A DNA stretch of 45,710 nucleotides from positions 1 to 45,710 of IMG/VR virus record IMGVR_UViG_3300021142_002250; one strand, 5' to 3'. The translations under genes were made by a program, and so were the position numbers. Source of the DNA: a virus. Shown here piece by piece: positions 1 through 45,710 of this stretch. Positions within the stretch are counted from its first letter, which is position 1, and each line of letters begins with the position of its first letter. A model generated the notes under the pieces. That model was given only the letters and a program-made list of their open reading frames with translations, ran no database searches and was not told the origin of the DNA.

Positions 1-279
1 GTTATATATGAATATATTAATTATAATTTATTAAATAAGTACGATGTACCAACTATTGATTTATTTATATCTTATAATAATATAGTTGGGAATAATAACA
101 ATTTAAAATATAATATTACCTATAATCCAAATATTATGAATAAATCTAACATTAGAAATAAATTTTCTATAGCAACAGATACAATAAGTAATGTAATTAC
201 TTTAAATTATAATCAAGAACAAAATGCAAATTTATATAATTTCGATTATTATTTTAATATATATTATAATAAATTATAA
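1..279 (+). CDS. C-terminal end of a phage structural protein (partial)
   Basis: Frame 1 is open from the left edge of the window to a TAA at 277-279, giving 92 codons of the end of a protein whose start lies outside. The translation is dominated by Asn, Tyr, Ile and Leu (for example NNIVGNNNNLKYNITYNP), the same composition as the fibre and tail proteins at 3522-12326 and 40626-45385. From composition I infer a virion structural protein. No fold or motif is recognisable, so its exact role is unknown. Confidence 0.6.
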   Translation, partial: VIYEYINYNLLNKYDVPTIDLFISYNNIVGNNNNLKYNITYNPNIMNKSNIRNKFSIATDTISNVITLNYNQEQNANLYNFDYYFNIYYNKL

Positions 280-288
280 TTTTGTATT

Positions 289-660
289 TTGAAAAAAGAC
301 CAAACAATATTTAGCAATTTAGTTATTTTATTAACTCAATTTAAGACAAGACCTTATTATTTAGCTAAATTCTTAATAAGAAACTCATGCCTTAGTGAGA
401 ACTTCATGAAGAAACTTAATAAAGTTGATAAATTTAAGAATATAAAAAATCTTGAAGATATTAATTTTTATGATATAAGTCATATGGAAGATTATTTTGA
501 ATCACTATTATTAGATAAACAATTTTTAGAGGAAAAAACTATTGAACAAATAACAATAGAATTAAATGAGAAGTTAAAAAAGTCTATTGAAGAAGAAAGA
601 TATGAAGACTCTCAAAAATTAAGAGATTATATGTTGAAAAATAATATAACTATTTTTTAA
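289..660 (+). CDS. Small protein with C-terminal UVR-like motif
   Basis: A 123-residue protein. Residues about 88-118 (ELNEKLKKSIEEERYEDSQK, then LRDYML) resemble the UVR motif, the short helical hairpin by which UvrB and UvrC interact, which is also found in other proteins such as ClpC and McsA. The rest is charged and helical with no recognisable domain. The start is uncertain: the only in-frame start before Met40 is a TTG at 289, four codons after an in-frame TAA (277-279). Related tails of the EEYExC..IKKY type end three minus-strand genes at 18.8-21.4 kb. The function is unknown; protein-protein contact through the UVR hairpin is an inference. Confidence 0.6.
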   Translation: MKKDQTIFSNLVILLTQFKTRPYYLAKFLIRNSCLSENFMKKLNKVDKFKNIKNLEDINFYDISHMEDYFESLLLDKQFLEEKTIEQITIELNEKLKKSIEEERYEDSQKLRDYMLKNNITIF

Positions 661-706
661 ACTTTTTTATAAAATTGTGATAATATTAATAGTTAAAAAA
701 TTAATT

Positions 707-1768
707 ATGACAAAAAATCACAAACTTAAAATTTACAAACACAATTTTGGTGTAGATGAATTCGCCGAAAACAGTAATCAAACCCCAAATTTCCTAGAAA
801 TGGAACAGTTCTATGAACAATTAGATGTTCATGTTGTAGAACAAAATCAAATAGTACACGCTACCTATGTAGGTAAGACTAATGACCATTTGCTTTTTGA
901 AGCTTCTCTAAAAGACTATATTAGAGTTGAAAATAAATCAGCAGAAGCAAAATATCTTATTAATACTAATGTAGGAGATACAGTTGATGTATTGATATTA
1001 AATATCAATAATGATGATTTCCTTATTAAAGGAAGTATTGCTACGATTTATGAAACAAGAGCACATAATACATTATTAGCTCTTGAAGAAGGAGAATCTG
1101 TAACATCAGTTGTTAAATCATGGAATCCAGCAGGATACACAATGGAAATCTTATATGAAGGTGTTACACTTTCAGGATTTATGCCTAATACTTTAGCAGG
1201 TATTAATAAACTATATTCACCTGAATCAATTGTTGGAAAAACAATGCAAGTAATGATTGAATCATTCTCAAGGGAAGAAGGTACTTATATAGTAAGTAGA
1301 AGAAAGTATTTACAATCTTTAATCTCTGAAGAAGTTAAAAACTTAGAAACAGGAAGAGTTTATAGTGGTAATGTAACAGGAACTACACCATTTGGAGTAT
1401 TCATTGAATTTAATGAATGTTTAACAGGTATGATTCACAAAACTAATCTAAATCCTGATTGGCAAGAAAGAATTACTGAAATTACACCAGGTTTTGAAAT
1501 TGACTTCTATGTTAAAGAAATCATTAAAGATAAGATTATCTTAACTCAAATATTGAGAGAATCTTTATGGGATGTTATTAAAGTAGGACAAGTTCTTACA
1601 GGTAAAGTAAAGGATAACAAACAATTTGGTTCACTTATTTATTTAGATAATGAAACAATTGGTTTAATCCAAAATCCTAACAAATCACTTTCTATTGGAG
1701 AAGAAGTTAAAGTTAAAGTAACTTTAGTAGATAGACAAAATAGAAAAATATTCTTATCACAAAATTAA
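707..1768 (+). CDS. Phage S1-like RNA-binding protein, four S1 domains
   Basis: A 353-residue protein built almost entirely from S1 (OB-fold) RNA-binding repeats. Numbered from the upstream GTG at 677, about residues 52-120 form a divergent first domain, 136-215 a second, 226-300 a third with the best match (TGRVYSGNVTGTTPFGVFIE ... GMIHKTNL), and 304-363 a fourth (GQVLTGKVKDNKQFGSLIYL ... RKIFLSQN). Bacterial S1 has up to six such domains, the first two anchoring it to the 30S subunit. I chose the ATG at 707 because it is followed by a normal charged N-terminus (MTKNHKLKIYKHNFG), whereas the ten extra residues from the GTG at 677 look untranslated. It ends just before a strong terminator. 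A role in recruiting mRNA to ribosomes or binding phage RNA is inferred, and is strengthened by bS21 and bL12-like genes elsewhere in the window. Confidence 0.85.
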   Translation: MTKNHKLKIYKHNFGVDEFAENSNQTPNFLEMEQFYEQLDVHVVEQNQIVHATYVGKTNDHLLFEASLKDYIRVENKSAEAKYLINTNVGDTVDVLILNINNDDFLIKGSIATIYETRAHNTLLALEEGESVTSVVKSWNPAGYTMEILYEGVTLSGFMPNTLAGINKLYSPESIVGKTMQVMIESFSREEGTYIVSRRKYLQSLISEEVKNLETGRVYSGNVTGTTPFGVFIEFNECLTGMIHKTNLNPDWQERITEITPGFEIDFYVKEIIKDKIILTQILRESLWDVIKVGQVLTGKVKDNKQFGSLIYLDNETIGLIQNPNKSLSIGEEVKVKVTLVDRQNRKIFLSQN

Positions 1769-1774
1769 AAAATA

Positions 1775-1804
1775 AAAAACCACCAACTTTTGTTGGTGGT
1801 TTTT
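1775..1804 (+). terminator. Rho-independent terminator of the S1-like gene
   Basis: A perfect 9-bp stem ACCACCAAC / GTTGGTGGT (1779-1787 and 1792-1800) with a TTTT loop, preceded by A's and followed by TTTT. It starts a few bases after the S1-like stop codon and is one of the most G+C-rich short stretches in the window. Confidence 0.9.
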
Positions 1805-1832
1805 ATTAAACAATAAACAATAAAACAAAAAG

Positions 1833-2045
1833 ATGGAAAATTCAGAACATGAAATGATACAAGATTTATTAAACTCCGATACAATCGAAGATACTACTTG
1901 TATTAATATAATAATAAATGCGGTTGGAATAACCTTAGAAAGTGATTTACTCACTGAATTAGATCGAGCTTTAATTCTTAAAGCATTATTTTCTTTAAAT
2001 CAGAAAATTGAAAAAGGTGAAGATATAATTATATCTACTAAATAA
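1833..2045 (+). CDS. Small acidic protein, unknown
   Basis: A 70-residue acidic, helical protein (MENSEHEMIQDLLNSD ... LTELDRALILKALFSLNQK) starting at an ATG preceded by AATAAAACAAAAAG, the A-rich leader typical of this genome. It lies between the S1-like terminator and a convergent CoaE-like gene whose stop is one base away. It is not recognised as any family. The minus-strand ORF that overlaps its start has no supporting signals. Confidence 0.6.
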   Translation: MENSEHEMIQDLLNSDTIEDTTCINIIINAVGITLESDLLTELDRALILKALFSLNQKIEKGEDIIISTK

Positions 2046-2046
2046 A

Positions 2047-2658
2047 TTATTCAAATATACTAAAGATTATATCATCATTCTTAGAATGAGTACTTAATCT
2101 TGAAATTATATTTTTATTTATTTTTTGTATTTGGTTGGAAATATTATCATAGCTAGTTGAGTAATTATGTATTACCCAATTAGCTATTGTATTTTTATCA
2201 GAATCCGACATTTCATTATTGAATATATCAGAATTAAAGTAATAATTACTTTTCTTATAATCATCTATTCTAGTAGACTCAGGTCTATAAACATTAATAT
2301 TAAAATTCATATGTTCATTCCATTCTTTTTCGAAAAGAACAGAGCATAAGAACATAGTATAATAGTTATTTTTATAACGCAATCTCCATTTCTCATAAGA
2401 GTTAAACACTTCTGGTTTAATCAAATCTAAAATAGTATTGAAATCAAAATAGGACATCTTAGACGGCTCTAAGTAAGAATGATAAAAGACATGGTCTCCT
2501 ACTTTTTTTCTAATTAAGTCTATGTAATCTTGTCTGTAATTAAGAATAAATTTAATTACAACATCAGCGTCAAATAAAGGCACACCTATATTTGAGAATT
2601 GTTTAGCAATTTTTTCGTGCCCAGAATATACATTACCAGTTATACCTATTTTTAACAT
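2047..2658 (-). CDS. CoaE/dNMP-kinase-like P-loop protein with a degenerate Walker A
   Basis: A 203-residue protein whose start (MLKIGITGNVYSGHEKIAKQ, then F..IGVPLFDADVV) follows the dephospho-CoA kinase pattern, in which a P-loop of the form GITGGIGSGKS is followed by a conserved DAD acid motif. CoaE adds the last phosphate of coenzyme A; T4-type phages also encode a dNMP kinase of the broader fold. Here the P-loop reads GNVYSGHEK, so the essential Lys and Ser/Thr are His and Glu, which argues against normal ATP-dependent kinase activity. The C-terminal half does not resemble CoaE. A T-tract plus TATATTTG promoter lies just upstream (2681-2688). It could be an inactive homologue with a binding or decoy role. 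Confidence 0.6.
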   Translation of the reverse strand: MLKIGITGNVYSGHEKIAKQFSNIGVPLFDADVVIKFILNYRQDYIDLIRKKVGDHVFYHSYLEPSKMSYFDFNTILDLIKPEVFNSYEKWRLRYKNNYYTMFLCSVLFEKEWNEHMNFNINVYRPESTRIDDYKKSNYYFNSDIFNNEMSDSDKNTIANWVIHNYSTSYDNISNQIQKINKNIISRLSTHSKNDDIIFSIFE

Positions 2659-2680
2659 ATTATTTATTATTTTGATATAA

Positions 2681-2699
2681 CAAATATACGAAAAAATTT
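2681..2699 (-). promoter_or_regulatory. Promoter-like T-tract + TATATTTG for the CoaE-like gene
   Basis: On the minus strand the sequence reads AAAATTTTTTCG TATATTTG, 23 bases before the ATG of the gene starting at 2658. TATATTTG fits the Bacteroidetes -7 consensus TAnnTTTG. The T-tract plus TATATTTG arrangement recurs before prs, gltX and the GIY-YIG pseudogene. No -33 TTG is evident. Confidence 0.55.
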
Positions 2700-2712
2700 T
2701 AATAATAAAAAA

Positions 2713-3054
2713 TTATTTTGTAACTAATTTTTGTTTTATAAAGGATATTAAATTAGGAAATCCTTTACACCAATAATTACTAGTTTTATTTCTATTACCT
2801 AAAGAAATAAGATAAAAATCTCTATTAAGAGAATATATTACTCCTGTATCTAAATTTATACAATTAAATGGGTAATCTACTTCAAATAAGGAATCTTTTA
2901 ATTCAAAATCTATCAATTCTTTGATTTTTTCTAATTCCACATCACTAAATTTTATTGGTTTAACATTTTTTAACCACTCTTTAGCCTCATCATTAGATAT
3001 TTTTGTAAAAGTAGGATTTTTGCTTTCTAAAAATATTTTTAATTTCTTTATCAT
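2713..3054 (-). CDS. Hypothetical protein
   Basis: A 113-residue protein starting MIKKLKIFLESKNPTFTK, with an acidic central helix (DVELEKIKELIDFELKD) and a C-terminal part rich in aromatics (NKTSNYWCKGFPNLISFIKQ). It starts at an ATG divergent from the plus-strand gene at 3087, with an AT-rich 32-base shared region that contains the TTTAATATATAA motif. No family was recognised. The length and clean boundaries support a real gene. Confidence 0.6.
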   Translation of the reverse strand: MIKKLKIFLESKNPTFTKISNDEAKEWLKNVKPIKFSDVELEKIKELIDFELKDSLFEVDYPFNCINLDTGVIYSLNRDFYLISLGNRNKTSNYWCKGFPNLISFIKQKLVTK

Positions 3055-3067
3055 ATAGTATATATTA

Positions 3068-3079
3068 TTTAATATATAA
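3068..3079 (+). promoter_or_regulatory. TTTAATATATAA motif (candidate phage promoter)
   Basis: The motif TTTAATATATAA lies 7 bases before the ATG at 3087. Close copies occur upstream of 32419, 40626, 43323, 45423, 26801, 28734, 39406 and 21555 on the plus strand and of 20863 and 26615 on the minus strand. The variable distance to the ATG (3-43 bases) fits a promoter better than a ribosome-binding site. Confidence 0.5.
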
Positions 3080-3086
3080 AATAAAA

Positions 3087-3494
3087 ATGTATATTATGAA
3101 TATCCAAAAGTTATTAGATAAATATAAAATTAAATTAGACCACAAAATGATATTAGATATGTGGAATGAATCTAACAAATCTAAATATAATCTTGATTAT
3201 TTAACTAGTATTTTAGAGTCTATAAATGAAGATTATTCAGATTCTAAAATAGATGAGAAAACTAAAGAAAAATTAGAATTAATATCTTTATTTAATAATA
3301 TATCATCTAGTAAAGAAAAATGTTGTGATTTATTAAAAAACTCTTGTTTAGATAAGAACAATCAAGATATTAAAGAAGTTATTTTAGTTATAAATGATTC
3401 TAAAAATTACGAAGATTTAGATGAATTAGATTCTATGTTATTTAATGGATATTCATCAGAACTTTCTTCTACTTTCAGTAAATACATTAAATAA
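3087..3494 (+). CDS. Small acidic protein before the giant fibre gene
   Basis: A 135-residue acidic, helical protein of unknown family (MYIMNIQKLLDKYKIKLDHK ...). ATGs at 3087 and 3096 are both possible; the upstream one sits only 7 bases after a TTTAATATATAA motif, so the downstream ATG would give a slightly longer leader. It is followed after 27 bases by the 2934-residue fibre gene on the same strand, so they are probably co-transcribed. That placement suggests a chaperone or adaptor for the fibre, but the sequence itself gives no support for this. Confidence 0.6.
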   Translation: MYIMNIQKLLDKYKIKLDHKMILDMWNESNKSKYNLDYLTSILESINEDYSDSKIDEKTKEKLELISLFNNISSSKEKCCDLLKNSCLDKNNQDIKEVILVINDSKNYEDLDELDSMLFNGYSSELSSTFSKYIK

Positions 3495-3521
3495 TTTACT
3501 AATAAAAAAAATTTTAATTAA

Positions 3522-6500
3522 ATGTCTCAAAATATAGTTTTAGGTTATACATCAAATTTGTTAAATTATGCAGAAGTTTATTATATAAACGGTAATCCTA
3601 AAACAGCAATTTATTCAGAAATAAATACTAATATCCAAGCAGGAGATAAAGTTTTTATAATGAATGGAATTTATGATTCTCAAAAATATATTGATATAGG
3701 TAAATATGCTCAAAATGCAGATGGATATACTGTATTATATACTAATAATTGTCAAATTGTTATAGATTTAGCATATACATATTCAACAATATTTACACAA
3801 TCATATTATACAGATAACTTAGATAATTATAAGAAGATTTATAATATTACTTCACAAAGAGAATTTGATTATATAAATCAAATTTTTGTTGATTCTTATA
3901 CATACTCTGATTATTATACATATAATAGAATATCTAAATTTGAATATGGTTTAACTAATAATATAATTTATTCAGCAAGTACATTTAGTGGTATATCTTC
4001 TACTAATAGTATTGGTCAAAATAGTGGTATATCAGCTACGAATAGTTTTTGGACAAGAAATGGTAATACATGGTTAAATATTACTAGTGAATTTATTTCA
4101 GGTTCATTTTCAGGTATTCCTTATAACGGAAGAATAATGATATTTGGAGAAGATTTTAATTATAATAGGACTTTATTAAAACAACGTAATATATATAACT
4201 ATAGTAATACAACTTATAATTGGTATATAGATACTTTATATAAAAAACCTATAATATCAAGACTATCTTTTCAAGGAGGTTCTTTTCATGGAATACATAA
4301 TAATGGTATATTTGGTAATTATAAAACTAATCAAGTATGGGATAATAATGGTACATGGAATAGTGGATTCTTTGTTAATTCAACTTGGGAAAGTGGTGTT
4401 ATGAACTCTAAATCGGATGAAAGTTCAACATCTTATTATGCAGAATTAGTTAATAATAAAGTAAAACAACATTTTGATTATAGTAATAATAATGGATATG
4501 GTTATAATTTTATATTAGATTCTAATATAAATTCAGGTATTATTAATGATGGAAATGTAATTAATACTAATGTAGTAGGTCTTGATAATACTTACATTTT
4601 AAGTGCTACATCAAGTAATAACATTACTCTTAATGGAGGTTTTTATGATTTCTGTGATTTTAAAAACGTAAATATAAATAATTCAGAAACATTAGATTCT
4701 ATAATATCTAATTCTACTATAAATAATAGTCAAATATATAATAGTCAAATTAATAATTCTTTAGTTATTAATAGTAAATTAAATGGTTCTAATGTATTAA
4801 ATATAATATCTGCTGATATTTCTTATTATGTTTCTGAAACAATACAAGAAAGAGGTATATTAAAACTTTATATTTCAGAAAGTGATTTTTTAAGGTTAGA
4901 TTTGATGGATAATTTTTACATTACTAATATAGACAAAAACTTTCTACTAAATAGTTTGAGTTTAAGTCAAAAATTATTAATGCCTTATGAATTAAGATAT
5001 GTTATTGATTCTATTTTTAATCCTGATTTTGCTGATAATCTTATAATTAGTTTAAAAACTCCTTTTGATAATAATAATTTAGTTGATATTTTTGTCTATG
5101 AAAATATTTATAGACCACATGAAAATAGGTTTATTGATAACCCAAATAAAAATTATTCAATAGATATTGATTTTGGTAGTTTCTTAACTTCTTCTAATAC
5201 ATATTTAACTAAAAATAATGTAAATAATTTATTTAGCAATGCTTATATTAGTAATGGGGATATAAATGAAGGTTTAGTTGATAGTAGTGAATTTATTAAT
5301 TATACTAATATAAACTATAATACTAATATAATAGCAGGAAGTAGTAGCAATTTATCTATTACTAAAGTAAATAATAATTTATCAGTAATATTAAACTCAC
5401 CTAATGAGTATTCAACTGGTACTTTAAAAGTTGGTAATTATGTTTGGTTAGATTCTATAATGTTTAATAACACACAGGATATAAGTGGAACATATAGTAT
5501 AGTGTCTATAACATATTCAAATACGAATATTTATTTAGGACTAAGTAATTCTTCAATTGTTAGTTTATTATCTACAGGAACTTATTCGATTGTAGATGGT
5601 TTATTTAATAAAAATTACGTTAATACTGTTAAAATTTCTAATTCAAATATAAATTCAGGTTTATTTTTAGGTACATTATTTAAATCTTCTACATTTTTTA
5701 ATTCTAATTTTGATAATACTAATTTAAGTTTAAATAATTTATCTTTATTAAGATTAGTTGGTTTAAATATAAATGATCCAAATCTTATTTTTAATAATGC
5801 TACAGTCAAATCATCAGTTATTAATAATACCACATGGAATAGTTCAATCGCAGTAGATTGTATATGGAATAATAATGTATTTAATAATGGTATTTTTTAT
5901 GATGGTTATTGGTTAAATGGTACATTTAATAATGGTTTATTTACTAATAATGATGGAGTTTTACAAAATATATCTTATTCCGATTTACAATTATATAATA
6001 ATTGGTATGATGGAGTATTTAATTCAGGAACTTTTTATAAGTCTATTTGGGTTAAAGGAACATTTAATAATGGGTTATTTTATAATTCAGATTGGTATAG
6101 TGGTATATGGAATAACGGCATATTAGGAGATAATTCTGTTCCTCATAGTAAAACTACATTTGGAGTATCTCAATCATTTGGAGTATCTCAATCATATTGG
6201 TATGATGGTATAGTTAAAAATGCCAATGTAGGGGGTGATGGTAATGTTTATTGGTATAATGGTATTTTTTATAATGGTATTTTTAATTCTACATTAGGTA
6301 TAGGTTATAGTATTTGGTATGATGGTCAATTTAATGGTGGTGATTTTACAGGTAATTCTATATGGCAGTATGGTATATTTAATGGTGGTAAATTTTTATC
6401 AACATATAAAAATACATTTATAAATTCAACACAATCTACTGATTATACATGGCAAGGTGGTATATTTAATGAAGGTTTATTTAGTACTCAATCTACATGG

Positions 6501-9500
6501 TATAATGGTGAATTTAATGGTGGTATATTTAATGGTATCGTTTGGAATAATGGTGTGTTTGGTGGAGGTAATTTTGTTGGAAGTGGTAATAATATATTAT
6601 TAGGTTCTGATTCAGATTATGTAAATCAATTTACTCAATCTTTTTATGGGTTATGGAGAAATGGTATATTTAGCGAAAAAAAACAATATAAAATATACGA
6701 CACTACATTAGATATAAAAGAAACTGCTATATTTGATAGTGGTTTATGGCAAAATGGTTTATTTGATTCAACATCAGGACAATTTAATAACTCTGCATGG
6801 TTAGCTGGTAATTTTAATAATGGTAATTTTAATGGAGGTATATTTAATCCTTATTGTGATAGTATATTACAAGGTAATACCTCATCATACTCATATAATT
6901 TAAATATAATACCTAATGATTCTAATGTTTGTGTATGGAATAATGGGAATTTTTATAGTGGTAATTTTAATTTTTCTAATTGGAATAATGGAAATTTCTA
7001 TAATGGAAATATGACAGGTGCTGTTTGGAATGCAGGAACATGGTATTATGGTAATGCTAATAATATTTATTGGGTTTCAGGAACTTGGTTAAATGGGCAA
7101 TGGAATGGTTCTCCATATGATTATACTATTTTAGATGATAATAATAACGTTATTAATGGACCTGAAAAACAAATATTATCAAGAATAGGGTTGCTTAATT
7201 CTAATATACATTTAAATAATGTATTTACTGGTACTTATAGCAGTATCGGTAAATTAGGATGGACACAATCTTCAGATAATAACTTAGTTTGGAATTCAGA
7301 TTCTAATGGTATATATTTACCTAGTTTTGTTTATAGTAATCCTATTTTTAAACCAAGTACAACACATCCTTTATCATATCAAACTAAATATGATATTTAT
7401 TCTGAATATGCTTTTTCTTTTCAAATAGGTGATACTATTACAGAAAATGAAATATATAGCATATCTTTTGGTAGTTTTTATACAGTTAGTTATAAAGCAA
7501 CTTCAACTGATACATACAATGATGTTTTATTAAAATTAGCAGACTTAATAAATTCTGATGCTTATTTATCATCATCTAAAGTAATATGGCATTATTCTCA
7601 AAATGCTGATGTTGCTGTTGGTAATACTAGTATTACTGACCCTGTGATTAGATCAGGGGTTATTTTAAAAGATTATGAGTTATTTATATATTATAGTTCA
7701 TTAAGAAGTGATTTAGTTCCAAGTGCAACATCATCTAAAGTATCAACTATTAATAATAATCAATCAAAACAGCTTAATTTTACAATAGGTTCAAGTAGTA
7801 ATATTTTTAGTACTGCAAGTAATTATTTAATAGACCTTACTTTGAAAAGTGTTGGAGGTAGTTCATATTTTAAAATAGGTTATAGTAATAAAAGTCAATC
7901 ATATACTTTAAATGGTCAACAAACTTATACAATACCTTTAAAACAAACTAATTCTGGTTTATCTAATCAAGAATTAAGTATAATAAAACTTTCAACTTCT
8001 TTTGGAAATCCAACATTTTCAATATTATCATATAATGTTTCAATATATGAAACAACATATAGTGATTATTGTAATACATTTACATCATCTTTAATAACTT
8101 ATCCAAATATTACAAATACATATTCTACTATAATAAATAGTTCTACAATAAGTTTAGGTAATATAGATCCAAATTTAGTGACTACATATAAAGTAGATAC
8201 TGGTGATGGAACTTCTGGGTTTTTAACAATAAATTTTGGTAATGGTAAATTTGGATCATTTCCATCATCTGATGGAGTTAATACTTTAATATCTAATTCT
8301 TCAATTTGGAAAGGAGGTGCATGGAATAATGGATATTGGAATTCTAATCCAATTGATAGATTAACGAATTTAACTTATTTAAATATAGATAATTATACTT
8401 GGAATATAACTTTAACTACTCCAAAAAATAGTAGTTTAGATTTAACATCATCTAAGTACTCTTTTATTACAGGTGATAATGTTTTGATTAGTAATATAGT
8501 TGGATTGGATATAAATAATAATAGGGTTTTAATAACTAATTTAAATAAAGTTTTATCAGTAACCCCATATATAGAAAATTTAGATGGTTCTGAAGTATTG
8601 AGCACTATAACTATACAGATATTAGTAAAATATCCTATTCTAAGAATAGAACAAGATTCTTTATTTCATACTATTAAACTAACAAAAACATCTTGGTTAA
8701 GTGGAGTTTTTACAAATGGTTTATTTGAGGGAATTTGGAATTATGGTATGGTTAAAGGTTATCCTTATATAACTAGATTTGAAAATACTCATTGGATAGA
8801 TGGTATATTTGATGGAGGTACTTTTAAAAGTGATCCATTAGGTTCACAATCAACTGGTCTAATACAAAATTTTACATTTAGAGATAATAATATTTCAGAT
8901 ACAAATAGTATAGGAACTAATTTAGGATTTAAATATAATTCTTGGATGGATTTAAATTATGATAATAACTCAATGACTAACATATATAAAGATAATTATA
9001 TATATAATCAAGACTATCAATTGAGTATACCAGACATGAACTTAAATGGGTATCCGACTTCTGATGTTCTTTCATCAAAATCTTATTTTAGAAATTCTTA
9101 TGATAGTAATATTGTATATTATAGTTTAGGTAGTAAATATCAAATATATACTGATTTTATTGGTGATGGTGCTATTTTTAACAATTCATATTCAAATCAA
9201 ATTAATAAATTAGGTCTTGATAAATTTTATGAATTAGGTTGGACTTTTTCTCAAGATTCAAATTTAAATATAAGTTCTAATACATCATTATCTAATACAA
9301 ATAAATTATACGTATCTAATGATAATCCTAATGCTAAATCATCAAGAATTGGTATTAAATATGCTATTGTTAGTGATAGTAAAGTAGCTAGTACTGATCC
9401 TAAAGCTCCTATTTCAAAAACAACTACAAGAATATTAAATCCTGGGTCTAATATAACTACTTATAGTTCAACAAATAATAATAATTCAGGACAAGGAGGA

Positions 9501-12326
9501 ACATCTAGTTATGTTTTTGTTGGTAATTTTGAAAATACTGCAAGATTTAAATCTTTATATTATTCTAATTCTAATTCTCAACTTTCAAATAATCAATATA
9601 ACGTAAAAGCATTTACTAATATTCATAATAATTTATCTTGGGATCCTTCAAATGATGCTTATTATAATGTAAATGCAGCTGAATGGGATTTGGTTCATAA
9701 TTATGGGAAATCATTAACAGCCTCAACAACTAATACAGGGAATACTACAGATACTTTATTTTATAATTATTGGAAAATTCCAACAACAGATACTTATACA
9801 TTAGGTTTACAAATTCCATTTATTTTAAATTTAGGAGATAGTTATAATAGACACACATTTGTTGATTGGGGAGGATATCATGATTCATCAAGAGGTGGTG
9901 GAAGTGTTTATTTTAAACTATTTGGATGTATTGAATATTGTCTATTTGATTATGATGATATATTAAATGAAGATAATTGGACTATATTAGGTACTACTTA
10001 TATGACATTAGATCCAAATTTAAAAAATATAAATAGTTTTGACGCTTATATTAAAGTAGGTACTAATCAATTTGACGGAAGTATAAATTTTGATAATGAA
10101 AATATAGTATCTGGACTATTAACAATAGATAATTTTTCTTATACTTTTAATAAAGGAGATAGGGTTAGATTTAATTTATATACTATAGTAGGTCCTCAAA
10201 ATAATAGAACTAATAATTCTATTGATAATAATATACAACCACCATATTCAGATATAGGATTTAATACTAGTGGTATTATTAGTTCTTTAAATAAACCAGG
10301 AACACAAATGAATATAGCATTTCCAGGAACTAGAACATATGCTTCTATAACATTTAATCCTACTTCTCAAAATATACCACTTGATGGCTTTGGTGCAACA
10401 TATCTATCACCAAAATTAAATCAAAGAATATTAAATTATCCTTATAATAATAGTGGATATTTTGAGATATATACTTCAAATAGTATATCATATTTAGAAA
10501 ATGATAATGTAACAATATCAAAAAATAGATATTCATTATCTAGATTTGATATTGCAAGTACTAATGCTATACTTAATTCTCAACCATCAATAGATCCTAT
10601 TAGTACAACATTTTCTTTTAATATATCTAATAATGAAATTACATTTCCTGGTTTATATAGTAATATATTAAAAATAGGTGATTATATATCTTTATCTGCT
10701 TCAAATGATAAATTCTATTTCACATTAACAAATGTTAATTTAAATTCTTATCAAACAACAACAATTACATCAAAAGGGGCTACTATAAATGTTAATAATA
10801 TTACTATTTTAAATACTTTAGAAAATTTACCGTTATTACAAGATAGTTATTTTACACTAACTTTAGAAGATAGAATTGTTATACCAAATATATTTCAATT
10901 AAATATACCAAAAATGTATTCTCCAAATAGAAATATAATTAATTATATTTCTAATATTAAAAATGGTAATACCCAAAATGTTTTTTATGAATATTTTTAT
11001 AATAAAAATTTATTTAGATTTTATCTAGAAAATAGTGGAATTTATGAATTTTTATTTAATAAAATAAATTTTTATGAGGTAGATTCAATCCCATTTTTTA
11101 ACTATTGGGAAAATATAAATAATATCAATTTTAATATAGAAATTCCAAATATTGCTAATTATCCAAATATTGATAATACAAAAAATATTTATGATATTTT
11201 AGGAAATATATCTGTTAATTTTACACAAGGGGTTATTGGTAATTCAGCTTCAAGTTTAAATAATTATTATTTATCTAATTATTATATATTCTTCGCATTA
11301 AAAGGTATCATATCTTCTAATTATACTACATACTCCATAGTTAATGATATAATAACTATAGTTGGTGAACCTAGTTCTGAATTAAGTCAATTAATAAATG
11401 ATACTATCAATCCTACTAGGTTTTATATAGATGATTTAGCAAATACCCAAATTTATTCATTCCCAACTTCATTTAAAGGATATGATTATGCTACTTTTAG
11501 TCCTAGCCTAACTTATAGCTTACTAATTTACCCAACAGATACTATTACAACTACACAAAAAAGTAAATATATTCCTATAGATATATATAATACTGATTTA
11601 ACTCCTTTAAATAATTTAACTATCAGTTGTGATTATCCAGATATTACAGGTAATATACCTTATTGTTTAAATGCTCCTTTTTCAGTAGTTATTGATGGAG
11701 ATGGTTCAACAGTAAATATTAATACAGATTGGGGTATTTATATAAATGGTATAATTATACCATCATCTTATAAATATAATAATTTAGTTTCTATTGGTAA
11801 TAAACCAATAGAGATGTTTAATACGGATAATAGTTATATGGGTTATACTTTTAGTACTATTGATGATTTAATGCAAAAAACATATAGCATAGTTTATAAA
11901 CCAACAGTAACTATTGATAGTTACACATATTCCCCTGCTTTTTATTATGTAAATAATTATAATGTTGAACCTAATGTAATAATAGCTTCTGCTTCTATAT
12001 CGTTCACATATTCTGATGCAGGTACTTATTCATATGGTATAGATAATTTAATTTATTCTACAACAGCAAGTGGTAGAAGATATACAACTATTGAATGGTC
12101 ATATGATAATGGACCTTATAGTTTTTTCACAACATCTGTTAGTAATCCGCCAAGTTATAATATATTCAATATAAATACAGATGGAACTATTGATTATTCC
12201 CCTAACTTCCCATTTGATGTTGCAGGAAATACATATTCAATTAGAATAAGTGCTACAACTTCTAATTATTCAAGTAGTTTATTTACCCCTTCTGTGTATA
12301 CCTTCTCTGTGGTATATGGACAATAA
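3522..12326 (+). CDS. Giant phage fibre/tail protein with W-x-x-G-x-F repeats
   Basis: A 2934-residue virion protein, extremely rich in Asn, Ser, Tyr, Thr and Ile and without transmembrane segments. About residues 225-300 and 770-1200 consist of repeats such as WNNGVFNNGIFYDGYWLNG, in which Trp/Phe and Gly recur every 5-10 residues; isolated copies return near residues 1595-1610 and 1725-1770. About residues 395-430 form a pentapeptide-like ladder (NNSQIYNSQINNSLVINS). Such periodicity suggests a beta-solenoid shaft. The last 100 or so residues look like an immunoglobulin-type beta domain (GRRYTTIEWSYDNGPYSFF ... ITATTS-like strands). I infer a long tail fibre or cell-contact protein. The start ATG is preceded by an A/T-rich leader without a Shine-Dalgarno sequence. 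The gene ends at a bidirectional terminator. The assignment as structural is firm; the exact virion location is not known. Confidence 0.85.
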   Translation: MSQNIVLGYTSNLLNYAEVYYINGNPKTAIYSEINTNIQAGDKVFIMNGIYDSQKYIDIGKYAQNADGYTVLYTNNCQIVIDLAYTYSTIFTQSYYTDNLDNYKKIYNITSQREFDYINQIFVDSYTYSDYYTYNRISKFEYGLTNNIIYSASTFSGISSTNSIGQNSGISATNSFWTRNGNTWLNITSEFISGSFSGIPYNGRIMIFGEDFNYNRTLLKQRNIYNYSNTTYNWYIDTLYKKPIISRLSFQGGSFHGIHNNGIFGNYKTNQVWDNNGTWNSGFFVNSTWESGVMNSKSDESSTSYYAELVNNKVKQHFDYSNNNGYGYNFILDSNINSGIINDGNVINTNVVGLDNTYILSATSSNNITLNGGFYDFCDFKNVNINNSETLDSIISNSTINNSQIYNSQINNSLVINSKLNGSNVLNIISADISYYVSETIQERGILKLYISESDFLRLDLMDNFYITNIDKNFLLNSLSLSQKLLMPYELRYVIDSIFNPDFADNLIISLKTPFDNNNLVDIFVYENIYRPHENRFIDNPNKNYSIDIDFGSFLTSSNTYLTKNNVNNLFSNAYISNGDINEGLVDSSEFINYTNINYNTNIIAGSSSNLSITKVNNNLSVILNSPNEYSTGTLKVGNYVWLDSIMFNNTQDISGTYSIVSITYSNTNIYLGLSNSSIVSLLSTGTYSIVDGLFNKNYVNTVKISNSNINSGLFLGTLFKSSTFFNSNFDNTNLSLNNLSLLRLVGLNINDPNLIFNNATVKSSVINNTTWNSSIAVDCIWNNNVFNNGIFYDGYWLNGTFNNGLFTNNDGVLQNISYSDLQLYNNWYDGVFNSGTFYKSIWVKGTFNNGLFYNSDWYSGIWNNGILGDNSVPHSKTTFGVSQSFGVSQSYWYDGIVKNANVGGDGNVYWYNGIFYNGIFNSTLGIGYSIWYDGQFNGGDFTGNSIWQYGIFNGGKFLSTYKNTFINSTQSTDYTWQGGIFNEGLFSTQSTWYNGEFNGGIFNGIVWNNGVFGGGNFVGSGNNILLGSDSDYVNQFTQSFYGLWRNGIFSEKKQYKIYDTTLDIKETAIFDSGLWQNGLFDSTSGQFNNSAWLAGNFNNGNFNGGIFNPYCDSILQGNTSSYSYNLNIIPNDSNVCVWNNGNFYSGNFNFSNWNNGNFYNGNMTGAVWNAGTWYYGNANNIYWVSGTWLNGQWNGSPYDYTILDDNNNVINGPEKQILSRIGLLNSNIHLNNVFTGTYSSIGKLGWTQSSDNNLVWNSDSNGIYLPSFVYSNPIFKPSTTHPLSYQTKYDIYSEYAFSFQIGDTITENEIYSISFGSFYTVSYKATSTDTYNDVLLKLADLINSDAYLSSSKVIWHYSQNADVAVGNTSITDPVIRSGVILKDYELFIYYSSLRSDLVPSATSSKVSTINNNQSKQLNFTIGSSSNIFSTASNYLIDLTLKSVGGSSYFKIGYSNKSQSYTLNGQQTYTIPLKQTNSGLSNQELSIIKLSTSFGNPTFSILSYNVSIYETTYSDYCNTFTSSLITYPNITNTYSTIINSSTISLGNIDPNLVTTYKVDTGDGTSGFLTINFGNGKFGSFPSSDGVNTLISNSSIWKGGAWNNGYWNSNPIDRLTNLTYLNIDNYTWNITLTTPKNSSLDLTSSKYSFITGDNVLISNIVGLDINNNRVLITNLNKVLSVTPYIENLDGSEVLSTITIQILVKYPILRIEQDSLFHTIKLTKTSWLSGVFTNGLFEGIWNYGMVKGYPYITRFENTHWIDGIFDGGTFKSDPLGSQSTGLIQNFTFRDNNISDTNSIGTNLGFKYNSWMDLNYDNNSMTNIYKDNYIYNQDYQLSIPDMNLNGYPTSDVLSSKSYFRNSYDSNIVYYSLGSKYQIYTDFIGDGAIFNNSYSNQINKLGLDKFYELGWTFSQDSNLNISSNTSLSNTNKLYVSNDNPNAKSSRIGIKYAIVSDSKVASTDPKAPISKTTTRILNPGSNITTYSSTNNNNSGQGGTSSYVFVGNFENTARFKSLYYSNSNSQLSNNQYNVKAFTNIHNNLSWDPSNDAYYNVNAAEWDLVHNYGKSLTASTTNTGNTTDTLFYNYWKIPTTDTYTLGLQIPFILNLGDSYNRHTFVDWGGYHDSSRGGGSVYFKLFGCIEYCLFDYDDILNEDNWTILGTTYMTLDPNLKNINSFDAYIKVGTNQFDGSINFDNENIVSGLLTIDNFSYTFNKGDRVRFNLYTIVGPQNNRTNNSIDNNIQPPYSDIGFNTSGIISSLNKPGTQMNIAFPGTRTYASITFNPTSQNIPLDGFGATYLSPKLNQRILNYPYNNSGYFEIYTSNSISYLENDNVTISKNRYSLSRFDIASTNAILNSQPSIDPISTTFSFNISNNEITFPGLYSNILKIGDYISLSASNDKFYFTLTNVNLNSYQTTTITSKGATINVNNITILNTLENLPLLQDSYFTLTLEDRIVIPNIFQLNIPKMYSPNRNIINYISNIKNGNTQNVFYEYFYNKNLFRFYLENSGIYEFLFNKINFYEVDSIPFFNYWENINNINFNIEIPNIANYPNIDNTKNIYDILGNISVNFTQGVIGNSASSLNNYYLSNYYIFFALKGIISSNYTTYSIVNDIITIVGEPSSELSQLINDTINPTRFYIDDLANTQIYSFPTSFKGYDYATFSPSLTYSLLIYPTDTITTTQKSKYIPIDIYNTDLTPLNNLTISCDYPDITGNIPYCLNAPFSVVIDGDGSTVNINTDWGIYINGIIIPSSYKYNNLVSIGNKPIEMFNTDNSYMGYTFSTIDDLMQKTYSIVYKPTVTIDSYTYSPAFYYVNNYNVEPNVIIASASISFTYSDAGTYSYGIDNLIYSTTASGRRYTTIEWSYDNGPYSFFTTSVSNPPSYNIFNINTDGTIDYSPNFPFDVAGNTYSIRISATTSNYSSSLFTPSVYTFSVVYGQ
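5835..7110 (+). repeat. Region coding for W/F-x-x-G-x-F repeat ladder
   Basis: Within the giant fibre gene, this stretch codes for several dozen degenerate units of the forms WYNGEFNGGIF, WNNGNFYNGNM and FNGGKF. At DNA level it shows recurring words such as AATGGTATATTTAATGGTGG that could recombine to change the repeat number. Confidence 0.8.
6159..6194 (+). repeat. Perfect tandem 18-bp duplication
   Basis: TTTGGAGTATCTCAATCA occurs twice in direct tandem (6159-6176 and 6177-6194), coding for FGVSQS twice. The exact identity within a degenerate repeat array indicates a recent in-frame duplication. Confidence 0.9.
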
Positions 12327-12357
12327 AAAAGAGAGCGTTTAAACGCTCTCTTTTTTT
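12326..12357. terminator. Bidirectional terminator between fibre and dnaJ-like genes
   Basis: A palindrome AAAGAGAGCGTTTAAACGCTCTCTTT flanked by A's on the left and T's on the right, so it can end transcripts from both strands. The stop codon of the minus-strand DnaJ-like gene (12339-12341) lies inside the hairpin, and the fibre stop codon (12324-12326) abuts it. Confidence 0.9.
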
Positions 12358-13073
12358 CTTACTAACCAAAGGTGTCCGACTTTTCCAGGTATGTTGGAAA
12401 AATGTCCCATACAATCTACTTTAAAATCTTTTGAATCAGGTGGTATTTTTATACCACTTAATTTTTGTTTACCTAAAATCCTTTTTTCTCCTTTGCAAGT
12501 TTTACACTCTACAAGACCTACTTTACCTAAACCTTTACAAACAAAACATGGTTGATCATTATAATCTTTACCAGTTCCTTCACATAGTTCACATCCATCA
12601 TCTCCTTCAAAATATTTTATATTACCATTAATATCTTTTATTTCTATTTTAGTTGAAGTATCTTTTCCAGAGCCTTTACAAGTTTTACAAACAACTAATC
12701 GTTCGTATTCAATTTCACCATTAAAAGTATCATCTATATATACGATAATATTAAGACCTTCTTTTTTCTTGAAATCTTCATACTTATCTTCATCCCATGC
12801 CTTACTTAGGTTATTAAATTCAAAATTTAATAACTCAGTTAGTTCATCATAAGATGAACCCCATTTACTTTTAGTATCATATTCTTTTCTTGAATTTTCA
12901 TCCATTAGAATATCATAAGCTTCAGATAATAAACGAAAGTTTTCAGAATCTCCTCCTTTATCCGGGTGATGCTTTTTTGACAAGCTATAATAAGAACGCT
13001 TAACTTCTTTTTTATCAGCATTAAAACTAATACCTAATAATCCGTAATAATTTTTATTAAAATCTATATTCAT
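12339..13073 (-). CDS. DnaJ-like (Hsp40) co-chaperone
   Basis: A 244-residue protein with an N-terminal J domain (residues 8-66) carrying the HPD motif at 36-38 (KKHHPDKGG), which stimulates DnaK ATPase. A central zinc-finger region has four CxxCxG-type motifs (CKTCKGSG, CELCEGTG, CFVCKGLG, CKTCKGEK), as in type I DnaJ. The Gly/Phe linker and most of the C-terminal substrate-binding and dimer domains are missing, so it is much shorter than the usual 370 or so residues. The ATG overlaps the stop of the bS21 gene by one base (TAATG), indicating translational coupling. It probably redirects host DnaK to phage proteins such as large fibres. Confidence 0.88.
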   Translation of the reverse strand: MNIDFNKNYYGLLGISFNADKKEVKRSYYSLSKKHHPDKGGDSENFRLLSEAYDILMDENSRKEYDTKSKWGSSYDELTELLNFEFNNLSKAWDEDKYEDFKKKEGLNIIVYIDDTFNGEIEYERLVVCKTCKGSGKDTSTKIEIKDINGNIKYFEGDDGCELCEGTGKDYNDQPCFVCKGLGKVGLVECKTCKGEKRILGKQKLSGIKIPPDSKDFKVDCMGHFSNIPGKVGHLWLVRKKESV

Positions 13074-13264
13074 TAATCTATATTCTTATTTAGCTGTTCT
13101 TTGTAAATAGCTTTTTTAATTTCTGCTCTTCTTTTTACGGAAGGTTTTGTATAAGTTTTTCTTGCTCTTAACATTTTTTCTGTTTTAGTGCTATCAAACT
13201 TTCTTTTTAGTTTTTTAATAGCTCTTTCTAAGTTTTCTCCGGGTTTAATTTCGATAATTATCAT
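13073..13264 (-). CDS. rpsU: Ribosomal protein bS21 (phage-encoded)
   Basis: A 63-residue basic protein, full length for Bacteroidetes bS21: MIIIEIKPGENLERAIKKLK, then RKFDSTKTEKMLRARKTYTK and PSVKRRAEIKKAIYKEQL. The GENLERAIKK.KRKFD and YTKPSVKRR segments are family hallmarks. bS21 binds the 30S platform near the 3' end of 16S rRNA. In Bacteroidetes ribosomes bS21, bS18 and bS6 help occlude the anti-Shine-Dalgarno sequence, and a tyrosine near position 54 of bS21 is, as I recall, one of the contacting residues; here residue 54 is Tyr (KKAIY). The gene overlaps the upstream membrane-protein gene by ATGA and the downstream dnaJ-like gene by TAATG, so it sits in a coupled operon. Phage-encoded bS21 is known from large phages and is thought to replace host bS21. 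Confidence 0.93.
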   Translation of the reverse strand: MIIIEIKPGENLERAIKKLKRKFDSTKTEKMLRARKTYTKPSVKRRAEIKKAIYKEQLNKNID

Positions 13265-13671
13265 TTTTTTAATAAAATTTTATTATAAAATAAATTAAAG
13301 CATACGTTTCTTAAAATACTTAAAGTTATAAAATAACCAAATATAAACAAACCACTATAATCTATGTTTATAGACACAGCTACTAAAATAGCCATTATAA
13401 TTAATAATTCTTTAATCATTTTGAAAAAGTGCCAAGCATCTGTTAATTGAACAGGATAGTTAAACTCAATTCCAAAAAAATTAATTTTTTTAAATCCATT
13501 TGCAGGATTATCATTGATGTATTTATTTACCCAACTAATATTCTTATTCCAAATATTTGGGTTCATTTTCTTAAATATACTTATACTAAAATGATCAGAA
13601 CATGTATCCATAACGGCATCACATACGCCACTCAAACAGTATAAAATAACTGGTATAATTGCTAACCACAT
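13261..13671 (-). CDS. Small membrane protein, unknown
   Basis: A 136-residue protein with an N-terminal hydrophobic segment (MWLAIIPVILYCLSGVCDAV), a central soluble loop rich in Trp, Asn and Lys (NPNIWNKNISWVNKYI), and two more hydrophobic segments near residues 88-105 and 107-122, giving two or three membrane passes. It is the first gene of a coupled set with bS21 and the DnaJ-like gene (ATGA overlap with bS21). No family was recognised. Confidence 0.65.
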   Translation of the reverse strand: MWLAIIPVILYCLSGVCDAVMDTCSDHFSISIFKKMNPNIWNKNISWVNKYINDNPANGFKKINFFGIEFNYPVQLTDAWHFFKMIKELLIIMAILVAVSINIDYSGLFIFGYFITLSILRNVCFNLFYNKILLKK

Positions 13672-13681
13672 ATCTATTTAT

Positions 13682-13939
13682 TTATTTTTCTTTTAATAAA
13701 GTTTCTAACTTAGAATATCTAATTAGATCTTTTGTTATTAAAAATATAGGATTTCTATCCACTAGGGATAATCCTACATATTTAGCTCTTAATGTATCAT
13801 ATATTTTTATATCTAAATAAGGCTCTTCTGCTTTATATAATTCTACATCATACTTTTTTAAGTTAGTAAAATCATATTCTTTCTCTAATTCATACGTTAT
13901 ATCTTGATAATAACCACTTACAATCTTAAACTTTATCAA
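13682..13939 (-). CDS. Hypothetical protein
   Basis: An 85-residue protein (KIVSGYYQDITYELEKEYDF ... RAKYVGLSLVDRNPIFLITK) that is charged and has alternating strands, with no recognised family. The only in-frame start is TTG at 13939, since no ATG precedes the conserved-looking N-terminus, so the start is uncertain. It lies 10 bases upstream of the membrane-protein gene and 26 bases downstream of the gp46-like gene, so it is probably in the same minus-strand transcript. Confidence 0.5.
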   Translation of the reverse strand: MIKFKIVSGYYQDITYELEKEYDFTNLKKYDVELYKAEEPYLDIKIYDTLRAKYVGLSLVDRNPIFLITKDLIRYSKLETLLKEK

Positions 13940-13965
13940 CTTAACTATATATTTTATTCTATATA

Positions 13966-15654
13966 TTAGATTTTTTCTTCCTTAATATATGAAAAAACTT
14001 CCTTTTCTATATGAATTATCCTATCAAAACTCTCTTTATTTAAAACAGCATGGTGTATCAGAAAAATATTTATTTTATATTCAGTAGCAAATACTTTAAA
14101 TAAATCTAATATCTTTTGAATATTATCCACATCAATTGTGGCAAATACTTCATCTAAGAATAGTATATTAATATGTTTTTTAGTTCTAATTAATTTAAGA
14201 TAAGCAATTAATATAATGATATTAATCATCTTATTTTCCCCACTTGATAAAGTATCGTGATCTATTACTTCATTTAAGTGTTTAATTTCAGCGGTAAAAG
14301 TTTCATCAAGAACTACTGTATATTGTAAACCAATCTTTTTTAGATTTTCATCAATAAACTTATTAATAGGACTAATAATATTAGAGATTATATTTTTCTT
14401 AACCCCATCTTCTCCTAAAATTTTTTGTAATTCTTTATAATAAACTTCTTTTTCTTTAGATGAAAGACTATTATCTTCACTAACTTTTTTCTTATCTTCT
14501 ATTTCTTTAATAGTGTTTTCAAACTCTACAATAGAAGTATTTTTTGAGCTACTATTAACTTTTTGATTTTCTAATTTAGAAATTTGTTCTTTATAGCTTT
14601 TCATTAAGTAAGTTATATCACTAAAAGAACTATTTGCTTTTTCTGAAATATCATTAAGTTTAGTTTGTCTTTCTCTTAAAGTTTTTAGATTTAACTCAAC
14701 TTCTAATTTAAGTTCTTCAACTTTTTTCTTCTTATCTAATAAAATATTTTTTAATGATTCAAAATGATCTGATTCAAAAGATGTTCCACAAGTAAAACAT
14801 TTCCCAGAATTATATAAATCAATTTCTTTTTGACAATTTCTTATATCATTTTGAATATTGATAAATTGTTCTTTTTCTTTATCTAAATCCGTTTTTAATT
14901 CTTTTTCTTTAAGTTTTATCTTATCAATTTTATCTTTTAATGCTAAATATTCATCTTTTTTAGATTTAATATTTTCATTGATTTCATCAATTTCTAATTG
15001 AATATTTAACTTTTCTGTTTGTAAAGATTTGTCAATAGACCTTTTTATAGAATCTAATGACTCATTAAATGAATTAATTTCAGAATCGTATTTGATTAAT
15101 TGTTTTTTATTAGCAGCATTTAACTCTTTTAAAATAACATTTAAATCATTAATTATATCTAAATTAAATAATTTATCTAAAAGAATTTGTTTTTCTTCTG
15201 AGGTTAGAGATATAAAATTTTTAAAATCATTTATACTCATAGATATAAATGAATTATATGTTTCTAAATCTATTCCAATATAATTTACGATTTTTTCATC
15301 TAAGTTAGATTTACCTGCTCTATTATTTTCAACCCCATTTTCATAAAGTTTTAATACGTTTGGTCCAATACCACGATGTACTTCTACTTCTGTTCCATTG
15401 GAACTAAATTTAATTTTATTAAGTAATTCTCCATTTATACGATTAGGTAAAGTTGCTAAAGTAGCAAATTTTCTTTTTCTACCACGAACTTTTCCATATA
15501 AAGCATATTCAAAACTTGATAAAAACGCACTTTTACCTTGACCATTTTGTCCAGCAATCAGAATAAGTTCCCCATTTTCTTTATTTAATTTTAAAACTTG
15601 TTCATTGTTTCCAAATGATTTAAAACCTTTTATTGTTATTTCATCTATTTTCAT
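13966..15654 (-). CDS. SbcC/Rad50/T4 gp46-like recombination nuclease ATPase subunit
   Basis: A 562-residue SMC-type ATPase. From the N-terminus: MKIDEITIKGFKSFG and the Walker A loop GQNGQGKS; long coiled coils on either side of a zinc-hook motif (GKCFTCG) in mid-protein; then the ABC signature LSSGENKM, Walker B ILFLDEVFATID and the switch His in IHHAV. Length and layout match T4 gp46, which with the gp47 nuclease resects DNA ends for recombination-dependent replication and host DNA breakdown. No gp47 partner is in this window. The ATG at 15654 is preferred over the one at 15675, because MKIDEITIKGFKSFG is the usual family start and the extra residues are hydrophobic filler. The broken TnpB-like gene lies immediately upstream. 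Confidence 0.93.
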   Translation of the reverse strand: MKIDEITIKGFKSFGNNEQVLKLNKENGELILIAGQNGQGKSAFLSSFEYALYGKVRGRKRKFATLATLPNRINGELLNKIKFSSNGTEVEVHRGIGPNVLKLYENGVENNRAGKSNLDEKIVNYIGIDLETYNSFISMSINDFKNFISLTSEEKQILLDKLFNLDIINDLNVILKELNAANKKQLIKYDSEINSFNESLDSIKRSIDKSLQTEKLNIQLEIDEINENIKSKKDEYLALKDKIDKIKLKEKELKTDLDKEKEQFINIQNDIRNCQKEIDLYNSGKCFTCGTSFESDHFESLKNILLDKKKKVEELKLEVELNLKTLRERQTKLNDISEKANSSFSDITYLMKSYKEQISKLENQKVNSSSKNTSIVEFENTIKEIEDKKKVSEDNSLSSKEKEVYYKELQKILGEDGVKKNIISNIISPINKFIDENLKKIGLQYTVVLDETFTAEIKHLNEVIDHDTLSSGENKMINIIILIAYLKLIRTKKHINILFLDEVFATIDVDNIQKILDLFKVFATEYKINIFLIHHAVLNKESFDRIIHIEKEVFSYIKEEKI

Positions 15655-15691
15655 AATTATTATTTGATATTTCACTTATTGAAATAAAAAA

Positions 15692-16999
15692 TTAAACATT
15701 GAAAAAAGTAATAAAACTTTTATTATGAATAAATTTTCTAAAAACAACTGAATCAGTTGAAACTCTATATTTCAATTTAAAGTTTTTTATAATTTCAAAT
15801 AATTCTTTCCATGTGTTTGGTAATTCATTAACCTTTTCCTTCCATTGGTGTTTTAATAAATCTTTAATCCATATATTTGGATAAAATTTCTTTGATTTTT
15901 TAATTATTATTTCATATCCTCTTCTACCTATTTCTATTGAAGCATTGACAGGATCTATATGTTCATTCTGTAAATTACCTATAAAACTTGAATAAGCAGG
16001 ATTTATTTTAAATAATTTCTGAAAATTAATTTTACTTCTTTTTTCTAAGTTATCAATTAATATATTTCTTTTCCACAAATTTTTACATAATCTATTAAAT
16101 TTTCTTCCTTTACTCTCCACAGATTTAAAATTAAGATCTTAAACAAATATAAATTTACATTTATAATGTAAAGATAATTTACTTATTTGTTTAGATATTT
16201 CTAAAATTTCATGATTTAATTTATTATTTAAGTAAATAGATTCTTTTGAATTATTAGCTTTACCTAAATTTTTAATTTTATTAGTTAATTTTGATAAATT
16301 AAAACAATTTGTATAAACAATTTCTTCTTTATTTTTAATTGAAATTCCTATATATTCTGAATTTAAATCAATTCCTAAATAAACATTATCTTTTAATTCT
16401 TTATGTTGAATTTGCTCTTCAAAAGAAATATAAATATATTTATCATCCAATTTAACTTGATATGTTAGACCTCCTTTCTCATTTAACTCTTCTAATAAGT
16501 ATAAATCTTTTTTATAATTATTTCTTAAATTTGGTAAATCTAATATATAGTGTTCTTTACATTTATGTTTATAAATAATTTTATTATTTTCTATAATATC
16601 TAATTTAAATTTTCTATTCCCATGTTCTACTTTTTGCCCATAAATAGTTAGAGGTAATAATCTATTTTCTTGATATTCTTCTTTACTTATTTTATTTTTT
16701 AATAATTTGATAAAATTTGATTTACCTCCAAAAATAACTTTATTATCAGGATTTCTTGTTAAGATTGCTTTTGCTTCTAAAATACCACATTGTTTAACCC
16801 ATGCGTCTAAATTATTTATGTTATTTAAACCATTTAAACCATTTAAACCATTTAAGAATGAACGAATATCTTTTTCTGTATATCCTTCTTTTAATCTATT
16901 AAAAGAGTATCTAACTACAGATGAATATTCTTTTCTTAATAAATTTAACTTTTCTTGAAATTCATTAGATGATTTATATGGTAATTTTATCGTTAACAA
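15692..16999 (-). pseudogene. TnpB-like RuvC nuclease interrupted by a stop at the RuvC-II glutamate position
   Basis: One 435-codon reading frame carries a single in-frame TAA (16139-16141). The first part has a TnpB-like N-terminal region with IFGGKSNF near residue 90 and the RuvC-I motif YLGIDLNSEYIGIS with Asp211. The second part has INPAYSSFIGN and the RuvC-III motif HIDPVNASIEIGRRGYE with Asp349. Reading through the stop gives CKFIFV-stop-DLNFKS, where the family has V-E-D-L, so a single G-to-T change (GAA to TAA) accounts for the loss of RuvC-II Glu287. TnpB is the RNA-guided nuclease of IS200/IS605 and IS607 elements. No CxxC zinc finger lies between RuvC-II and RuvC-III and no tnpA is adjacent. 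The start is also poor: only TTG (16999) is available. A GTG at 16120 could restart the C-terminal part, but that piece lacks two of the three acidic residues. Confidence 0.75.
16824..16855 (-). repeat. 9-bp tandem repeat in the TnpB-like gene
   Basis: TTTAAACCA is repeated 3.5 times (plus-strand sense), encoding the tripeptide GLN/LNG ladder at residues 49-60 of the TnpB-like frame. It keeps the frame and is a likely slippage site. Confidence 0.9.
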
Positions 17000-17048
17000 A
17001 CTTATTTTGTTTTTTAATTATATATTATATAAATATTTATAAAAATGT

Positions 17049-17652
17049 TTATATATCAAACATTTTTAAATTTCCTTCTTTATCATATCCAAAATTTTTC
17101 CAATTAGTATCTATATAATGATTACCATAATAATATTCTGGTATTTTAGATATTTTAGTTAATATATTAATCCATCTATCAAATATTTCTTTTACTTCTA
17201 TATTTTTAGAAATTAATTCATTAACTTCTTCTAATGAAGGGGTTTTTATTTTAATAAAGTTGAAAACTGGTAAATTACCTTTAACAATTTTTCTTAAAAA
17301 ATTCATAGTTAAATCATATGGATAGTTAGAATCATACTTACCAAAAAAATTTTTTTGTATAAAAAATTTTGTTAATATATCAAATTCTTTTTTTAACCTT
17401 ACCAATATCTAACCTTTCTTGAATTATTACCCCTTTTTTATAATTTACTTTATAAATTTTATCAAATAAATCTGGATTATGCTTACCAAATAACTCTTCA
17501 GATCTTATAATATATGGGTAATGAAGACTAAATGTTTTAAACATATAGTTAGGGTTTGTATTACTTAAATATACAGTTTTAGTGCTACCAAAATTATTAA
17601 AAGGTTGTTTTTTAATTAACATCTCATTAAATTTTTTCCATTTATGTATCAT
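17049..17652 (-). pseudogene. Kinase-like protein frameshifted in an A7 run
   Basis: Two overlapping open frames (17380-17652 and 17049-17405) together match the intact neighbour at 17649-18197 end to end. The first gives HKWKKFNE ... TVYLSNTNPNYMFKTF ... YKKGVIIQERLDIGKV; the second KKEFDILTKFF ... HYIDTNWKNFG ... LKMFDI. Removing one A from the run of seven on the coding strand (about 17388-17394) joins them as VKKEFDIL, matching VKKELDYL in the neighbour, to give about 200 residues. The fold looks protein-kinase/aminoglycoside-phosphotransferase-like, but the catalytic loop is D-T-N-W-K-N instead of D-F-H-S-N-N. The first frame overlaps the stop of the upstream paralogue (ATGA). Either a frameshift mutation, a sequencing error or slippage explains the break. 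Confidence 0.7.
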
Positions 17653-18197
17653 ATATCTAATAATTTTTTATCTTCGCCTATATTATTAGAATGAAAATCT
17701 AAATAATATTTTTTATATTTTTTCGGATCTATTTCTGATATTTTTTTAATAAAATTAAACCATTTATTAAATAAATTAAATTCTTTTTCTTTGAATTTTT
17801 CTTTTATTATATCATAAGATAAATCTTTATAACTTACATAATAATATAAATTTGGATTTTTTATTAAAGATTTAATAATATTGAATACATCATTATCATA
17901 TCCTATTCTTTTAAGTTTATTTGTTAAGTAATCTAATTCTTTTTTAACTATATCTGTATTTAATTTTTCTTGAATCATTATACCTTTTTTGTAATCTATT
18001 TTATAGATTTTAGCATAAATATCAGGATTATCATTTGAAAATTGTACTTCGAAATAAACTTTATCAACTTGATAAAGTTTAAATGTTTTGATAACTATAT
18101 CAGGATTAGATTTACTTGCATATACATTTTTGTATAATCCAGTGGTATTATACGGCTCTCTTGCTTCATTAAAACTTTTCCAATTATATACAAACAT
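17649..18197 (-). CDS. Small kinase-like protein (intact paralogue)
   Basis: A 182-residue protein with a kinase-like outline: an N-lobe-like segment with GLYKNVYASKSNPDIVIKTF (candidate nucleotide-binding lysine in VIK), a linker YKKGIMIQEKL, and near the C-terminus YYLDFHSNNIGEDKKLLDI. The last fits D-x-H-x-x-N followed by a metal-binding D-I/D-F as in protein kinases and aminoglycoside phosphotransferases. It stops directly after DI, so it is a minimal or truncated version. I chose the ATG at 18197 because the upstream start (18239) would overlap the nucleotidyltransferase gene and adds an unlikely leader. The N-terminus (MFVYNWKSFNEARE) resembles those of other possibly packaged proteins in this window. 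Substrate unknown. Confidence 0.6.
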   Translation of the reverse strand: MFVYNWKSFNEAREPYNTTGLYKNVYASKSNPDIVIKTFKLYQVDKVYFEVQFSNDNPDIYAKIYKIDYKKGIMIQEKLNTDIVKKELDYLTNKLKRIGYDNDVFNIIKSLIKNPNLYYYVSYKDLSYDIIKEKFKEKEFNLFNKWFNFIKKISEIDPKKYKKYYLDFHSNNIGEDKKLLDI

Positions 18198-18207
18198 AAT
18201 ATATAAA

Positions 18208-18807
18208 TTATTTTTTAGAACATTTAATTCTAAAATCATGCATTAATTCATTATTATATGGTTTCCACCTAGCATCCAATTCTTCCCAAGTCCATTTCTT
18301 ACTATTAATTTCTTCCCATATCCAATTACAAGAAGTAAAATCTGTTATTTTATTTTCAGTAGCTAATTGAATACCAAAATTAGCAATTCTCATAGAATGA
18401 AATAAACTCTTAATACCAATATAATAATCACCTTGTGCTAACTTCTTTTTAGATTTTACGTAGCTTATAGAATTAGAATGTGATATAGAATGGCGTAAAC
18501 TTGGTTTATTAATTTCAAAATCAAAATCTTTATTAGTTACTAACTTAGCCCAAGCAGGTGCATAAATACATTCCAAATCACGTATATTATGATTTTTTAA
18601 ACCTAATAAAAATCTATCTTCTGATAATAGATGTATATTATATATATCGGATTTAAATTCCTTTTCTGTTATAGATGATTTAGCAATTACTATAAAATCT
18701 CTATCAGAATTTTTATTGACATTACCGTACACAGAACTACCGAACATGTAAATGTTTATTATTCTTTTAGGGTGTATGTTTGTTATATTTAGTATATCTT
18801 GTATCAT
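18208..18807 (-). CDS. Nucleotidyltransferase (Pol-beta superfamily)
   Basis: A 199-residue protein with the superfamily signature FGSSVYGNVNKNSDRDFIVI at residues 22-41: the GS motif (23-24) and the metal-binding Asp35 and Asp37. The C-terminal half is helical (DYYIGIKSLFHSMRIANFGI), as in minimal nucleotidyltransferases with a helical partner domain. Such enzymes transfer NMPs to antibiotics, proteins or RNA ends, and MNT-type members act as antitoxins. The adjacent kinase-like genes downstream on the same strand suggest a shared pathway, but no substrate can be named. The ATG at 18807 is preceded by TATAAATATATTATT, which contains the TATAAATA sequence of T4 late promoters, possibly by chance. 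Confidence 0.8.
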   Translation of the reverse strand: MIQDILNITNIHPKRIINIYMFGSSVYGNVNKNSDRDFIVIAKSSITEKEFKSDIYNIHLLSEDRFLLGLKNHNIRDLECIYAPAWAKLVTNKDFDFEINKPSLRHSISHSNSISYVKSKKKLAQGDYYIGIKSLFHSMRIANFGIQLATENKITDFTSCNWIWEEINSKKWTWEELDARWKPYNNELMHDFRIKCSKK

Positions 18808-18817
18808 AATAATATAT

Positions 18818-19138
18818 TTATAATTTAAAATATTTTTTTATATAATCACAATTTTCATATTCTTCTAGTTCTTTAAAAAATTCAATTGCTTTTTTTACCA
18901 ATTCTTTGTTAGGTTCATAATTATCTCTATATATAGATGTATATAAAATATAATAATATTGTAAAATTGATAACATGTTACTCATATTATCAAAATGTTC
19001 TATTAAAATATTCATATCAAAATTTGGGTTTTTATTGAAATTTTTTTGTAGATCTTTAACAGGACTTTTATTAAGATTATTAACAAAATCTTTTTTAAAA
19101 TTAGGAAATTTTTCCTCTATAAATTCTTTCCGAGTCAT
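18818..19138 (-). CDS. Helical protein with EEYENCDYIKKY tail
   Basis: A 106-residue protein (MTRKEFIEEKFPNFKKDFVN ...) ending AIEFFKELEEYENCDYIKKY. The last 20 or so residues are shared almost exactly with the end of the GIY-YIG pseudogene next door and resemble UVR-type helical hairpins. The DNA coding for the tail is a 38-bp exact repeat of 19211-19248. A decayed relative of the middle part (NKNPNFDVNN) lies at 20902-20979. Function unknown. Confidence 0.55.
   Translation of the reverse strand: MTRKEFIEEKFPNFKKDFVNNLNKSPVKDLQKNFNKNPNFDMNILIEHFDNMSNMLSILQYYYILYTSIYRDNYEPNKELVKKAIEFFKELEEYENCDYIKKYFKL
18828..18865 (-). repeat. 38-bp direct repeat, copy 1
   Basis: An exact 38-base match to 19211-19248, coding in both places for EEYENCDYIKKY. 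It indicates a recent exchange or duplication of the C-terminal tail between two unrelated genes. Confidence 0.9.
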
Positions 19139-19206
19139 ATTTTTTATTAATTTTATATTTAAAATTAATAAAGTTTATCCAAAAAGGAATAATAATATAT
19201 TCACAA

Positions 19207-19906
19207 TTATAAATATTTTTTTATATAATCACAATTTTCATATTCTTCAAATTTCTCAAAATAATTAATAGAATCATAAATCAAATTTTTATCAAAAATC
19301 AATTTTTTATCATATATAGCGGTATGTAAAACTTTATAATATGTTAAATATAACAAAAGTTCTTGGCTATATGAATTATATATTTTTACTTTTTCTAAAC
19401 CAAAATCTTTTCTAATTGAAATATTACATTCATTTAAAATTTTTTTTATAGTTTCTCTAGACATTTTTAATTCATTACTAATATCACGTGTAGTTTTCCC
19501 TTCTAAGTAAAGATTAGATACTAATTCATATTTTTTCTCCCTTTTTCTATTATTATTTTCTTTTAATTTATTTTTTGTTTTCTCACTTATTATAAGACCT
19601 AAATTATTTTCTGCTATTGGTCTTCCATTATAACCATTATTATATGAATTATAATAATTTATATAATATTGTTCTTTTAATAATACATTTGTTGAATCAC
19701 ATTCTTCTATCAATTTAAATATAAGATTTTCTTCTGAATATTTATTATAAGCATTTTGTATTTTTTTAGGATTTTTATTTTTTCTAAAATAACTTATATG
19801 GGATTTCCATCTAGCATATAACCCATATGGTCCAACCGCACTACCTATATAAACTTTACCATTATTATTCTTGAAAGTTTTTTAAATCATTAAATGTATA
19901 CTCCAT
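19207..19906 (-). pseudogene. GIY-YIG homing endonuclease, frameshifted in an A6 run near its start
   Basis: From the ATG at 19906 the frame reads MEYTFNDLKNFQE and stops. The next frame, with no ATG, reads KNNNGKVYIGSAVGPYGLYA, then RWKSH ... KEQYYINYYNSYNNGYNGR and a helix-turn-helix segment (KTTRDISNELKMSRETIKKI). Deleting one A from the six at 19878-19883 would join the two as FNDLKTFKNNNGKVYIG, a normal GIY-YIG start. The family makes double-strand breaks to spread its own gene. The only start available without the shift is a TTG at 19713, which would omit the whole catalytic module. The C-terminus has the shared EEYENCDYIKKY tail. A TATATTTG promoter lies 79 bases upstream. Confidence 0.8.
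19211..19248 (-). repeat. 38-bp direct repeat, copy 2
   Basis: The second copy of the exact 38-base repeat, coding for the end of the GIY-YIG pseudogene. The flanking sequence stays similar but not identical. Confidence 0.9.
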
Positions 19907-19984
19907 TTTTAATTGTTATTTTAATTATATATTAAAAATTAATAGGTCCAAAATGGTATATTTTAATCATACTTTTATACATTA

Positions 19985-20002
19985 CAAATATAAAAAAAAT
20001 TT
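19985..20002 (-). promoter_or_regulatory. Promoter-like T-tract + TATATTTG for the GIY-YIG pseudogene
   Basis: On the minus strand: AAATTTTTTTTATATTTG. It shares the T-tract and TATATTTG with those before prs, gltX and the CoaE-like gene, and it lies between the end of the metalloprotease-like gene and the GIY-YIG pseudogene. Confidence 0.5.
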
Positions 20003-20863
20003 TTATAAATATTTTGAATAATCTATTTGATAATGATCGAAATTTTGATTTGATTTAATTGATTCGAAATTAAGATAAGTTTTTAATATTTTGTTTTTAA
20101 ACTTTAAATTAAGATTTATTATCTCATTTAAATAATTTTTAAAGCCTTCTTCATTTATATTAAGGTCATTTAAAAAATCATTAAAATCTTTTTTCGTTTT
20201 TAATAATTTTAATATTTTAAAAATATCAAGGTTTATTATAAATAAACAATCTTTATAAATAGTATTATTTTTTATAAAATTTATAATTTTATTCTTATCA
20301 GATAAATTACTTTTTTCTATTTCTGAATTAATTTGCTCAACCCTTGATCTCATTTCATGAGGTAATGATAAATACATTATATGTATTATATCTTGTATAT
20401 TATTGTCAGTATATTTTTTTCTTAAATTAAAAATAATCTCTCCTTTTTTCCAGGAATTAGCTAATTTTTTTTGATTTTTGTCAGTAAAATAAATTTCTAT
20501 TATATGTAAAAATTCATGTCTAATAGTATCTACTATTTTATTATAATTTATATTTTTTAATTTTAAATCTTGTATGTTTAATTGTAAATATAAATTCATT
20601 TCTAAATCATAAATAATATCATTTGTTATAAAATAATTTTCCATATTTATATTACCATATGTTTTATTACTTAAATAAACATTTATTTTACTAAATTTAA
20701 AATTTAATTTTTTAAAAGAATCAATTGATATATGTAGTTTACCATCTTTTAGTAATTTTGGAAAATTACTATTTATTAAATTGATGGTATAATAACTCAA
20801 ATCTTTAGCTAAATTATTACTACCATATTTTTCCAACAAAAAATCATTATAAAACTTTATCAT
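20003..20863 (-). CDS. Putative HExxH zinc metalloprotease
   Basis: A 286-residue protein with the zinc-binding motif HEFLH at 116-120 (TIRHEFLHIIEIYF), followed about 45 residues later by LPHEMRSRVEQI, whose Glu could serve as the third metal ligand. No signal peptide. The N-terminus (MIKFYNDFLLEKYG) fits the M-x-x-aromatic-x-x-F-x-x-E pattern of T4 capsid-targeting sequences, so packaging in the head is possible but inferred. The ATG lies three bases after TTTTAATATATAA on the minus strand, which supports this start and late expression. The substrate is unknown. Confidence 0.65.
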   Translation of the reverse strand: MIKFYNDFLLEKYGSNNLAKDLSYYTINLINSNFPKLLKDGKLHISIDSFKKLNFKFSKINVYLSNKTYGNINMENYFITNDIIYDLEMNLYLQLNIQDLKLKNINYNKIVDTIRHEFLHIIEIYFTDKNQKKLANSWKKGEIIFNLRKKYTDNNIQDIIHIMYLSLPHEMRSRVEQINSEIEKSNLSDKNKIINFIKNNTIYKDCLFIINLDIFKILKLLKTKKDFNDFLNDLNINEEGFKNYLNEIINLNLKFKNKILKTYLNFESIKSNQNFDHYQIDYSKYL

Positions 20864-20866
20864 AAT

Positions 20867-20879
20867 TTATATATTAAAA
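20867..20879 (-). promoter_or_regulatory. TTTTAATATATAA motif before the metalloprotease-like gene
   Basis: The candidate phage promoter on the minus strand, ending three bases before the ATG at 20863. If it is a -10 element the transcript would be nearly leaderless. Confidence 0.45.
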
Positions 20880-20901
20880 TATGATTTCGTAATTAAAATT
20901 T

Positions 20902-20979
20902 TCATACTTTCATCATAATTGTTACATTATTCACATCAAAATTTGGGTTTTTATTTTTTTAGAACTTTTTAAGTTGATT
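20902..20979 (-). pseudogene. Remnant related to the gene at 18818-19138
   Basis: Reading the minus strand gives NQLKKF-stop-KNKNPNFDVNNVTIMMKV-stop, which matches DLQKNFNKNPNFDMNI in the protein at 18818-19138. A 21-base exact DNA match (ATCAAAATTTGGGTTTTTATT on the plus strand) lies in both. The internal stop and short length show it is debris left by a duplication. Confidence 0.6.
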
Positions 20980-20989
20980 TTCTAATAAA

Positions 20990-21436
20990 CTATGCTATTT
21001 TTTCTAAAATAGATTTTATTTCAATACATTTTTCATATTCTTCATTTTTTTCAGCTCTTTTTAAAAGAAGTTTTAATGTATCTAAATTTGAATTTTCTCC
21101 ATTTATTTTCATTTTTTTACAATAAAAATAGTAGGATATTTTAGAACCAAATCCAATATTATAATAATTAGGTATATATAAACCAAGATATATATTATAT
21201 CTTATATAATCAATTTCAATACACCATTTTGTTAATTTTGTTCTTCCTATATCAATATAGAATTCTTTACATAATTTACATTTTTCTAAATGCGTTGCAA
21301 ATTCTAAATGGTTTACTTCAATTTTAATTCCATGATCATATCCGTTGTTATCAATTTCCTCTGTACCTAAAAGGAGTATACCATGTTCTTCTAAATTAAT
21401 TTCTTCTTTAGTTTCTAACTTAATTATTTTTCTCAT
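20990..21436 (-). CDS. Hypothetical protein with Cys pair and UVR-like C-terminus
   Basis: A 148-residue protein from the ATG at 21436 (MRKIIKLETKEEINLEEHGI); the upstream ATG (21469) adds only a Lys/Ile-rich leader. It has a CKLC pair (HLEKCKLCKEFYIDIG), which is a possible half metal site, and a Tyr-rich centre (RYNIYLGLYIPNYYNIGFG). The C-terminus LLLKRAEKNEEYEKCIEIKS resembles a UVR hairpin and the tails of the genes at 18818 and 19207. Function unknown. Confidence 0.55.
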   Translation of the reverse strand: MRKIIKLETKEEINLEEHGILLLGTEEIDNNGYDHGIKIEVNHLEFATHLEKCKLCKEFYIDIGRTKLTKWCIEIDYIRYNIYLGLYIPNYYNIGFGSKISYYFYCKKMKINGENSNLDTLKLLLKRAEKNEEYEKCIEIKSILEKIA

Positions 21437-21496
21437 ATTAATTATTTTTTTTATATAAAATTTTACCATAAAAAATAAAAAAGTTTATATAAAAAG

Positions 21497-21525
21497 ATAC
21501 AAAAATATACAAAAATATACAAAAA
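21497..21525. repeat. 10-bp tandem repeat in a divergent promoter region
   Basis: AAAAATATAC occurs twice in tandem (21501-21510, 21511-21520) with partial copies on both sides. It lies between the minus-strand gene at 21436 and a small HTH gene at 21555, where it could be an operator. Confidence 0.7.
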
Positions 21526-21537
21526 GGAACAATAATA

Positions 21538-21550
21538 TATTAATATATAC
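21538..21550 (+). promoter_or_regulatory. TATTAATATATAC motif before the HTH gene
   Basis: A variant of the TTTAATATATAA motif, ending four bases before the ATG at 21555. Confidence 0.4.
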
Positions 21551-21554
21551 TTTT

Positions 21555-21701
21555 ATGAAAGCAAAAGATATAATGAAAAAATACCAAATTACTAGAAATA
21601 CATTATGTAATTGGGTTAAAAAAGGGTGGATTAAAGTAGAAAAAACTCCATCAGGCAGATACATTTACCTAGAAAAAACTAATGATAAACATGAAATATA
21701 G
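21555..21701 (+). CDS. Small MerR/excisionase-like helix-turn-helix protein
   Basis: A 48-residue protein: MKAKDIMKKYQITRNTLCNW, then VKKGWIKVEKTPSGRYIYLE. It follows the winged HTH pattern of MerR-type, excisionase and IS607 TnpA N-terminal domains, where T-L-x-x-W-x-K-x-G-x-I is followed by a T-P-x-G-x-x-x-Y wing. The catalytic resolvase domain of TnpA is absent. It sits beside a 10-bp tandem repeat upstream, suggesting self-regulation, and overlaps the next small ORF by 11 bases. It probably controls the operon with the amidoligase-like gene. Confidence 0.7.
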   Translation: MKAKDIMKKYQITRNTLCNWVKKGWIKVEKTPSGRYIYLEKTNDKHEI

Positions 21702-21792
21702 CGAGGAAGATAAATTAATTAAAAAGAATGAACTACAAATTAAATATAACGAAAATGTTGTTGATAAATTAAATCAAATAATTAATATATAG
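21691..21792 (+). CDS. 33-residue ORF overlapping the HTH gene
   Basis: A short, charged frame (MKYSEEDKLIKKNELQIKYN, then ENVVDKLNQIINI) that overlaps the end of the HTH gene and ends five bases before the amidoligase-like ATG. The overlap and spacing suggest coupled translation. No family was recognised, and it may not be a stable protein. Confidence 0.35.
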   Translation: MKYSEEDKLIKKNELQIKYNENVVDKLNQIINI

Positions 21793-21797
21793 ATAAT

Positions 21798-23186
21798 ATG
21801 AAAACATATACTGAAAAATTTATTGATAGTCATAAAATACTTAAAAAAGCTATAGTAGGTATAGAATTTGAGTTTTTTATGAAAGAATTATCTTATTATA
21901 AAACTTTAGAGATACTTAATCAATATTTATCTCCTATAAAAGTTCATGGGTTTCGTGTTTATCATCCAGATTTTAAACCAGATAAGGATAATTTTATTCT
22001 TTCCCCAGACTTGAGCGGTGGAAATTCCCTCGTAGAACTAATAACATCTCCATTAGATTATTATAGTGCCAAATTCTATTTGGTTAAAATAGTAAAATTT
22101 ATTCAAGATTATGGATATACAAATGAAAAATGTTCAGTCCATTTTAATATTTCCTTTGATAAGGATAAAGATATTGATTTAGATTTAAATGACTTAAATA
22201 TGCTTAAATTAATTCTTGAAATTGATGAAGAAGAAATTTATAGATACTATCCAAGTAGAAAAGATAATGTATATGCTAAAAGTGTTAAAAGAATGATTCC
22301 TTATAAAGAATATGACTTTAATAGTATATCAATTGATATAGTTAAAAATAATTTAAGATTACCTAACGATAAATATTATGGAATTAATTTTTTAAATATT
22401 AATAATGATAGAGAATCTCAAAGATTAGAGTTCAGATATATTGGAGGACAAGACTATGAGAAAAATGTGGGTAATCTATTATATTTTTTAGACAAGTTTA
22501 TTTTAAATACTTTTTATTGCCTTAATAAGCCATTCACAGATACTAATATGCAAGATTTAGAGAATTATTTAGATAAAAATATAAGTTATTTTAATACTTT
22601 TTCAAAATTTGATAATTTTATCGTGGAGTTTCCAGGTATAGCAATTCAAATTGACCAAATAAATGATTATGATGTTATTAATGCTTATTATCCTAAACTA
22701 TATACAAAATTATATAATTTATTAGATTCTTGTCAAGATTTGAAAAATTGTATAATAAATTATGTTACAGAAACACAAAAAATTGAAATAATTGATGCTA
22801 CAATAAAATCTAATTTTAATATTAAAAATTATGACTTTATTAATTGTAATGTCCAAAATGGTATATTTGAAGAATGTGGATTTGTAAATTCAGAACTTTA
22901 TAACTCACAAGTTATAAAGTGTAGATTAGATGGAACTAAAATAACAGGTTCTAAACTATTAAATTGTCATATGGAATCTTATTTAGTTAAGGATTCATTT
23001 TTTATGAATGGTTATATAAACTGTGAGATGGAAAATGGGGTGTTTCGCAGTGGAAAATTAGGTCCTTATGCTAGTATAAGTTCAACTACAAAAATAGTAT
23101 CTGATAAAGATAATTTCTTTGATACTAAGTTTGATGATAGTAGTTTAAAGAAAAAAGATATAGGAAATAAAAAACTCGGTTTATAA
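21798..23186 (+). CDS. Amidoligase-like protein fused to a pentapeptide-like tail
   Basis: A 462-residue protein. The N-terminal 320 or so residues match the outline of the amidoligase (COOH-NH2 ligase) family: GIEFEFFM at 21-28, LVELITSPLD, SVHFNISFD and RLEFRYIGG, the Glu/His-rich positions expected to bind ATP and metal. That family joins a carboxylate to an amine and includes peptide-tagging and cell-wall enzymes. Residues about 345-430 form a ladder (NCNVQNGIFEECGFVNSELY ... FFMNGYINCEMENGVFRSG) like that in the giant fibre. The N-terminus (MKTYTEKFIDSH) loosely resembles the T4 capsid-targeting start MKTYQEF. The gene ends inside a terminator hairpin shared with the convergent Hef-like gene. 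The enzyme call is moderately sure; the tail may target it to virions. Confidence 0.65.
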   Translation: MKTYTEKFIDSHKILKKAIVGIEFEFFMKELSYYKTLEILNQYLSPIKVHGFRVYHPDFKPDKDNFILSPDLSGGNSLVELITSPLDYYSAKFYLVKIVKFIQDYGYTNEKCSVHFNISFDKDKDIDLDLNDLNMLKLILEIDEEEIYRYYPSRKDNVYAKSVKRMIPYKEYDFNSISIDIVKNNLRLPNDKYYGINFLNINNDRESQRLEFRYIGGQDYEKNVGNLLYFLDKFILNTFYCLNKPFTDTNMQDLENYLDKNISYFNTFSKFDNFIVEFPGIAIQIDQINDYDVINAYYPKLYTKLYNLLDSCQDLKNCIINYVTETQKIEIIDATIKSNFNIKNYDFINCNVQNGIFEECGFVNSELYNSQVIKCRLDGTKITGSKLLNCHMESYLVKDSFFMNGYINCEMENGVFRSGKLGPYASISSTTKIVSDKDNFFDTKFDDSSLKKKDIGNKKLGL

Positions 23187-23200
23187 ACCGAGTTTTTTTT
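23169..23200. terminator. Bidirectional terminator containing both convergent stop codons
   Basis: The palindrome at 23171-23196 has arms AAAACTCGGTTTA / TAAACCGAGTTTT, flanked by A's and T's. The plus-strand stop (23184-23186) and minus-strand stop (23181-23183) both fall in its centre, so the two coding regions overlap by six bases. Confidence 0.9.
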
Positions 23201-24977
23201 CAAATTTCATTTTACCACAGTCATAGATTTTATTAATACCTAGATTTTCCATAATTTGAGACTCTGTTAAAGAAATATCATGACCTAATTTAGCTAGTTT
23301 GGATTTAGTAAAATTCTGTTTAGATTTTCTAACATTATCAACTATATATTTATAGTCAGGTTTAGACTCTGATACTAAATTGAACCCTAAAGAAAAATAT
23401 AAATTTCCATTAGACCAATCTTTATCAGCATAAGAAATAATTCTTGAAGGGTAATTTTCTTTTATAAAATGATTTAATAATTTAGAAGCACCACCTACTA
23501 CTTGATGATTCAATAAATTACAGAATCTATTTAAATTCCATTCCCCATCAGGCATATTTAATCTTCCTTCTTTCTTATCAAAACACATTAAACTAACTAA
23601 ATCATTATTATAATAAAGTCCGTATATTAATTTAGAAGGAACAAATCCTTGAATGTGATTTTTATTTAAAAAATCTCTATATTCTTCTGTATTTAAGATT
23701 TGTTTAATCACAGTTTTACGAGCATAAATTTTTATTTTAGATAGTCCTAACCAATTATTAATTTGACTTTTGATAATATCTAACTTATTATCAAAATCAT
23801 CTTCATAAATAAATTTAATATCAATGTCCTTTCCTTTAAAGTATTCTAACTTATTAATATGATAATTGTTTTCTTTAAATTTATTTGAATGCCAATATAA
23901 TCCATTAAATTCTATACCTATTTTAATTTCAGGTAAGAAAATATCAATTTCTAAACCATCTCTATAACCACTTATTATTTCTCTTGAATAAATTGATTTA
24001 ATATATTCTAATAAAATCTTTTCTTTTATTGATTTGTTATCTCCTATAGGGTAACAAATCGTGCAAATAGGTAAATTTTGTCTTAATCTATCAAGAAAAT
24101 TACCTGAATTTATTTCAAATTTATGTTCTTTATTTAAATCACATTTAAATAAAGATATTTCTTTATTAATATATCTTATATAATTTGGATGTGTTCCTAT
24201 TATTTTTGTTTTTTTACTTTTTTCAGATTTATTGTAGTTATCAACCCCATATTTTTTTAAATTAGTTAATTTTATTTTTTCTTTTATATCTTCGTTTTGA
24301 AAAGGATTTTCAAAACCATATTTATCTAAATTAAATTGTTTGACTTTTTCTTTTATTTCTTCACTTTGGAATGTAAATTCAACACCATATTTTTTTAAAT
24401 TAGTTTCTTTAATTTTTTCTAAATTATTATAATGTTCAACACCATATTTTTTTAAATTAGTTTCTTTAATTTTTTCTAAATTATTATAATGTTCAACCCC
24501 ATATCTTTCTAAATTTGTTTGTTTTACCTTCTCTTTTATTTTATCATTTTGATGAAGGTATTCAACCCCATATCTTTCTAAATTAGTTTTTTTGATTTTT
24601 TCTTTTATTTCTTTATTTTGAAATCCATATTCAGAGCCATATCTTTCTAAGTTTGTTTGTTTTACCTTCTCTTTTATATCTTTATTTTGTGAAGCAAATT
24701 CAACCCCAAATTTTTCTAAATTAGTAATTTTTGCTTTATTTTTTCCACATTTATTAGAACAAGAAAACATATTCCCATTTTTTAAATTATTATTATAATA
24801 TTTATATGTAACTTTTTTTTCAAACCCACAGAAATCACATTTAACTAATACTTCTTGATGAGAACATTTTGATAAATTATCAATACTAACTTCTATAAAA
24901 CCATCAGAATCAGAAATATACCCTTTGCTTTTATAATATGCAACATTTTTTATAATTAATTTTTCTGTTATTATCAT
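23181..24977 (-). CDS. Hef/Vsr-like homing endonuclease with TNLxKYG repeats
   Basis: A 598-residue protein. It starts with a Cys4 zinc-finger-like region (CDFC ... CSNKC, residues 48-77). Then come about eight repeats of about 20 residues (TNLERYGVEYLHQNDKIKEK and variants, residues 84-250), of the kind seen in phage homing endonucleases as DNA-binding modules. A Vsr/PD-(D/E)xK-like nuclease core follows (EIDIFLPEIKIGIEFNGLYW ... FIYEDDF), and a C-terminal domain with GGASKLLNHFIK and SYADKDWSNGNLYFSLGF. This layout matches phage Hef-type endonucleases. It lies between two terminators, as expected of a self-contained mobile gene inserted between conserved genes. Target site unknown. Confidence 0.8.
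   Translation of the reverse strand: MIITEKLIIKNVAYYKSKGYISDSDGFIEVSIDNLSKCSHQEVLVKCDFCGFEKKVTYKYYNNNLKNGNMFSCSNKCGKNKAKITNLEKFGVEFASQNKDIKEKVKQTNLERYGSEYGFQNKEIKEKIKKTNLERYGVEYLHQNDKIKEKVKQTNLERYGVEHYNNLEKIKETNLKKYGVEHYNNLEKIKETNLKKYGVEFTFQSEEIKEKVKQFNLDKYGFENPFQNEDIKEKIKLTNLKKYGVDNYNKSEKSKKTKIIGTHPNYIRYINKEISLFKCDLNKEHKFEINSGNFLDRLRQNLPICTICYPIGDNKSIKEKILLEYIKSIYSREIISGYRDGLEIDIFLPEIKIGIEFNGLYWHSNKFKENNYHINKLEYFKGKDIDIKFIYEDDFDNKLDIIKSQINNWLGLSKIKIYARKTVIKQILNTEEYRDFLNKNHIQGFVPSKLIYGLYYNNDLVSLMCFDKKEGRLNMPDGEWNLNRFCNLLNHQVVGGASKLLNHFIKENYPSRIISYADKDWSNGNLYFSLGFNLVSESKPDYKYIVDNVRKSKQNFTKSKLAKLGHDISLTESQIMENLGINKIYDCGKMKFEKKLGL
24230..24728 (-). repeat. In-frame repeats coding for TNLxKYGVE units
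   Basis: About eight 60-69-bp imperfect direct repeats, two of which (the TNLKKYGVEHYNNLEKIKE type) are nearly identical over 57 bp. They look like spaced repeats at DNA level but all keep the reading frame of the Hef-like gene. Confidence 0.85.
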
Positions 24978-24993
24978 AATTTCTATATTTTAA

Positions 24994-25029
24994 AAAAAGC
25001 AATAAGTTTCTAAAAACTTATTGCTTTTT
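24994..25029 (-). terminator. Terminator downstream of the DHH gene
   Basis: A perfect 16-bp stem AAAAAGCAATAAGTTT / AAACTTATTGCTTTTT with a four-base loop, followed on the minus strand by a T-run. It begins two bases after the DHH stop codon. Confidence 0.88.
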
Positions 25030-25031
25030 AT

Positions 25032-26615
25032 TTATTTTTTAAATTTCTTAACAATATCTCCTGAAGGAGTTATTGTTCTTAAATCTTTTATATCTCTTAC
25101 TTTATTATCCATTTTTGGTTCTTCTTTTATTTTATTTAACATCCACTCATTTCCTGGTAACTCCTCTACTAATTGCCATGATATATTTATCGGAAATTTA
25201 ATACCTGATAGATCATTTATTATTTTATTTTTAAACATATCTACATACTTTATTCCTTTATAAGGACCAACTTGACATATTTTTGATATATTCGAGATTG
25301 AACCTATACCACTATGACCTCCAGATACTGTTACTTCATCTTCTACTCCTGATGTAGTTTTTGGATCATAATAATCTAAACCACCCCCAATATTTTTTCC
25401 ATCTTTTTCTATATAAGGTTTTTGAAAATTTTTTAATAACCTATTCATATAAGATCCTAAATCATCAACTTTATAGTTACCTACTAAAATTGGTAAATCT
25501 GTATAAGTATCAATTTTCTTATACGAACATACTTGTAATGTAGTACCATAATCTAATAAAATAAATTTAGGTTCTTGTTTTAAACGATTATTATTTAAAT
25601 CTCTCTCAATAATAACTCTGGCTCTTAAAGCGTTAGCCCAAGTTCCTGATGGAACTATTATTAAATCACCATACACTTTATATGATTCTAAGCATTTTAT
25701 TTTAGTATTATTATTAATTCCAAAATCTTCCTTAAACTCTTTAAATGATAAATATTTTCTTTTTATGGTTTCAATTCCTGAAGTTCTTTTATTCATTATA
25801 TCCAAAGTTTTGGTTCTATCTTCAACAAAATCTTTATAAGGTTTTGTTGGTTTTTCCCATTTTCCTTGATCATTTTTAAAACTTTTTAATGTACCATCTG
25901 CTTTAGTTGGGTAAGGATTATTACCTGGATATAATTTTTTCATTGCTATATAAATAGCATAAATTGATGCATCACTACAATTTTCAACCACTTCAATTAA
26001 GGTATTTATATCAGCTCTTTTTATAAATTGATTAAAAGCAGCTCCAAATTCCAATCTTACTTTTTTATATCTTTTTATATCTTTTAAATCAAAATTTAAT
26101 AATCGTTGCCAACTTATTTCATAATCATCATATTTAGCAGCATCTACCATATCTATAACATGAACTAATAACTCATCTTGTGGTACACCTAAAACTTTAC
26201 ATAATGCTTCATATGCAGAACCTGTATGTAATTTTTGTATAGGTTCAGATTTATATTTTTCTTTCTCTGCATCTGTAAATTCACCATGATGGTCTACATA
26301 AAAATCTATATAAGCATCTCTTTTATCTCCTGGCATATTAGCAAAATCTAAAACAATATTAATTAATGTTGGGTCAATTGTTGTTAATTTCCAAGATTCT
26401 TCATAATTTAATATCCCATATTTAACAATAGTAAATCCATGATTAATTAAATATTTTTTCATACATAACATACAGGTAATTCCATCTAAATCATCATGGC
26501 CATATAATGCTACATACTTACCTTTTTTTCCTTTTTTTAACCAATAATCTTCACTATTAGGCAATCTTGCTGCTGATTCATTAACTGAACCATATTTATT
26601 AAATTTATTTACCAT
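25032..26615 (-). CDS. DHH-family phosphoesterase
   Basis: A 527-residue protein with the DHH family motifs: HDDLDG at 40-45 (motif I), LDFANM near 89-94, the DHH signature VDHHG at 107-111 and, near residue 435, GGHSGIGS corresponding to the DHHA1 GGHxxAxG motif. The family cuts phosphodiester or pyrophosphate bonds (RecJ, NrnA oligoribonuclease, c-di-AMP phosphodiesterase). It is longer than NrnA (about 320), with an insert containing YPGNNPYPTKADGTLKSF. The N-terminus (MVNKFNKYGSVNESAA) resembles a head-targeting peptide, so it could be a virion protein. A TTTAATATATAA motif is 19 bases upstream and a strong terminator follows. Confidence 0.85.
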   Translation of the reverse strand: MVNKFNKYGSVNESAARLPNSEDYWLKKGKKGKYVALYGHDDLDGITCMLCMKKYLINHGFTIVKYGILNYEESWKLTTIDPTLINIVLDFANMPGDKRDAYIDFYVDHHGEFTDAEKEKYKSEPIQKLHTGSAYEALCKVLGVPQDELLVHVIDMVDAAKYDDYEISWQRLLNFDLKDIKRYKKVRLEFGAAFNQFIKRADINTLIEVVENCSDASIYAIYIAMKKLYPGNNPYPTKADGTLKSFKNDQGKWEKPTKPYKDFVEDRTKTLDIMNKRTSGIETIKRKYLSFKEFKEDFGINNNTKIKCLESYKVYGDLIIVPSGTWANALRARVIIERDLNNNRLKQEPKFILLDYGTTLQVCSYKKIDTYTDLPILVGNYKVDDLGSYMNRLLKNFQKPYIEKDGKNIGGGLDYYDPKTTSGVEDEVTVSGGHSGIGSISNISKICQVGPYKGIKYVDMFKNKIINDLSGIKFPINISWQLVEELPGNEWMLNKIKEEPKMDNKVRDIKDLRTITPSGDIVKKFKK

Positions 26616-26634
26616 ATAAATATTTTTTATTATC

Positions 26635-26648
26635 TTTATATATTAAAT
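26635..26648 (-). promoter_or_regulatory. TTTAATATATAA motif before the DHH gene
   Basis: On the minus strand ATTTAATATATAAA, 19 bases before the ATG at 26615, in a 185-base divergent intergenic region. Confidence 0.5.
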
Positions 26649-26766
26649 TAATATTTTTAATAATTAACTATTGATAGATTTTGAAAAAATATTTTTTTTA
26701 ATTTTGATAATGACCAATTAGTTCTATTGTAAATAATGTCCCAAAAAAGAAATAGTGTATATTCTA

Positions 26767-26780
26767 TTTTTAATATATAA
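26767..26780 (+). promoter_or_regulatory. TTTTTAATATATAA motif before a 55-residue gene
   Basis: A full match to the motif, 20 bases before the ATG at 26801. Its presence is the main argument that the small downstream ORF is expressed. Confidence 0.5.
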
Positions 26781-26800
26781 CTAAAAATAAAACATACACT

Positions 26801-26968
26801 ATGAATGCTGTTTGCTCTAAAAAATTTGATTATTATATAATAGTAGATAAGAAAGAGAATAAGAAAGTATCAAAAGACGAGTTTATTGCTTTTAGCCAAA
26901 TTAGAATCTCTAATAAGTTTTTCTCTATTAAGATAGAATCAGATAAAGTTATTGGTTATTACAAATAG
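26801..26968 (+). CDS. Small protein of 55 residues, unknown
   Basis: MNAVCSKKFDYYIIVDKKEN, then KKVSKDEFIAFSQIRISNKF and FSIKIESDKVIGYYK. The strand-rich, Lys-rich pattern is unlike the window's fibre proteins. It has a promoter motif, an A-rich leader (CTAAAAATAAAACATACACT) and a convergent 10-base overlap with the next minus-strand gene. No family was recognised. Confidence 0.55.
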   Translation: MNAVCSKKFDYYIIVDKKENKKVSKDEFIAFSQIRISNKFFSIKIESDKVIGYYK

Positions 26969-27411
26969 TTTTCTCTATACATTTTCCCATTTTCTGTATA
27001 ATACTTATATCCCCATAAGTGTATGGGTAATTTATCACTAATCATTTCTAATATCTCTTTGTTATTAACATTAATAACATCTAACACTTCATAAAAATCA
27101 AAACTGATTTTTTCACCATTAAACATTAATTCAATTATAGTAGCAACATCATTATAACTATAATTAAAATCTTCACTTATTAATTCATCTATCTCATCAA
27201 TAAAATCATATCTATCAGTATCTATTACATAGTAGAGATCATAAGTGAACTTAACTTCCTCTTTATTTGAGGAAGTTAAGAACATTGGATATGAAAACTT
27301 TTTATTTAATAAAATTAGATAATCTATATCGTATTTATCAATATTTTTATTATCAACATATTTGATAAACTCAAATGTTGATTGTCTTAAATCATTTTTT
27401 TCTTGTATCAT
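26959..27411 (-). CDS. Acidic hypothetical protein
   Basis: A 150-residue acidic protein from the ATG at 27411 (MIQEKNDLRQSTFEFIKYVD), chosen because upstream starts would overlap the glycosyltransferase gene. Regions such as YVIDTDRYDFIDEIDELISE are highly acidic. It contains a strong intragenic inverted repeat (27250-27280). It follows the glycosyltransferase by seven bases and is probably co-transcribed. No family was recognised. Confidence 0.6.
   Translation of the reverse strand: MIQEKNDLRQSTFEFIKYVDNKNIDKYDIDYLILLNKKFSYPMFLTSSNKEEVKFTYDLYYVIDTDRYDFIDEIDELISEDFNYSYNDVATIIELMFNGEKISFDFYEVLDVINVNNKEILEMISDKLPIHLWGYKYYTENGKMYRENYL
27250..27280. repeat. Perfect 12-bp inverted repeat inside a coding region
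   Basis: CTTAACTTCCTC (27250-27261) and GAGGAAGTTAAG (27269-27280) with a seven-base loop. No T-run follows on either strand. It codes for the SSNKEEVK region of the acidic protein. Confidence 0.85.
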
Positions 27412-27418
27412 AATATAT

Positions 27419-28594
27419 TTATTTGAAATGTTGCTCATTTGATTTAATCTTATTAATATCATCTTGACTAAATAATTCAGGACTTCTTCTAATAACTTCT
27501 ACTAATTCTCTATAATTAGATTTAGCTTCATCACTTCTTCCTGTATAGAAACATATAATAGAATGTATTTCTAATATTTTCCAAGCATATAAAGCATTAT
27601 CTACGAATAATAAACGTTTTGGATAAGGGTTATTTCCATGAAAATTAACTTTTAAAAACTTAGAATATAAGTAAGCTAAATTCCATTCATTTACACCAAC
27701 ATAATAATCCACTATTGCTTTAATAGATTCACCTCTAAGCGGATCCATTGCGTATGCTTTTAATAACTCTTGTAAGCATTCTTCCCAAGGCATTTCAAGC
27801 ATTTTCATTATAGAACCAATTCTTAATTGAGAATAATATCTTTCTTCTGGATAACCATCGACTCTATTTACTCTTTCTCTATAATATTTTATAGAACGTC
27901 TTAAACGTTCTTCATTTTCTTCACGATTATCTTTCATACAAGATGAATCATGATAAGATTGTGCGGTATAAAATATCCATCTAGCATCGCTACGATTTTC
28001 CGCAATATATTTTTCTAAAGTATGAGCATGAGAGATATATTTCATAGATACATCTTGTGTCCAAGAATTACCTATCATTTTAACATCAACATAAACATCT
28101 GTTGCTAATCCTGATGTTATATTAGGTTCTTTACAAATAATATATTCATGAATTGGACCATAAAATTCAAATGGTAATGATGTTCTCCAAAAAGTATTTC
28201 TAGTATATTCCATTGCTCCAATTCTAGTATTTATCATAAACAAATCTTTATTGAATTGATTTTTATTAAACTTAGAATCAACTATTATTTTTTCATCCGC
28301 ATCACACCACCAACCCCATACATCACTAAGATTCCATCCTAATTCTTTAATTACTTCACGTAATTTTTCCATTCCAAAAGTTCTACTTTTATCAAAAGAA
28401 TCAAAAGGTCTATCAAAAACATATGTGGGTATATTATTTTCTTTACCAAAATTTCTTATTATATCTTGTGTTCCATCTGTTGAACCAGTGTCTAATATAA
28501 CTATTAAATCACTAATTTTTGCTGCTGCTTCTAACATACCTAGAATACAATGTGACTCGTTTTTTACAATTGTATTTAATGCTAATTTTACCAT
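27419..28594 (-). CDS. GT2-type (GT-A) glycosyltransferase with TPR-like C-terminus
   Basis: A 391-residue protein whose N-terminus is a family 2 glycosyltransferase: LALNTIVKNESH at 4-15, ILDTGSTDGTQD at 33-44, and the metal-binding DAD at 98-100 in WWCDADEK. Residues about 230-370 are helical and repeat-like (RYYSQLRIGSIMKMLEMPWE ... EAKSNYRELVEVI), as in GT2 enzymes with TPR tails. It would transfer a sugar from a nucleotide-sugar to a virion protein, modified DNA or host glycan; the acceptor is unknown. No transmembrane segment or signal peptide. A long AT palindrome lies upstream. Confidence 0.88.
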   Translation of the reverse strand: MVKLALNTIVKNESHCILGMLEAAAKISDLIVILDTGSTDGTQDIIRNFGKENNIPTYVFDRPFDSFDKSRTFGMEKLREVIKELGWNLSDVWGWWCDADEKIIVDSKFNKNQFNKDLFMINTRIGAMEYTRNTFWRTSLPFEFYGPIHEYIICKEPNITSGLATDVYVDVKMIGNSWTQDVSMKYISHAHTLEKYIAENRSDARWIFYTAQSYHDSSCMKDNREENEERLRRSIKYYRERVNRVDGYPEERYYSQLRIGSIMKMLEMPWEECLQELLKAYAMDPLRGESIKAIVDYYVGVNEWNLAYLYSKFLKVNFHGNNPYPKRLLFVDNALYAWKILEIHSIICFYTGRSDEAKSNYRELVEVIRRSPELFSQDDINKIKSNEQHFK

Positions 28595-28602
28595 TATTAT
28601 TA

Positions 28603-28634
28603 TTTATTTTTTTATTTATAAATAAAAAAATAAA
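28603..28634. repeat. 32-bp perfect AT palindrome
   Basis: The 32 bases from 28603 to 28634 are a perfect inverted repeat with no spacer and only A and T, centred on TTTATAAA. It lies just upstream of the glycosyltransferase start, between divergent genes, and contains TATAAATA on both strands. Confidence 0.85.
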
Positions 28635-28695
28635 AATGTTAATAATAAAAATATTATTAATAGGATCAAAAAATTATATTAAGGTAATGATATAC

Positions 28696-28708
28696 TTTTA
28701 ATATATAC
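28696..28708 (+). promoter_or_regulatory. TTTTAATATATAC motif before a GIY-YIG gene
   Basis: A variant of the TTTAATATATAA motif, 25 bases before the ATG at 28734. Confidence 0.45.
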
Positions 28709-28733
28709 TTGTAATAAAATGTAATAACAAAAT

Positions 28734-29429
28734 ATGGTAATATACAAAGCAGAGTTTCCGAATAAAAAGGTTTATATTGGTAAAACTAAAAATTTTCAGA
28801 TTAGAAAGACTAAACATTTTTATAGTATAAGATATGATAAAAAAACTAAAATGATAAAAGCTATTATCAAATATGGCTTTGAAAATATAATATGGGATAT
28901 TATATTTGAGACAAATGATGAAAATATATTAAATCAGAAAGAAATTGAATTAATAAAAAAATATGATTCTATTATTAACGGTTATAATACATCTATAGGC
29001 GGAGATGGTGGTGATACAATCTCACATAATGAAAATAGAAATGATATAATTAAAAAACAACTAAAAACAAAAGGTAAAAATATAGATGATTATATCATAA
29101 TAGATGAAGAATTAAAAAATAAAATTATTGAAGAATATACAATTAATTATTTAAGTATAAGAAAAATAGCAAATATTTATAATATAAATAAAAAAAGAAT
29201 AAATAAAATTTTAATAAACAAAAATATAGAAATAAATTCTAAAAAAGCTAAAGAAACCAATTCAAAAAAATTATCAGTAGAACAAACTAAAAAAATTATT
29301 CTTCTATATAAAGAAGGTTTATCTATTAATAAAATATCAAAAATAGAAAAATTAACAACAATGTTAATAAGTAGAGTACTACATGAACAAAAAATAAGAA
29401 TATCAAAAAGATTTTTAACAAATGAATAA
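28734..29429 (+). CDS. GIY-YIG homing endonuclease
   Basis: A 231-residue protein. Its N-terminal 90 or so residues form a GIY-YIG nuclease: VIYKAEFPNKKVYIGKT (the GIY-YIG strands, YK...VYIG), a basic helix (IRKTKHFYSI), the catalytic Glu in NQKEIELIKKY, and GYNTSIGGDGGD. Two HTH-type segments follow (LSIRKIANIYNINKKRINKI and LSINKISKIEKLTTMLISRV), which would read the target DNA. It overlaps the RHH gene by eight bases. It is intact, unlike the relative at 19207-19906. Confidence 0.88.
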   Translation: MVIYKAEFPNKKVYIGKTKNFQIRKTKHFYSIRYDKKTKMIKAIIKYGFENIIWDIIFETNDENILNQKEIELIKKYDSIINGYNTSIGGDGGDTISHNENRNDIIKKQLKTKGKNIDDYIIIDEELKNKIIEEYTINYLSIRKIANIYNINKKRINKILINKNIEINSKKAKETNSKKLSVEQTKKIILLYKEGLSINKISKIEKLTTMLISRVLHEQKIRISKRFLTNE

Positions 29430-29628
29430 AAAAGAAAAAATAACAGGTAATTTATCAATTAGAATTGATAAAAAATTATTAAATCAATATAAATCAATAT
29501 GTGATAAAAATGGTTTTGATATGTCAAAACGTTTAAGAAAGTTTATTGAAACAGAAATTATTTATGATAATTTTGAGTTGAACCTATTCTCTAAAATAGA
29601 GCTAAATAATGATACCAAAAAAATTTAA
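29422..29628 (+). CDS. Ribbon-helix-helix-like DNA-binding protein
   Basis: A 68-residue protein whose first part fits the ribbon-helix-helix (Arc/CopG) pattern: strand NLSIRIDKKLLNQYKSICDK, turn NGFDM, and helix SKRLRKFIETEI. Such proteins act as dimeric repressors. The start overlaps the end of the GIY-YIG endonuclease gene by eight bases, so the pair is translated together and the RHH protein may repress the endonuclease. The acidic C-terminus is unrecognised. Confidence 0.65.
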   Translation: MNKKEKITGNLSIRIDKKLLNQYKSICDKNGFDMSKRLRKFIETEIIYDNFELNLFSKIELNNDTKKI

Positions 29629-30008
29629 TGACTTATTGTCCATATATCATTAAAAAAATCTTCTGTATCAGTATATCTATTGTAGAGATTTTTAGAATGA
29701 TACCCACCAACTATACTACCAGAAAGATCTGTATATGTCATTTTAGTTTTTTGTCTTGGTTTTAATCTTTTTAATTCTAAGAAAACTATCTTAACTTGAT
29801 AAGTGTCATCTTCATTTTTCTGAATAGAATCAACTTTTCTAGTTATCTTAAATTCTTCATTACCGATGATAAAATCGGAACCAATATCAGGTATTTTTAT
29901 TTCATTTTTTGAAACATATTCTAAATCTAATTCAAGGGATATAATAGTTATATCTCTATCAACTACTTTATCCCCGAATTTATTTATTTTGAAAATTACT
30001 TTGTGCAT
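29625..30008 (-). CDS. Hypothetical protein
   Basis: A 127-residue, strand-rich protein (MHKVIFKINKFGDKVVDRDI ... IGSDFIIGNEEFKITRKVDS) whose first 80 or so residues look like a small beta domain. The C-terminus (SIVGGYHSKNLYNRYTDTED) is polar. It lies four bases downstream of the bL12-like gene on the same strand and overlaps the convergent RHH gene by four bases. No family was recognised. Confidence 0.6.
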   Translation of the reverse strand: MHKVIFKINKFGDKVVDRDITIISLELDLEYVSKNEIKIPDIGSDFIIGNEEFKITRKVDSIQKNEDDTYQVKIVFLELKRLKPRQKTKMTYTDLSGSIVGGYHSKNLYNRYTDTEDFFNDIWTISH

Positions 30009-30011
30009 TTA

Positions 30012-30413
30012 TTATTTTATTTGCTTAACTAACTCAATTAATCTATCCTCTGATAGAGCAATTAATATATCATCTAAAAAAATAGTTGAATTAAACTCTC
30101 TTTTAAGTATCTCTACTAATTCCTGTTTATCATCTATTAACCCCAATTGAACTAATTTAAGTTGTCTTCTATAAGAAGAATCATTAAATGTCCATTCTAT
30201 ACCTCTTACTTCGCCAAGTCTTTTTAAGAGTTCTTTTTCTTGTTCTAAAGTTAGATCTAAGGTAATTTGAGAAGGTCTGTTATTAACAGCTACTGATTCT
30301 AAAAAATCTTTTGATTCTTTTAATCCCCATCCTGTAAAGTCCTTTATTAGCTTAACCATTCTAAGTTTATCAGGTTCTTTACCAATTGATTTTATTGTAA
30401 ATGTTTTTTCCAT
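30012..30413 (-). CDS. Ribosomal bL12 C-terminal-domain-like protein
   Basis: A 133-residue protein. Residues 4-70 follow the bL12 (L7/L12) C-terminal fold: DKLRMVKLIKDFTGWGLKES, then KDFLES, corresponds to the bL12 segment K-I-x-V-I-K-x-V-R-x-x-T-G-L-G-L-K-E-A-K-x-L-V-E. It continues with a strand and helix (LTLEQEKELLKRLGEVRGIE) as in bL12. That helix-Gly-Leu-Lys-Glu surface recruits translation GTPases EF-Tu, EF-G and IF2. The bL12 N-terminal dimer domain and hinge are absent, replaced by a C-terminal helical extension of about 60 residues (LVQLGLIDDKQELVEILKRE). Phages with bL12-like genes have been reported. Binding host elongation factors is an inference. Confidence 0.72.
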   Translation of the reverse strand: MEKTFTIKSIGKEPDKLRMVKLIKDFTGWGLKESKDFLESVAVNNRPSQITLDLTLEQEKELLKRLGEVRGIEWTFNDSSYRRQLKLVQLGLIDDKQELVEILKREFNSTIFLDDILIALSEDRLIELVKQIK

Positions 30414-30415
30414 TT

Positions 30416-30652
30416 TTATAATAATTTACTTATTTTATAATCTCTTTCTAATTGTTTATTAGTAAACCCACTCCAACTATTTAAGATTTTTTTCATTTCT
30501 TTTCTTTTCTTTGCTTCTTCAAAGGAATCAAATCTTTTTCTTAAGTAATCAGAACTTTTTAACTCTCTAATAATCTCATCTTTTAACTTATCAGGATTAT
30601 CTATACGAGAGTATTTAGTGTCAATTTTTGCTACTTTTAGAAAAAATAACAA
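30416..30652 (-). CDS. Small basic protein, unknown
   Basis: A 78-residue, Lys/Glu-rich protein (VAKIDTKYSRIDNPDKLKDE ... EEAKKRKEMKKILNSW) with a TTG start at 30652 and a 16-base overlap with the upstream membrane-protein gene. There is no ATG near the N-terminus, so the start is uncertain and translation may depend on coupling. It ends two bases before the bL12-like ATG. No family was recognised. Confidence 0.45.
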   Translation of the reverse strand: MLFFLKVAKIDTKYSRIDNPDKLKDEIIRELKSSDYLRKRFDSFEEAKKRKEMKKILNSWSGFTNKQLERDYKISKLL

Positions 30653-30894
30653 AACATCTTTATATATATATAAATATATCTACCGAAAACTCCAGTGTAA
30701 AATACTCCCCATTCTGTATAAATCTTTTTAAGATAAAAAAACCTTAAAAAGCTACAATCTCTTCCTTCCCCCTCTATAATAATATTAAATATAATTTCTA
30801 ATACTAACATTATTAGACTTACCATATAAAACTTGAATATAAACCCAAGTAATATTAAAAGTAAAATTGAACCGTGAGTTATTAAGTTTTTCAT
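30637..30894 (-). CDS. Small membrane protein
   Basis: An 85-residue protein with a hydrophobic N-terminal hairpin (ITHGSILLLILLGFIFKFYM and VSLIMLVLEIIFNIII) forming two membrane segments, then an aromatic tail. Its ATG directly follows the stop of the PRPP synthetase gene (TAAATG), so it is coupled to it. Function unknown. Confidence 0.6.
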   Translation of the reverse strand: MKNLITHGSILLLILLGFIFKFYMVSLIMLVLEIIFNIIIEGEGRDCSFLRFFYLKKIYTEWGVFYTGVFGRYIYIYIKMFCYFF

Positions 30895-31827
30895 TTATAC
30901 TAAATTTAATTCGTGAATACTAATATTTTTATGAAGTCTTTCAATTGCGTTAGAAATAAGGTCAGCACAAGAAATTACTACTAATTTTGGACAAAATGCC
31001 TGTTTATCATAAACATCACTTATCGTATCAGATACGATAATTTCTGTTAAAACTGATTTATTTATATTATCAATAGCAGGTCCGCTTAATATACCATGTG
31101 TAGCTATCGCCCTAACTGTTTTTGCCCCTGAATTTTTTAATAATTCAGCTGCTTTACATAAAGTTCCTGCTGTATCACACATATCATCTACAATAACAAC
31201 ATTTTTGTCTTTAACATCCCCAATTAATTCCATTGAATGGATTTCATTAGGTTTAATTCTTTTTTTGTTAATTACTGCAAATCCAGCGTTTGGAAATGCT
31301 TTTCCAAAATCAGTGTTCTTTTTCAGAGCACCATGATCGGGAGCACATATTACTATGTCTGATAGTCCTATATTTTTAATATACTCAGTAAATATTTTAT
31401 TTCCATTTAAGTGAATAACAGAAGTGTTATAAAACCCTTGAATAGATGAGCTGTGTAAATCAATAGTTATTAACCTATTCATACCTACTTTTTCTAAAAC
31501 ATCACTCATCATTTTAGCTCCGATTGAAGAGCGAATATGGTCTGTTTTATCTTGTCTAGAATATCCTTGAAAAGGGGCAACAAGTGTAAATGATTTAACT
31601 CCTGCTCTTTTGGCAGCATCAATTACTAATAAAGTTTCTACAATTGAATCGGAACCTTTTGTACTTTGTACAAAAAATAATTCTTCATCTCTAATGGACT
31701 CTGTAAATCTTGGTAAGATTTCACCATCAGCAAATTTTTCAATGCTTAATTCTCCATTATATAAATCGAGATTTTGCATAATTAAGTCAGATAAGTCTTG
31801 ACTTGATGAACCTGAATAAATTTTCAT
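30895..31827 (-). CDS. prs: Ribose-phosphate pyrophosphokinase (PRPP synthetase)
   Basis: A 310-residue enzyme of full length. It starts MKIYSGSSSQDLSDLI, with KFADGE and then FVQSTKGSDSIVETLLVIDA, the catalytic region APFQGYSRQDKTDH, HSSSIQGFY, and the PRPP-binding motif VVIVDDMCDTAGTL. It transfers pyrophosphate from ATP to ribose-5-phosphate, feeding nucleotide and NAD synthesis. The flexible-loop usual R-Q-D-K is present. I chose the ATG at 31827 because it is the family start; the frame is open further upstream only through promoter and terminator sequence. A TATATTTG promoter sits 27 bases upstream. In large phages prs often pairs with NAD-salvage genes; no nadV is seen here. Confidence 0.95.
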   Translation of the reverse strand: MKIYSGSSSQDLSDLIMQNLDLYNGELSIEKFADGEILPRFTESIRDEELFFVQSTKGSDSIVETLLVIDAAKRAGVKSFTLVAPFQGYSRQDKTDHIRSSIGAKMMSDVLEKVGMNRLITIDLHSSSIQGFYNTSVIHLNGNKIFTEYIKNIGLSDIVICAPDHGALKKNTDFGKAFPNAGFAVINKKRIKPNEIHSMELIGDVKDKNVVIVDDMCDTAGTLCKAAELLKNSGAKTVRAIATHGILSGPAIDNINKSVLTEIIVSDTISDVYDKQAFCPKLVVISCADLISNAIERLHKNISIHELNLV

Positions 31828-31844
31828 ATTTTTATATTTTTTTA

Positions 31845-31870
31845 TTTCATATATCAAATATATGAAAAAT
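31845..31870 (-). promoter_or_regulatory. Promoter-like TATATTTG of prs inside a dyad
   Basis: On the minus strand TATATTTG (31855-31862) follows a T-tract. The element is centred in an inverted repeat, TTTCATATAT-TTG-ATATATGAAA (31845-31867), which could be an operator. The 3' arm contains ATGAAATAA, a two-codon ORF ahead of the real prs start. Confidence 0.55.
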
Positions 31871-31903
31871 TCTTGATAAAAAAAATTATTTATCAAGAAT
31901 TTT
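31866..31903 (-). terminator. Terminator of the MazG-like gene
   Basis: A perfect 15-bp stem AAAATTCTTGATAAA / TTTATCAAGAATTTT with an eight-base loop. The stop codon of the MazG-like gene (31886-31888) lies in the loop. The T-run is short, so termination may be partial. Confidence 0.7.
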
Positions 31904-32350
31904 AGCTAAGTCAGCAGGAGAATAATTAATACATTTTAGTACTTTATTATCAATAGATCTATAAACCATCCATTTATCTCCAACTTTTTCTATATGACTT
32001 TCTGTTCCATCTCTATCTAAATAAAATTGAACAGTTAATAATGCCTCTTCTTCAGAATTACATGCTTTACTCATATTTGAACGTTGGATCTCATCAAACG
32101 CTTCGTCAAATATATTACCTAAACCAAACTCTAAAATAGAACCGTTTAATACAAAAAGTAAATCTCCAAGACCATCTAAGATGCCTACTAAATCATTACT
32201 TTTTATACAATCTTTTATTTCATCTAATTCTTCTTGCATTAGATTAATACGTAATTCACACCTATCTTTTGAAGGTATTTGAGGAGTTTCTAATACAGGA
32301 GCTTTAAAAGTCTCGTGAAACTCTTTAACTTGTGTTAATGTTTTATTCAT
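31886..32350 (-). CDS. MazG/PRA-PH-like nucleotide pyrophosphohydrolase
   Basis: A 154-residue protein fitting the all-alpha NTP pyrophosphohydrolase superfamily: MNKTLTQVKEFHETF, RCELRINLMQEELDEIKDCI with the ExxE metal ligands, and LVGILDGLGDLLFVLNGSIL with ExxD-like positions (GDLLF), followed by FDEAFDEIQRSNMSK. The C-terminal 50 residues are an added strand-rich extension. Such enzymes hydrolyse NTPs or dNTPs to monophosphates, cleaning nucleotide pools or lowering alarmones. It lies directly upstream of prs on the same strand, with a terminator between them. Confidence 0.8.
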   Translation of the reverse strand: MNKTLTQVKEFHETFKAPVLETPQIPSKDRCELRINLMQEELDEIKDCIKSNDLVGILDGLGDLLFVLNGSILEFGLGNIFDEAFDEIQRSNMSKACNSEEEALLTVQFYLDRDGTESHIEKVGDKWMVYRSIDNKVLKCINYSPADLAKILDK

Positions 32351-32400
32351 ATTTTTATATTTTTAATTTATAACTCAAAATATAATTTTAGTTTAATTGA

Positions 32401-32414
32401 TTTTTAATATATAA
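32401..32414 (+). promoter_or_regulatory. TTTTTAATATATAA motif, overlapping a start-codon hairpin
   Basis: The full motif ends five bases before the ATG at 32419. TTTTTAATAT (32401-32410) can also pair with ATATTAAAAA (32426-32435), which would put the ATG in the loop if the transcript began further upstream. Confidence 0.5.
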
Positions 32415-32418
32415 CCTT

Positions 32419-33294
32419 ATGAATAATATTAAAAATTTTTTAGAATTTAATCTAAATGAACAACTTAATTTTAAATCTTTAGAAGCAGGATTTACTAACG
32501 CCACGACAAAATTTTCAAATATAAATTTATCAGGCGAAGATAAAGATCAAATAGTAAAAACTAATTTGAAAAATTATATAGAAGCTTTATTTAAGACTAT
32601 AATAAATAATTCAAGTGAATTAAAAGATACTAATGACCAATTTATAGATGATATAATTACTGAATTAAGCGATTTTAAAGAAAAGATTATTAAAATAATA
32701 ACAGATAATTTAAACGATCCTAATTTAAGTGAATTTATGACTAAATTTATAGATGATATTATTGTATTTTTTCAAAATAAATCTAATAAAGATATTATTA
32801 ATAATGGACTTCTTAATGTAAAAGAAGATCAAAAAGAAAATAAATTTAGAGGGGCTTGTGATTCTTTAAAAGAAAAAGTTTTTTCATTAATAGATAATTA
32901 TAAAAAATTAGAAAAAGTTGAGAACAACTTTACTAAAGAACAATTATCTCAAATGGTAAATAAAGGTATTGTGTATTTTAAATTAGATGGTTATGATGAA
33001 CAACATAAAGATAAAGTCGGAAGTGGGATAGTAACTAAATATGATTCTGAGAAAGATATTATTACTATAAATGATAGTGAAGGAAAGGTTATAGATAAAA
33101 AAATATCAGATATTTTAAAAGCAGAAGATCTTAATTCAATTAACGATAAAATTAAAATGAATTTAAGTGGTATGAAAGATGATTCTAAAAAAATGTCATT
33201 AATTCTTAAGTTTATTGATTTTATTAATAAAGAAGGTAATGTTGAAGATTCATCTTTAGGACAAATAAAAAATTTATTAAATAATGCTAAATAA
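32419..33294 (+). CDS. Putative head-internal/virion protein, unknown function
   Basis: A 291-residue acidic helical protein. Its start MNNIKNFLEFNLNEQ fits the head-targeting pattern of T4 internal proteins (MKTYQEFIAEA), in which an N-terminal peptide directs the protein into the prohead and is cut off. Residues about 30-190 are helical and charged. Residues about 195-235 form strands (NKGIVYFKLDGYDEQHKDKV, then GSGIVTKYDSEKDIITINDS), like a small beta-barrel. A TTTTTAATATATAA motif sits directly upstream. The gene overlaps the next by 11 bases. Packaging is inferred from the N-terminus only. Confidence 0.55.
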   Translation: MNNIKNFLEFNLNEQLNFKSLEAGFTNATTKFSNINLSGEDKDQIVKTNLKNYIEALFKTIINNSSELKDTNDQFIDDIITELSDFKEKIIKIITDNLNDPNLSEFMTKFIDDIIVFFQNKSNKDIINNGLLNVKEDQKENKFRGACDSLKEKVFSLIDNYKKLEKVENNFTKEQLSQMVNKGIVYFKLDGYDEQHKDKVGSGIVTKYDSEKDIITINDSEGKVIDKKISDILKAEDLNSINDKIKMNLSGMKDDSKKMSLILKFIDFINKEGNVEDSSLGQIKNLLNNAK

Positions 33295-33910
33295 TATTAA
33301 ATTAGAAAAAATAAGAAATAAAATTATTGAATTTGCTAAAAGTAATGATTTAGGAGGGTATCAAGATTATGTAGATACATTAGTAAAAAATGGATCTAAC
33401 CAATATTTACAAACTATTTTTATTACAGATTATAATATCAATTATAAAAATTTTAGTACAATTGATATTATGAAAAAAAATACATTTAATATTATTCGCT
33501 TAATTGCTTGTAATAACTTAGAACAAATTGAAATAAAAACTTTCTTAGACCAAAATAATTTAAAACAAATAGGTAAAGATATTATTGTTAATACAGGAAC
33601 TTATTCTGGTAAACATTTAGGAAAAATTGAAATATCTGATATAAATCCTAACGATGTTTATTATACAAGTCAATTTATTTATAATTTTACAGGACAAAGA
33701 GATTTTTATAGTAAAATGGAATTATATAGTGTAACTTATTCCTATACAGGAACTTATAGTAATGGGAATTGGATTAAAGAAGATTTGAAAATGGACATAA
33801 CAGATAATGTAGTTACTACATACAATAATGGTATTGTATTATCAATAACTACATACTCCAATACTATACCTTATTTAGATAAATATAAAATAATAATAAA
33901 TAGTTTATAA
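33284..33910 (+). CDS. Hypothetical protein
   Basis: A 208-residue protein, helical for the first half (LEKIRNKIIEFAKSNDLGGY) and strand- and Tyr/Thr-rich in the second (YSVTYSYTGTYSNGNWIKED), similar in composition to the fibre proteins. It overlaps the upstream gene by 11 bases and the convergent nuclease gene by six. Probably expressed with the putative head-internal protein. No family was recognised. Confidence 0.55.
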   Translation: MLNNIKLEKIRNKIIEFAKSNDLGGYQDYVDTLVKNGSNQYLQTIFITDYNINYKNFSTIDIMKKNTFNIIRLIACNNLEQIEIKTFLDQNNLKQIGKDIIVNTGTYSGKHLGKIEISDINPNDVYYTSQFIYNFTGQRDFYSKMELYSVTYSYTGTYSNGNWIKEDLKMDITDNVVTTYNNGIVLSITTYSNTIPYLDKYKIIINSL

Positions 33911-34642
33911 CTTATTATTTAAGTATTCTTCTAATGTAGAAGATAAATCATGTGCTTTATATATTTTAGCAGGTTCATTTGGACCTATATGAACAAGATA
34001 ACATGCTTTAATATCTATATCAACTTCTTTAAGAAGTAGTTTATATAAACTAACTTGAATTGAGTATTCATTAATATGATTTTTATAGAAACTATCTAAA
34101 GGAGCTAATAATTTTTCAAATTTACCTTGTTCATGATCATCATGTGTCATTTGTTTATTACTTTTCCAGTCTAATATAAAAATCTTATCATTCCAAACAA
34201 AAATAGAATCTATCATACCGGCTAATTTCCACTTTTTAGAGAAAATTCTTTGCTCAAATCTGATAGGTTCTAATTTATGTAAATATTCAGCATATAGTAT
34301 ATTGAATTTATTTATTCTATCCACTATATCTAAATCATTTGGAATTTTTTGAAGAACTCCGTTAAAATAATTTTCTATCCAATTATGGATACCATTACCT
34401 ATAACTTGGGATCTTTCTGCTAATTGTTTCCACTCTAAAAGAATTTCTTCTTGAGAAACTCCTTTTTCTTCGGCTTTTTTCTTAGACCAAAAATCTTCTT
34501 CAAACTTTTTATAGAATCTTTCTTTGTATTTAGTTACACTTGTAAAGACTTCTCCCTCATATGTATAGCAATGCTTTTTTGGATCAAATTTGAATAAAGG
34601 GTCTTCAAATTTCTTTAATTTTTCTAAAATAGAATTTCTCAT
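33905..34642 (-). CDS. PD-(D/E)xK nuclease, RecB/Cas4-like
   Basis: A 245-residue protein with a RecB-type nuclease core: GNGIHNWIENYF at 82-93 (the H/E helix), Glu130 in RFEQRIFSKKWKLAGMIDSI, Asp145, and ILDWKSNK at 156-163 (the D-x-K motif), then YSIQVSLYKLLL (the Q-x-x-x-Y motif). These match the metal-binding residues of RecB, AddB and Cas4-like nucleases. It probably trims DNA ends in recombination or packaging with the gp46-like ATPase. The start ATG lies inside a 15-bp hairpin (34629-34666). No FeS-cluster cysteines, so not a typical Cas4. Confidence 0.82.
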   Translation of the reverse strand: MRNSILEKLKKFEDPLFKFDPKKHCYTYEGEVFTSVTKYKERFYKKFEEDFWSKKKAEEKGVSQEEILLEWKQLAERSQVIGNGIHNWIENYFNGVLQKIPNDLDIVDRINKFNILYAEYLHKLEPIRFEQRIFSKKWKLAGMIDSIFVWNDKIFILDWKSNKQMTHDDHEQGKFEKLLAPLDSFYKNHINEYSIQVSLYKLLLKEVDIDIKACYLVHIGPNEPAKIYKAHDLSSTLEEYLNNKL

Positions 34643-34666
34643 AAATCGTTATATGAGAAATTCTAT
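34629..34666 (-). promoter_or_regulatory. Hairpin burying the start codon of the PD-(D/E)xK nuclease
   Basis: A perfect 15-bp stem ATAGAATTTCTCATA / TATGAGAAATTCTAT (minus strand) with an eight-base loop. The ATG is the second to fourth base of the 3' arm, so initiation would require opening it. Confidence 0.75.
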
Positions 34667-34685
34667 AAAAAGTTTAGAAAAAATA

Positions 34686-36515
34686 TTAGTTTTCTGAATT
34701 ATTATCACTTTCATCAGTAGATGCTTGATTATTCACAGACATTTGTTGAACTAATTCTTGAAGATATGGGGTCATATCAGGGTATAATCTACCATTAGAG
34801 TTATACCTACCAATAGTTGTTAACCAACCATCCCAAATACTAGTAAAATCTCCTGTTAAAGTATCAGTAAAGTTAGTTGTAATACCTGTAAGTGACTGAT
34901 CTGTTATAGAAACAGTTTCATTAATATTTGAAGGAGCAACATAATTAACATTAGTTTCAGTTGTACTAACACCAGGACTTCTATATCCCGATCCTCTTCT
35001 AGAGGATGGAGTTCTTCTTCTTGGAGAAGTTGTTAAAATTGGGGCTTCATCTTCACCATTTGATTCGTTATCTTCGATAACCCTTCTTTCATACATTGAA
35101 GTATTTTGAGGTTCAATACCTGATACATATTCTCTAAGAATACTATCTTCTCTTACTGCTCTTCCTTCGGATTGACGAGAAACTAATGGATCTTCTGATC
35201 TTATTGGAGCAGAATCTGCTGATTCTAAATCAAATTCTTCACCTATAAGATCACCAAGATCTTGGATTGATTGACTTTCATTTCTCAATGATTTTAACAT
35301 TTCTCTTTTCTTATTAATCCCTTCCGCTTGTTTTTTTCTTTCAGCTAAAACAAGTTCAATTTTTTCTTTATCATTAAATCTATCATATTCTTCATTAAAG
35401 ATATAATCATCTAATGAATAGTCATACTGAGCATGAGCTTTTAAGATATAACAATCGTAAATATAAGAATGATAAACATTACCATGATATACTCTTATAT
35501 CATTTAAGTAACGAAGTTGTGTCGTATCATTTCTATGATAGATAACTCTAGTAATTTCATCAAAGCAATAATCAGAACCTTTATTTAAATAACCTTCTGT
35601 TGAGTTCATAATTTTTAAGTTAAAAACTCCATCAACAGGATAGTTATATAATGTAGAATTATTTACATCAATAAATTTAAATGTATCTAAATAAGGGAAA
35701 TATTTGTAATTTGTGTTAAGATTTACTGATAAGTATAAATCTACTTTTTTACCATCTTTTTCAAACCAAACAGAATTGCTAAAATTCTGTTCTTGTTTGA
35801 AGTAATATCCATTAGTTTTTGCCCAATTTTTAAACATACTTGCATAAAAATCGTCATTTGTAGTGTAAATTCTATCCATTATTTTATAAGAACTTTTTTC
35901 AGAAGTAGTATTTTCCGCTTCTATATCCCATAATAATGCTCTACCTATTAAGCGATTATTATCTTTATCTAAAAGACATAACAAACTAACTTCTTTATTA
36001 TCTATATAAATAGAGAAGTAGTCTTGACACCTATCATGTTTCATACATGATCCACCTAATGATCCACATAAATCATCATTTATGTTTCTATTATAAGACC
36101 TATGATGATAGTAGTATTTAATATCTTCACCTTTTACTACTTCAAATTTTACTTTGTTTTCAACTTGACAAGAACGATATACATTAGAAAAAATTTCCAC
36201 ATCTTTAGGAGTAAGAAAATTCATAATTGTTTTGTCAAACAACTTTGAAATTATTTTAGCAGGGGAAATATGATACCTTTTTCCTGAACTCCAATACTCA
36301 TTCTCATTAATTGACCCAATTCTATCACAACTCAAATAAGAAATTTTATTTGAATCTGCTTCAGATATAGATAAATAATCTACACCATTTTCTATTACAG
36401 GTAAAGAATGACCTTCTTTTGAAGATTCCAAAATAAGATTAGCAACAGTAGATGACGATTTTATTCTCTGCAATAACTCACAAAGACCTTCTGATATTTT
36501 TATTATTTTGCTCAT
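34686..36515 (-). CDS. Large phage protein with disordered C-terminus, unknown
   Basis: A 609-residue protein. The first 390 or so residues form an ordered domain with GSLGGSCMKHDRCQDYFSIY, Cys-rich DLCGSLGGSCMKHDRC and VSLLCLLDKDNNRLIGRALLW, which has a conserved feel, and a Tyr-rich region (YYHHRSYNRN). Residues 415-609 are low complexity, with Ser/Arg/Glu-rich segments (SPRRRTPSSRRGSGYRSPG), likely disordered. I have seen proteins of this outline in other large phages but cannot name a function. It starts at an ATG inside TCATATATGA. Confidence 0.55.
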   Translation of the reverse strand: MSKIIKISEGLCELLQRIKSSSTVANLILESSKEGHSLPVIENGVDYLSISEADSNKISYLSCDRIGSINENEYWSSGKRYHISPAKIISKLFDKTIMNFLTPKDVEIFSNVYRSCQVENKVKFEVVKGEDIKYYYHHRSYNRNINDDLCGSLGGSCMKHDRCQDYFSIYIDNKEVSLLCLLDKDNNRLIGRALLWDIEAENTTSEKSSYKIMDRIYTTNDDFYASMFKNWAKTNGYYFKQEQNFSNSVWFEKDGKKVDLYLSVNLNTNYKYFPYLDTFKFIDVNNSTLYNYPVDGVFNLKIMNSTEGYLNKGSDYCFDEITRVIYHRNDTTQLRYLNDIRVYHGNVYHSYIYDCYILKAHAQYDYSLDDYIFNEEYDRFNDKEKIELVLAERKKQAEGINKKREMLKSLRNESQSIQDLGDLIGEEFDLESADSAPIRSEDPLVSRQSEGRAVREDSILREYVSGIEPQNTSMYERRVIEDNESNGEDEAPILTTSPRRRTPSSRRGSGYRSPGVSTTETNVNYVAPSNINETVSITDQSLTGITTNFTDTLTGDFTSIWDGWLTTIGRYNSNGRLYPDMTPYLQELVQQMSVNNQASTDESDNNSEN

Positions 36516-36529
36516 ATATGATTTTTTAA

Positions 36530-36808
36530 TTAATTGTAATACTTTAATCCTAATTTTGTACCATCCCCATAAATATAACCAATTACGTTATATTTAACTT
36601 CACCATTTAACCTCACTAAAGCCATCAAATAATCAGGATTATGATCCATTGATGATCTAGATAAATGGTATTTAACACTACCAGGTGAAGAAAGTATTTC
36701 TTTCATCCACGGTAAGTTTAATAAATCAGAAAGTGAATTTATTTCACTTTCTACTATTTCGCCTTCTCCCAAGACGTATTTTTTGGGGAGATTTCTTATT
36801 ATTTTCAT
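36530..36808 (-). CDS. Hypothetical protein
   Basis: A 92-residue protein (MKIIRNLPKKYVLGEGEIVE ... GEVKYNVIGYIYGDGTKLGL) that is mixed helical and strand. Start at CATATATGA. It lies six bases downstream of the macro-like gene and 14 bases upstream of the large unknown gene, in the same transcript. No family was recognised. Confidence 0.55.
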   Translation of the reverse strand: MKIIRNLPKKYVLGEGEIVESEINSLSDLLNLPWMKEILSSPGSVKYHLSRSSMDHNPDYLMALVRLNGEVKYNVIGYIYGDGTKLGLKYYN

Positions 36809-36814
36809 ATATGT

Positions 36815-37264
36815 TTATTTTATAAGTTTAGAGAAATTGTATTCAAATACAATATTATCAGGTATATTTCCTGCGACATAAAACAACTTTGCTAAGTTTT
36901 TTATTTTACGACCATTAAGAGTTTTACTTTCAGGATTTATTCCTGAATAAGCTACATAGAATAACAAATCTTGATTAGATATTGCACATTCATATAACTT
37001 TTTTATATTATTGATTAATGTAGCATTTGTTATATACACTCTTGGTGCTATAACAGTCACCAATCCATATGCTTTTTTATTTTCAGAAAAGCAATTTATC
37101 ATTTTTTCATCTTGCCTAATTCCAAATTCTAAATGTGCTACTAATGCAGCTCCACCAGTTCCTCTATATGGATTTCCATTTATTGAAACTGTATTTGAAC
37201 CAAAAACAAAAATACCATTTTCGGGCATTGTTTCTTTATTTAGATCTCCTTTGTAAGTTTTCAT
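36815..37264 (-). CDS. Macro-domain-like protein
   Basis: A 149-residue protein with ENGIFVFGSNTVSINGNPYR, then GTGGAALVAHLEFGIRQDEK, like the macro-type families whose F-G-S-N...G-x-G-A-A loop binds ADP-ribose or related ligands. Later LVTVIAPRVYITNATLINNI fits the continuing strand/helix alternation. Such proteins bind or hydrolyse ADP-ribose, consistent with NAD-linked defence or counter-defence. The divergent sequence means the ligand is uncertain. The ATG sits in a short 8-bp hairpin (37258-37279). Confidence 0.6.
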   Translation of the reverse strand: MKTYKGDLNKETMPENGIFVFGSNTVSINGNPYRGTGGAALVAHLEFGIRQDEKMINCFSENKKAYGLVTVIAPRVYITNATLINNIKKLYECAISNQDLLFYVAYSGINPESKTLNGRKIKNLAKLFYVAGNIPDNIVFEYNFSKLIK

Positions 37265-37279
37265 AATATTATATGAAAA
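37258..37279 (-). promoter_or_regulatory. Hairpin burying the start codon of the macro-like gene
   Basis: TTTTCATA / TATGAAAA (8 bp, minus strand) with a six-base loop; the ATG occupies the 3' arm directly after the loop. Weaker than those at 34629 and 37796. Confidence 0.5.
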
Positions 37280-37311
37280 ATTTTTATTTTAGTTTTTTCA
37301 AAAATTGTAGG

Positions 37312-37809
37312 TTATTCTAACATTTTATTTATAATAATCTCTCTGTGAAGTCCAACTAAAGTATTTTTATTAAATTTTATTTTATTTTCCCCTTGTGTCA
37401 AGAAATAATTTTCTTTTGATTTACTTATTTTAAATAAAAGGTAATCCCACTTTAAATTAAAAATCTTTTTAATTAGAGCAGCGGTATTACCTATGATGAT
37501 GACAACATACTTATCAGAATTAATTATTTCATCTGATATTTTATTTTCTTTTATTAATTTATTTAAGGATGGTTGTGTATAACACCAAAATACAGTAAAA
37601 AAATTTTTATTTGTATCTAAATAATTATATAATCCTGAGCTATAAGCATTATTGCTTGTGATGATATTTAATACACCTTTATTTAATCCTAAGATTGATT
37701 TTTCTAAAGTTTTATCATAGCATGATTTTGCTACACGTAGAAATTCTTTCCAATCAATTTGATTTATATCTTTTTCTAATTCTGTTTTTAAATAATCTAT
37801 ATTTTCCAT
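37312..37809 (-). CDS. Hypothetical protein
   Basis: A 165-residue alpha/beta protein (MENIDYLKTELEKDINQIDW ... LNIITSNNAYSSGLYNYLDT ... YVVIIIGNTAALIKKIF). No family was recognised. It lies 30 bases downstream of the gltX stop on the same strand, so it may be on the gltX transcript. The ATG is inside a perfect 15-bp hairpin. Confidence 0.55.
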   Translation of the reverse strand: MENIDYLKTELEKDINQIDWKEFLRVAKSCYDKTLEKSILGLNKGVLNIITSNNAYSSGLYNYLDTNKNFFTVFWCYTQPSLNKLIKENKISDEIINSDKYVVIIIGNTAALIKKIFNLKWDYLLFKISKSKENYFLTQGENKIKFNKNTLVGLHREIIINKMLE

Positions 37810-37831
37810 ACACTTATATGGAAAATATAGA
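37796..37831 (-). promoter_or_regulatory. Hairpin burying the start codon of the gene at 37809
   Basis: A perfect 15-bp stem TCTATATTTTCCATA / TATGGAAAATATAGA (minus strand) with a six-base loop. The ATG again begins at the second base of the 3' arm. Confidence 0.75.
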
Positions 37832-37839
37832 ATAAGTTG

Positions 37840-39312
37840 TTATTGTAAAGTTAATATTTCTTTTGAAATAACAAAATTAGTTAATCTTGAAATAATTTCA
37901 TCTTTTCCTAAAATGAATATACAAGATTTAACATCTACTCCTTGTATACCAAAAAGTATAGTTTTTCTTAAAAATCCTAAAAAAGAATTTTTTAATTCAT
38001 TGATATTCATAAAATGAATGATTATATTTTCTAATTCTGATTTAGAATTCCAATCATATGATAATAAATGTTTTTCAAAACTTGTTAAAAGTTCTACATC
38101 TGAATCACTCAAATCTATTATATTTCCTCTATTGAAAATTTTATCTAATTCAGTTTTAATATCATGTCTAAAATGACATCTTTTCTTTACTTCCGTAAAT
38201 AAAATATCTTTTTGTTCATCACTAAGATGAACAAATTTATCTCCAAATAAATTATCATTAGATATTTTATGTTGAATCCACTGACTATTAATCCATTTAG
38301 CCTTATCAATATCAAATCTTGCGCCTGATTTGCTCACATGTCCTAATGAAAAACTTTCAATTAATTCATCCATAGTAAGAATATCTCTTTCATCCCCTGG
38401 ATTCCAACCAATCAAAGATAGAGCATTGATTAGAACTTGTGGTTCAAATCCAAATTCTCTCCAACCTTTTTGGTAGTTTCCATTAGAATCTGTATATCCA
38501 ATTGCAGAAATCGGAATACCATATTTTGCTGATGTTCTTTTTGATAATTTACCTTTTCCATCAGGATTCATTATTAGAGGTAAATGTGCAAAAGTTGGAA
38601 CATCCCAACCAAATGCTTGATACAAAAGTACATGCATTGGAGTAGAATTAATCCATTCTTGACCTCTAAGAACGTGAGTAACACTCATATCGTGATCATC
38701 ACATACATTACATAAGTGATATGAACCAATACCATTAGATTTTAATAAAACTTTATCATCTAATGTAGCGGTGTTAATAGTGATTTCACCTAAAATAGCA
38801 TCAGTAAAACTGACATCAACATTTTCGGGAGTTTTAAATCTTATTACATAATGAGCGCCACTATTTAATAGATTAGTTACTTCATCTTTAGATAAAGTAA
38901 GAGAGTTTCTCATGGTATTACGAGTAGTATAATCATACTTAAGACCTTTTGCTCTTAATGCTTCTCCTTCTTCTGGTGTGTCAAAGCTATAATACGCCAT
39001 CCCATTATCTAATAGATATTGTATTTTTTGAGAATAATCTCTTTCTGACTGTATGAATGAACCTACACTTGGATCTGGATTCCAATATGAATAATCAGGA
39101 GTAATACCTAACCATTCAAGAGTTTCTTGAAAATGAGGTAAGAATTCTGGTGTACACCTTTCTCTATCAGTATCTTCTAAACGAACTAAAAACTTACCAC
39201 CTAATTTCTTAGCTAAGAAATAGTTGTATAATAAAGTTCTTACATTACCTAAATGACAGAAGTTTGCTGTATTAGAAGGTGCTAAACGTGTTGTAATTGT
39301 TGAGTTAATCAT
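37840..39312 (-). CDS. gltX: Glutamyl-tRNA synthetase (GluRS), full length
   Basis: A 490-residue class I aminoacyl-tRNA synthetase. The nucleotide-binding start reads RLAPSNTANFCHLGN with HLGN (20-23) at the HIGH position and VRTLLYNYFLAKKLGGKFLV after it. LEDTDRER follows, then CDDHDMSVTHVLRGQEWINS, and KLSKR (255-259) at the KMSKS position. The C-terminal 180 residues form the anticodon-binding helical cage. FDTPEE, RNSLTLS and YVIRFKTPE are typical of Bacteroidetes enzymes, pointing to acquisition from such a host. It would charge tRNA-Glu. No tRNA gene is seen nearby. The HIGH and KMSKS variants look functional. A TATATTTG promoter lies 69 bases upstream. Confidence 0.95.
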   Translation of the reverse strand: MINSTITTRLAPSNTANFCHLGNVRTLLYNYFLAKKLGGKFLVRLEDTDRERCTPEFLPHFQETLEWLGITPDYSYWNPDPSVGSFIQSERDYSQKIQYLLDNGMAYYSFDTPEEGEALRAKGLKYDYTTRNTMRNSLTLSKDEVTNLLNSGAHYVIRFKTPENVDVSFTDAILGEITINTATLDDKVLLKSNGIGSYHLCNVCDDHDMSVTHVLRGQEWINSTPMHVLLYQAFGWDVPTFAHLPLIMNPDGKGKLSKRTSAKYGIPISAIGYTDSNGNYQKGWREFGFEPQVLINALSLIGWNPGDERDILTMDELIESFSLGHVSKSGARFDIDKAKWINSQWIQHKISNDNLFGDKFVHLSDEQKDILFTEVKKRCHFRHDIKTELDKIFNRGNIIDLSDSDVELLTSFEKHLLSYDWNSKSELENIIIHFMNINELKNSFLGFLRKTILFGIQGVDVKSCIFILGKDEIISRLTNFVISKEILTLQ

Positions 39313-39349
39313 ATATTTTATTTATTATTTTATTAAGGGGGTGCCAATT

Positions 39350-39362
39350 ATTTTAATATATA
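39350..39362 (+). promoter_or_regulatory. TTTTAATATATAT motif before a GIY-YIG gene
   Basis: A variant of TTTAATATATAA 43 bases upstream of the ATG at 39406, the longest spacing in the set, in the divergent region with gltX. Confidence 0.4.
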
Positions 39363-39380
39363 TTTTATTATTTATTTATA

Positions 39381-39398
39381 CAAATATAAGAAAAAAAA
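39381..39398 (-). promoter_or_regulatory. Promoter-like T-tract + TATATTTG for gltX
   Basis: On the minus strand AATTTTTTTTCTTATATTTG, followed by TATAAATAAATAATAA. It has the same arrangement as at 2681, 19985 and 31855, and lies 69 bases before the gltX ATG. Confidence 0.6.
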
Positions 39399-39405
39399 TT
39401 AAGAA

Positions 39406-40554
39406 ATGGAAAAAAAATTTATTTATACATTATCACATCCAATAACAGAAGAAATTAGATATATTGGAAAAACTAATAATATAGAAAAAAGATTAAGAAG
39501 TCACTTATCTAATCATCAATTATTAGATAAGACAAAGAAAAATAATTGGATTATCTCTTTATTAAGAGATAATCTAATACCTAAAATAGAAGTTTTGGAT
39601 GAAACTACTGATAATAATATTAATGAATTAGAGATATTTTATATTTCTTTATTTAAATCTTGGGGATTTAGATTACTAAATATGACTGATGGTGGGGATG
39701 GTATAAGTTGGAAAGGTAAAAAACATTCAGAAGAATCTAAAATTAAAAATTTAGTAAATAGTCCTCATAGAAAATCAGTAGGTCAATATGATATATATGG
39801 TGATTTAATTAAAGAATATCATTCTATTAGAGAAGCAGCAAATGAAACTAATAGTGATAGATCACATATATCTAGATGTTGTAATAACAAAAAATCATAT
39901 TATACACATAATGGTTTTATTTGGAAATTTATAGAAAATATAAATGAGTATGGAGTAATAGAACAAAAAAAAGTTAATTTAATTAAGTATGATAAACCTA
40001 AAAAAGAAAAAATAGTTAAACCAATTATAGTAAAAGTTAAAAAAGAAAAAATTATTAAAGAAAAAATCATTAAACCAAAGGTAGAAAAAGTAGATTTAAT
40101 TAAATATGATAAACCAAAATTACAAAGAGCAAATATAACTAAAATTAAAGTTTTTACTTTAACAGGTGAGTTATTAGAAATATGTAATGGTTATAGGGAT
40201 ATAGAAGAAAAATATGGATGTCATAGAGAATTAGTTAGTCGTTGTTGTAAAGAAAAAGGTTTTTACCAAACTAAAAATTTAACTTTTAGATATGAGAATG
40301 ATGAGTTTGACTATGTTCCATATAAAAATTTTAGAAATAATAAAACCTATAAAATAGGTTTATATAATGAAGATGGTGAATTAATTCAATCGTTTAATTC
40401 ATTAAAAGATGCTGTGGCTGATACTAAAATTGCTAAACAATACATTTCTAAAAATTGTAATGATAATTTAGAAGGGAATAATATAAAAATTTTTAATAGG
40501 AAAAAGGATTATTTTATTTTTAAATTTTTAGATAATCCATATTTAGTAAAATAA
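39406..40554 (+). CDS. GIY-YIG homing endonuclease with NUMOD1-like repeats
   Basis: A 382-residue protein. The N-terminal 100 residues form a GIY-YIG nuclease: FIYTLSHPITEEIRYIGKTN, KRLRSHLSNHQ, Glu in INELEIFYISLF, and LLNMTDGGDG. GKKHSEESKIKN is an NUMOD3-like bridge. Three NUMOD1-type DNA-binding modules follow (VGQYDIYGDLIKEYHSIREA; KVFTLTGELLEICNGYRDIE; IGLYNEDGELIQSFNSLKDA), separated by a Lys-rich linker. This is a typical free-standing homing endonuclease. It sits between gltX and the virion block, a plausible insertion. The ATG follows an A-rich leader. Confidence 0.9.
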   Translation: MEKKFIYTLSHPITEEIRYIGKTNNIEKRLRSHLSNHQLLDKTKKNNWIISLLRDNLIPKIEVLDETTDNNINELEIFYISLFKSWGFRLLNMTDGGDGISWKGKKHSEESKIKNLVNSPHRKSVGQYDIYGDLIKEYHSIREAANETNSDRSHISRCCNNKKSYYTHNGFIWKFIENINEYGVIEQKKVNLIKYDKPKKEKIVKPIIVKVKKEKIIKEKIIKPKVEKVDLIKYDKPKLQRANITKIKVFTLTGELLEICNGYRDIEEKYGCHRELVSRCCKEKGFYQTKNLTFRYENDEFDYVPYKNFRNNKTYKIGLYNEDGELIQSFNSLKDAVADTKIAKQYISKNCNDNLEGNNIKIFNRKKDYFIFKFLDNPYLVK

Positions 40555-40587
40555 AAAATTTTTTTTTCTTAGTATTATGGATGGTTA

Positions 40588-40602
40588 TATTTAATATATA
40601 AA
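40588..40602 (+). promoter_or_regulatory. TTTAATATATAAA motif before a virion gene
   Basis: A full match to TTTAATATATAA 25 bases before the ATG at 40626. Confidence 0.5.
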
Positions 40603-40625
40603 AACAACAAAAATAAATTTAATAA

Positions 40626-43295
40626 ATGGCAAATACTCCATTATACAGTTATCTAAAACAAAACGGAACTTCTTTTTACGCTTTCCCAGGAGGAGGTGAT
40701 GATTTATCATCAGTATATCAAAACATAAATAAGCAAATGTATTTTTCTAAATTTATGTTATTGAATCTACCAAAACAAAATTTAGTACATGGTACAAATA
40801 GTAATCCAATTCATTTTGATTTCTATAATAATTTTATAGAATATAATGGTGCTCAACCAGCAACTAATTTTAATGATCAATTTGTAGAATCTTTAAGAAA
40901 CTATGTAGCAAACATGGAAACTACTATGAGAACATCTTTAATTGGTTCCTCAACAGATTTTTATGACACAACTAATTTACATACTCCAACTGAAAGAATT
41001 TTTTGGAAATGGTTAAAAGAACTAAATATTATAAGTTTTGAGCCTGCTGATACAGGAACCCAATATTTTAGTAATTTACCTGAATTTTCTAGCAACTTAC
41101 CATCAGATCAAACTTATTTACCTGAAATATTATGGACAGAAAGAACTACTAATCCATTTACAGTTACATCAGTTCAAGGTATATTATATAATTCTGTTAA
41201 TGTAATGTCAGTTACTATTACTCCTACTTTAAATTGTTATTTAAGAGTAGGTGATTTAATAAATTTTACAGGATTTGTTAACAATACTACAATAGGTATG
41301 TCTACTATAGCTAGTTTATTAAATGGTGTTAATACATATATCCAAGATATAGTAAATAATAATGATGGTACATATACTATAACTACAAGTATCTCAGTCG
41401 CAAATGCAACATCGGTATATACTACTGGATTAGGTACATTATCTTTAGTATATAATAGAGTAATTCAATATATTGGTGAGATTCAAGGGGTGAATAATGT
41501 TCAACAAGCTAATGGTTCATATACAGAAGTATATGCTAATATACCTGATTATGTAGGGCAAATTCCTGATGTTTTATTTAGAACAACTTATGATAATAAT
41601 TATTTACCTGGTTATTCTTATCCTATATTACCTAGTCAATATCAAGCTGAGATTGTTGGTGCTGAAATTTTTTCAAATCCGATTGTTAGTAGTCCTCAAA
41701 ATTATCCAGGAAGTTATTATGGACAATTTGATACAGTTGATTATACTTATACAACAGAAAATGGAGATTCATTAAGAAGAACAGGTGATTATTTTGGTAT
41801 TAATGGTAATATAAATGAATCAACTTTAACATATAATATAGATGGTATTAGTTTTGATTTTGATCCTACACACTATACAAAGATGAATATAATAGGACAA
41901 GAAATAACATCATTTGAGATGTTTAGTGGTTTAATATTTGATAATATACCACCTCAAGATTTTGAGTTTAATGCTATTTTATGGTTTTATGATGTTGAAG
42001 ATAATAATGGTAATTTAGCCACTAATTTATATGGTATATCTTTAATTGATAATCCTGAAAATAATACAAAAACTGATGAAACTAATTTAAGATTTCCTTT
42101 ATTAAATAAATTATGTACTACTGATAATCAAGATGGTACATCGTATGCGTTTAGTTTAAATTTAAATTTTAGTATATTGAATGATAATGTTCAAGATTTA
42201 GCAAATCCTGATGCTATTAATTCATTATTTAGTTTTAGTTTATTTAATAATGCAATGACTCAATTATCACAAACTAATGATGCTTTTATTAAAATAGTTA
42301 ATGATAATGCTATTATTCAACAAGAGTTAAGTAATCTTAAACAATTAATTTATACTAATACAAGTTTACAAACAATTAATAATAATATAGCTTATTTACA
42401 AAAATTAATACAGTTATATCAATATAATCAAATAATAGATTCTGATACTATTTATGTAACATCAGATACATCTACAAATCCTCCAAGTATAACTCTTAAT
42501 ACACAAGATCCTTTATATTCTCAAATAAATAATATAAATATTACCTCATTATATAACAATAGTGATTTGGTAGTATCTGATATAAATGTTCCTAATGGAA
42601 GAACATTTTTAATTAATGTTATTAATGATGATACATTGGATAATCAGATTAATAACAATCAAAATTTGGGAATTTTAATTAGTTCTGATTTAAGATATGG
42701 ACAAAAATTTAATTTAATAATTGATTCAAATTTAACATCTTCGCAAAATAAGAAATTAGATCTAATGATTAATTATGTAGATAGCTCAAATAATATAGTA
42801 ACTGATTATTTAATTAAAAATATAGATTTGCCAGTTTATTATAATTCTTTTAGTAATTCGCAAAATTCTGCAAATTTATTTAAAAAATTCAATTTTACAA
42901 TTGATTATAATAATATAATACTAACTCCTGATAATAAATTAAAAATTGGAATTATAGGAAGTTCTAATATATTAAGTAATAGTATTAATAAAGGTGATTA
43001 TTTAGTATTAAATGATTTTGTAGTTGGGTCTGCTAGTAACATTATAGATTATTCTGGACAATATTTTGTAATTGACCCCGTTTCTTCTAATTATATTATA
43101 TTAGATGTAAGTACAAATTCGGATTTAGTTAATTCAGTATATAAAACTAATAATGAATATAATTTTAGCTCAGTTTTATATACATTACCCTATATAACAT
43201 ATAATAAAGGTCTAAAATATACAATAACTAGAATAGATTCAACAAATACATCAAGTCTTAGTTCTAGATACCTGATAGAAAAAAGTATTAATTAA
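40626..43295 (+). CDS. Virion structural protein, probable tail/baseplate component
   Basis: An 889-residue protein starting MANTPLYSYLKQNGTSFYAF, with a conserved-looking N-terminal 150 residues (FSKFMLLNLPKQN, ERIFWKWLKELNIISF) and then long strand-rich, Asn/Thr/Ser/Tyr-rich regions. A helical stretch at about 575-625 (NDAFIKIVNDNAIIQQELSN) could be a coiled coil for trimer formation. The N-terminal half (PGGGDDLSSVYQNINKQMYF) is not obviously T4-like, so baseplate or tail assignment is inferred from position before fibre genes. It is followed by two more virion genes on the same strand. Confidence 0.75.
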   Translation: MANTPLYSYLKQNGTSFYAFPGGGDDLSSVYQNINKQMYFSKFMLLNLPKQNLVHGTNSNPIHFDFYNNFIEYNGAQPATNFNDQFVESLRNYVANMETTMRTSLIGSSTDFYDTTNLHTPTERIFWKWLKELNIISFEPADTGTQYFSNLPEFSSNLPSDQTYLPEILWTERTTNPFTVTSVQGILYNSVNVMSVTITPTLNCYLRVGDLINFTGFVNNTTIGMSTIASLLNGVNTYIQDIVNNNDGTYTITTSISVANATSVYTTGLGTLSLVYNRVIQYIGEIQGVNNVQQANGSYTEVYANIPDYVGQIPDVLFRTTYDNNYLPGYSYPILPSQYQAEIVGAEIFSNPIVSSPQNYPGSYYGQFDTVDYTYTTENGDSLRRTGDYFGINGNINESTLTYNIDGISFDFDPTHYTKMNIIGQEITSFEMFSGLIFDNIPPQDFEFNAILWFYDVEDNNGNLATNLYGISLIDNPENNTKTDETNLRFPLLNKLCTTDNQDGTSYAFSLNLNFSILNDNVQDLANPDAINSLFSFSLFNNAMTQLSQTNDAFIKIVNDNAIIQQELSNLKQLIYTNTSLQTINNNIAYLQKLIQLYQYNQIIDSDTIYVTSDTSTNPPSITLNTQDPLYSQINNINITSLYNNSDLVVSDINVPNGRTFLINVINDDTLDNQINNNQNLGILISSDLRYGQKFNLIIDSNLTSSQNKKLDLMINYVDSSNNIVTDYLIKNIDLPVYYNSFSNSQNSANLFKKFNFTIDYNNIILTPDNKLKIGIIGSSNILSNSINKGDYLVLNDFVVGSASNIIDYSGQYFVIDPVSSNYIILDVSTNSDLVNSVYKTNNEYNFSSVLYTLPYITYNKGLKYTITRIDSTNTSSLSSRYLIEKSIN

Positions 43296-43296
43296 A

Positions 43297-43308
43297 ATTA
43301 ATATATAA
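43297..43308 (+). promoter_or_regulatory. ATTAATATATAA motif before a virion gene
   Basis: Starts one base after the upstream stop codon and ends 14 bases before the ATG at 43323. Confidence 0.5.
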
Positions 43309-43322
43309 AATAAAACATAAAG

Positions 43323-44447
43323 ATGTCTTGTTCAAATAATTCAATTTTTGATTCTCCAAATACCTATATAAAATTTCAAGGTTCTGATTTAGTTTCTGTA
43401 GAAGGAGCTAGTTTATTAGATCGTTTATCTCTAAGTAATGTTATCGCTCCTTTTAAGCAAATATTAAAAGGTAGAATAATATTAAAACCAGGTCAATCAA
43501 ATTATTTATTTAATTTTCTTGGATTAGGTGATAACGCAACTTTTGTTGCATTAGTCCCTAGATTTGATGTTAAATCAGTAATGGAAGAAGATAATTATGT
43601 AAATTTTGTTTATTCTACGGATTTAATCCATACTTATTCTTTTAAAGAAATAATGGTATTAACAGGAAATTCTACTCATAGAATCCCTCAATTATATTTA
43701 ACTAATAATAACTCTTTATACTCTGTAATAATAGAAACTATAGTAGCTGTTATTGATGATAATCAGACATTTTTTGCTGATACTACAAATCAAATTGGAT
43801 TAACTTATACTGATTTATCAATTGGAAATATTCAAACTTGGATTGTAAACGAATCAATAGTAGTATATGATAATAATAATCCACCAGCAGCTTTAGTTTA
43901 TTTAACTTTATCAACAATTACCTCACTTCAACAACAAGGAACTATATTGATTATAAATGATTTATCAATAGGTAATATATTTTTACAATTTAAAACATTA
44001 TATGATGCAACTCAAGCTAATTCTGCTATAAATTATGTATTAAATACTCCTAATGCTGTAATTGGTGGTAATTATCCTGATTTAAATCCTCCTACAATTT
44101 ATTTTAATGGAACTTTTTCAACAGGAGGAGCAACTATAAGTTTATTGGGGGTTACATATAGTGGACCTTATAATTCTAATCAAGGGTTAACATTTTCTAC
44201 CTCTACATACTTGTCATATTTTGGTGGAACTTTATCATCTAATAATATAATTTCTAATATGATTTCTAGTGTTGTTGATAATAGAGATGGTGTTATAAAC
44301 ATAACTTCAAATAATATATTTATTAATGGATCTAATAATATTATAGGTATAACTTCATCAGGTACATATTCAATTACATTTAGTATAACTGATTTAGCAG
44401 GATTAGAAGTTAACCCTTATTTAGTAGTAAATTTAACAGTTAATTAA
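43323..44447 (+). CDS. Virion structural protein with Ig-like C-terminus
   Basis: A 374-residue protein (MSCSNNSIFDSPNTYIKFQG ...), with an N-terminal strand-rich domain (KGRIILKPGQSNYLFNFLGL, VALVPRFDVKSVM) and a C-terminal Ig-like segment (TSSGTYSITFSITDLAGLEV), as in phage decoration and tail proteins. It lies two bases upstream of the collagen-like fibre gene, so the two are coupled. Probably a fibre connector; location inferred from context. Confidence 0.7.
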   Translation: MSCSNNSIFDSPNTYIKFQGSDLVSVEGASLLDRLSLSNVIAPFKQILKGRIILKPGQSNYLFNFLGLGDNATFVALVPRFDVKSVMEEDNYVNFVYSTDLIHTYSFKEIMVLTGNSTHRIPQLYLTNNNSLYSVIIETIVAVIDDNQTFFADTTNQIGLTYTDLSIGNIQTWIVNESIVVYDNNNPPAALVYLTLSTITSLQQQGTILIINDLSIGNIFLQFKTLYDATQANSAINYVLNTPNAVIGGNYPDLNPPTIYFNGTFSTGGATISLLGVTYSGPYNSNQGLTFSTSTYLSYFGGTLSSNNIISNMISSVVDNRDGVINITSNNIFINGSNNIIGITSSGTYSITFSITDLAGLEVNPYLVVNLTVN

Positions 44448-44449
44448 AA

Positions 44450-45385
44450 ATGACAAATTATTCAATAGCTAATTTTATACAAACAGGTTCAGATGATAAA
44501 ACTATTACATTAATTAATAGAGATAATACTATTAGAAACTCTTTTAATATAGGTTTTTATGTTAAATCAGTTGTAAATACTAATATTTTAATTGTATATT
44601 TAGTAAATAATCAGTTCAATTTACCTTTTAATTCACCTGGAGAAGCTAATATAGGACTAAGTAAGTTAATAACTCAAATTGAACAAATAAAAAATAATTA
44701 TAATAATAGTTTAATTGGTGCAACAGGCCCTCAAGGGGCAACTGGTTCTACTGGACATTATTCTGAATTTATTGGGACATTTGATAGTGTTTCAACACTT
44801 TTATCATGGTATCCGATTGGACCTGCTGAACTTTATCATTGGGCATTTGCAAAAGATGATTCTGATCCGACAATTTTATGGGTCTATAGAGCAGATGTAA
44901 CAAAAGCATGGGTTGCAGAACAAATATCTCTACCAATAGGTCCAACTGGGCCTCAAGGTATTACAGGACCCCCTGGATCAATAACAACAAATACAAACTT
45001 ACAATTTAAGAATCTTGATTTTAATATATGGGAAGGTATAGATAATTCTGGTAACTATGGTATATCAAAAACAAGTTCTGACTTAGATAACTTAGCGGAT
45101 ATGCTTAAAATAAATAGAGCATCTGGTAAATTAAACCTTAGAACAGGGATTAATACCTCTATAGGGTATGCAACATTAGTTTTAGGAAAAATTACAATTT
45201 CAAATACAAGTGTAATAAATTCTAGTTTAATATATTTAACAAGAGGAGTATTAAATTCTACAACAACAATAGGAAATTTAGGATATACTTATAGTATAGG
45301 TTCCTTTACAATTAATTCTTATAGAACAAATTTAACAATCGAAACGGGAGATTTATCTACAATAAACTATTGGATAATAAATTAA
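44450..45385 (+). CDS. Collagen-like short tail fibre protein
   Basis: A 311-residue protein. The N-terminal 85 residues (MTNYSIANFIQTGSDDKTIT ... NIGLSKLITQIEQIKNNYNN) are related to the next gene's start, suggesting an attachment domain and coiled coil. Two Gly-x-y collagen-like stretches follow (GATGPQGATGSTG near 90-103 and GPTGPQGITGPPG near 164-177), separated by a domain. The C-terminus (INTSIGYATLVLGKITISNT ... GSFTINSYRTNLTIETGDLS) matches a common phage fibre tip ending in TxNWLI-type sequence. It is probably a trimeric fibre that contacts the host. Confidence 0.85.
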   Translation: MTNYSIANFIQTGSDDKTITLINRDNTIRNSFNIGFYVKSVVNTNILIVYLVNNQFNLPFNSPGEANIGLSKLITQIEQIKNNYNNSLIGATGPQGATGSTGHYSEFIGTFDSVSTLLSWYPIGPAELYHWAFAKDDSDPTILWVYRADVTKAWVAEQISLPIGPTGPQGITGPPGSITTNTNLQFKNLDFNIWEGIDNSGNYGISKTSSDLDNLADMLKINRASGKLNLRTGINTSIGYATLVLGKITISNTSVINSSLIYLTRGVLNSTTTIGNLGYTYSIGSFTINSYRTNLTIETGDLSTINYWIIN

Positions 45386-45405
45386 TAATATTAATAGATC
45401 ATCTG

Positions 45406-45419
45406 TTTTTAATATATAA
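45406..45419 (+). promoter_or_regulatory. TTTTTAATATATAA motif before a fibre gene
   Basis: A full match ending three bases before the ATG at 45423. Confidence 0.5.
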
Positions 45420-45422
45420 GAC

Positions 45423-45710
45423 ATGGCAAATTATGTATTAAATAACTTTGTAAGACAATTATCAGGCGGAAATATTCAATTATTTGATAAATACGATGTA
45501 ACTCAAATAAATGTAAATGTATTAAATATAAATCAAAATTATGTTATTAATAATTATATTAGATTAGAATCTAGTGATAATACCACACATATTATAGATT
45601 TTAGTGATAATAATGAAGCTAATATGGCTTTATCTAAACTTCAAGTAGAAATTGATATAGCAAAAAATAGTGGAGGTGGTGGAGGAATTTCAAATATATA
45701 TGCTCAACTT
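45423..45710 (+). CDS. N-terminus of a second fibre protein (partial)
   Basis: The first 96 codons of a gene that runs off the window: MANYVLNNFVRQLSGGNIQL ... FSDNNEANMALSKLQVEIDI, then AKNSGGGGGISNIYAQL. It is related to the N-terminus of the previous fibre (NxPGEANIGLSKLITQIEQIK), so both share an attachment and coiled-coil domain. The glycine run marks the end of that domain. Fibre identity is inferred from the shared start. Confidence 0.75.
   Translation, partial: MANYVLNNFVRQLSGGNIQLFDKYDVTQINVNVLNINQNYVINNYIRLESSDNTTHIIDFSDNNEANMALSKLQVEIDIAKNSGGGGGISNIYAQL

What the first reader, a model, noticed from the sequence alone, without database searches (positions are those of the whole stretch)
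16136..16144. TnpB-like gene broken by a stop precisely at its RuvC-II catalytic glutamate
Frame-preserving read-through of the TAA at 16139-16141 gives CKFIFV-[stop]-DLNFKS, where the family has V-E-D-L. A GAA-to-TAA change is a single base, and it removes the one residue needed for cleavage while leaving RuvC-I (Asp211) and RuvC-III (Asp349) intact. An internal GTG at 16120 could still start a C-terminal piece. Either this is a fresh inactivation, or the truncated N-terminal product (RNA/DNA-binding, no RuvC-II) has been kept as a nuclease-dead regulator, as reported for TnpB derivatives.
Basis: partly seen in the sequence, partly recalled or inferred. Interest (0 to 1): 0.85.

Follow-up and report, generated by a model that had tools for sequence, protein, structure and literature searches.

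The report
Phage TnpB gene with fresh stop
A large phage carries a TnpB-type RNA-guided DNA-cutting gene that one base change has stopped exactly at an essential active-site residue, but a nearly identical sister phage has the intact gene, so this looks like an ordinary recent loss rather than a new regulator; the almost wholly phage-borne gene family it belongs to is the more interesting part.

Summary
The minus-strand frame 16999-15692 (435 codons, TTG start) has TAA at 16139-16141, codon 287. A sister contig, 99.91% identical over 31 kb, reads GAA there and is otherwise identical across the 1308-base gene. In 32 homologues Asp211, Glu287 and Asp349 are invariant and the predicted fold matches Cas12f/TnpB, so codon 287 is the RuvC-II glutamate.

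Fresh inactivation is best supported: one change, no further decay in the gene. RuvC-III is not spared, because the stop truncates the protein before it; a GTG restart still lacks Glu287. A retained regulator has no support. The position is 1 of 309 possible nonsense changes, 254 of which would kill the enzyme equally. Neighbouring genes carry window-specific lesions too, so sequence error is not excluded.

Beyond the finding: the gene belongs to an almost wholly viral TnpB clade (Lak, Campylobacter and other large phages) that lacks the zinc finger, is linked in several loci to an IS607-type serine recombinase, occupies different sites with empty alleles in sister phages, and has a covarying two-hairpin RNA (probable ωRNA scaffold) inside the 3' end of its reading frame.

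The parts
15692..16999 (-). tnpB-like reading frame, 435 codons plus stop, TTG start, broken at codon 287
   Evidence: intact in sister contig G001
16139..16141 (-). Premature TAA at codon 287, the RuvC-II Glu codon (GAA in the sister)
   Evidence: E in 32/32 homologues
16139..16999 (-). Truncated frame, 286 aa: N-terminal lobe and RuvC-I only
   Evidence: domain order inferred from the model
15692..16120 (-). Possible GTG-started C-terminal frame, 142 aa, with RuvC-III but without Glu287
   Evidence: translation not shown
16367..16369 (-). RuvC-I Asp211 codon
15953..15955 (-). RuvC-III Asp349 codon, downstream of the stop
15760..15785 (-). Hairpin 1 of the putative ωRNA scaffold, inside the ORF (8 bp, 10-nt loop)
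   Evidence: covariation across 29 sequences
15745..15759 (-). Hairpin 2 of the putative ωRNA scaffold (CAACTGATTCAGTTG)
   Evidence: strong in the family, weak for this copy alone (z -0.51)
15660..15679 (-). Inferred guide segment just past the element's right end, in the sbcC leader
   Evidence: inference by analogy with right ends of relatives; boundary uncertain by a few bases
13966..15675 (-). sbcC-like gene directly downstream; relatives have it without an adjacent tnpB
   Evidence: phrog_77 E 2.2e-61
17049..17652 (-). Upstream gene of unknown function, frameshifted in the window by one T (17388) relative to the sister's 200-aa frame
   Evidence: no Pfam match

Best explanation
This is a recent loss-of-function (nonsense) allele of a phage-borne TnpB. 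The intact gene encodes a RuvC nuclease, predicted to be RNA-guided, of an IS607-linked, zinc-finger-less clade that moves among phages and probably spreads by cutting unoccupied target sites. Its guide RNA is probably made from the 3' end of its own reading frame plus the sequence just beyond it. In this phage one G-to-T change on the coding strand turned the RuvC-II Glu codon into TAA. The product is a 286-aa fragment without RuvC-II and RuvC-III, hence no cleavage, and a GTG restart cannot supply Glu287. SHOWN: the stop, GAA in the sister, invariance of the triad, the fold match, the covarying RNA, and insertions with empty sites in Campylobacter phages. INFERRED: that the RNA is an ωRNA, that intact members cut and home, that the fragment is inert, and that the base is not a sequence error.
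For: Single-base difference from a 99.91% identical sister. D211/E287/D349 invariant in 32/32 homologues. Fold match to Cas12f and TnpB. No full-length fetched homologue examined has an in-frame stop other than recoded TAG. Other copies in the clade also decay: internal-deletion relic in G005, F379 copy split in two CDS, CJLB-14 copy with many deletions. Three occupied sites with empty alleles in sister phages.
Against: Reads are not available. Four differences within 16.1-19.2 kb all look derived in the window, which also fits a stretch of poor sequence. No cleavage, RNA or transcription data. The TnpB assignment rests on fold and motif; sequence-profile searches alone do not find it.
Confidence: 0.78

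Rival explanations
1. The stop is a sequencing or assembly error, or a minor-strain base in the consensus; the phage really encodes the full 435-aa enzyme.
For: The sister has GAA. All four window-sister differences in 16.1-19.2 kb look derived in the window, including a homopolymer T7/T6 frameshift and a 12-nt deletion between TTTT repeats.
Against: The other differences across 31 kb are clustered and mostly synonymous, as in real strain variation, so the record is not generally error-rich; the change is a plain substitution, not a homopolymer error.
Confidence: 0.14
2. The truncated protein is kept as a nuclease-dead RNA-guided regulator (TldR-like).
For: The N-terminal lobe and RuvC-I remain, and the 3' RNA structure is intact in the DNA. 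RuvC-dead TnpB repressors exist and some are phage-encoded (PMC13418256).
Against: Private to one strain; 0 substitutions after the stop, so no history of selection on the fragment can be seen; no clade of truncated homologues; the only other match of the assumed guide in the contig has 3 mismatches in 18, and no host genome is known.
Confidence: 0.04
3. The stop is read through by a recoded TAA or a suppressor tRNA.
For: Some relatives sit in TAG-recoded phages.
Against: All ten window genes checked end in TAA; no tRNA gene found in the window; the sister has GAA.
Confidence: 0.01

Closest known systems
ISCaje4 TnpB of Campylobacter phage CP220 and its copies in phages WX1, CJLB-13 and F379
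   Same: Homologue (35% by tblastn, about 40% in the alignment), same invariant triad, no zinc finger, same hairpins at the 3' end of the ORF
   Different: Some Campylobacter copies have an upstream serine recombinase (complete in WX1, partial in CP220); the window has none. Published as IS200/IS605 type (PMC2853527)
IS607 TnpB guided by RAGATH-18 RNAs (ISFba1, 8iaz)
   Same: TnpB fold (Foldseek E 4e-8) and association with an IS607-type transposase in part of the clade
   Different: No Rfam match to RAGATH-18; the RNA lies inside the ORF, while the RAGATH-18 RNA is independent of the coding sequence (PMC11061315)
ISDra2 TnpB (IS200/IS605)
   Same: RuvC D-E-D triad and fold (E 1.2e-6); guide RNA overlaps the end of the gene, as stated for IS200/IS605 TnpB in PMC11061315
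   Different: ISDra2 has a CCCC zinc finger between RuvC-II and RuvC-III (PMC10097598); this clade has none
TldR (TnpB-like nuclease-dead repressors)
   Same: Loss of RuvC catalysis in a phage-borne TnpB
   Different: TldRs arose as clades, keep guide RNA and DNA binding and are tied to other genes such as fliC (PMC13418256); here one truncated allele next to an intact sister

Membership tests
TnpB (superfamily) | RuvC D-E-D triad | tested here: met
   Invariant in 32 homologues, intact in the sister; the window allele lacks the Glu
TnpB (superfamily) | TnpB/Cas12 fold (WED-REC-RuvC) | tested here: met
   Foldseek to Cas12f, TnpB and Fanzor with low E-values, but TM-scores of only 0.2-0.35
TnpB (superfamily) | CXXC...CXXC zinc finger between RuvC-II and RuvC-III, as in ISDra2 TnpB and Cas12f | tested here: not met
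   No CxxC in any of 32 members; hence filed as a variant
TnpB (superfamily) | Guide RNA at the 3' end of the gene | tested here: inconclusive
   Covarying structured RNA found there, but no RNA or binding data
TnpB (superfamily) | RNA-guided DNA cleavage | not testable with these tools
   Needs biochemistry
IS607 element | Serine-recombinase TnpA next to tnpB | tested here: inconclusive
   Complete in eight fetched homologue loci and in WX1, Pfam Resolvase in the two tested; absent in the window and in most loci
RAGATH-18 IS607 TnpB | RAGATH-18 RNA next to the gene | tested here: not met
   No Rfam match
TldR | Inactive RuvC shared by a clade | tested here: not met
   Only the window allele is affected; 32 intact relatives
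TldR | Retained guide RNA and DNA binding of the mutant protein | not testable with these tools
   Needs biochemistry
CRISPR-Cas12 effector | Adjacent CRISPR array | tested here: not met
   No direct-repeat family of 22 nt or more, copies within 200 nt, in 12300-21500

The most novel reading that the evidence does not exclude
The nuclease is lost but the guide RNA, encoded downstream of the stop, survives and is used in trans by another TnpB copy in the unseen rest of this genome, or the 286-aa fragment competes for that RNA. The locus would then be a guide-only or dominant-negative unit of a phage homing element.
Probability: 0.06. Interest if true: 0.7.

Novelty: new variant of a known kind. 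Interest (0 to 1): 0.38.

Why it matters
The stop itself is an ordinary loss, though it gives a natural near-isogenic pair (TAA against GAA at the catalytic Glu) for asking what TnpB does for a phage. The clade matters more: a TnpB group found in 39 viral loci but only 2 loci in a scan of one genome for each of 84,980 bacterial and archaeal species, without a zinc finger, inserted at different sites with empty alleles in sister phages, and with a probable guide-RNA scaffold constrained inside coding sequence. It makes the question whether phage TnpBs act as RNA-guided homing endonucleases directly testable.

Tried and rejected
Pfam and PHROGs gave nothing significant for the protein and NCBIfam only a sub-threshold TIGR01765 match. 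Profile searches against PDB sequences gave only weak Cas12 hits (E 0.09 and 1.2); only the fold comparison was decisive. Profile comparison with a canonical TnpB from G005 failed except for 17 columns at RuvC-III. A scan for other contigs with the same 40-base site found only the sister. TAA read-through was considered and rejected. A CRISPR effector was rejected (no array). An empty site for the window's own insertion was not found: sbcC relatives are too distant, so the guide and left end of this copy remain inferred.

Full report
CHECK. The gene lies on the minus strand, 16999 to 15692, TTG start, 435 codons. Codon 287 is TAA at 16139-16141. The window is a 45,710-base virus record. A second virus record, IMGVR_UViG_3300032675_000094 (31,018 bases, G001), aligns end to end with window 14506-45512 at 99.91%: 15 substitutions and two indels. 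Within the 1308-base gene it differs by one base, GAA in place of TAA.

IS THIS THE RuvC-II GLUTAMATE? Yes. Thirty-two sequences (the intact sister and 31 homologues 27-60% identical to it) keep D211, E287 and D349 without exception. The sister protein with this alignment gives a good AlphaFold2 model (mean pLDDT 84.6, pTM 0.57), with E287 at the end of a strand and D349 at the start of a helix, as expected for RuvC. Foldseek finds Cas12f (E 1.9e-11), ISFba1 TnpB (4e-8), mimivirus Fanzor2 (1.1e-6), ISDra2 TnpB (1.2e-6) and RuvC itself. TM-scores are low (0.2-0.35 for the Cas12/TnpB hits), so the match rests on E-values. Sequence methods alone do not find the family.

WHAT THE STOP DOES. It leaves 286 residues: the N-terminal lobe and RuvC-I. 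RuvC-II and RuvC-III are lost. The GTG at 16120 would start a fragment with RuvC-III but without Glu287, so even both halves together lack the triad. The phrase 'leaving RuvC-III intact' therefore does not hold at the protein level. Read-through is disfavoured: ten of ten window genes checked end in TAA, no tRNA gene was found, and the sister has GAA.

CHANCE. The intact gene has 309 possible single-base nonsense changes. One hits a catalytic codon, because the two Asp codons cannot become stops in one step; 254 lie before or at codon 349 and would inactivate equally. The striking position is best read as coincidence.

FRESH LOSS OR ERROR? Window and sister differ elsewhere in two clusters (27.3-27.9 kb and 36.9-37.3 kb) of mostly synonymous changes. 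In 16.1-19.2 kb there are four events, and all look derived in the window when compared with the sister, paralogues or homologues: the tnpB stop, a T7/T6 frameshift in the next gene (17388), a 12-nt in-frame deletion between TTTT repeats in its paralogue (17664), and a two-base change that shortens the 19207-19713 gene by two residues. That pattern fits either relaxed selection on an accessory cassette or poor sequence quality there. Only reads can decide. I put error at about 0.14.

REGULATOR? TldRs are several clade-level events of RuvC inactivation that keep RNA and DNA binding and became tied to other genes (PMC13418256). Here the allele is private to one strain. There is no evidence for retention.

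WHAT THE FAMILY IS. A conserved-motif scan found 39 viral loci but only two loci in the collection with one genome for each of 84,980 bacterial and archaeal species; tblastn found Lak phages, Campylobacter phages and other large phages. Several contigs hold two or three copies. Gene neighbourhoods differ from phage to phage. None of 29 sbcC relatives has this TnpB nearby, so in the window TnpB is the inserted piece, ending 16 bases before the annotated sbcC start. A complete serine recombinase with an IS607-type layout lies directly upstream of tnpB in eight fetched homologue loci and in Campylobacter phage WX1; the two copies tested match Pfam Resolvase. It is absent in the window. No member has a CxxC motif, and RuvC-II to RuvC-III spacing is 58-66 residues, whereas ISDra2 TnpB and Cas12f have a zinc finger there (PMC10097598).

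EMPTY SITES. Campylobacter phages carry near-identical copies at three sites, each empty in sister phages. All three copies end in GAAGTTTATATCT, after which the sequence differs by site. The left flanks at the insertion points end in TTTAT, AATAT and TTTAT. These fix the right end and suggest an A/T-rich TAM ending in TAT; with three sites this is a lead only, and the target side of site C also differs between strains.

GUIDE RNA. Just before the end of the ORF most members have an 8-bp hairpin and then a second hairpin of variable sequence. Hairpin 1: 98.7% of cells paired, covariation score 0.379 against at most 0.031 when slid, 0 of 500 shuffles; one pair switches G-C to U-A (18 against 11 sequences) and another C-G to G-C (17 against 9). 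Against synonymous-codon randomisation the region is far more stable than expected: mean z -2.25 over 34 members against -0.11 for 98 control windows, p = 9e-12 (members are related, so this p-value is optimistic). The window copy alone is weak (z -0.51). No Rfam family matches. In RAGATH-18 IS607 TnpBs the guide RNA is independent of the coding sequence (PMC11061315); here it is not. I read this as an ωRNA scaffold; that is inference. The stop mutation leaves it intact in the DNA.

DECAY IS COMMON. G005 holds a relic that joins about the first 120 bases of the gene (90% identical to 16886-17008) to about its last 75. The copy in phage F379 is split into two CDS and that in CJLB-14 is riddled with deletions. 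A dead copy is unremarkable in this clade.

NOVELTY. I found no paper describing this clade as such. CP220's ISCaje4 was named in 2010 as an IS200/IS605-type element (PMC2853527); a search for TnpB with Lak phages found no paper in the held library, which lacks most subscription journals. New variant of a known kind; the nonsense allele itself is ordinary.

Noticed in passing
window 16141-19210 against G001 1636-4716: Four window-specific lesions cluster in 3.1 kb (tnpB stop, frameshift at 17388, 12-nt deletion at 17664, two-base change at 19209-19210), all apparently derived in the window.
   Followed up: partly
L087 and L091, about 1800-4010 (also L088, L097): sbcC relatives are split by about 2 kb at the Walker A motif (GNNGNGK/S); the second piece begins with an intein-like C-terminal end (...EYYSNGILSHN|SSF) and another long frame lies between the halves: looks like a split intein with an inserted gene.
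   Followed up: partly
L012 1505-1684 (record G005): Relic of the same TnpB: 5' and 3' ends of the gene joined by an internal deletion, beside a diverged member of the family and a canonical zinc-finger TnpB in the same record.
   Followed up: partly
window 23181-24977 and 39406-40554: Two homing-endonuclease-like genes (phrog_3339 E 1.3e-124; phrog_20162 and phrog_314), so the phage carries several homing-type genes.
   Followed up: no
window 17049-18239: Two adjacent paralogous genes of about 200 aa (one frameshifted in the window), no Pfam match for the one tested.
   Followed up: no
window 3522-12326: A 2934-aa frame rich in repeated NGxFxxGxW-like motifs, perhaps a tail or surface protein.
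   Followed up: no
window 16820-16860: Short repeat in tnpB encoding NGLNGLNGLNN, an insertion relative to homologues, present also in the sister.
   Followed up: no

Follow-up and report, generated by a model that had tools for sequence, protein, structure and literature searches.

A hairpin around a putative leaderless promoter probably locks the start codon of an exonuclease gene on read-through messages of huge phages

Why should three genes of a phage genome have their start codons buried in inverted repeats, and how could such genes be expressed? The genes lie on a virus record of 45,710 bases with 23% G+C, called the window here. Near-identical copies of the region were found on two more contigs, and its gene-level kin are uncultured phage genomes of 0.6-0.74 Mb (LR745206 and LR756501-LR756504) together with IMG/VR contigs. 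The cellular kin of its glutamyl-tRNA synthetase, among the loci returned, belong to Bacteroidota, and a promoter box of the Bacteroidota host type is frequent in the related phage genomes; these are thus likely huge phages with a Bacteroidota host. To our knowledge, Bacteroidota do not have Shine-Dalgarno sites. We also considered a multi-subunit RNA polymerase encoded by the phage, and rejected it after finding no RNA polymerase beta domain in nine records, a search that covered multi-subunit enzymes. The features of the window that concern us are the following, each gene being assumed to start at the first ATG of its long open frame:

33905..34642, minus strand: PD-(D/E)XK exonuclease gene, 245 aa, with its start inside a hairpin (Pfam PDDEXK_1, 5e-6; PHROG 298 exonuclease, 8e-29)
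34629..34666, minus strand: exonuclease start hairpin, 15/15 bp, ATAGAATTTCTCATA-TAACGATT-TATGAGAAATTCTAT, loop TAACGATT, ATG at 34642 in the 3' arm (folding z-score -6.7; covariation in relatives)
34616..34685, minus strand: weaker outer extension of the exonuclease inverted repeat, TTTTTCTAAA / TTTAGAAAAA (13 nt pair, 92%)
34669..34676, minus strand: -35-like box of a middle promoter, TAAACTTT, 34 nt before the exonuclease ATG (motif match)
34648..34653, minus strand: -10-like box of the middle promoter, TATAAC, 11 nt before the exonuclease ATG, in the tip and loop of the hairpin (putative transcription start at 34642, the A of the ATG)
34686..36515, minus strand: upstream co-directional gene, 609 aa, no assigned function, ending 43 nt before the exonuclease ATG (proposed source of read-through)
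36815..37264, minus strand: gene of 149 aa, function unknown, PHROG 2072
37258..37279, minus strand: start hairpin of the 149 aa gene, 8/8 bp, TTTTCATA-TAATAT-TATGAAAA, with TATAAT 9 nt and AAAAC 32 nt before the ATG (folding z-score -2.2)
37312..37809, minus strand: gene of 165 aa, without family match
37796..37831, minus strand: start hairpin of the 165 aa gene, 15/15 bp, TCTATATTTTCCATA-TAAGTG-TATGGAAAATATAGA, with TATAAG 9 nt before the ATG and a poor -35 box (folding z-score -7.5)
37840..39312, minus strand: glutamyl-tRNA synthetase-like gene (Pfam tRNA-synt_1c, 2e-73), heading a co-directional run that would read through into the gene starting at 37809

All three inverted repeats named in a preliminary description of this DNA, of 15, 8 and 15 bp at the genes starting at 34642, 37264 and 37809, are present, with the ATG forming bases 2-4 of the 3' arm. 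Among 44 starts, three stems of at least 8 bp had the ATG in the 3' arm, against 0.10 expected from shuffled upstream regions (maximum of two in 2000 shuffles), and two stems reached at least 15 bp, against 0.0 expected. The folding z-scores set 37264 apart, and its 8 bp hairpin is marginal. The earlier claim that one geometry recurs in unrelated genes loses part of its force through this marginal hairpin, and because our search yielded no divergent homologues of the genes at 37264 and 37809 in which covariation would show. The identical CATA...TATG arrangement is partly forced, as a 3' arm starting with TATG requires CATA opposite. We detected no kinship between the 149 aa and 165 aa proteins. 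The three hairpins share a second part, a TATAA 9-11 nt before the ATG that resembles a promoter box.

It is possible, if rather unlikely, that the hairpin at 37264, and perhaps that at 37809, arose by chance from 77% A+T or from overlapping TATA boxes and start codons. The modest folding at 37264 is consistent with this, as are our search, which found no divergent homologues of either gene, and the adjacent starts at 36515 and 36808, which read CATATATG but are essentially unstructured, costing 1.3 and 0.6 kcal/mol to open. However, 15 perfect pairs are unexpected at 37809, and 37264 lies in the top 2.5% of gene starts by its score for the middle promoter described below; the -35 box of 37809 is weak (88.9th percentile of gene starts). 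Since divergent relatives were not found, a lock at these two starts is read from structure and position; the same device probably acts on both, less surely than on the exonuclease.

For the exonuclease, homologues with 40-66% identity were gathered from viral contigs, yielding 16 distinct members that are not independent of each other. The start hairpin was identified in 11 of them (the window, L116, L118, L120, L121, L122, L126, L128, L130, L131 and L133) and was weak or absent in L124, L125, L127, L134 and W01. The hairpin-bearing members have several, mutually unrelated stem sequences. Because the MAFFT alignment of the start region is not structure-aware, covariation was judged by swapping arms, with every upstream region paired with every coding start. 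Own pairs scored 12.8 on average and foreign pairs 7.6, and none of 20,000 permutations reached the observed mean of 12.81 (maximum 11.35). At one stem position, for example, the pair is A-U in L130, G-U in G002 and G-C in G003. The check that the preliminary description had proposed, covariation across relatives, thus gave a strong result for this gene. LR756502 differs in that a 14-codon ORF overlaps the start of the exonuclease, and it is the ATG of this ORF that the hairpin covers, together with a TATAAT box.

Across the genomes scanned, clear conservation of a start hairpin was limited to the exonuclease family; beyond it there was only one possible further family, with the starts G008 342916, G002 17044 and W02 105705. 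Two other proposals were rejected: a genome-wide hiding of all starts, as such hairpins occur about once per several hundred genes, and CATATA as an operon-specific operator, as it showed no clear enrichment before starts in relatives.

Three promoter motifs were identified: the host-type TAnnTTTG, TAAACWW-N17-TATAA and TTAATATATA. We refer to them as early, middle and late from the functions of the genes behind each. Among the largest proteins sampled, genes with the middle motif are mostly involved in replication (topoisomerase II, SbcC-like, DNA polymerase, DnaB and helicase), those with the host motif include ligases and HNH nucleases, and the one named gene with the late motif encodes a portal protein.

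All three motifs occur at two distance modes from the ATG, one near (leaderless) and one farther upstream, with a trough between the modes for TTAATATATA and TAAAC-TATAA. TAnnTTTG peaks 12-13 nt before the ATG (32 and 17 occurrences versus 1.7 expected per position), with a second mode from 24 nt; Bacteroidota chromosomal loci show a smaller peak (9 at 12 nt versus 0.5). In Flavobacterium johnsoniae the measured position of this box places its T at -12 and its G at -5 (PMC6847099), which would set the transcription start of the near peak at the A of the ATG. TTAATATATA peaks 14-15 nt before the ATG, with its TATATA at 10, and then at 23-40 nt. In its distant class, position +10 of TATATA, the presumed start site, is an A in 74% of cases; in the near class, the corresponding A belongs to the start codon. 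For the middle motif, the two peaks of TAAAC lie 32-34 nt and 45-51 nt before the ATG. In all three classes, then, the -10 element of the near mode appears placed so that transcription would begin at the start codon, as in leaderless mRNAs.

The exonuclease hairpin of the window encloses the -10 box of such a leaderless middle promoter. The promoter is conserved in 12 homologues, with TAAAC 32-34 nt and TATAA or TATATA 10-15 nt before the start. Eleven of these 12 have the hairpin, the exception being L124, and none of the four members without leaderless spacing (L125, L127, L134 and W01) does (Fisher probability ~0.003, ignoring shared ancestry). The hairpins also accompany a co-directional upstream gene without a terminator. 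Among hairpin-less members, the upstream gene is antiparallel in L124 and L134, and a terminator intervenes in G008 and W01; L116 is an exception, having a hairpin despite a preceding terminator. Host-type TAnnTTTG promoters precede the upstream genes in several relatives, and none is visible in the window.

We consider it likely that the exonuclease hairpin, with a leaderless promoter in its interior, acts as a lock on read-through RNA. Messages from an upstream promoter that run into the exonuclease gene would carry both arms, and their start codon, buried in a stem of 14-20 bp, would go untranslated. The gene's own middle promoter has its -10 box in the apical part of the 5' arm and in the loop, and would start transcription at the A of the start codon. 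Because the hairpin encloses the -10 box, the 5' arm would be present in read-through RNA only and absent from the gene's own mRNA; lacking both leader and 5' arm, that mRNA would have a free start codon, usable by host ribosomes as a leaderless start. The nuclease would then be off during early transcription and on once the middle promoter fires. Of the ways of opening an off switch that had been suggested, choice of the transcript 5' end is thus well supported at 34642 by the covariation and by the conserved middle-type promoter within the hairpin, and opening by a phage protein or by upstream translation is less favoured. A 5' end inside the hairpin, previously held to speak against a switch, is what the model predicts for the active mRNA, and would identify the mechanism rather than disprove it. 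The hairpin is missing from most leaderless middle genes (about 31 of 39), which makes the lock specific to certain genes and leaves its benefit to guesswork; our guess is that delaying the nuclease protects incoming phage DNA.

Predicted opening costs are consistent with this model. In read-through RNA, exposing the start would cost 10-17 kcal/mol for seven of the 11 members with a hairpin (the window: 14.8), and in leaderless RNA 0-3.3 kcal/mol, with a genome median of 2.3. Against the model, the cost is small (1-3 kcal/mol) in L118, L120, L128 and L133, where either the stem is weak or the loop contains or adjoins the start codon, the latter being the case for L118, L120 and L133. Among 2,273 starts scanned and ranked by opening cost, the exonuclease of G002 is 4th, that of the window 5th and that of G003 9th, and the start at 37809 is 6th. 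A broad excess of start hairpins on leaderless promoters was considered and not retained, being just modest (8 with scores of at least 11 versus 2.6 with swapped upstream regions); in the middle class minus the exonuclease the figures were 2 versus 0.2.

Alternatively, ribosomes that finish the upstream gene could melt the hairpin, so that the exonuclease and its neighbour are translated in parallel from one polycistronic message. The stop codon of the upstream co-directional gene lies 30-57 nt ahead of the ATG in most members with a hairpin, and its TAA is often part of TAAAC; a ribosome terminating there could reach over the 5' arm. LR756502, moreover, has an ATGA overlap with the short ORF. 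Such coupling, however, leaves unexplained a conserved promoter at exact leaderless spacing; in L116 the start lies 112 nt past the upstream stop, with the terminator between, and in the window and L131 the stop falls ~20 nt ahead of the main stem. Opening by upstream translation is conceivable only where the upstream gene ends within ~10 nt of the 5' arm, and as an account of the family we regard it as improbable.

Considerably less probable still is a translational operator, in which a phage protein, perhaps the exonuclease itself, would bind the hairpin on its own mRNA in the style of the MS2 coat protein. The start codon in the 3' arm is indeed the arrangement of the MS2/R17 replicase operator. 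An operator of this type would call for a conserved loop or bulge sequence that the protein recognizes; loops and stems vary here, with no conservation beyond the TATA box and the needs of CATA/TATG pairing, and there is no sign of a binding protein. The hairpin would also be missing from the gene's own mRNA, which is predicted to lack the 5' arm, and members with a leadered promoter, whose mRNA would include an operator, have none. Marginally less credible again is an element acting at the DNA level, either a palindromic operator or a promoter in cruciform or hairpin form: the repeat does overlap the promoter, but its arms vary freely among relatives while pairing is kept, hairpin promoters of the N4 type, which are served by a phage-encoded RNA polymerase, are short and sequence-specific, and palindromes are absent from most of the other genes that have this promoter.

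We return to the read-through lock and to what it could mean. The findings suggest that sequence suffices to recognize early, middle and late promoters in uncultured huge phages, and the exonuclease start lends itself to a clean reporter assay for leaderless translation in Bacteroidota. We suggest, tentatively and with rather less than even confidence, that these huge phages run their early, middle and late programmes largely by leaderless mRNAs of all three promoter classes, and that promoter-enclosing hairpins generally tie the translation of chosen genes to the promoter used. In a literature search of partial coverage, we found no earlier report of this arrangement in huge phages. The exonuclease matched no solved structure by sequence, and its homologues were not found in host genomes.

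Leaderless mRNAs occur in bacteria, for example in Mycobacterium. In Deinococcus-Thermus the -10 region adjoins the ORF (PMC12340547), and 87% of the transcripts predicted for Flavobacterium johnsoniae carry a leader longer than 10 nt (PMC6847099). The phage promoters resemble bacterial leaderless ones in having a -10 box ~10 nt before an ATG that would coincide with the transcription start, and differ in that they belong to phage genomes, fall into three classes and are combined with a hairpin.

Hairpins that silence read-through RNA are familiar from just a few genes of the T4 type. Those of T4 e, soc, 49 and I-TevI sequester the start, and a late promoter lies within the 5' strand or close to it (Uzan and Miller 2010, PMC3014915). 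The likeness lies in a long read-through RNA that hides the start, a promoter near the 5' strand that yields RNA without it, and conservation in relatives. In the exonuclease family, pairing of the start in the long transcript is backed by structure prediction and covariation, and the conserved promoter at leaderless spacing would yield a transcript without the 5' strand. Unlike the T4 cases, with late promoters and Shine-Dalgarno leaders, the exonuclease promoter is of the replication-gene (middle) class, with its own -35-like box, a putative leaderless mRNA and a replication-class exonuclease as its product; nor is there sequence kinship between the T4 genes and this exonuclease of Bacteroidota-type huge phages. 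The logic of T4 would thus recur in unrelated huge phages, applied to a replication-class nuclease and to leaderless transcription, with natural hairpin-less variants in which read-through or leaderless spacing is lacking.

In the related contig LR756502 (L027), a short ORF meets the start of the PD-(D/E)XK exonuclease gene through an ATGA overlap:

L027, about 26014-26060, minus strand: ORF of 14 codons that carries a start hairpin of its own (an RNA stem containing the start codon) and a TATAAT box

Strong start hairpins whose loop encloses a late-type leaderless promoter, with the predicted transcription start at the A of the ATG, were found in two related huge-phage genomes:

G008, starts 111891 and 46743, minus strand
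G003, start 104078, minus strand

At G001:30597(-), an inverted repeat consists of two TTAATATATA boxes facing each other, which a repeat search misreads as a start hairpin. We also observed a possible second family, combining middle-type promoters with start hairpins whose sequences differ between members:

G008:342916, minus strand
G002:17044, minus strand
W02 part 105705, minus strand

The neighbouring window starts 36515 and 36808 both read CATATATG, an 8 bp palindrome over the start codon; stable RNA structure was absent at the two starts.

Many window genes are preceded by the late-type promoter TTAATATATA, which has leaderless spacing before some starts and lies 20-35 nt upstream of others:

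Window starts 21798, 20863 and 32419: near TTAATATATA, at leaderless spacing
Window starts 26615, 28734, 40626 and 43323: farther TTAATATATA

Elsewhere in the window, co-directional genes are separated by a hairpin that is probably a terminator:

AAAAAGCAATAAGTTT-TTAG-AAACTTATTGCTTTTT, a 16 bp hairpin on the minus strand at about 24985-25020

The phage-borne glutamyl-tRNA synthetase (37840-39312) shares about 40% identity with Bacteroidota enzymes. In each of several huge phages, 7-14 places in the genome match the 609 aa protein encoded upstream of the exonuclease (34686-36515); distant matches to this protein also occur in Cellulophaga phages.
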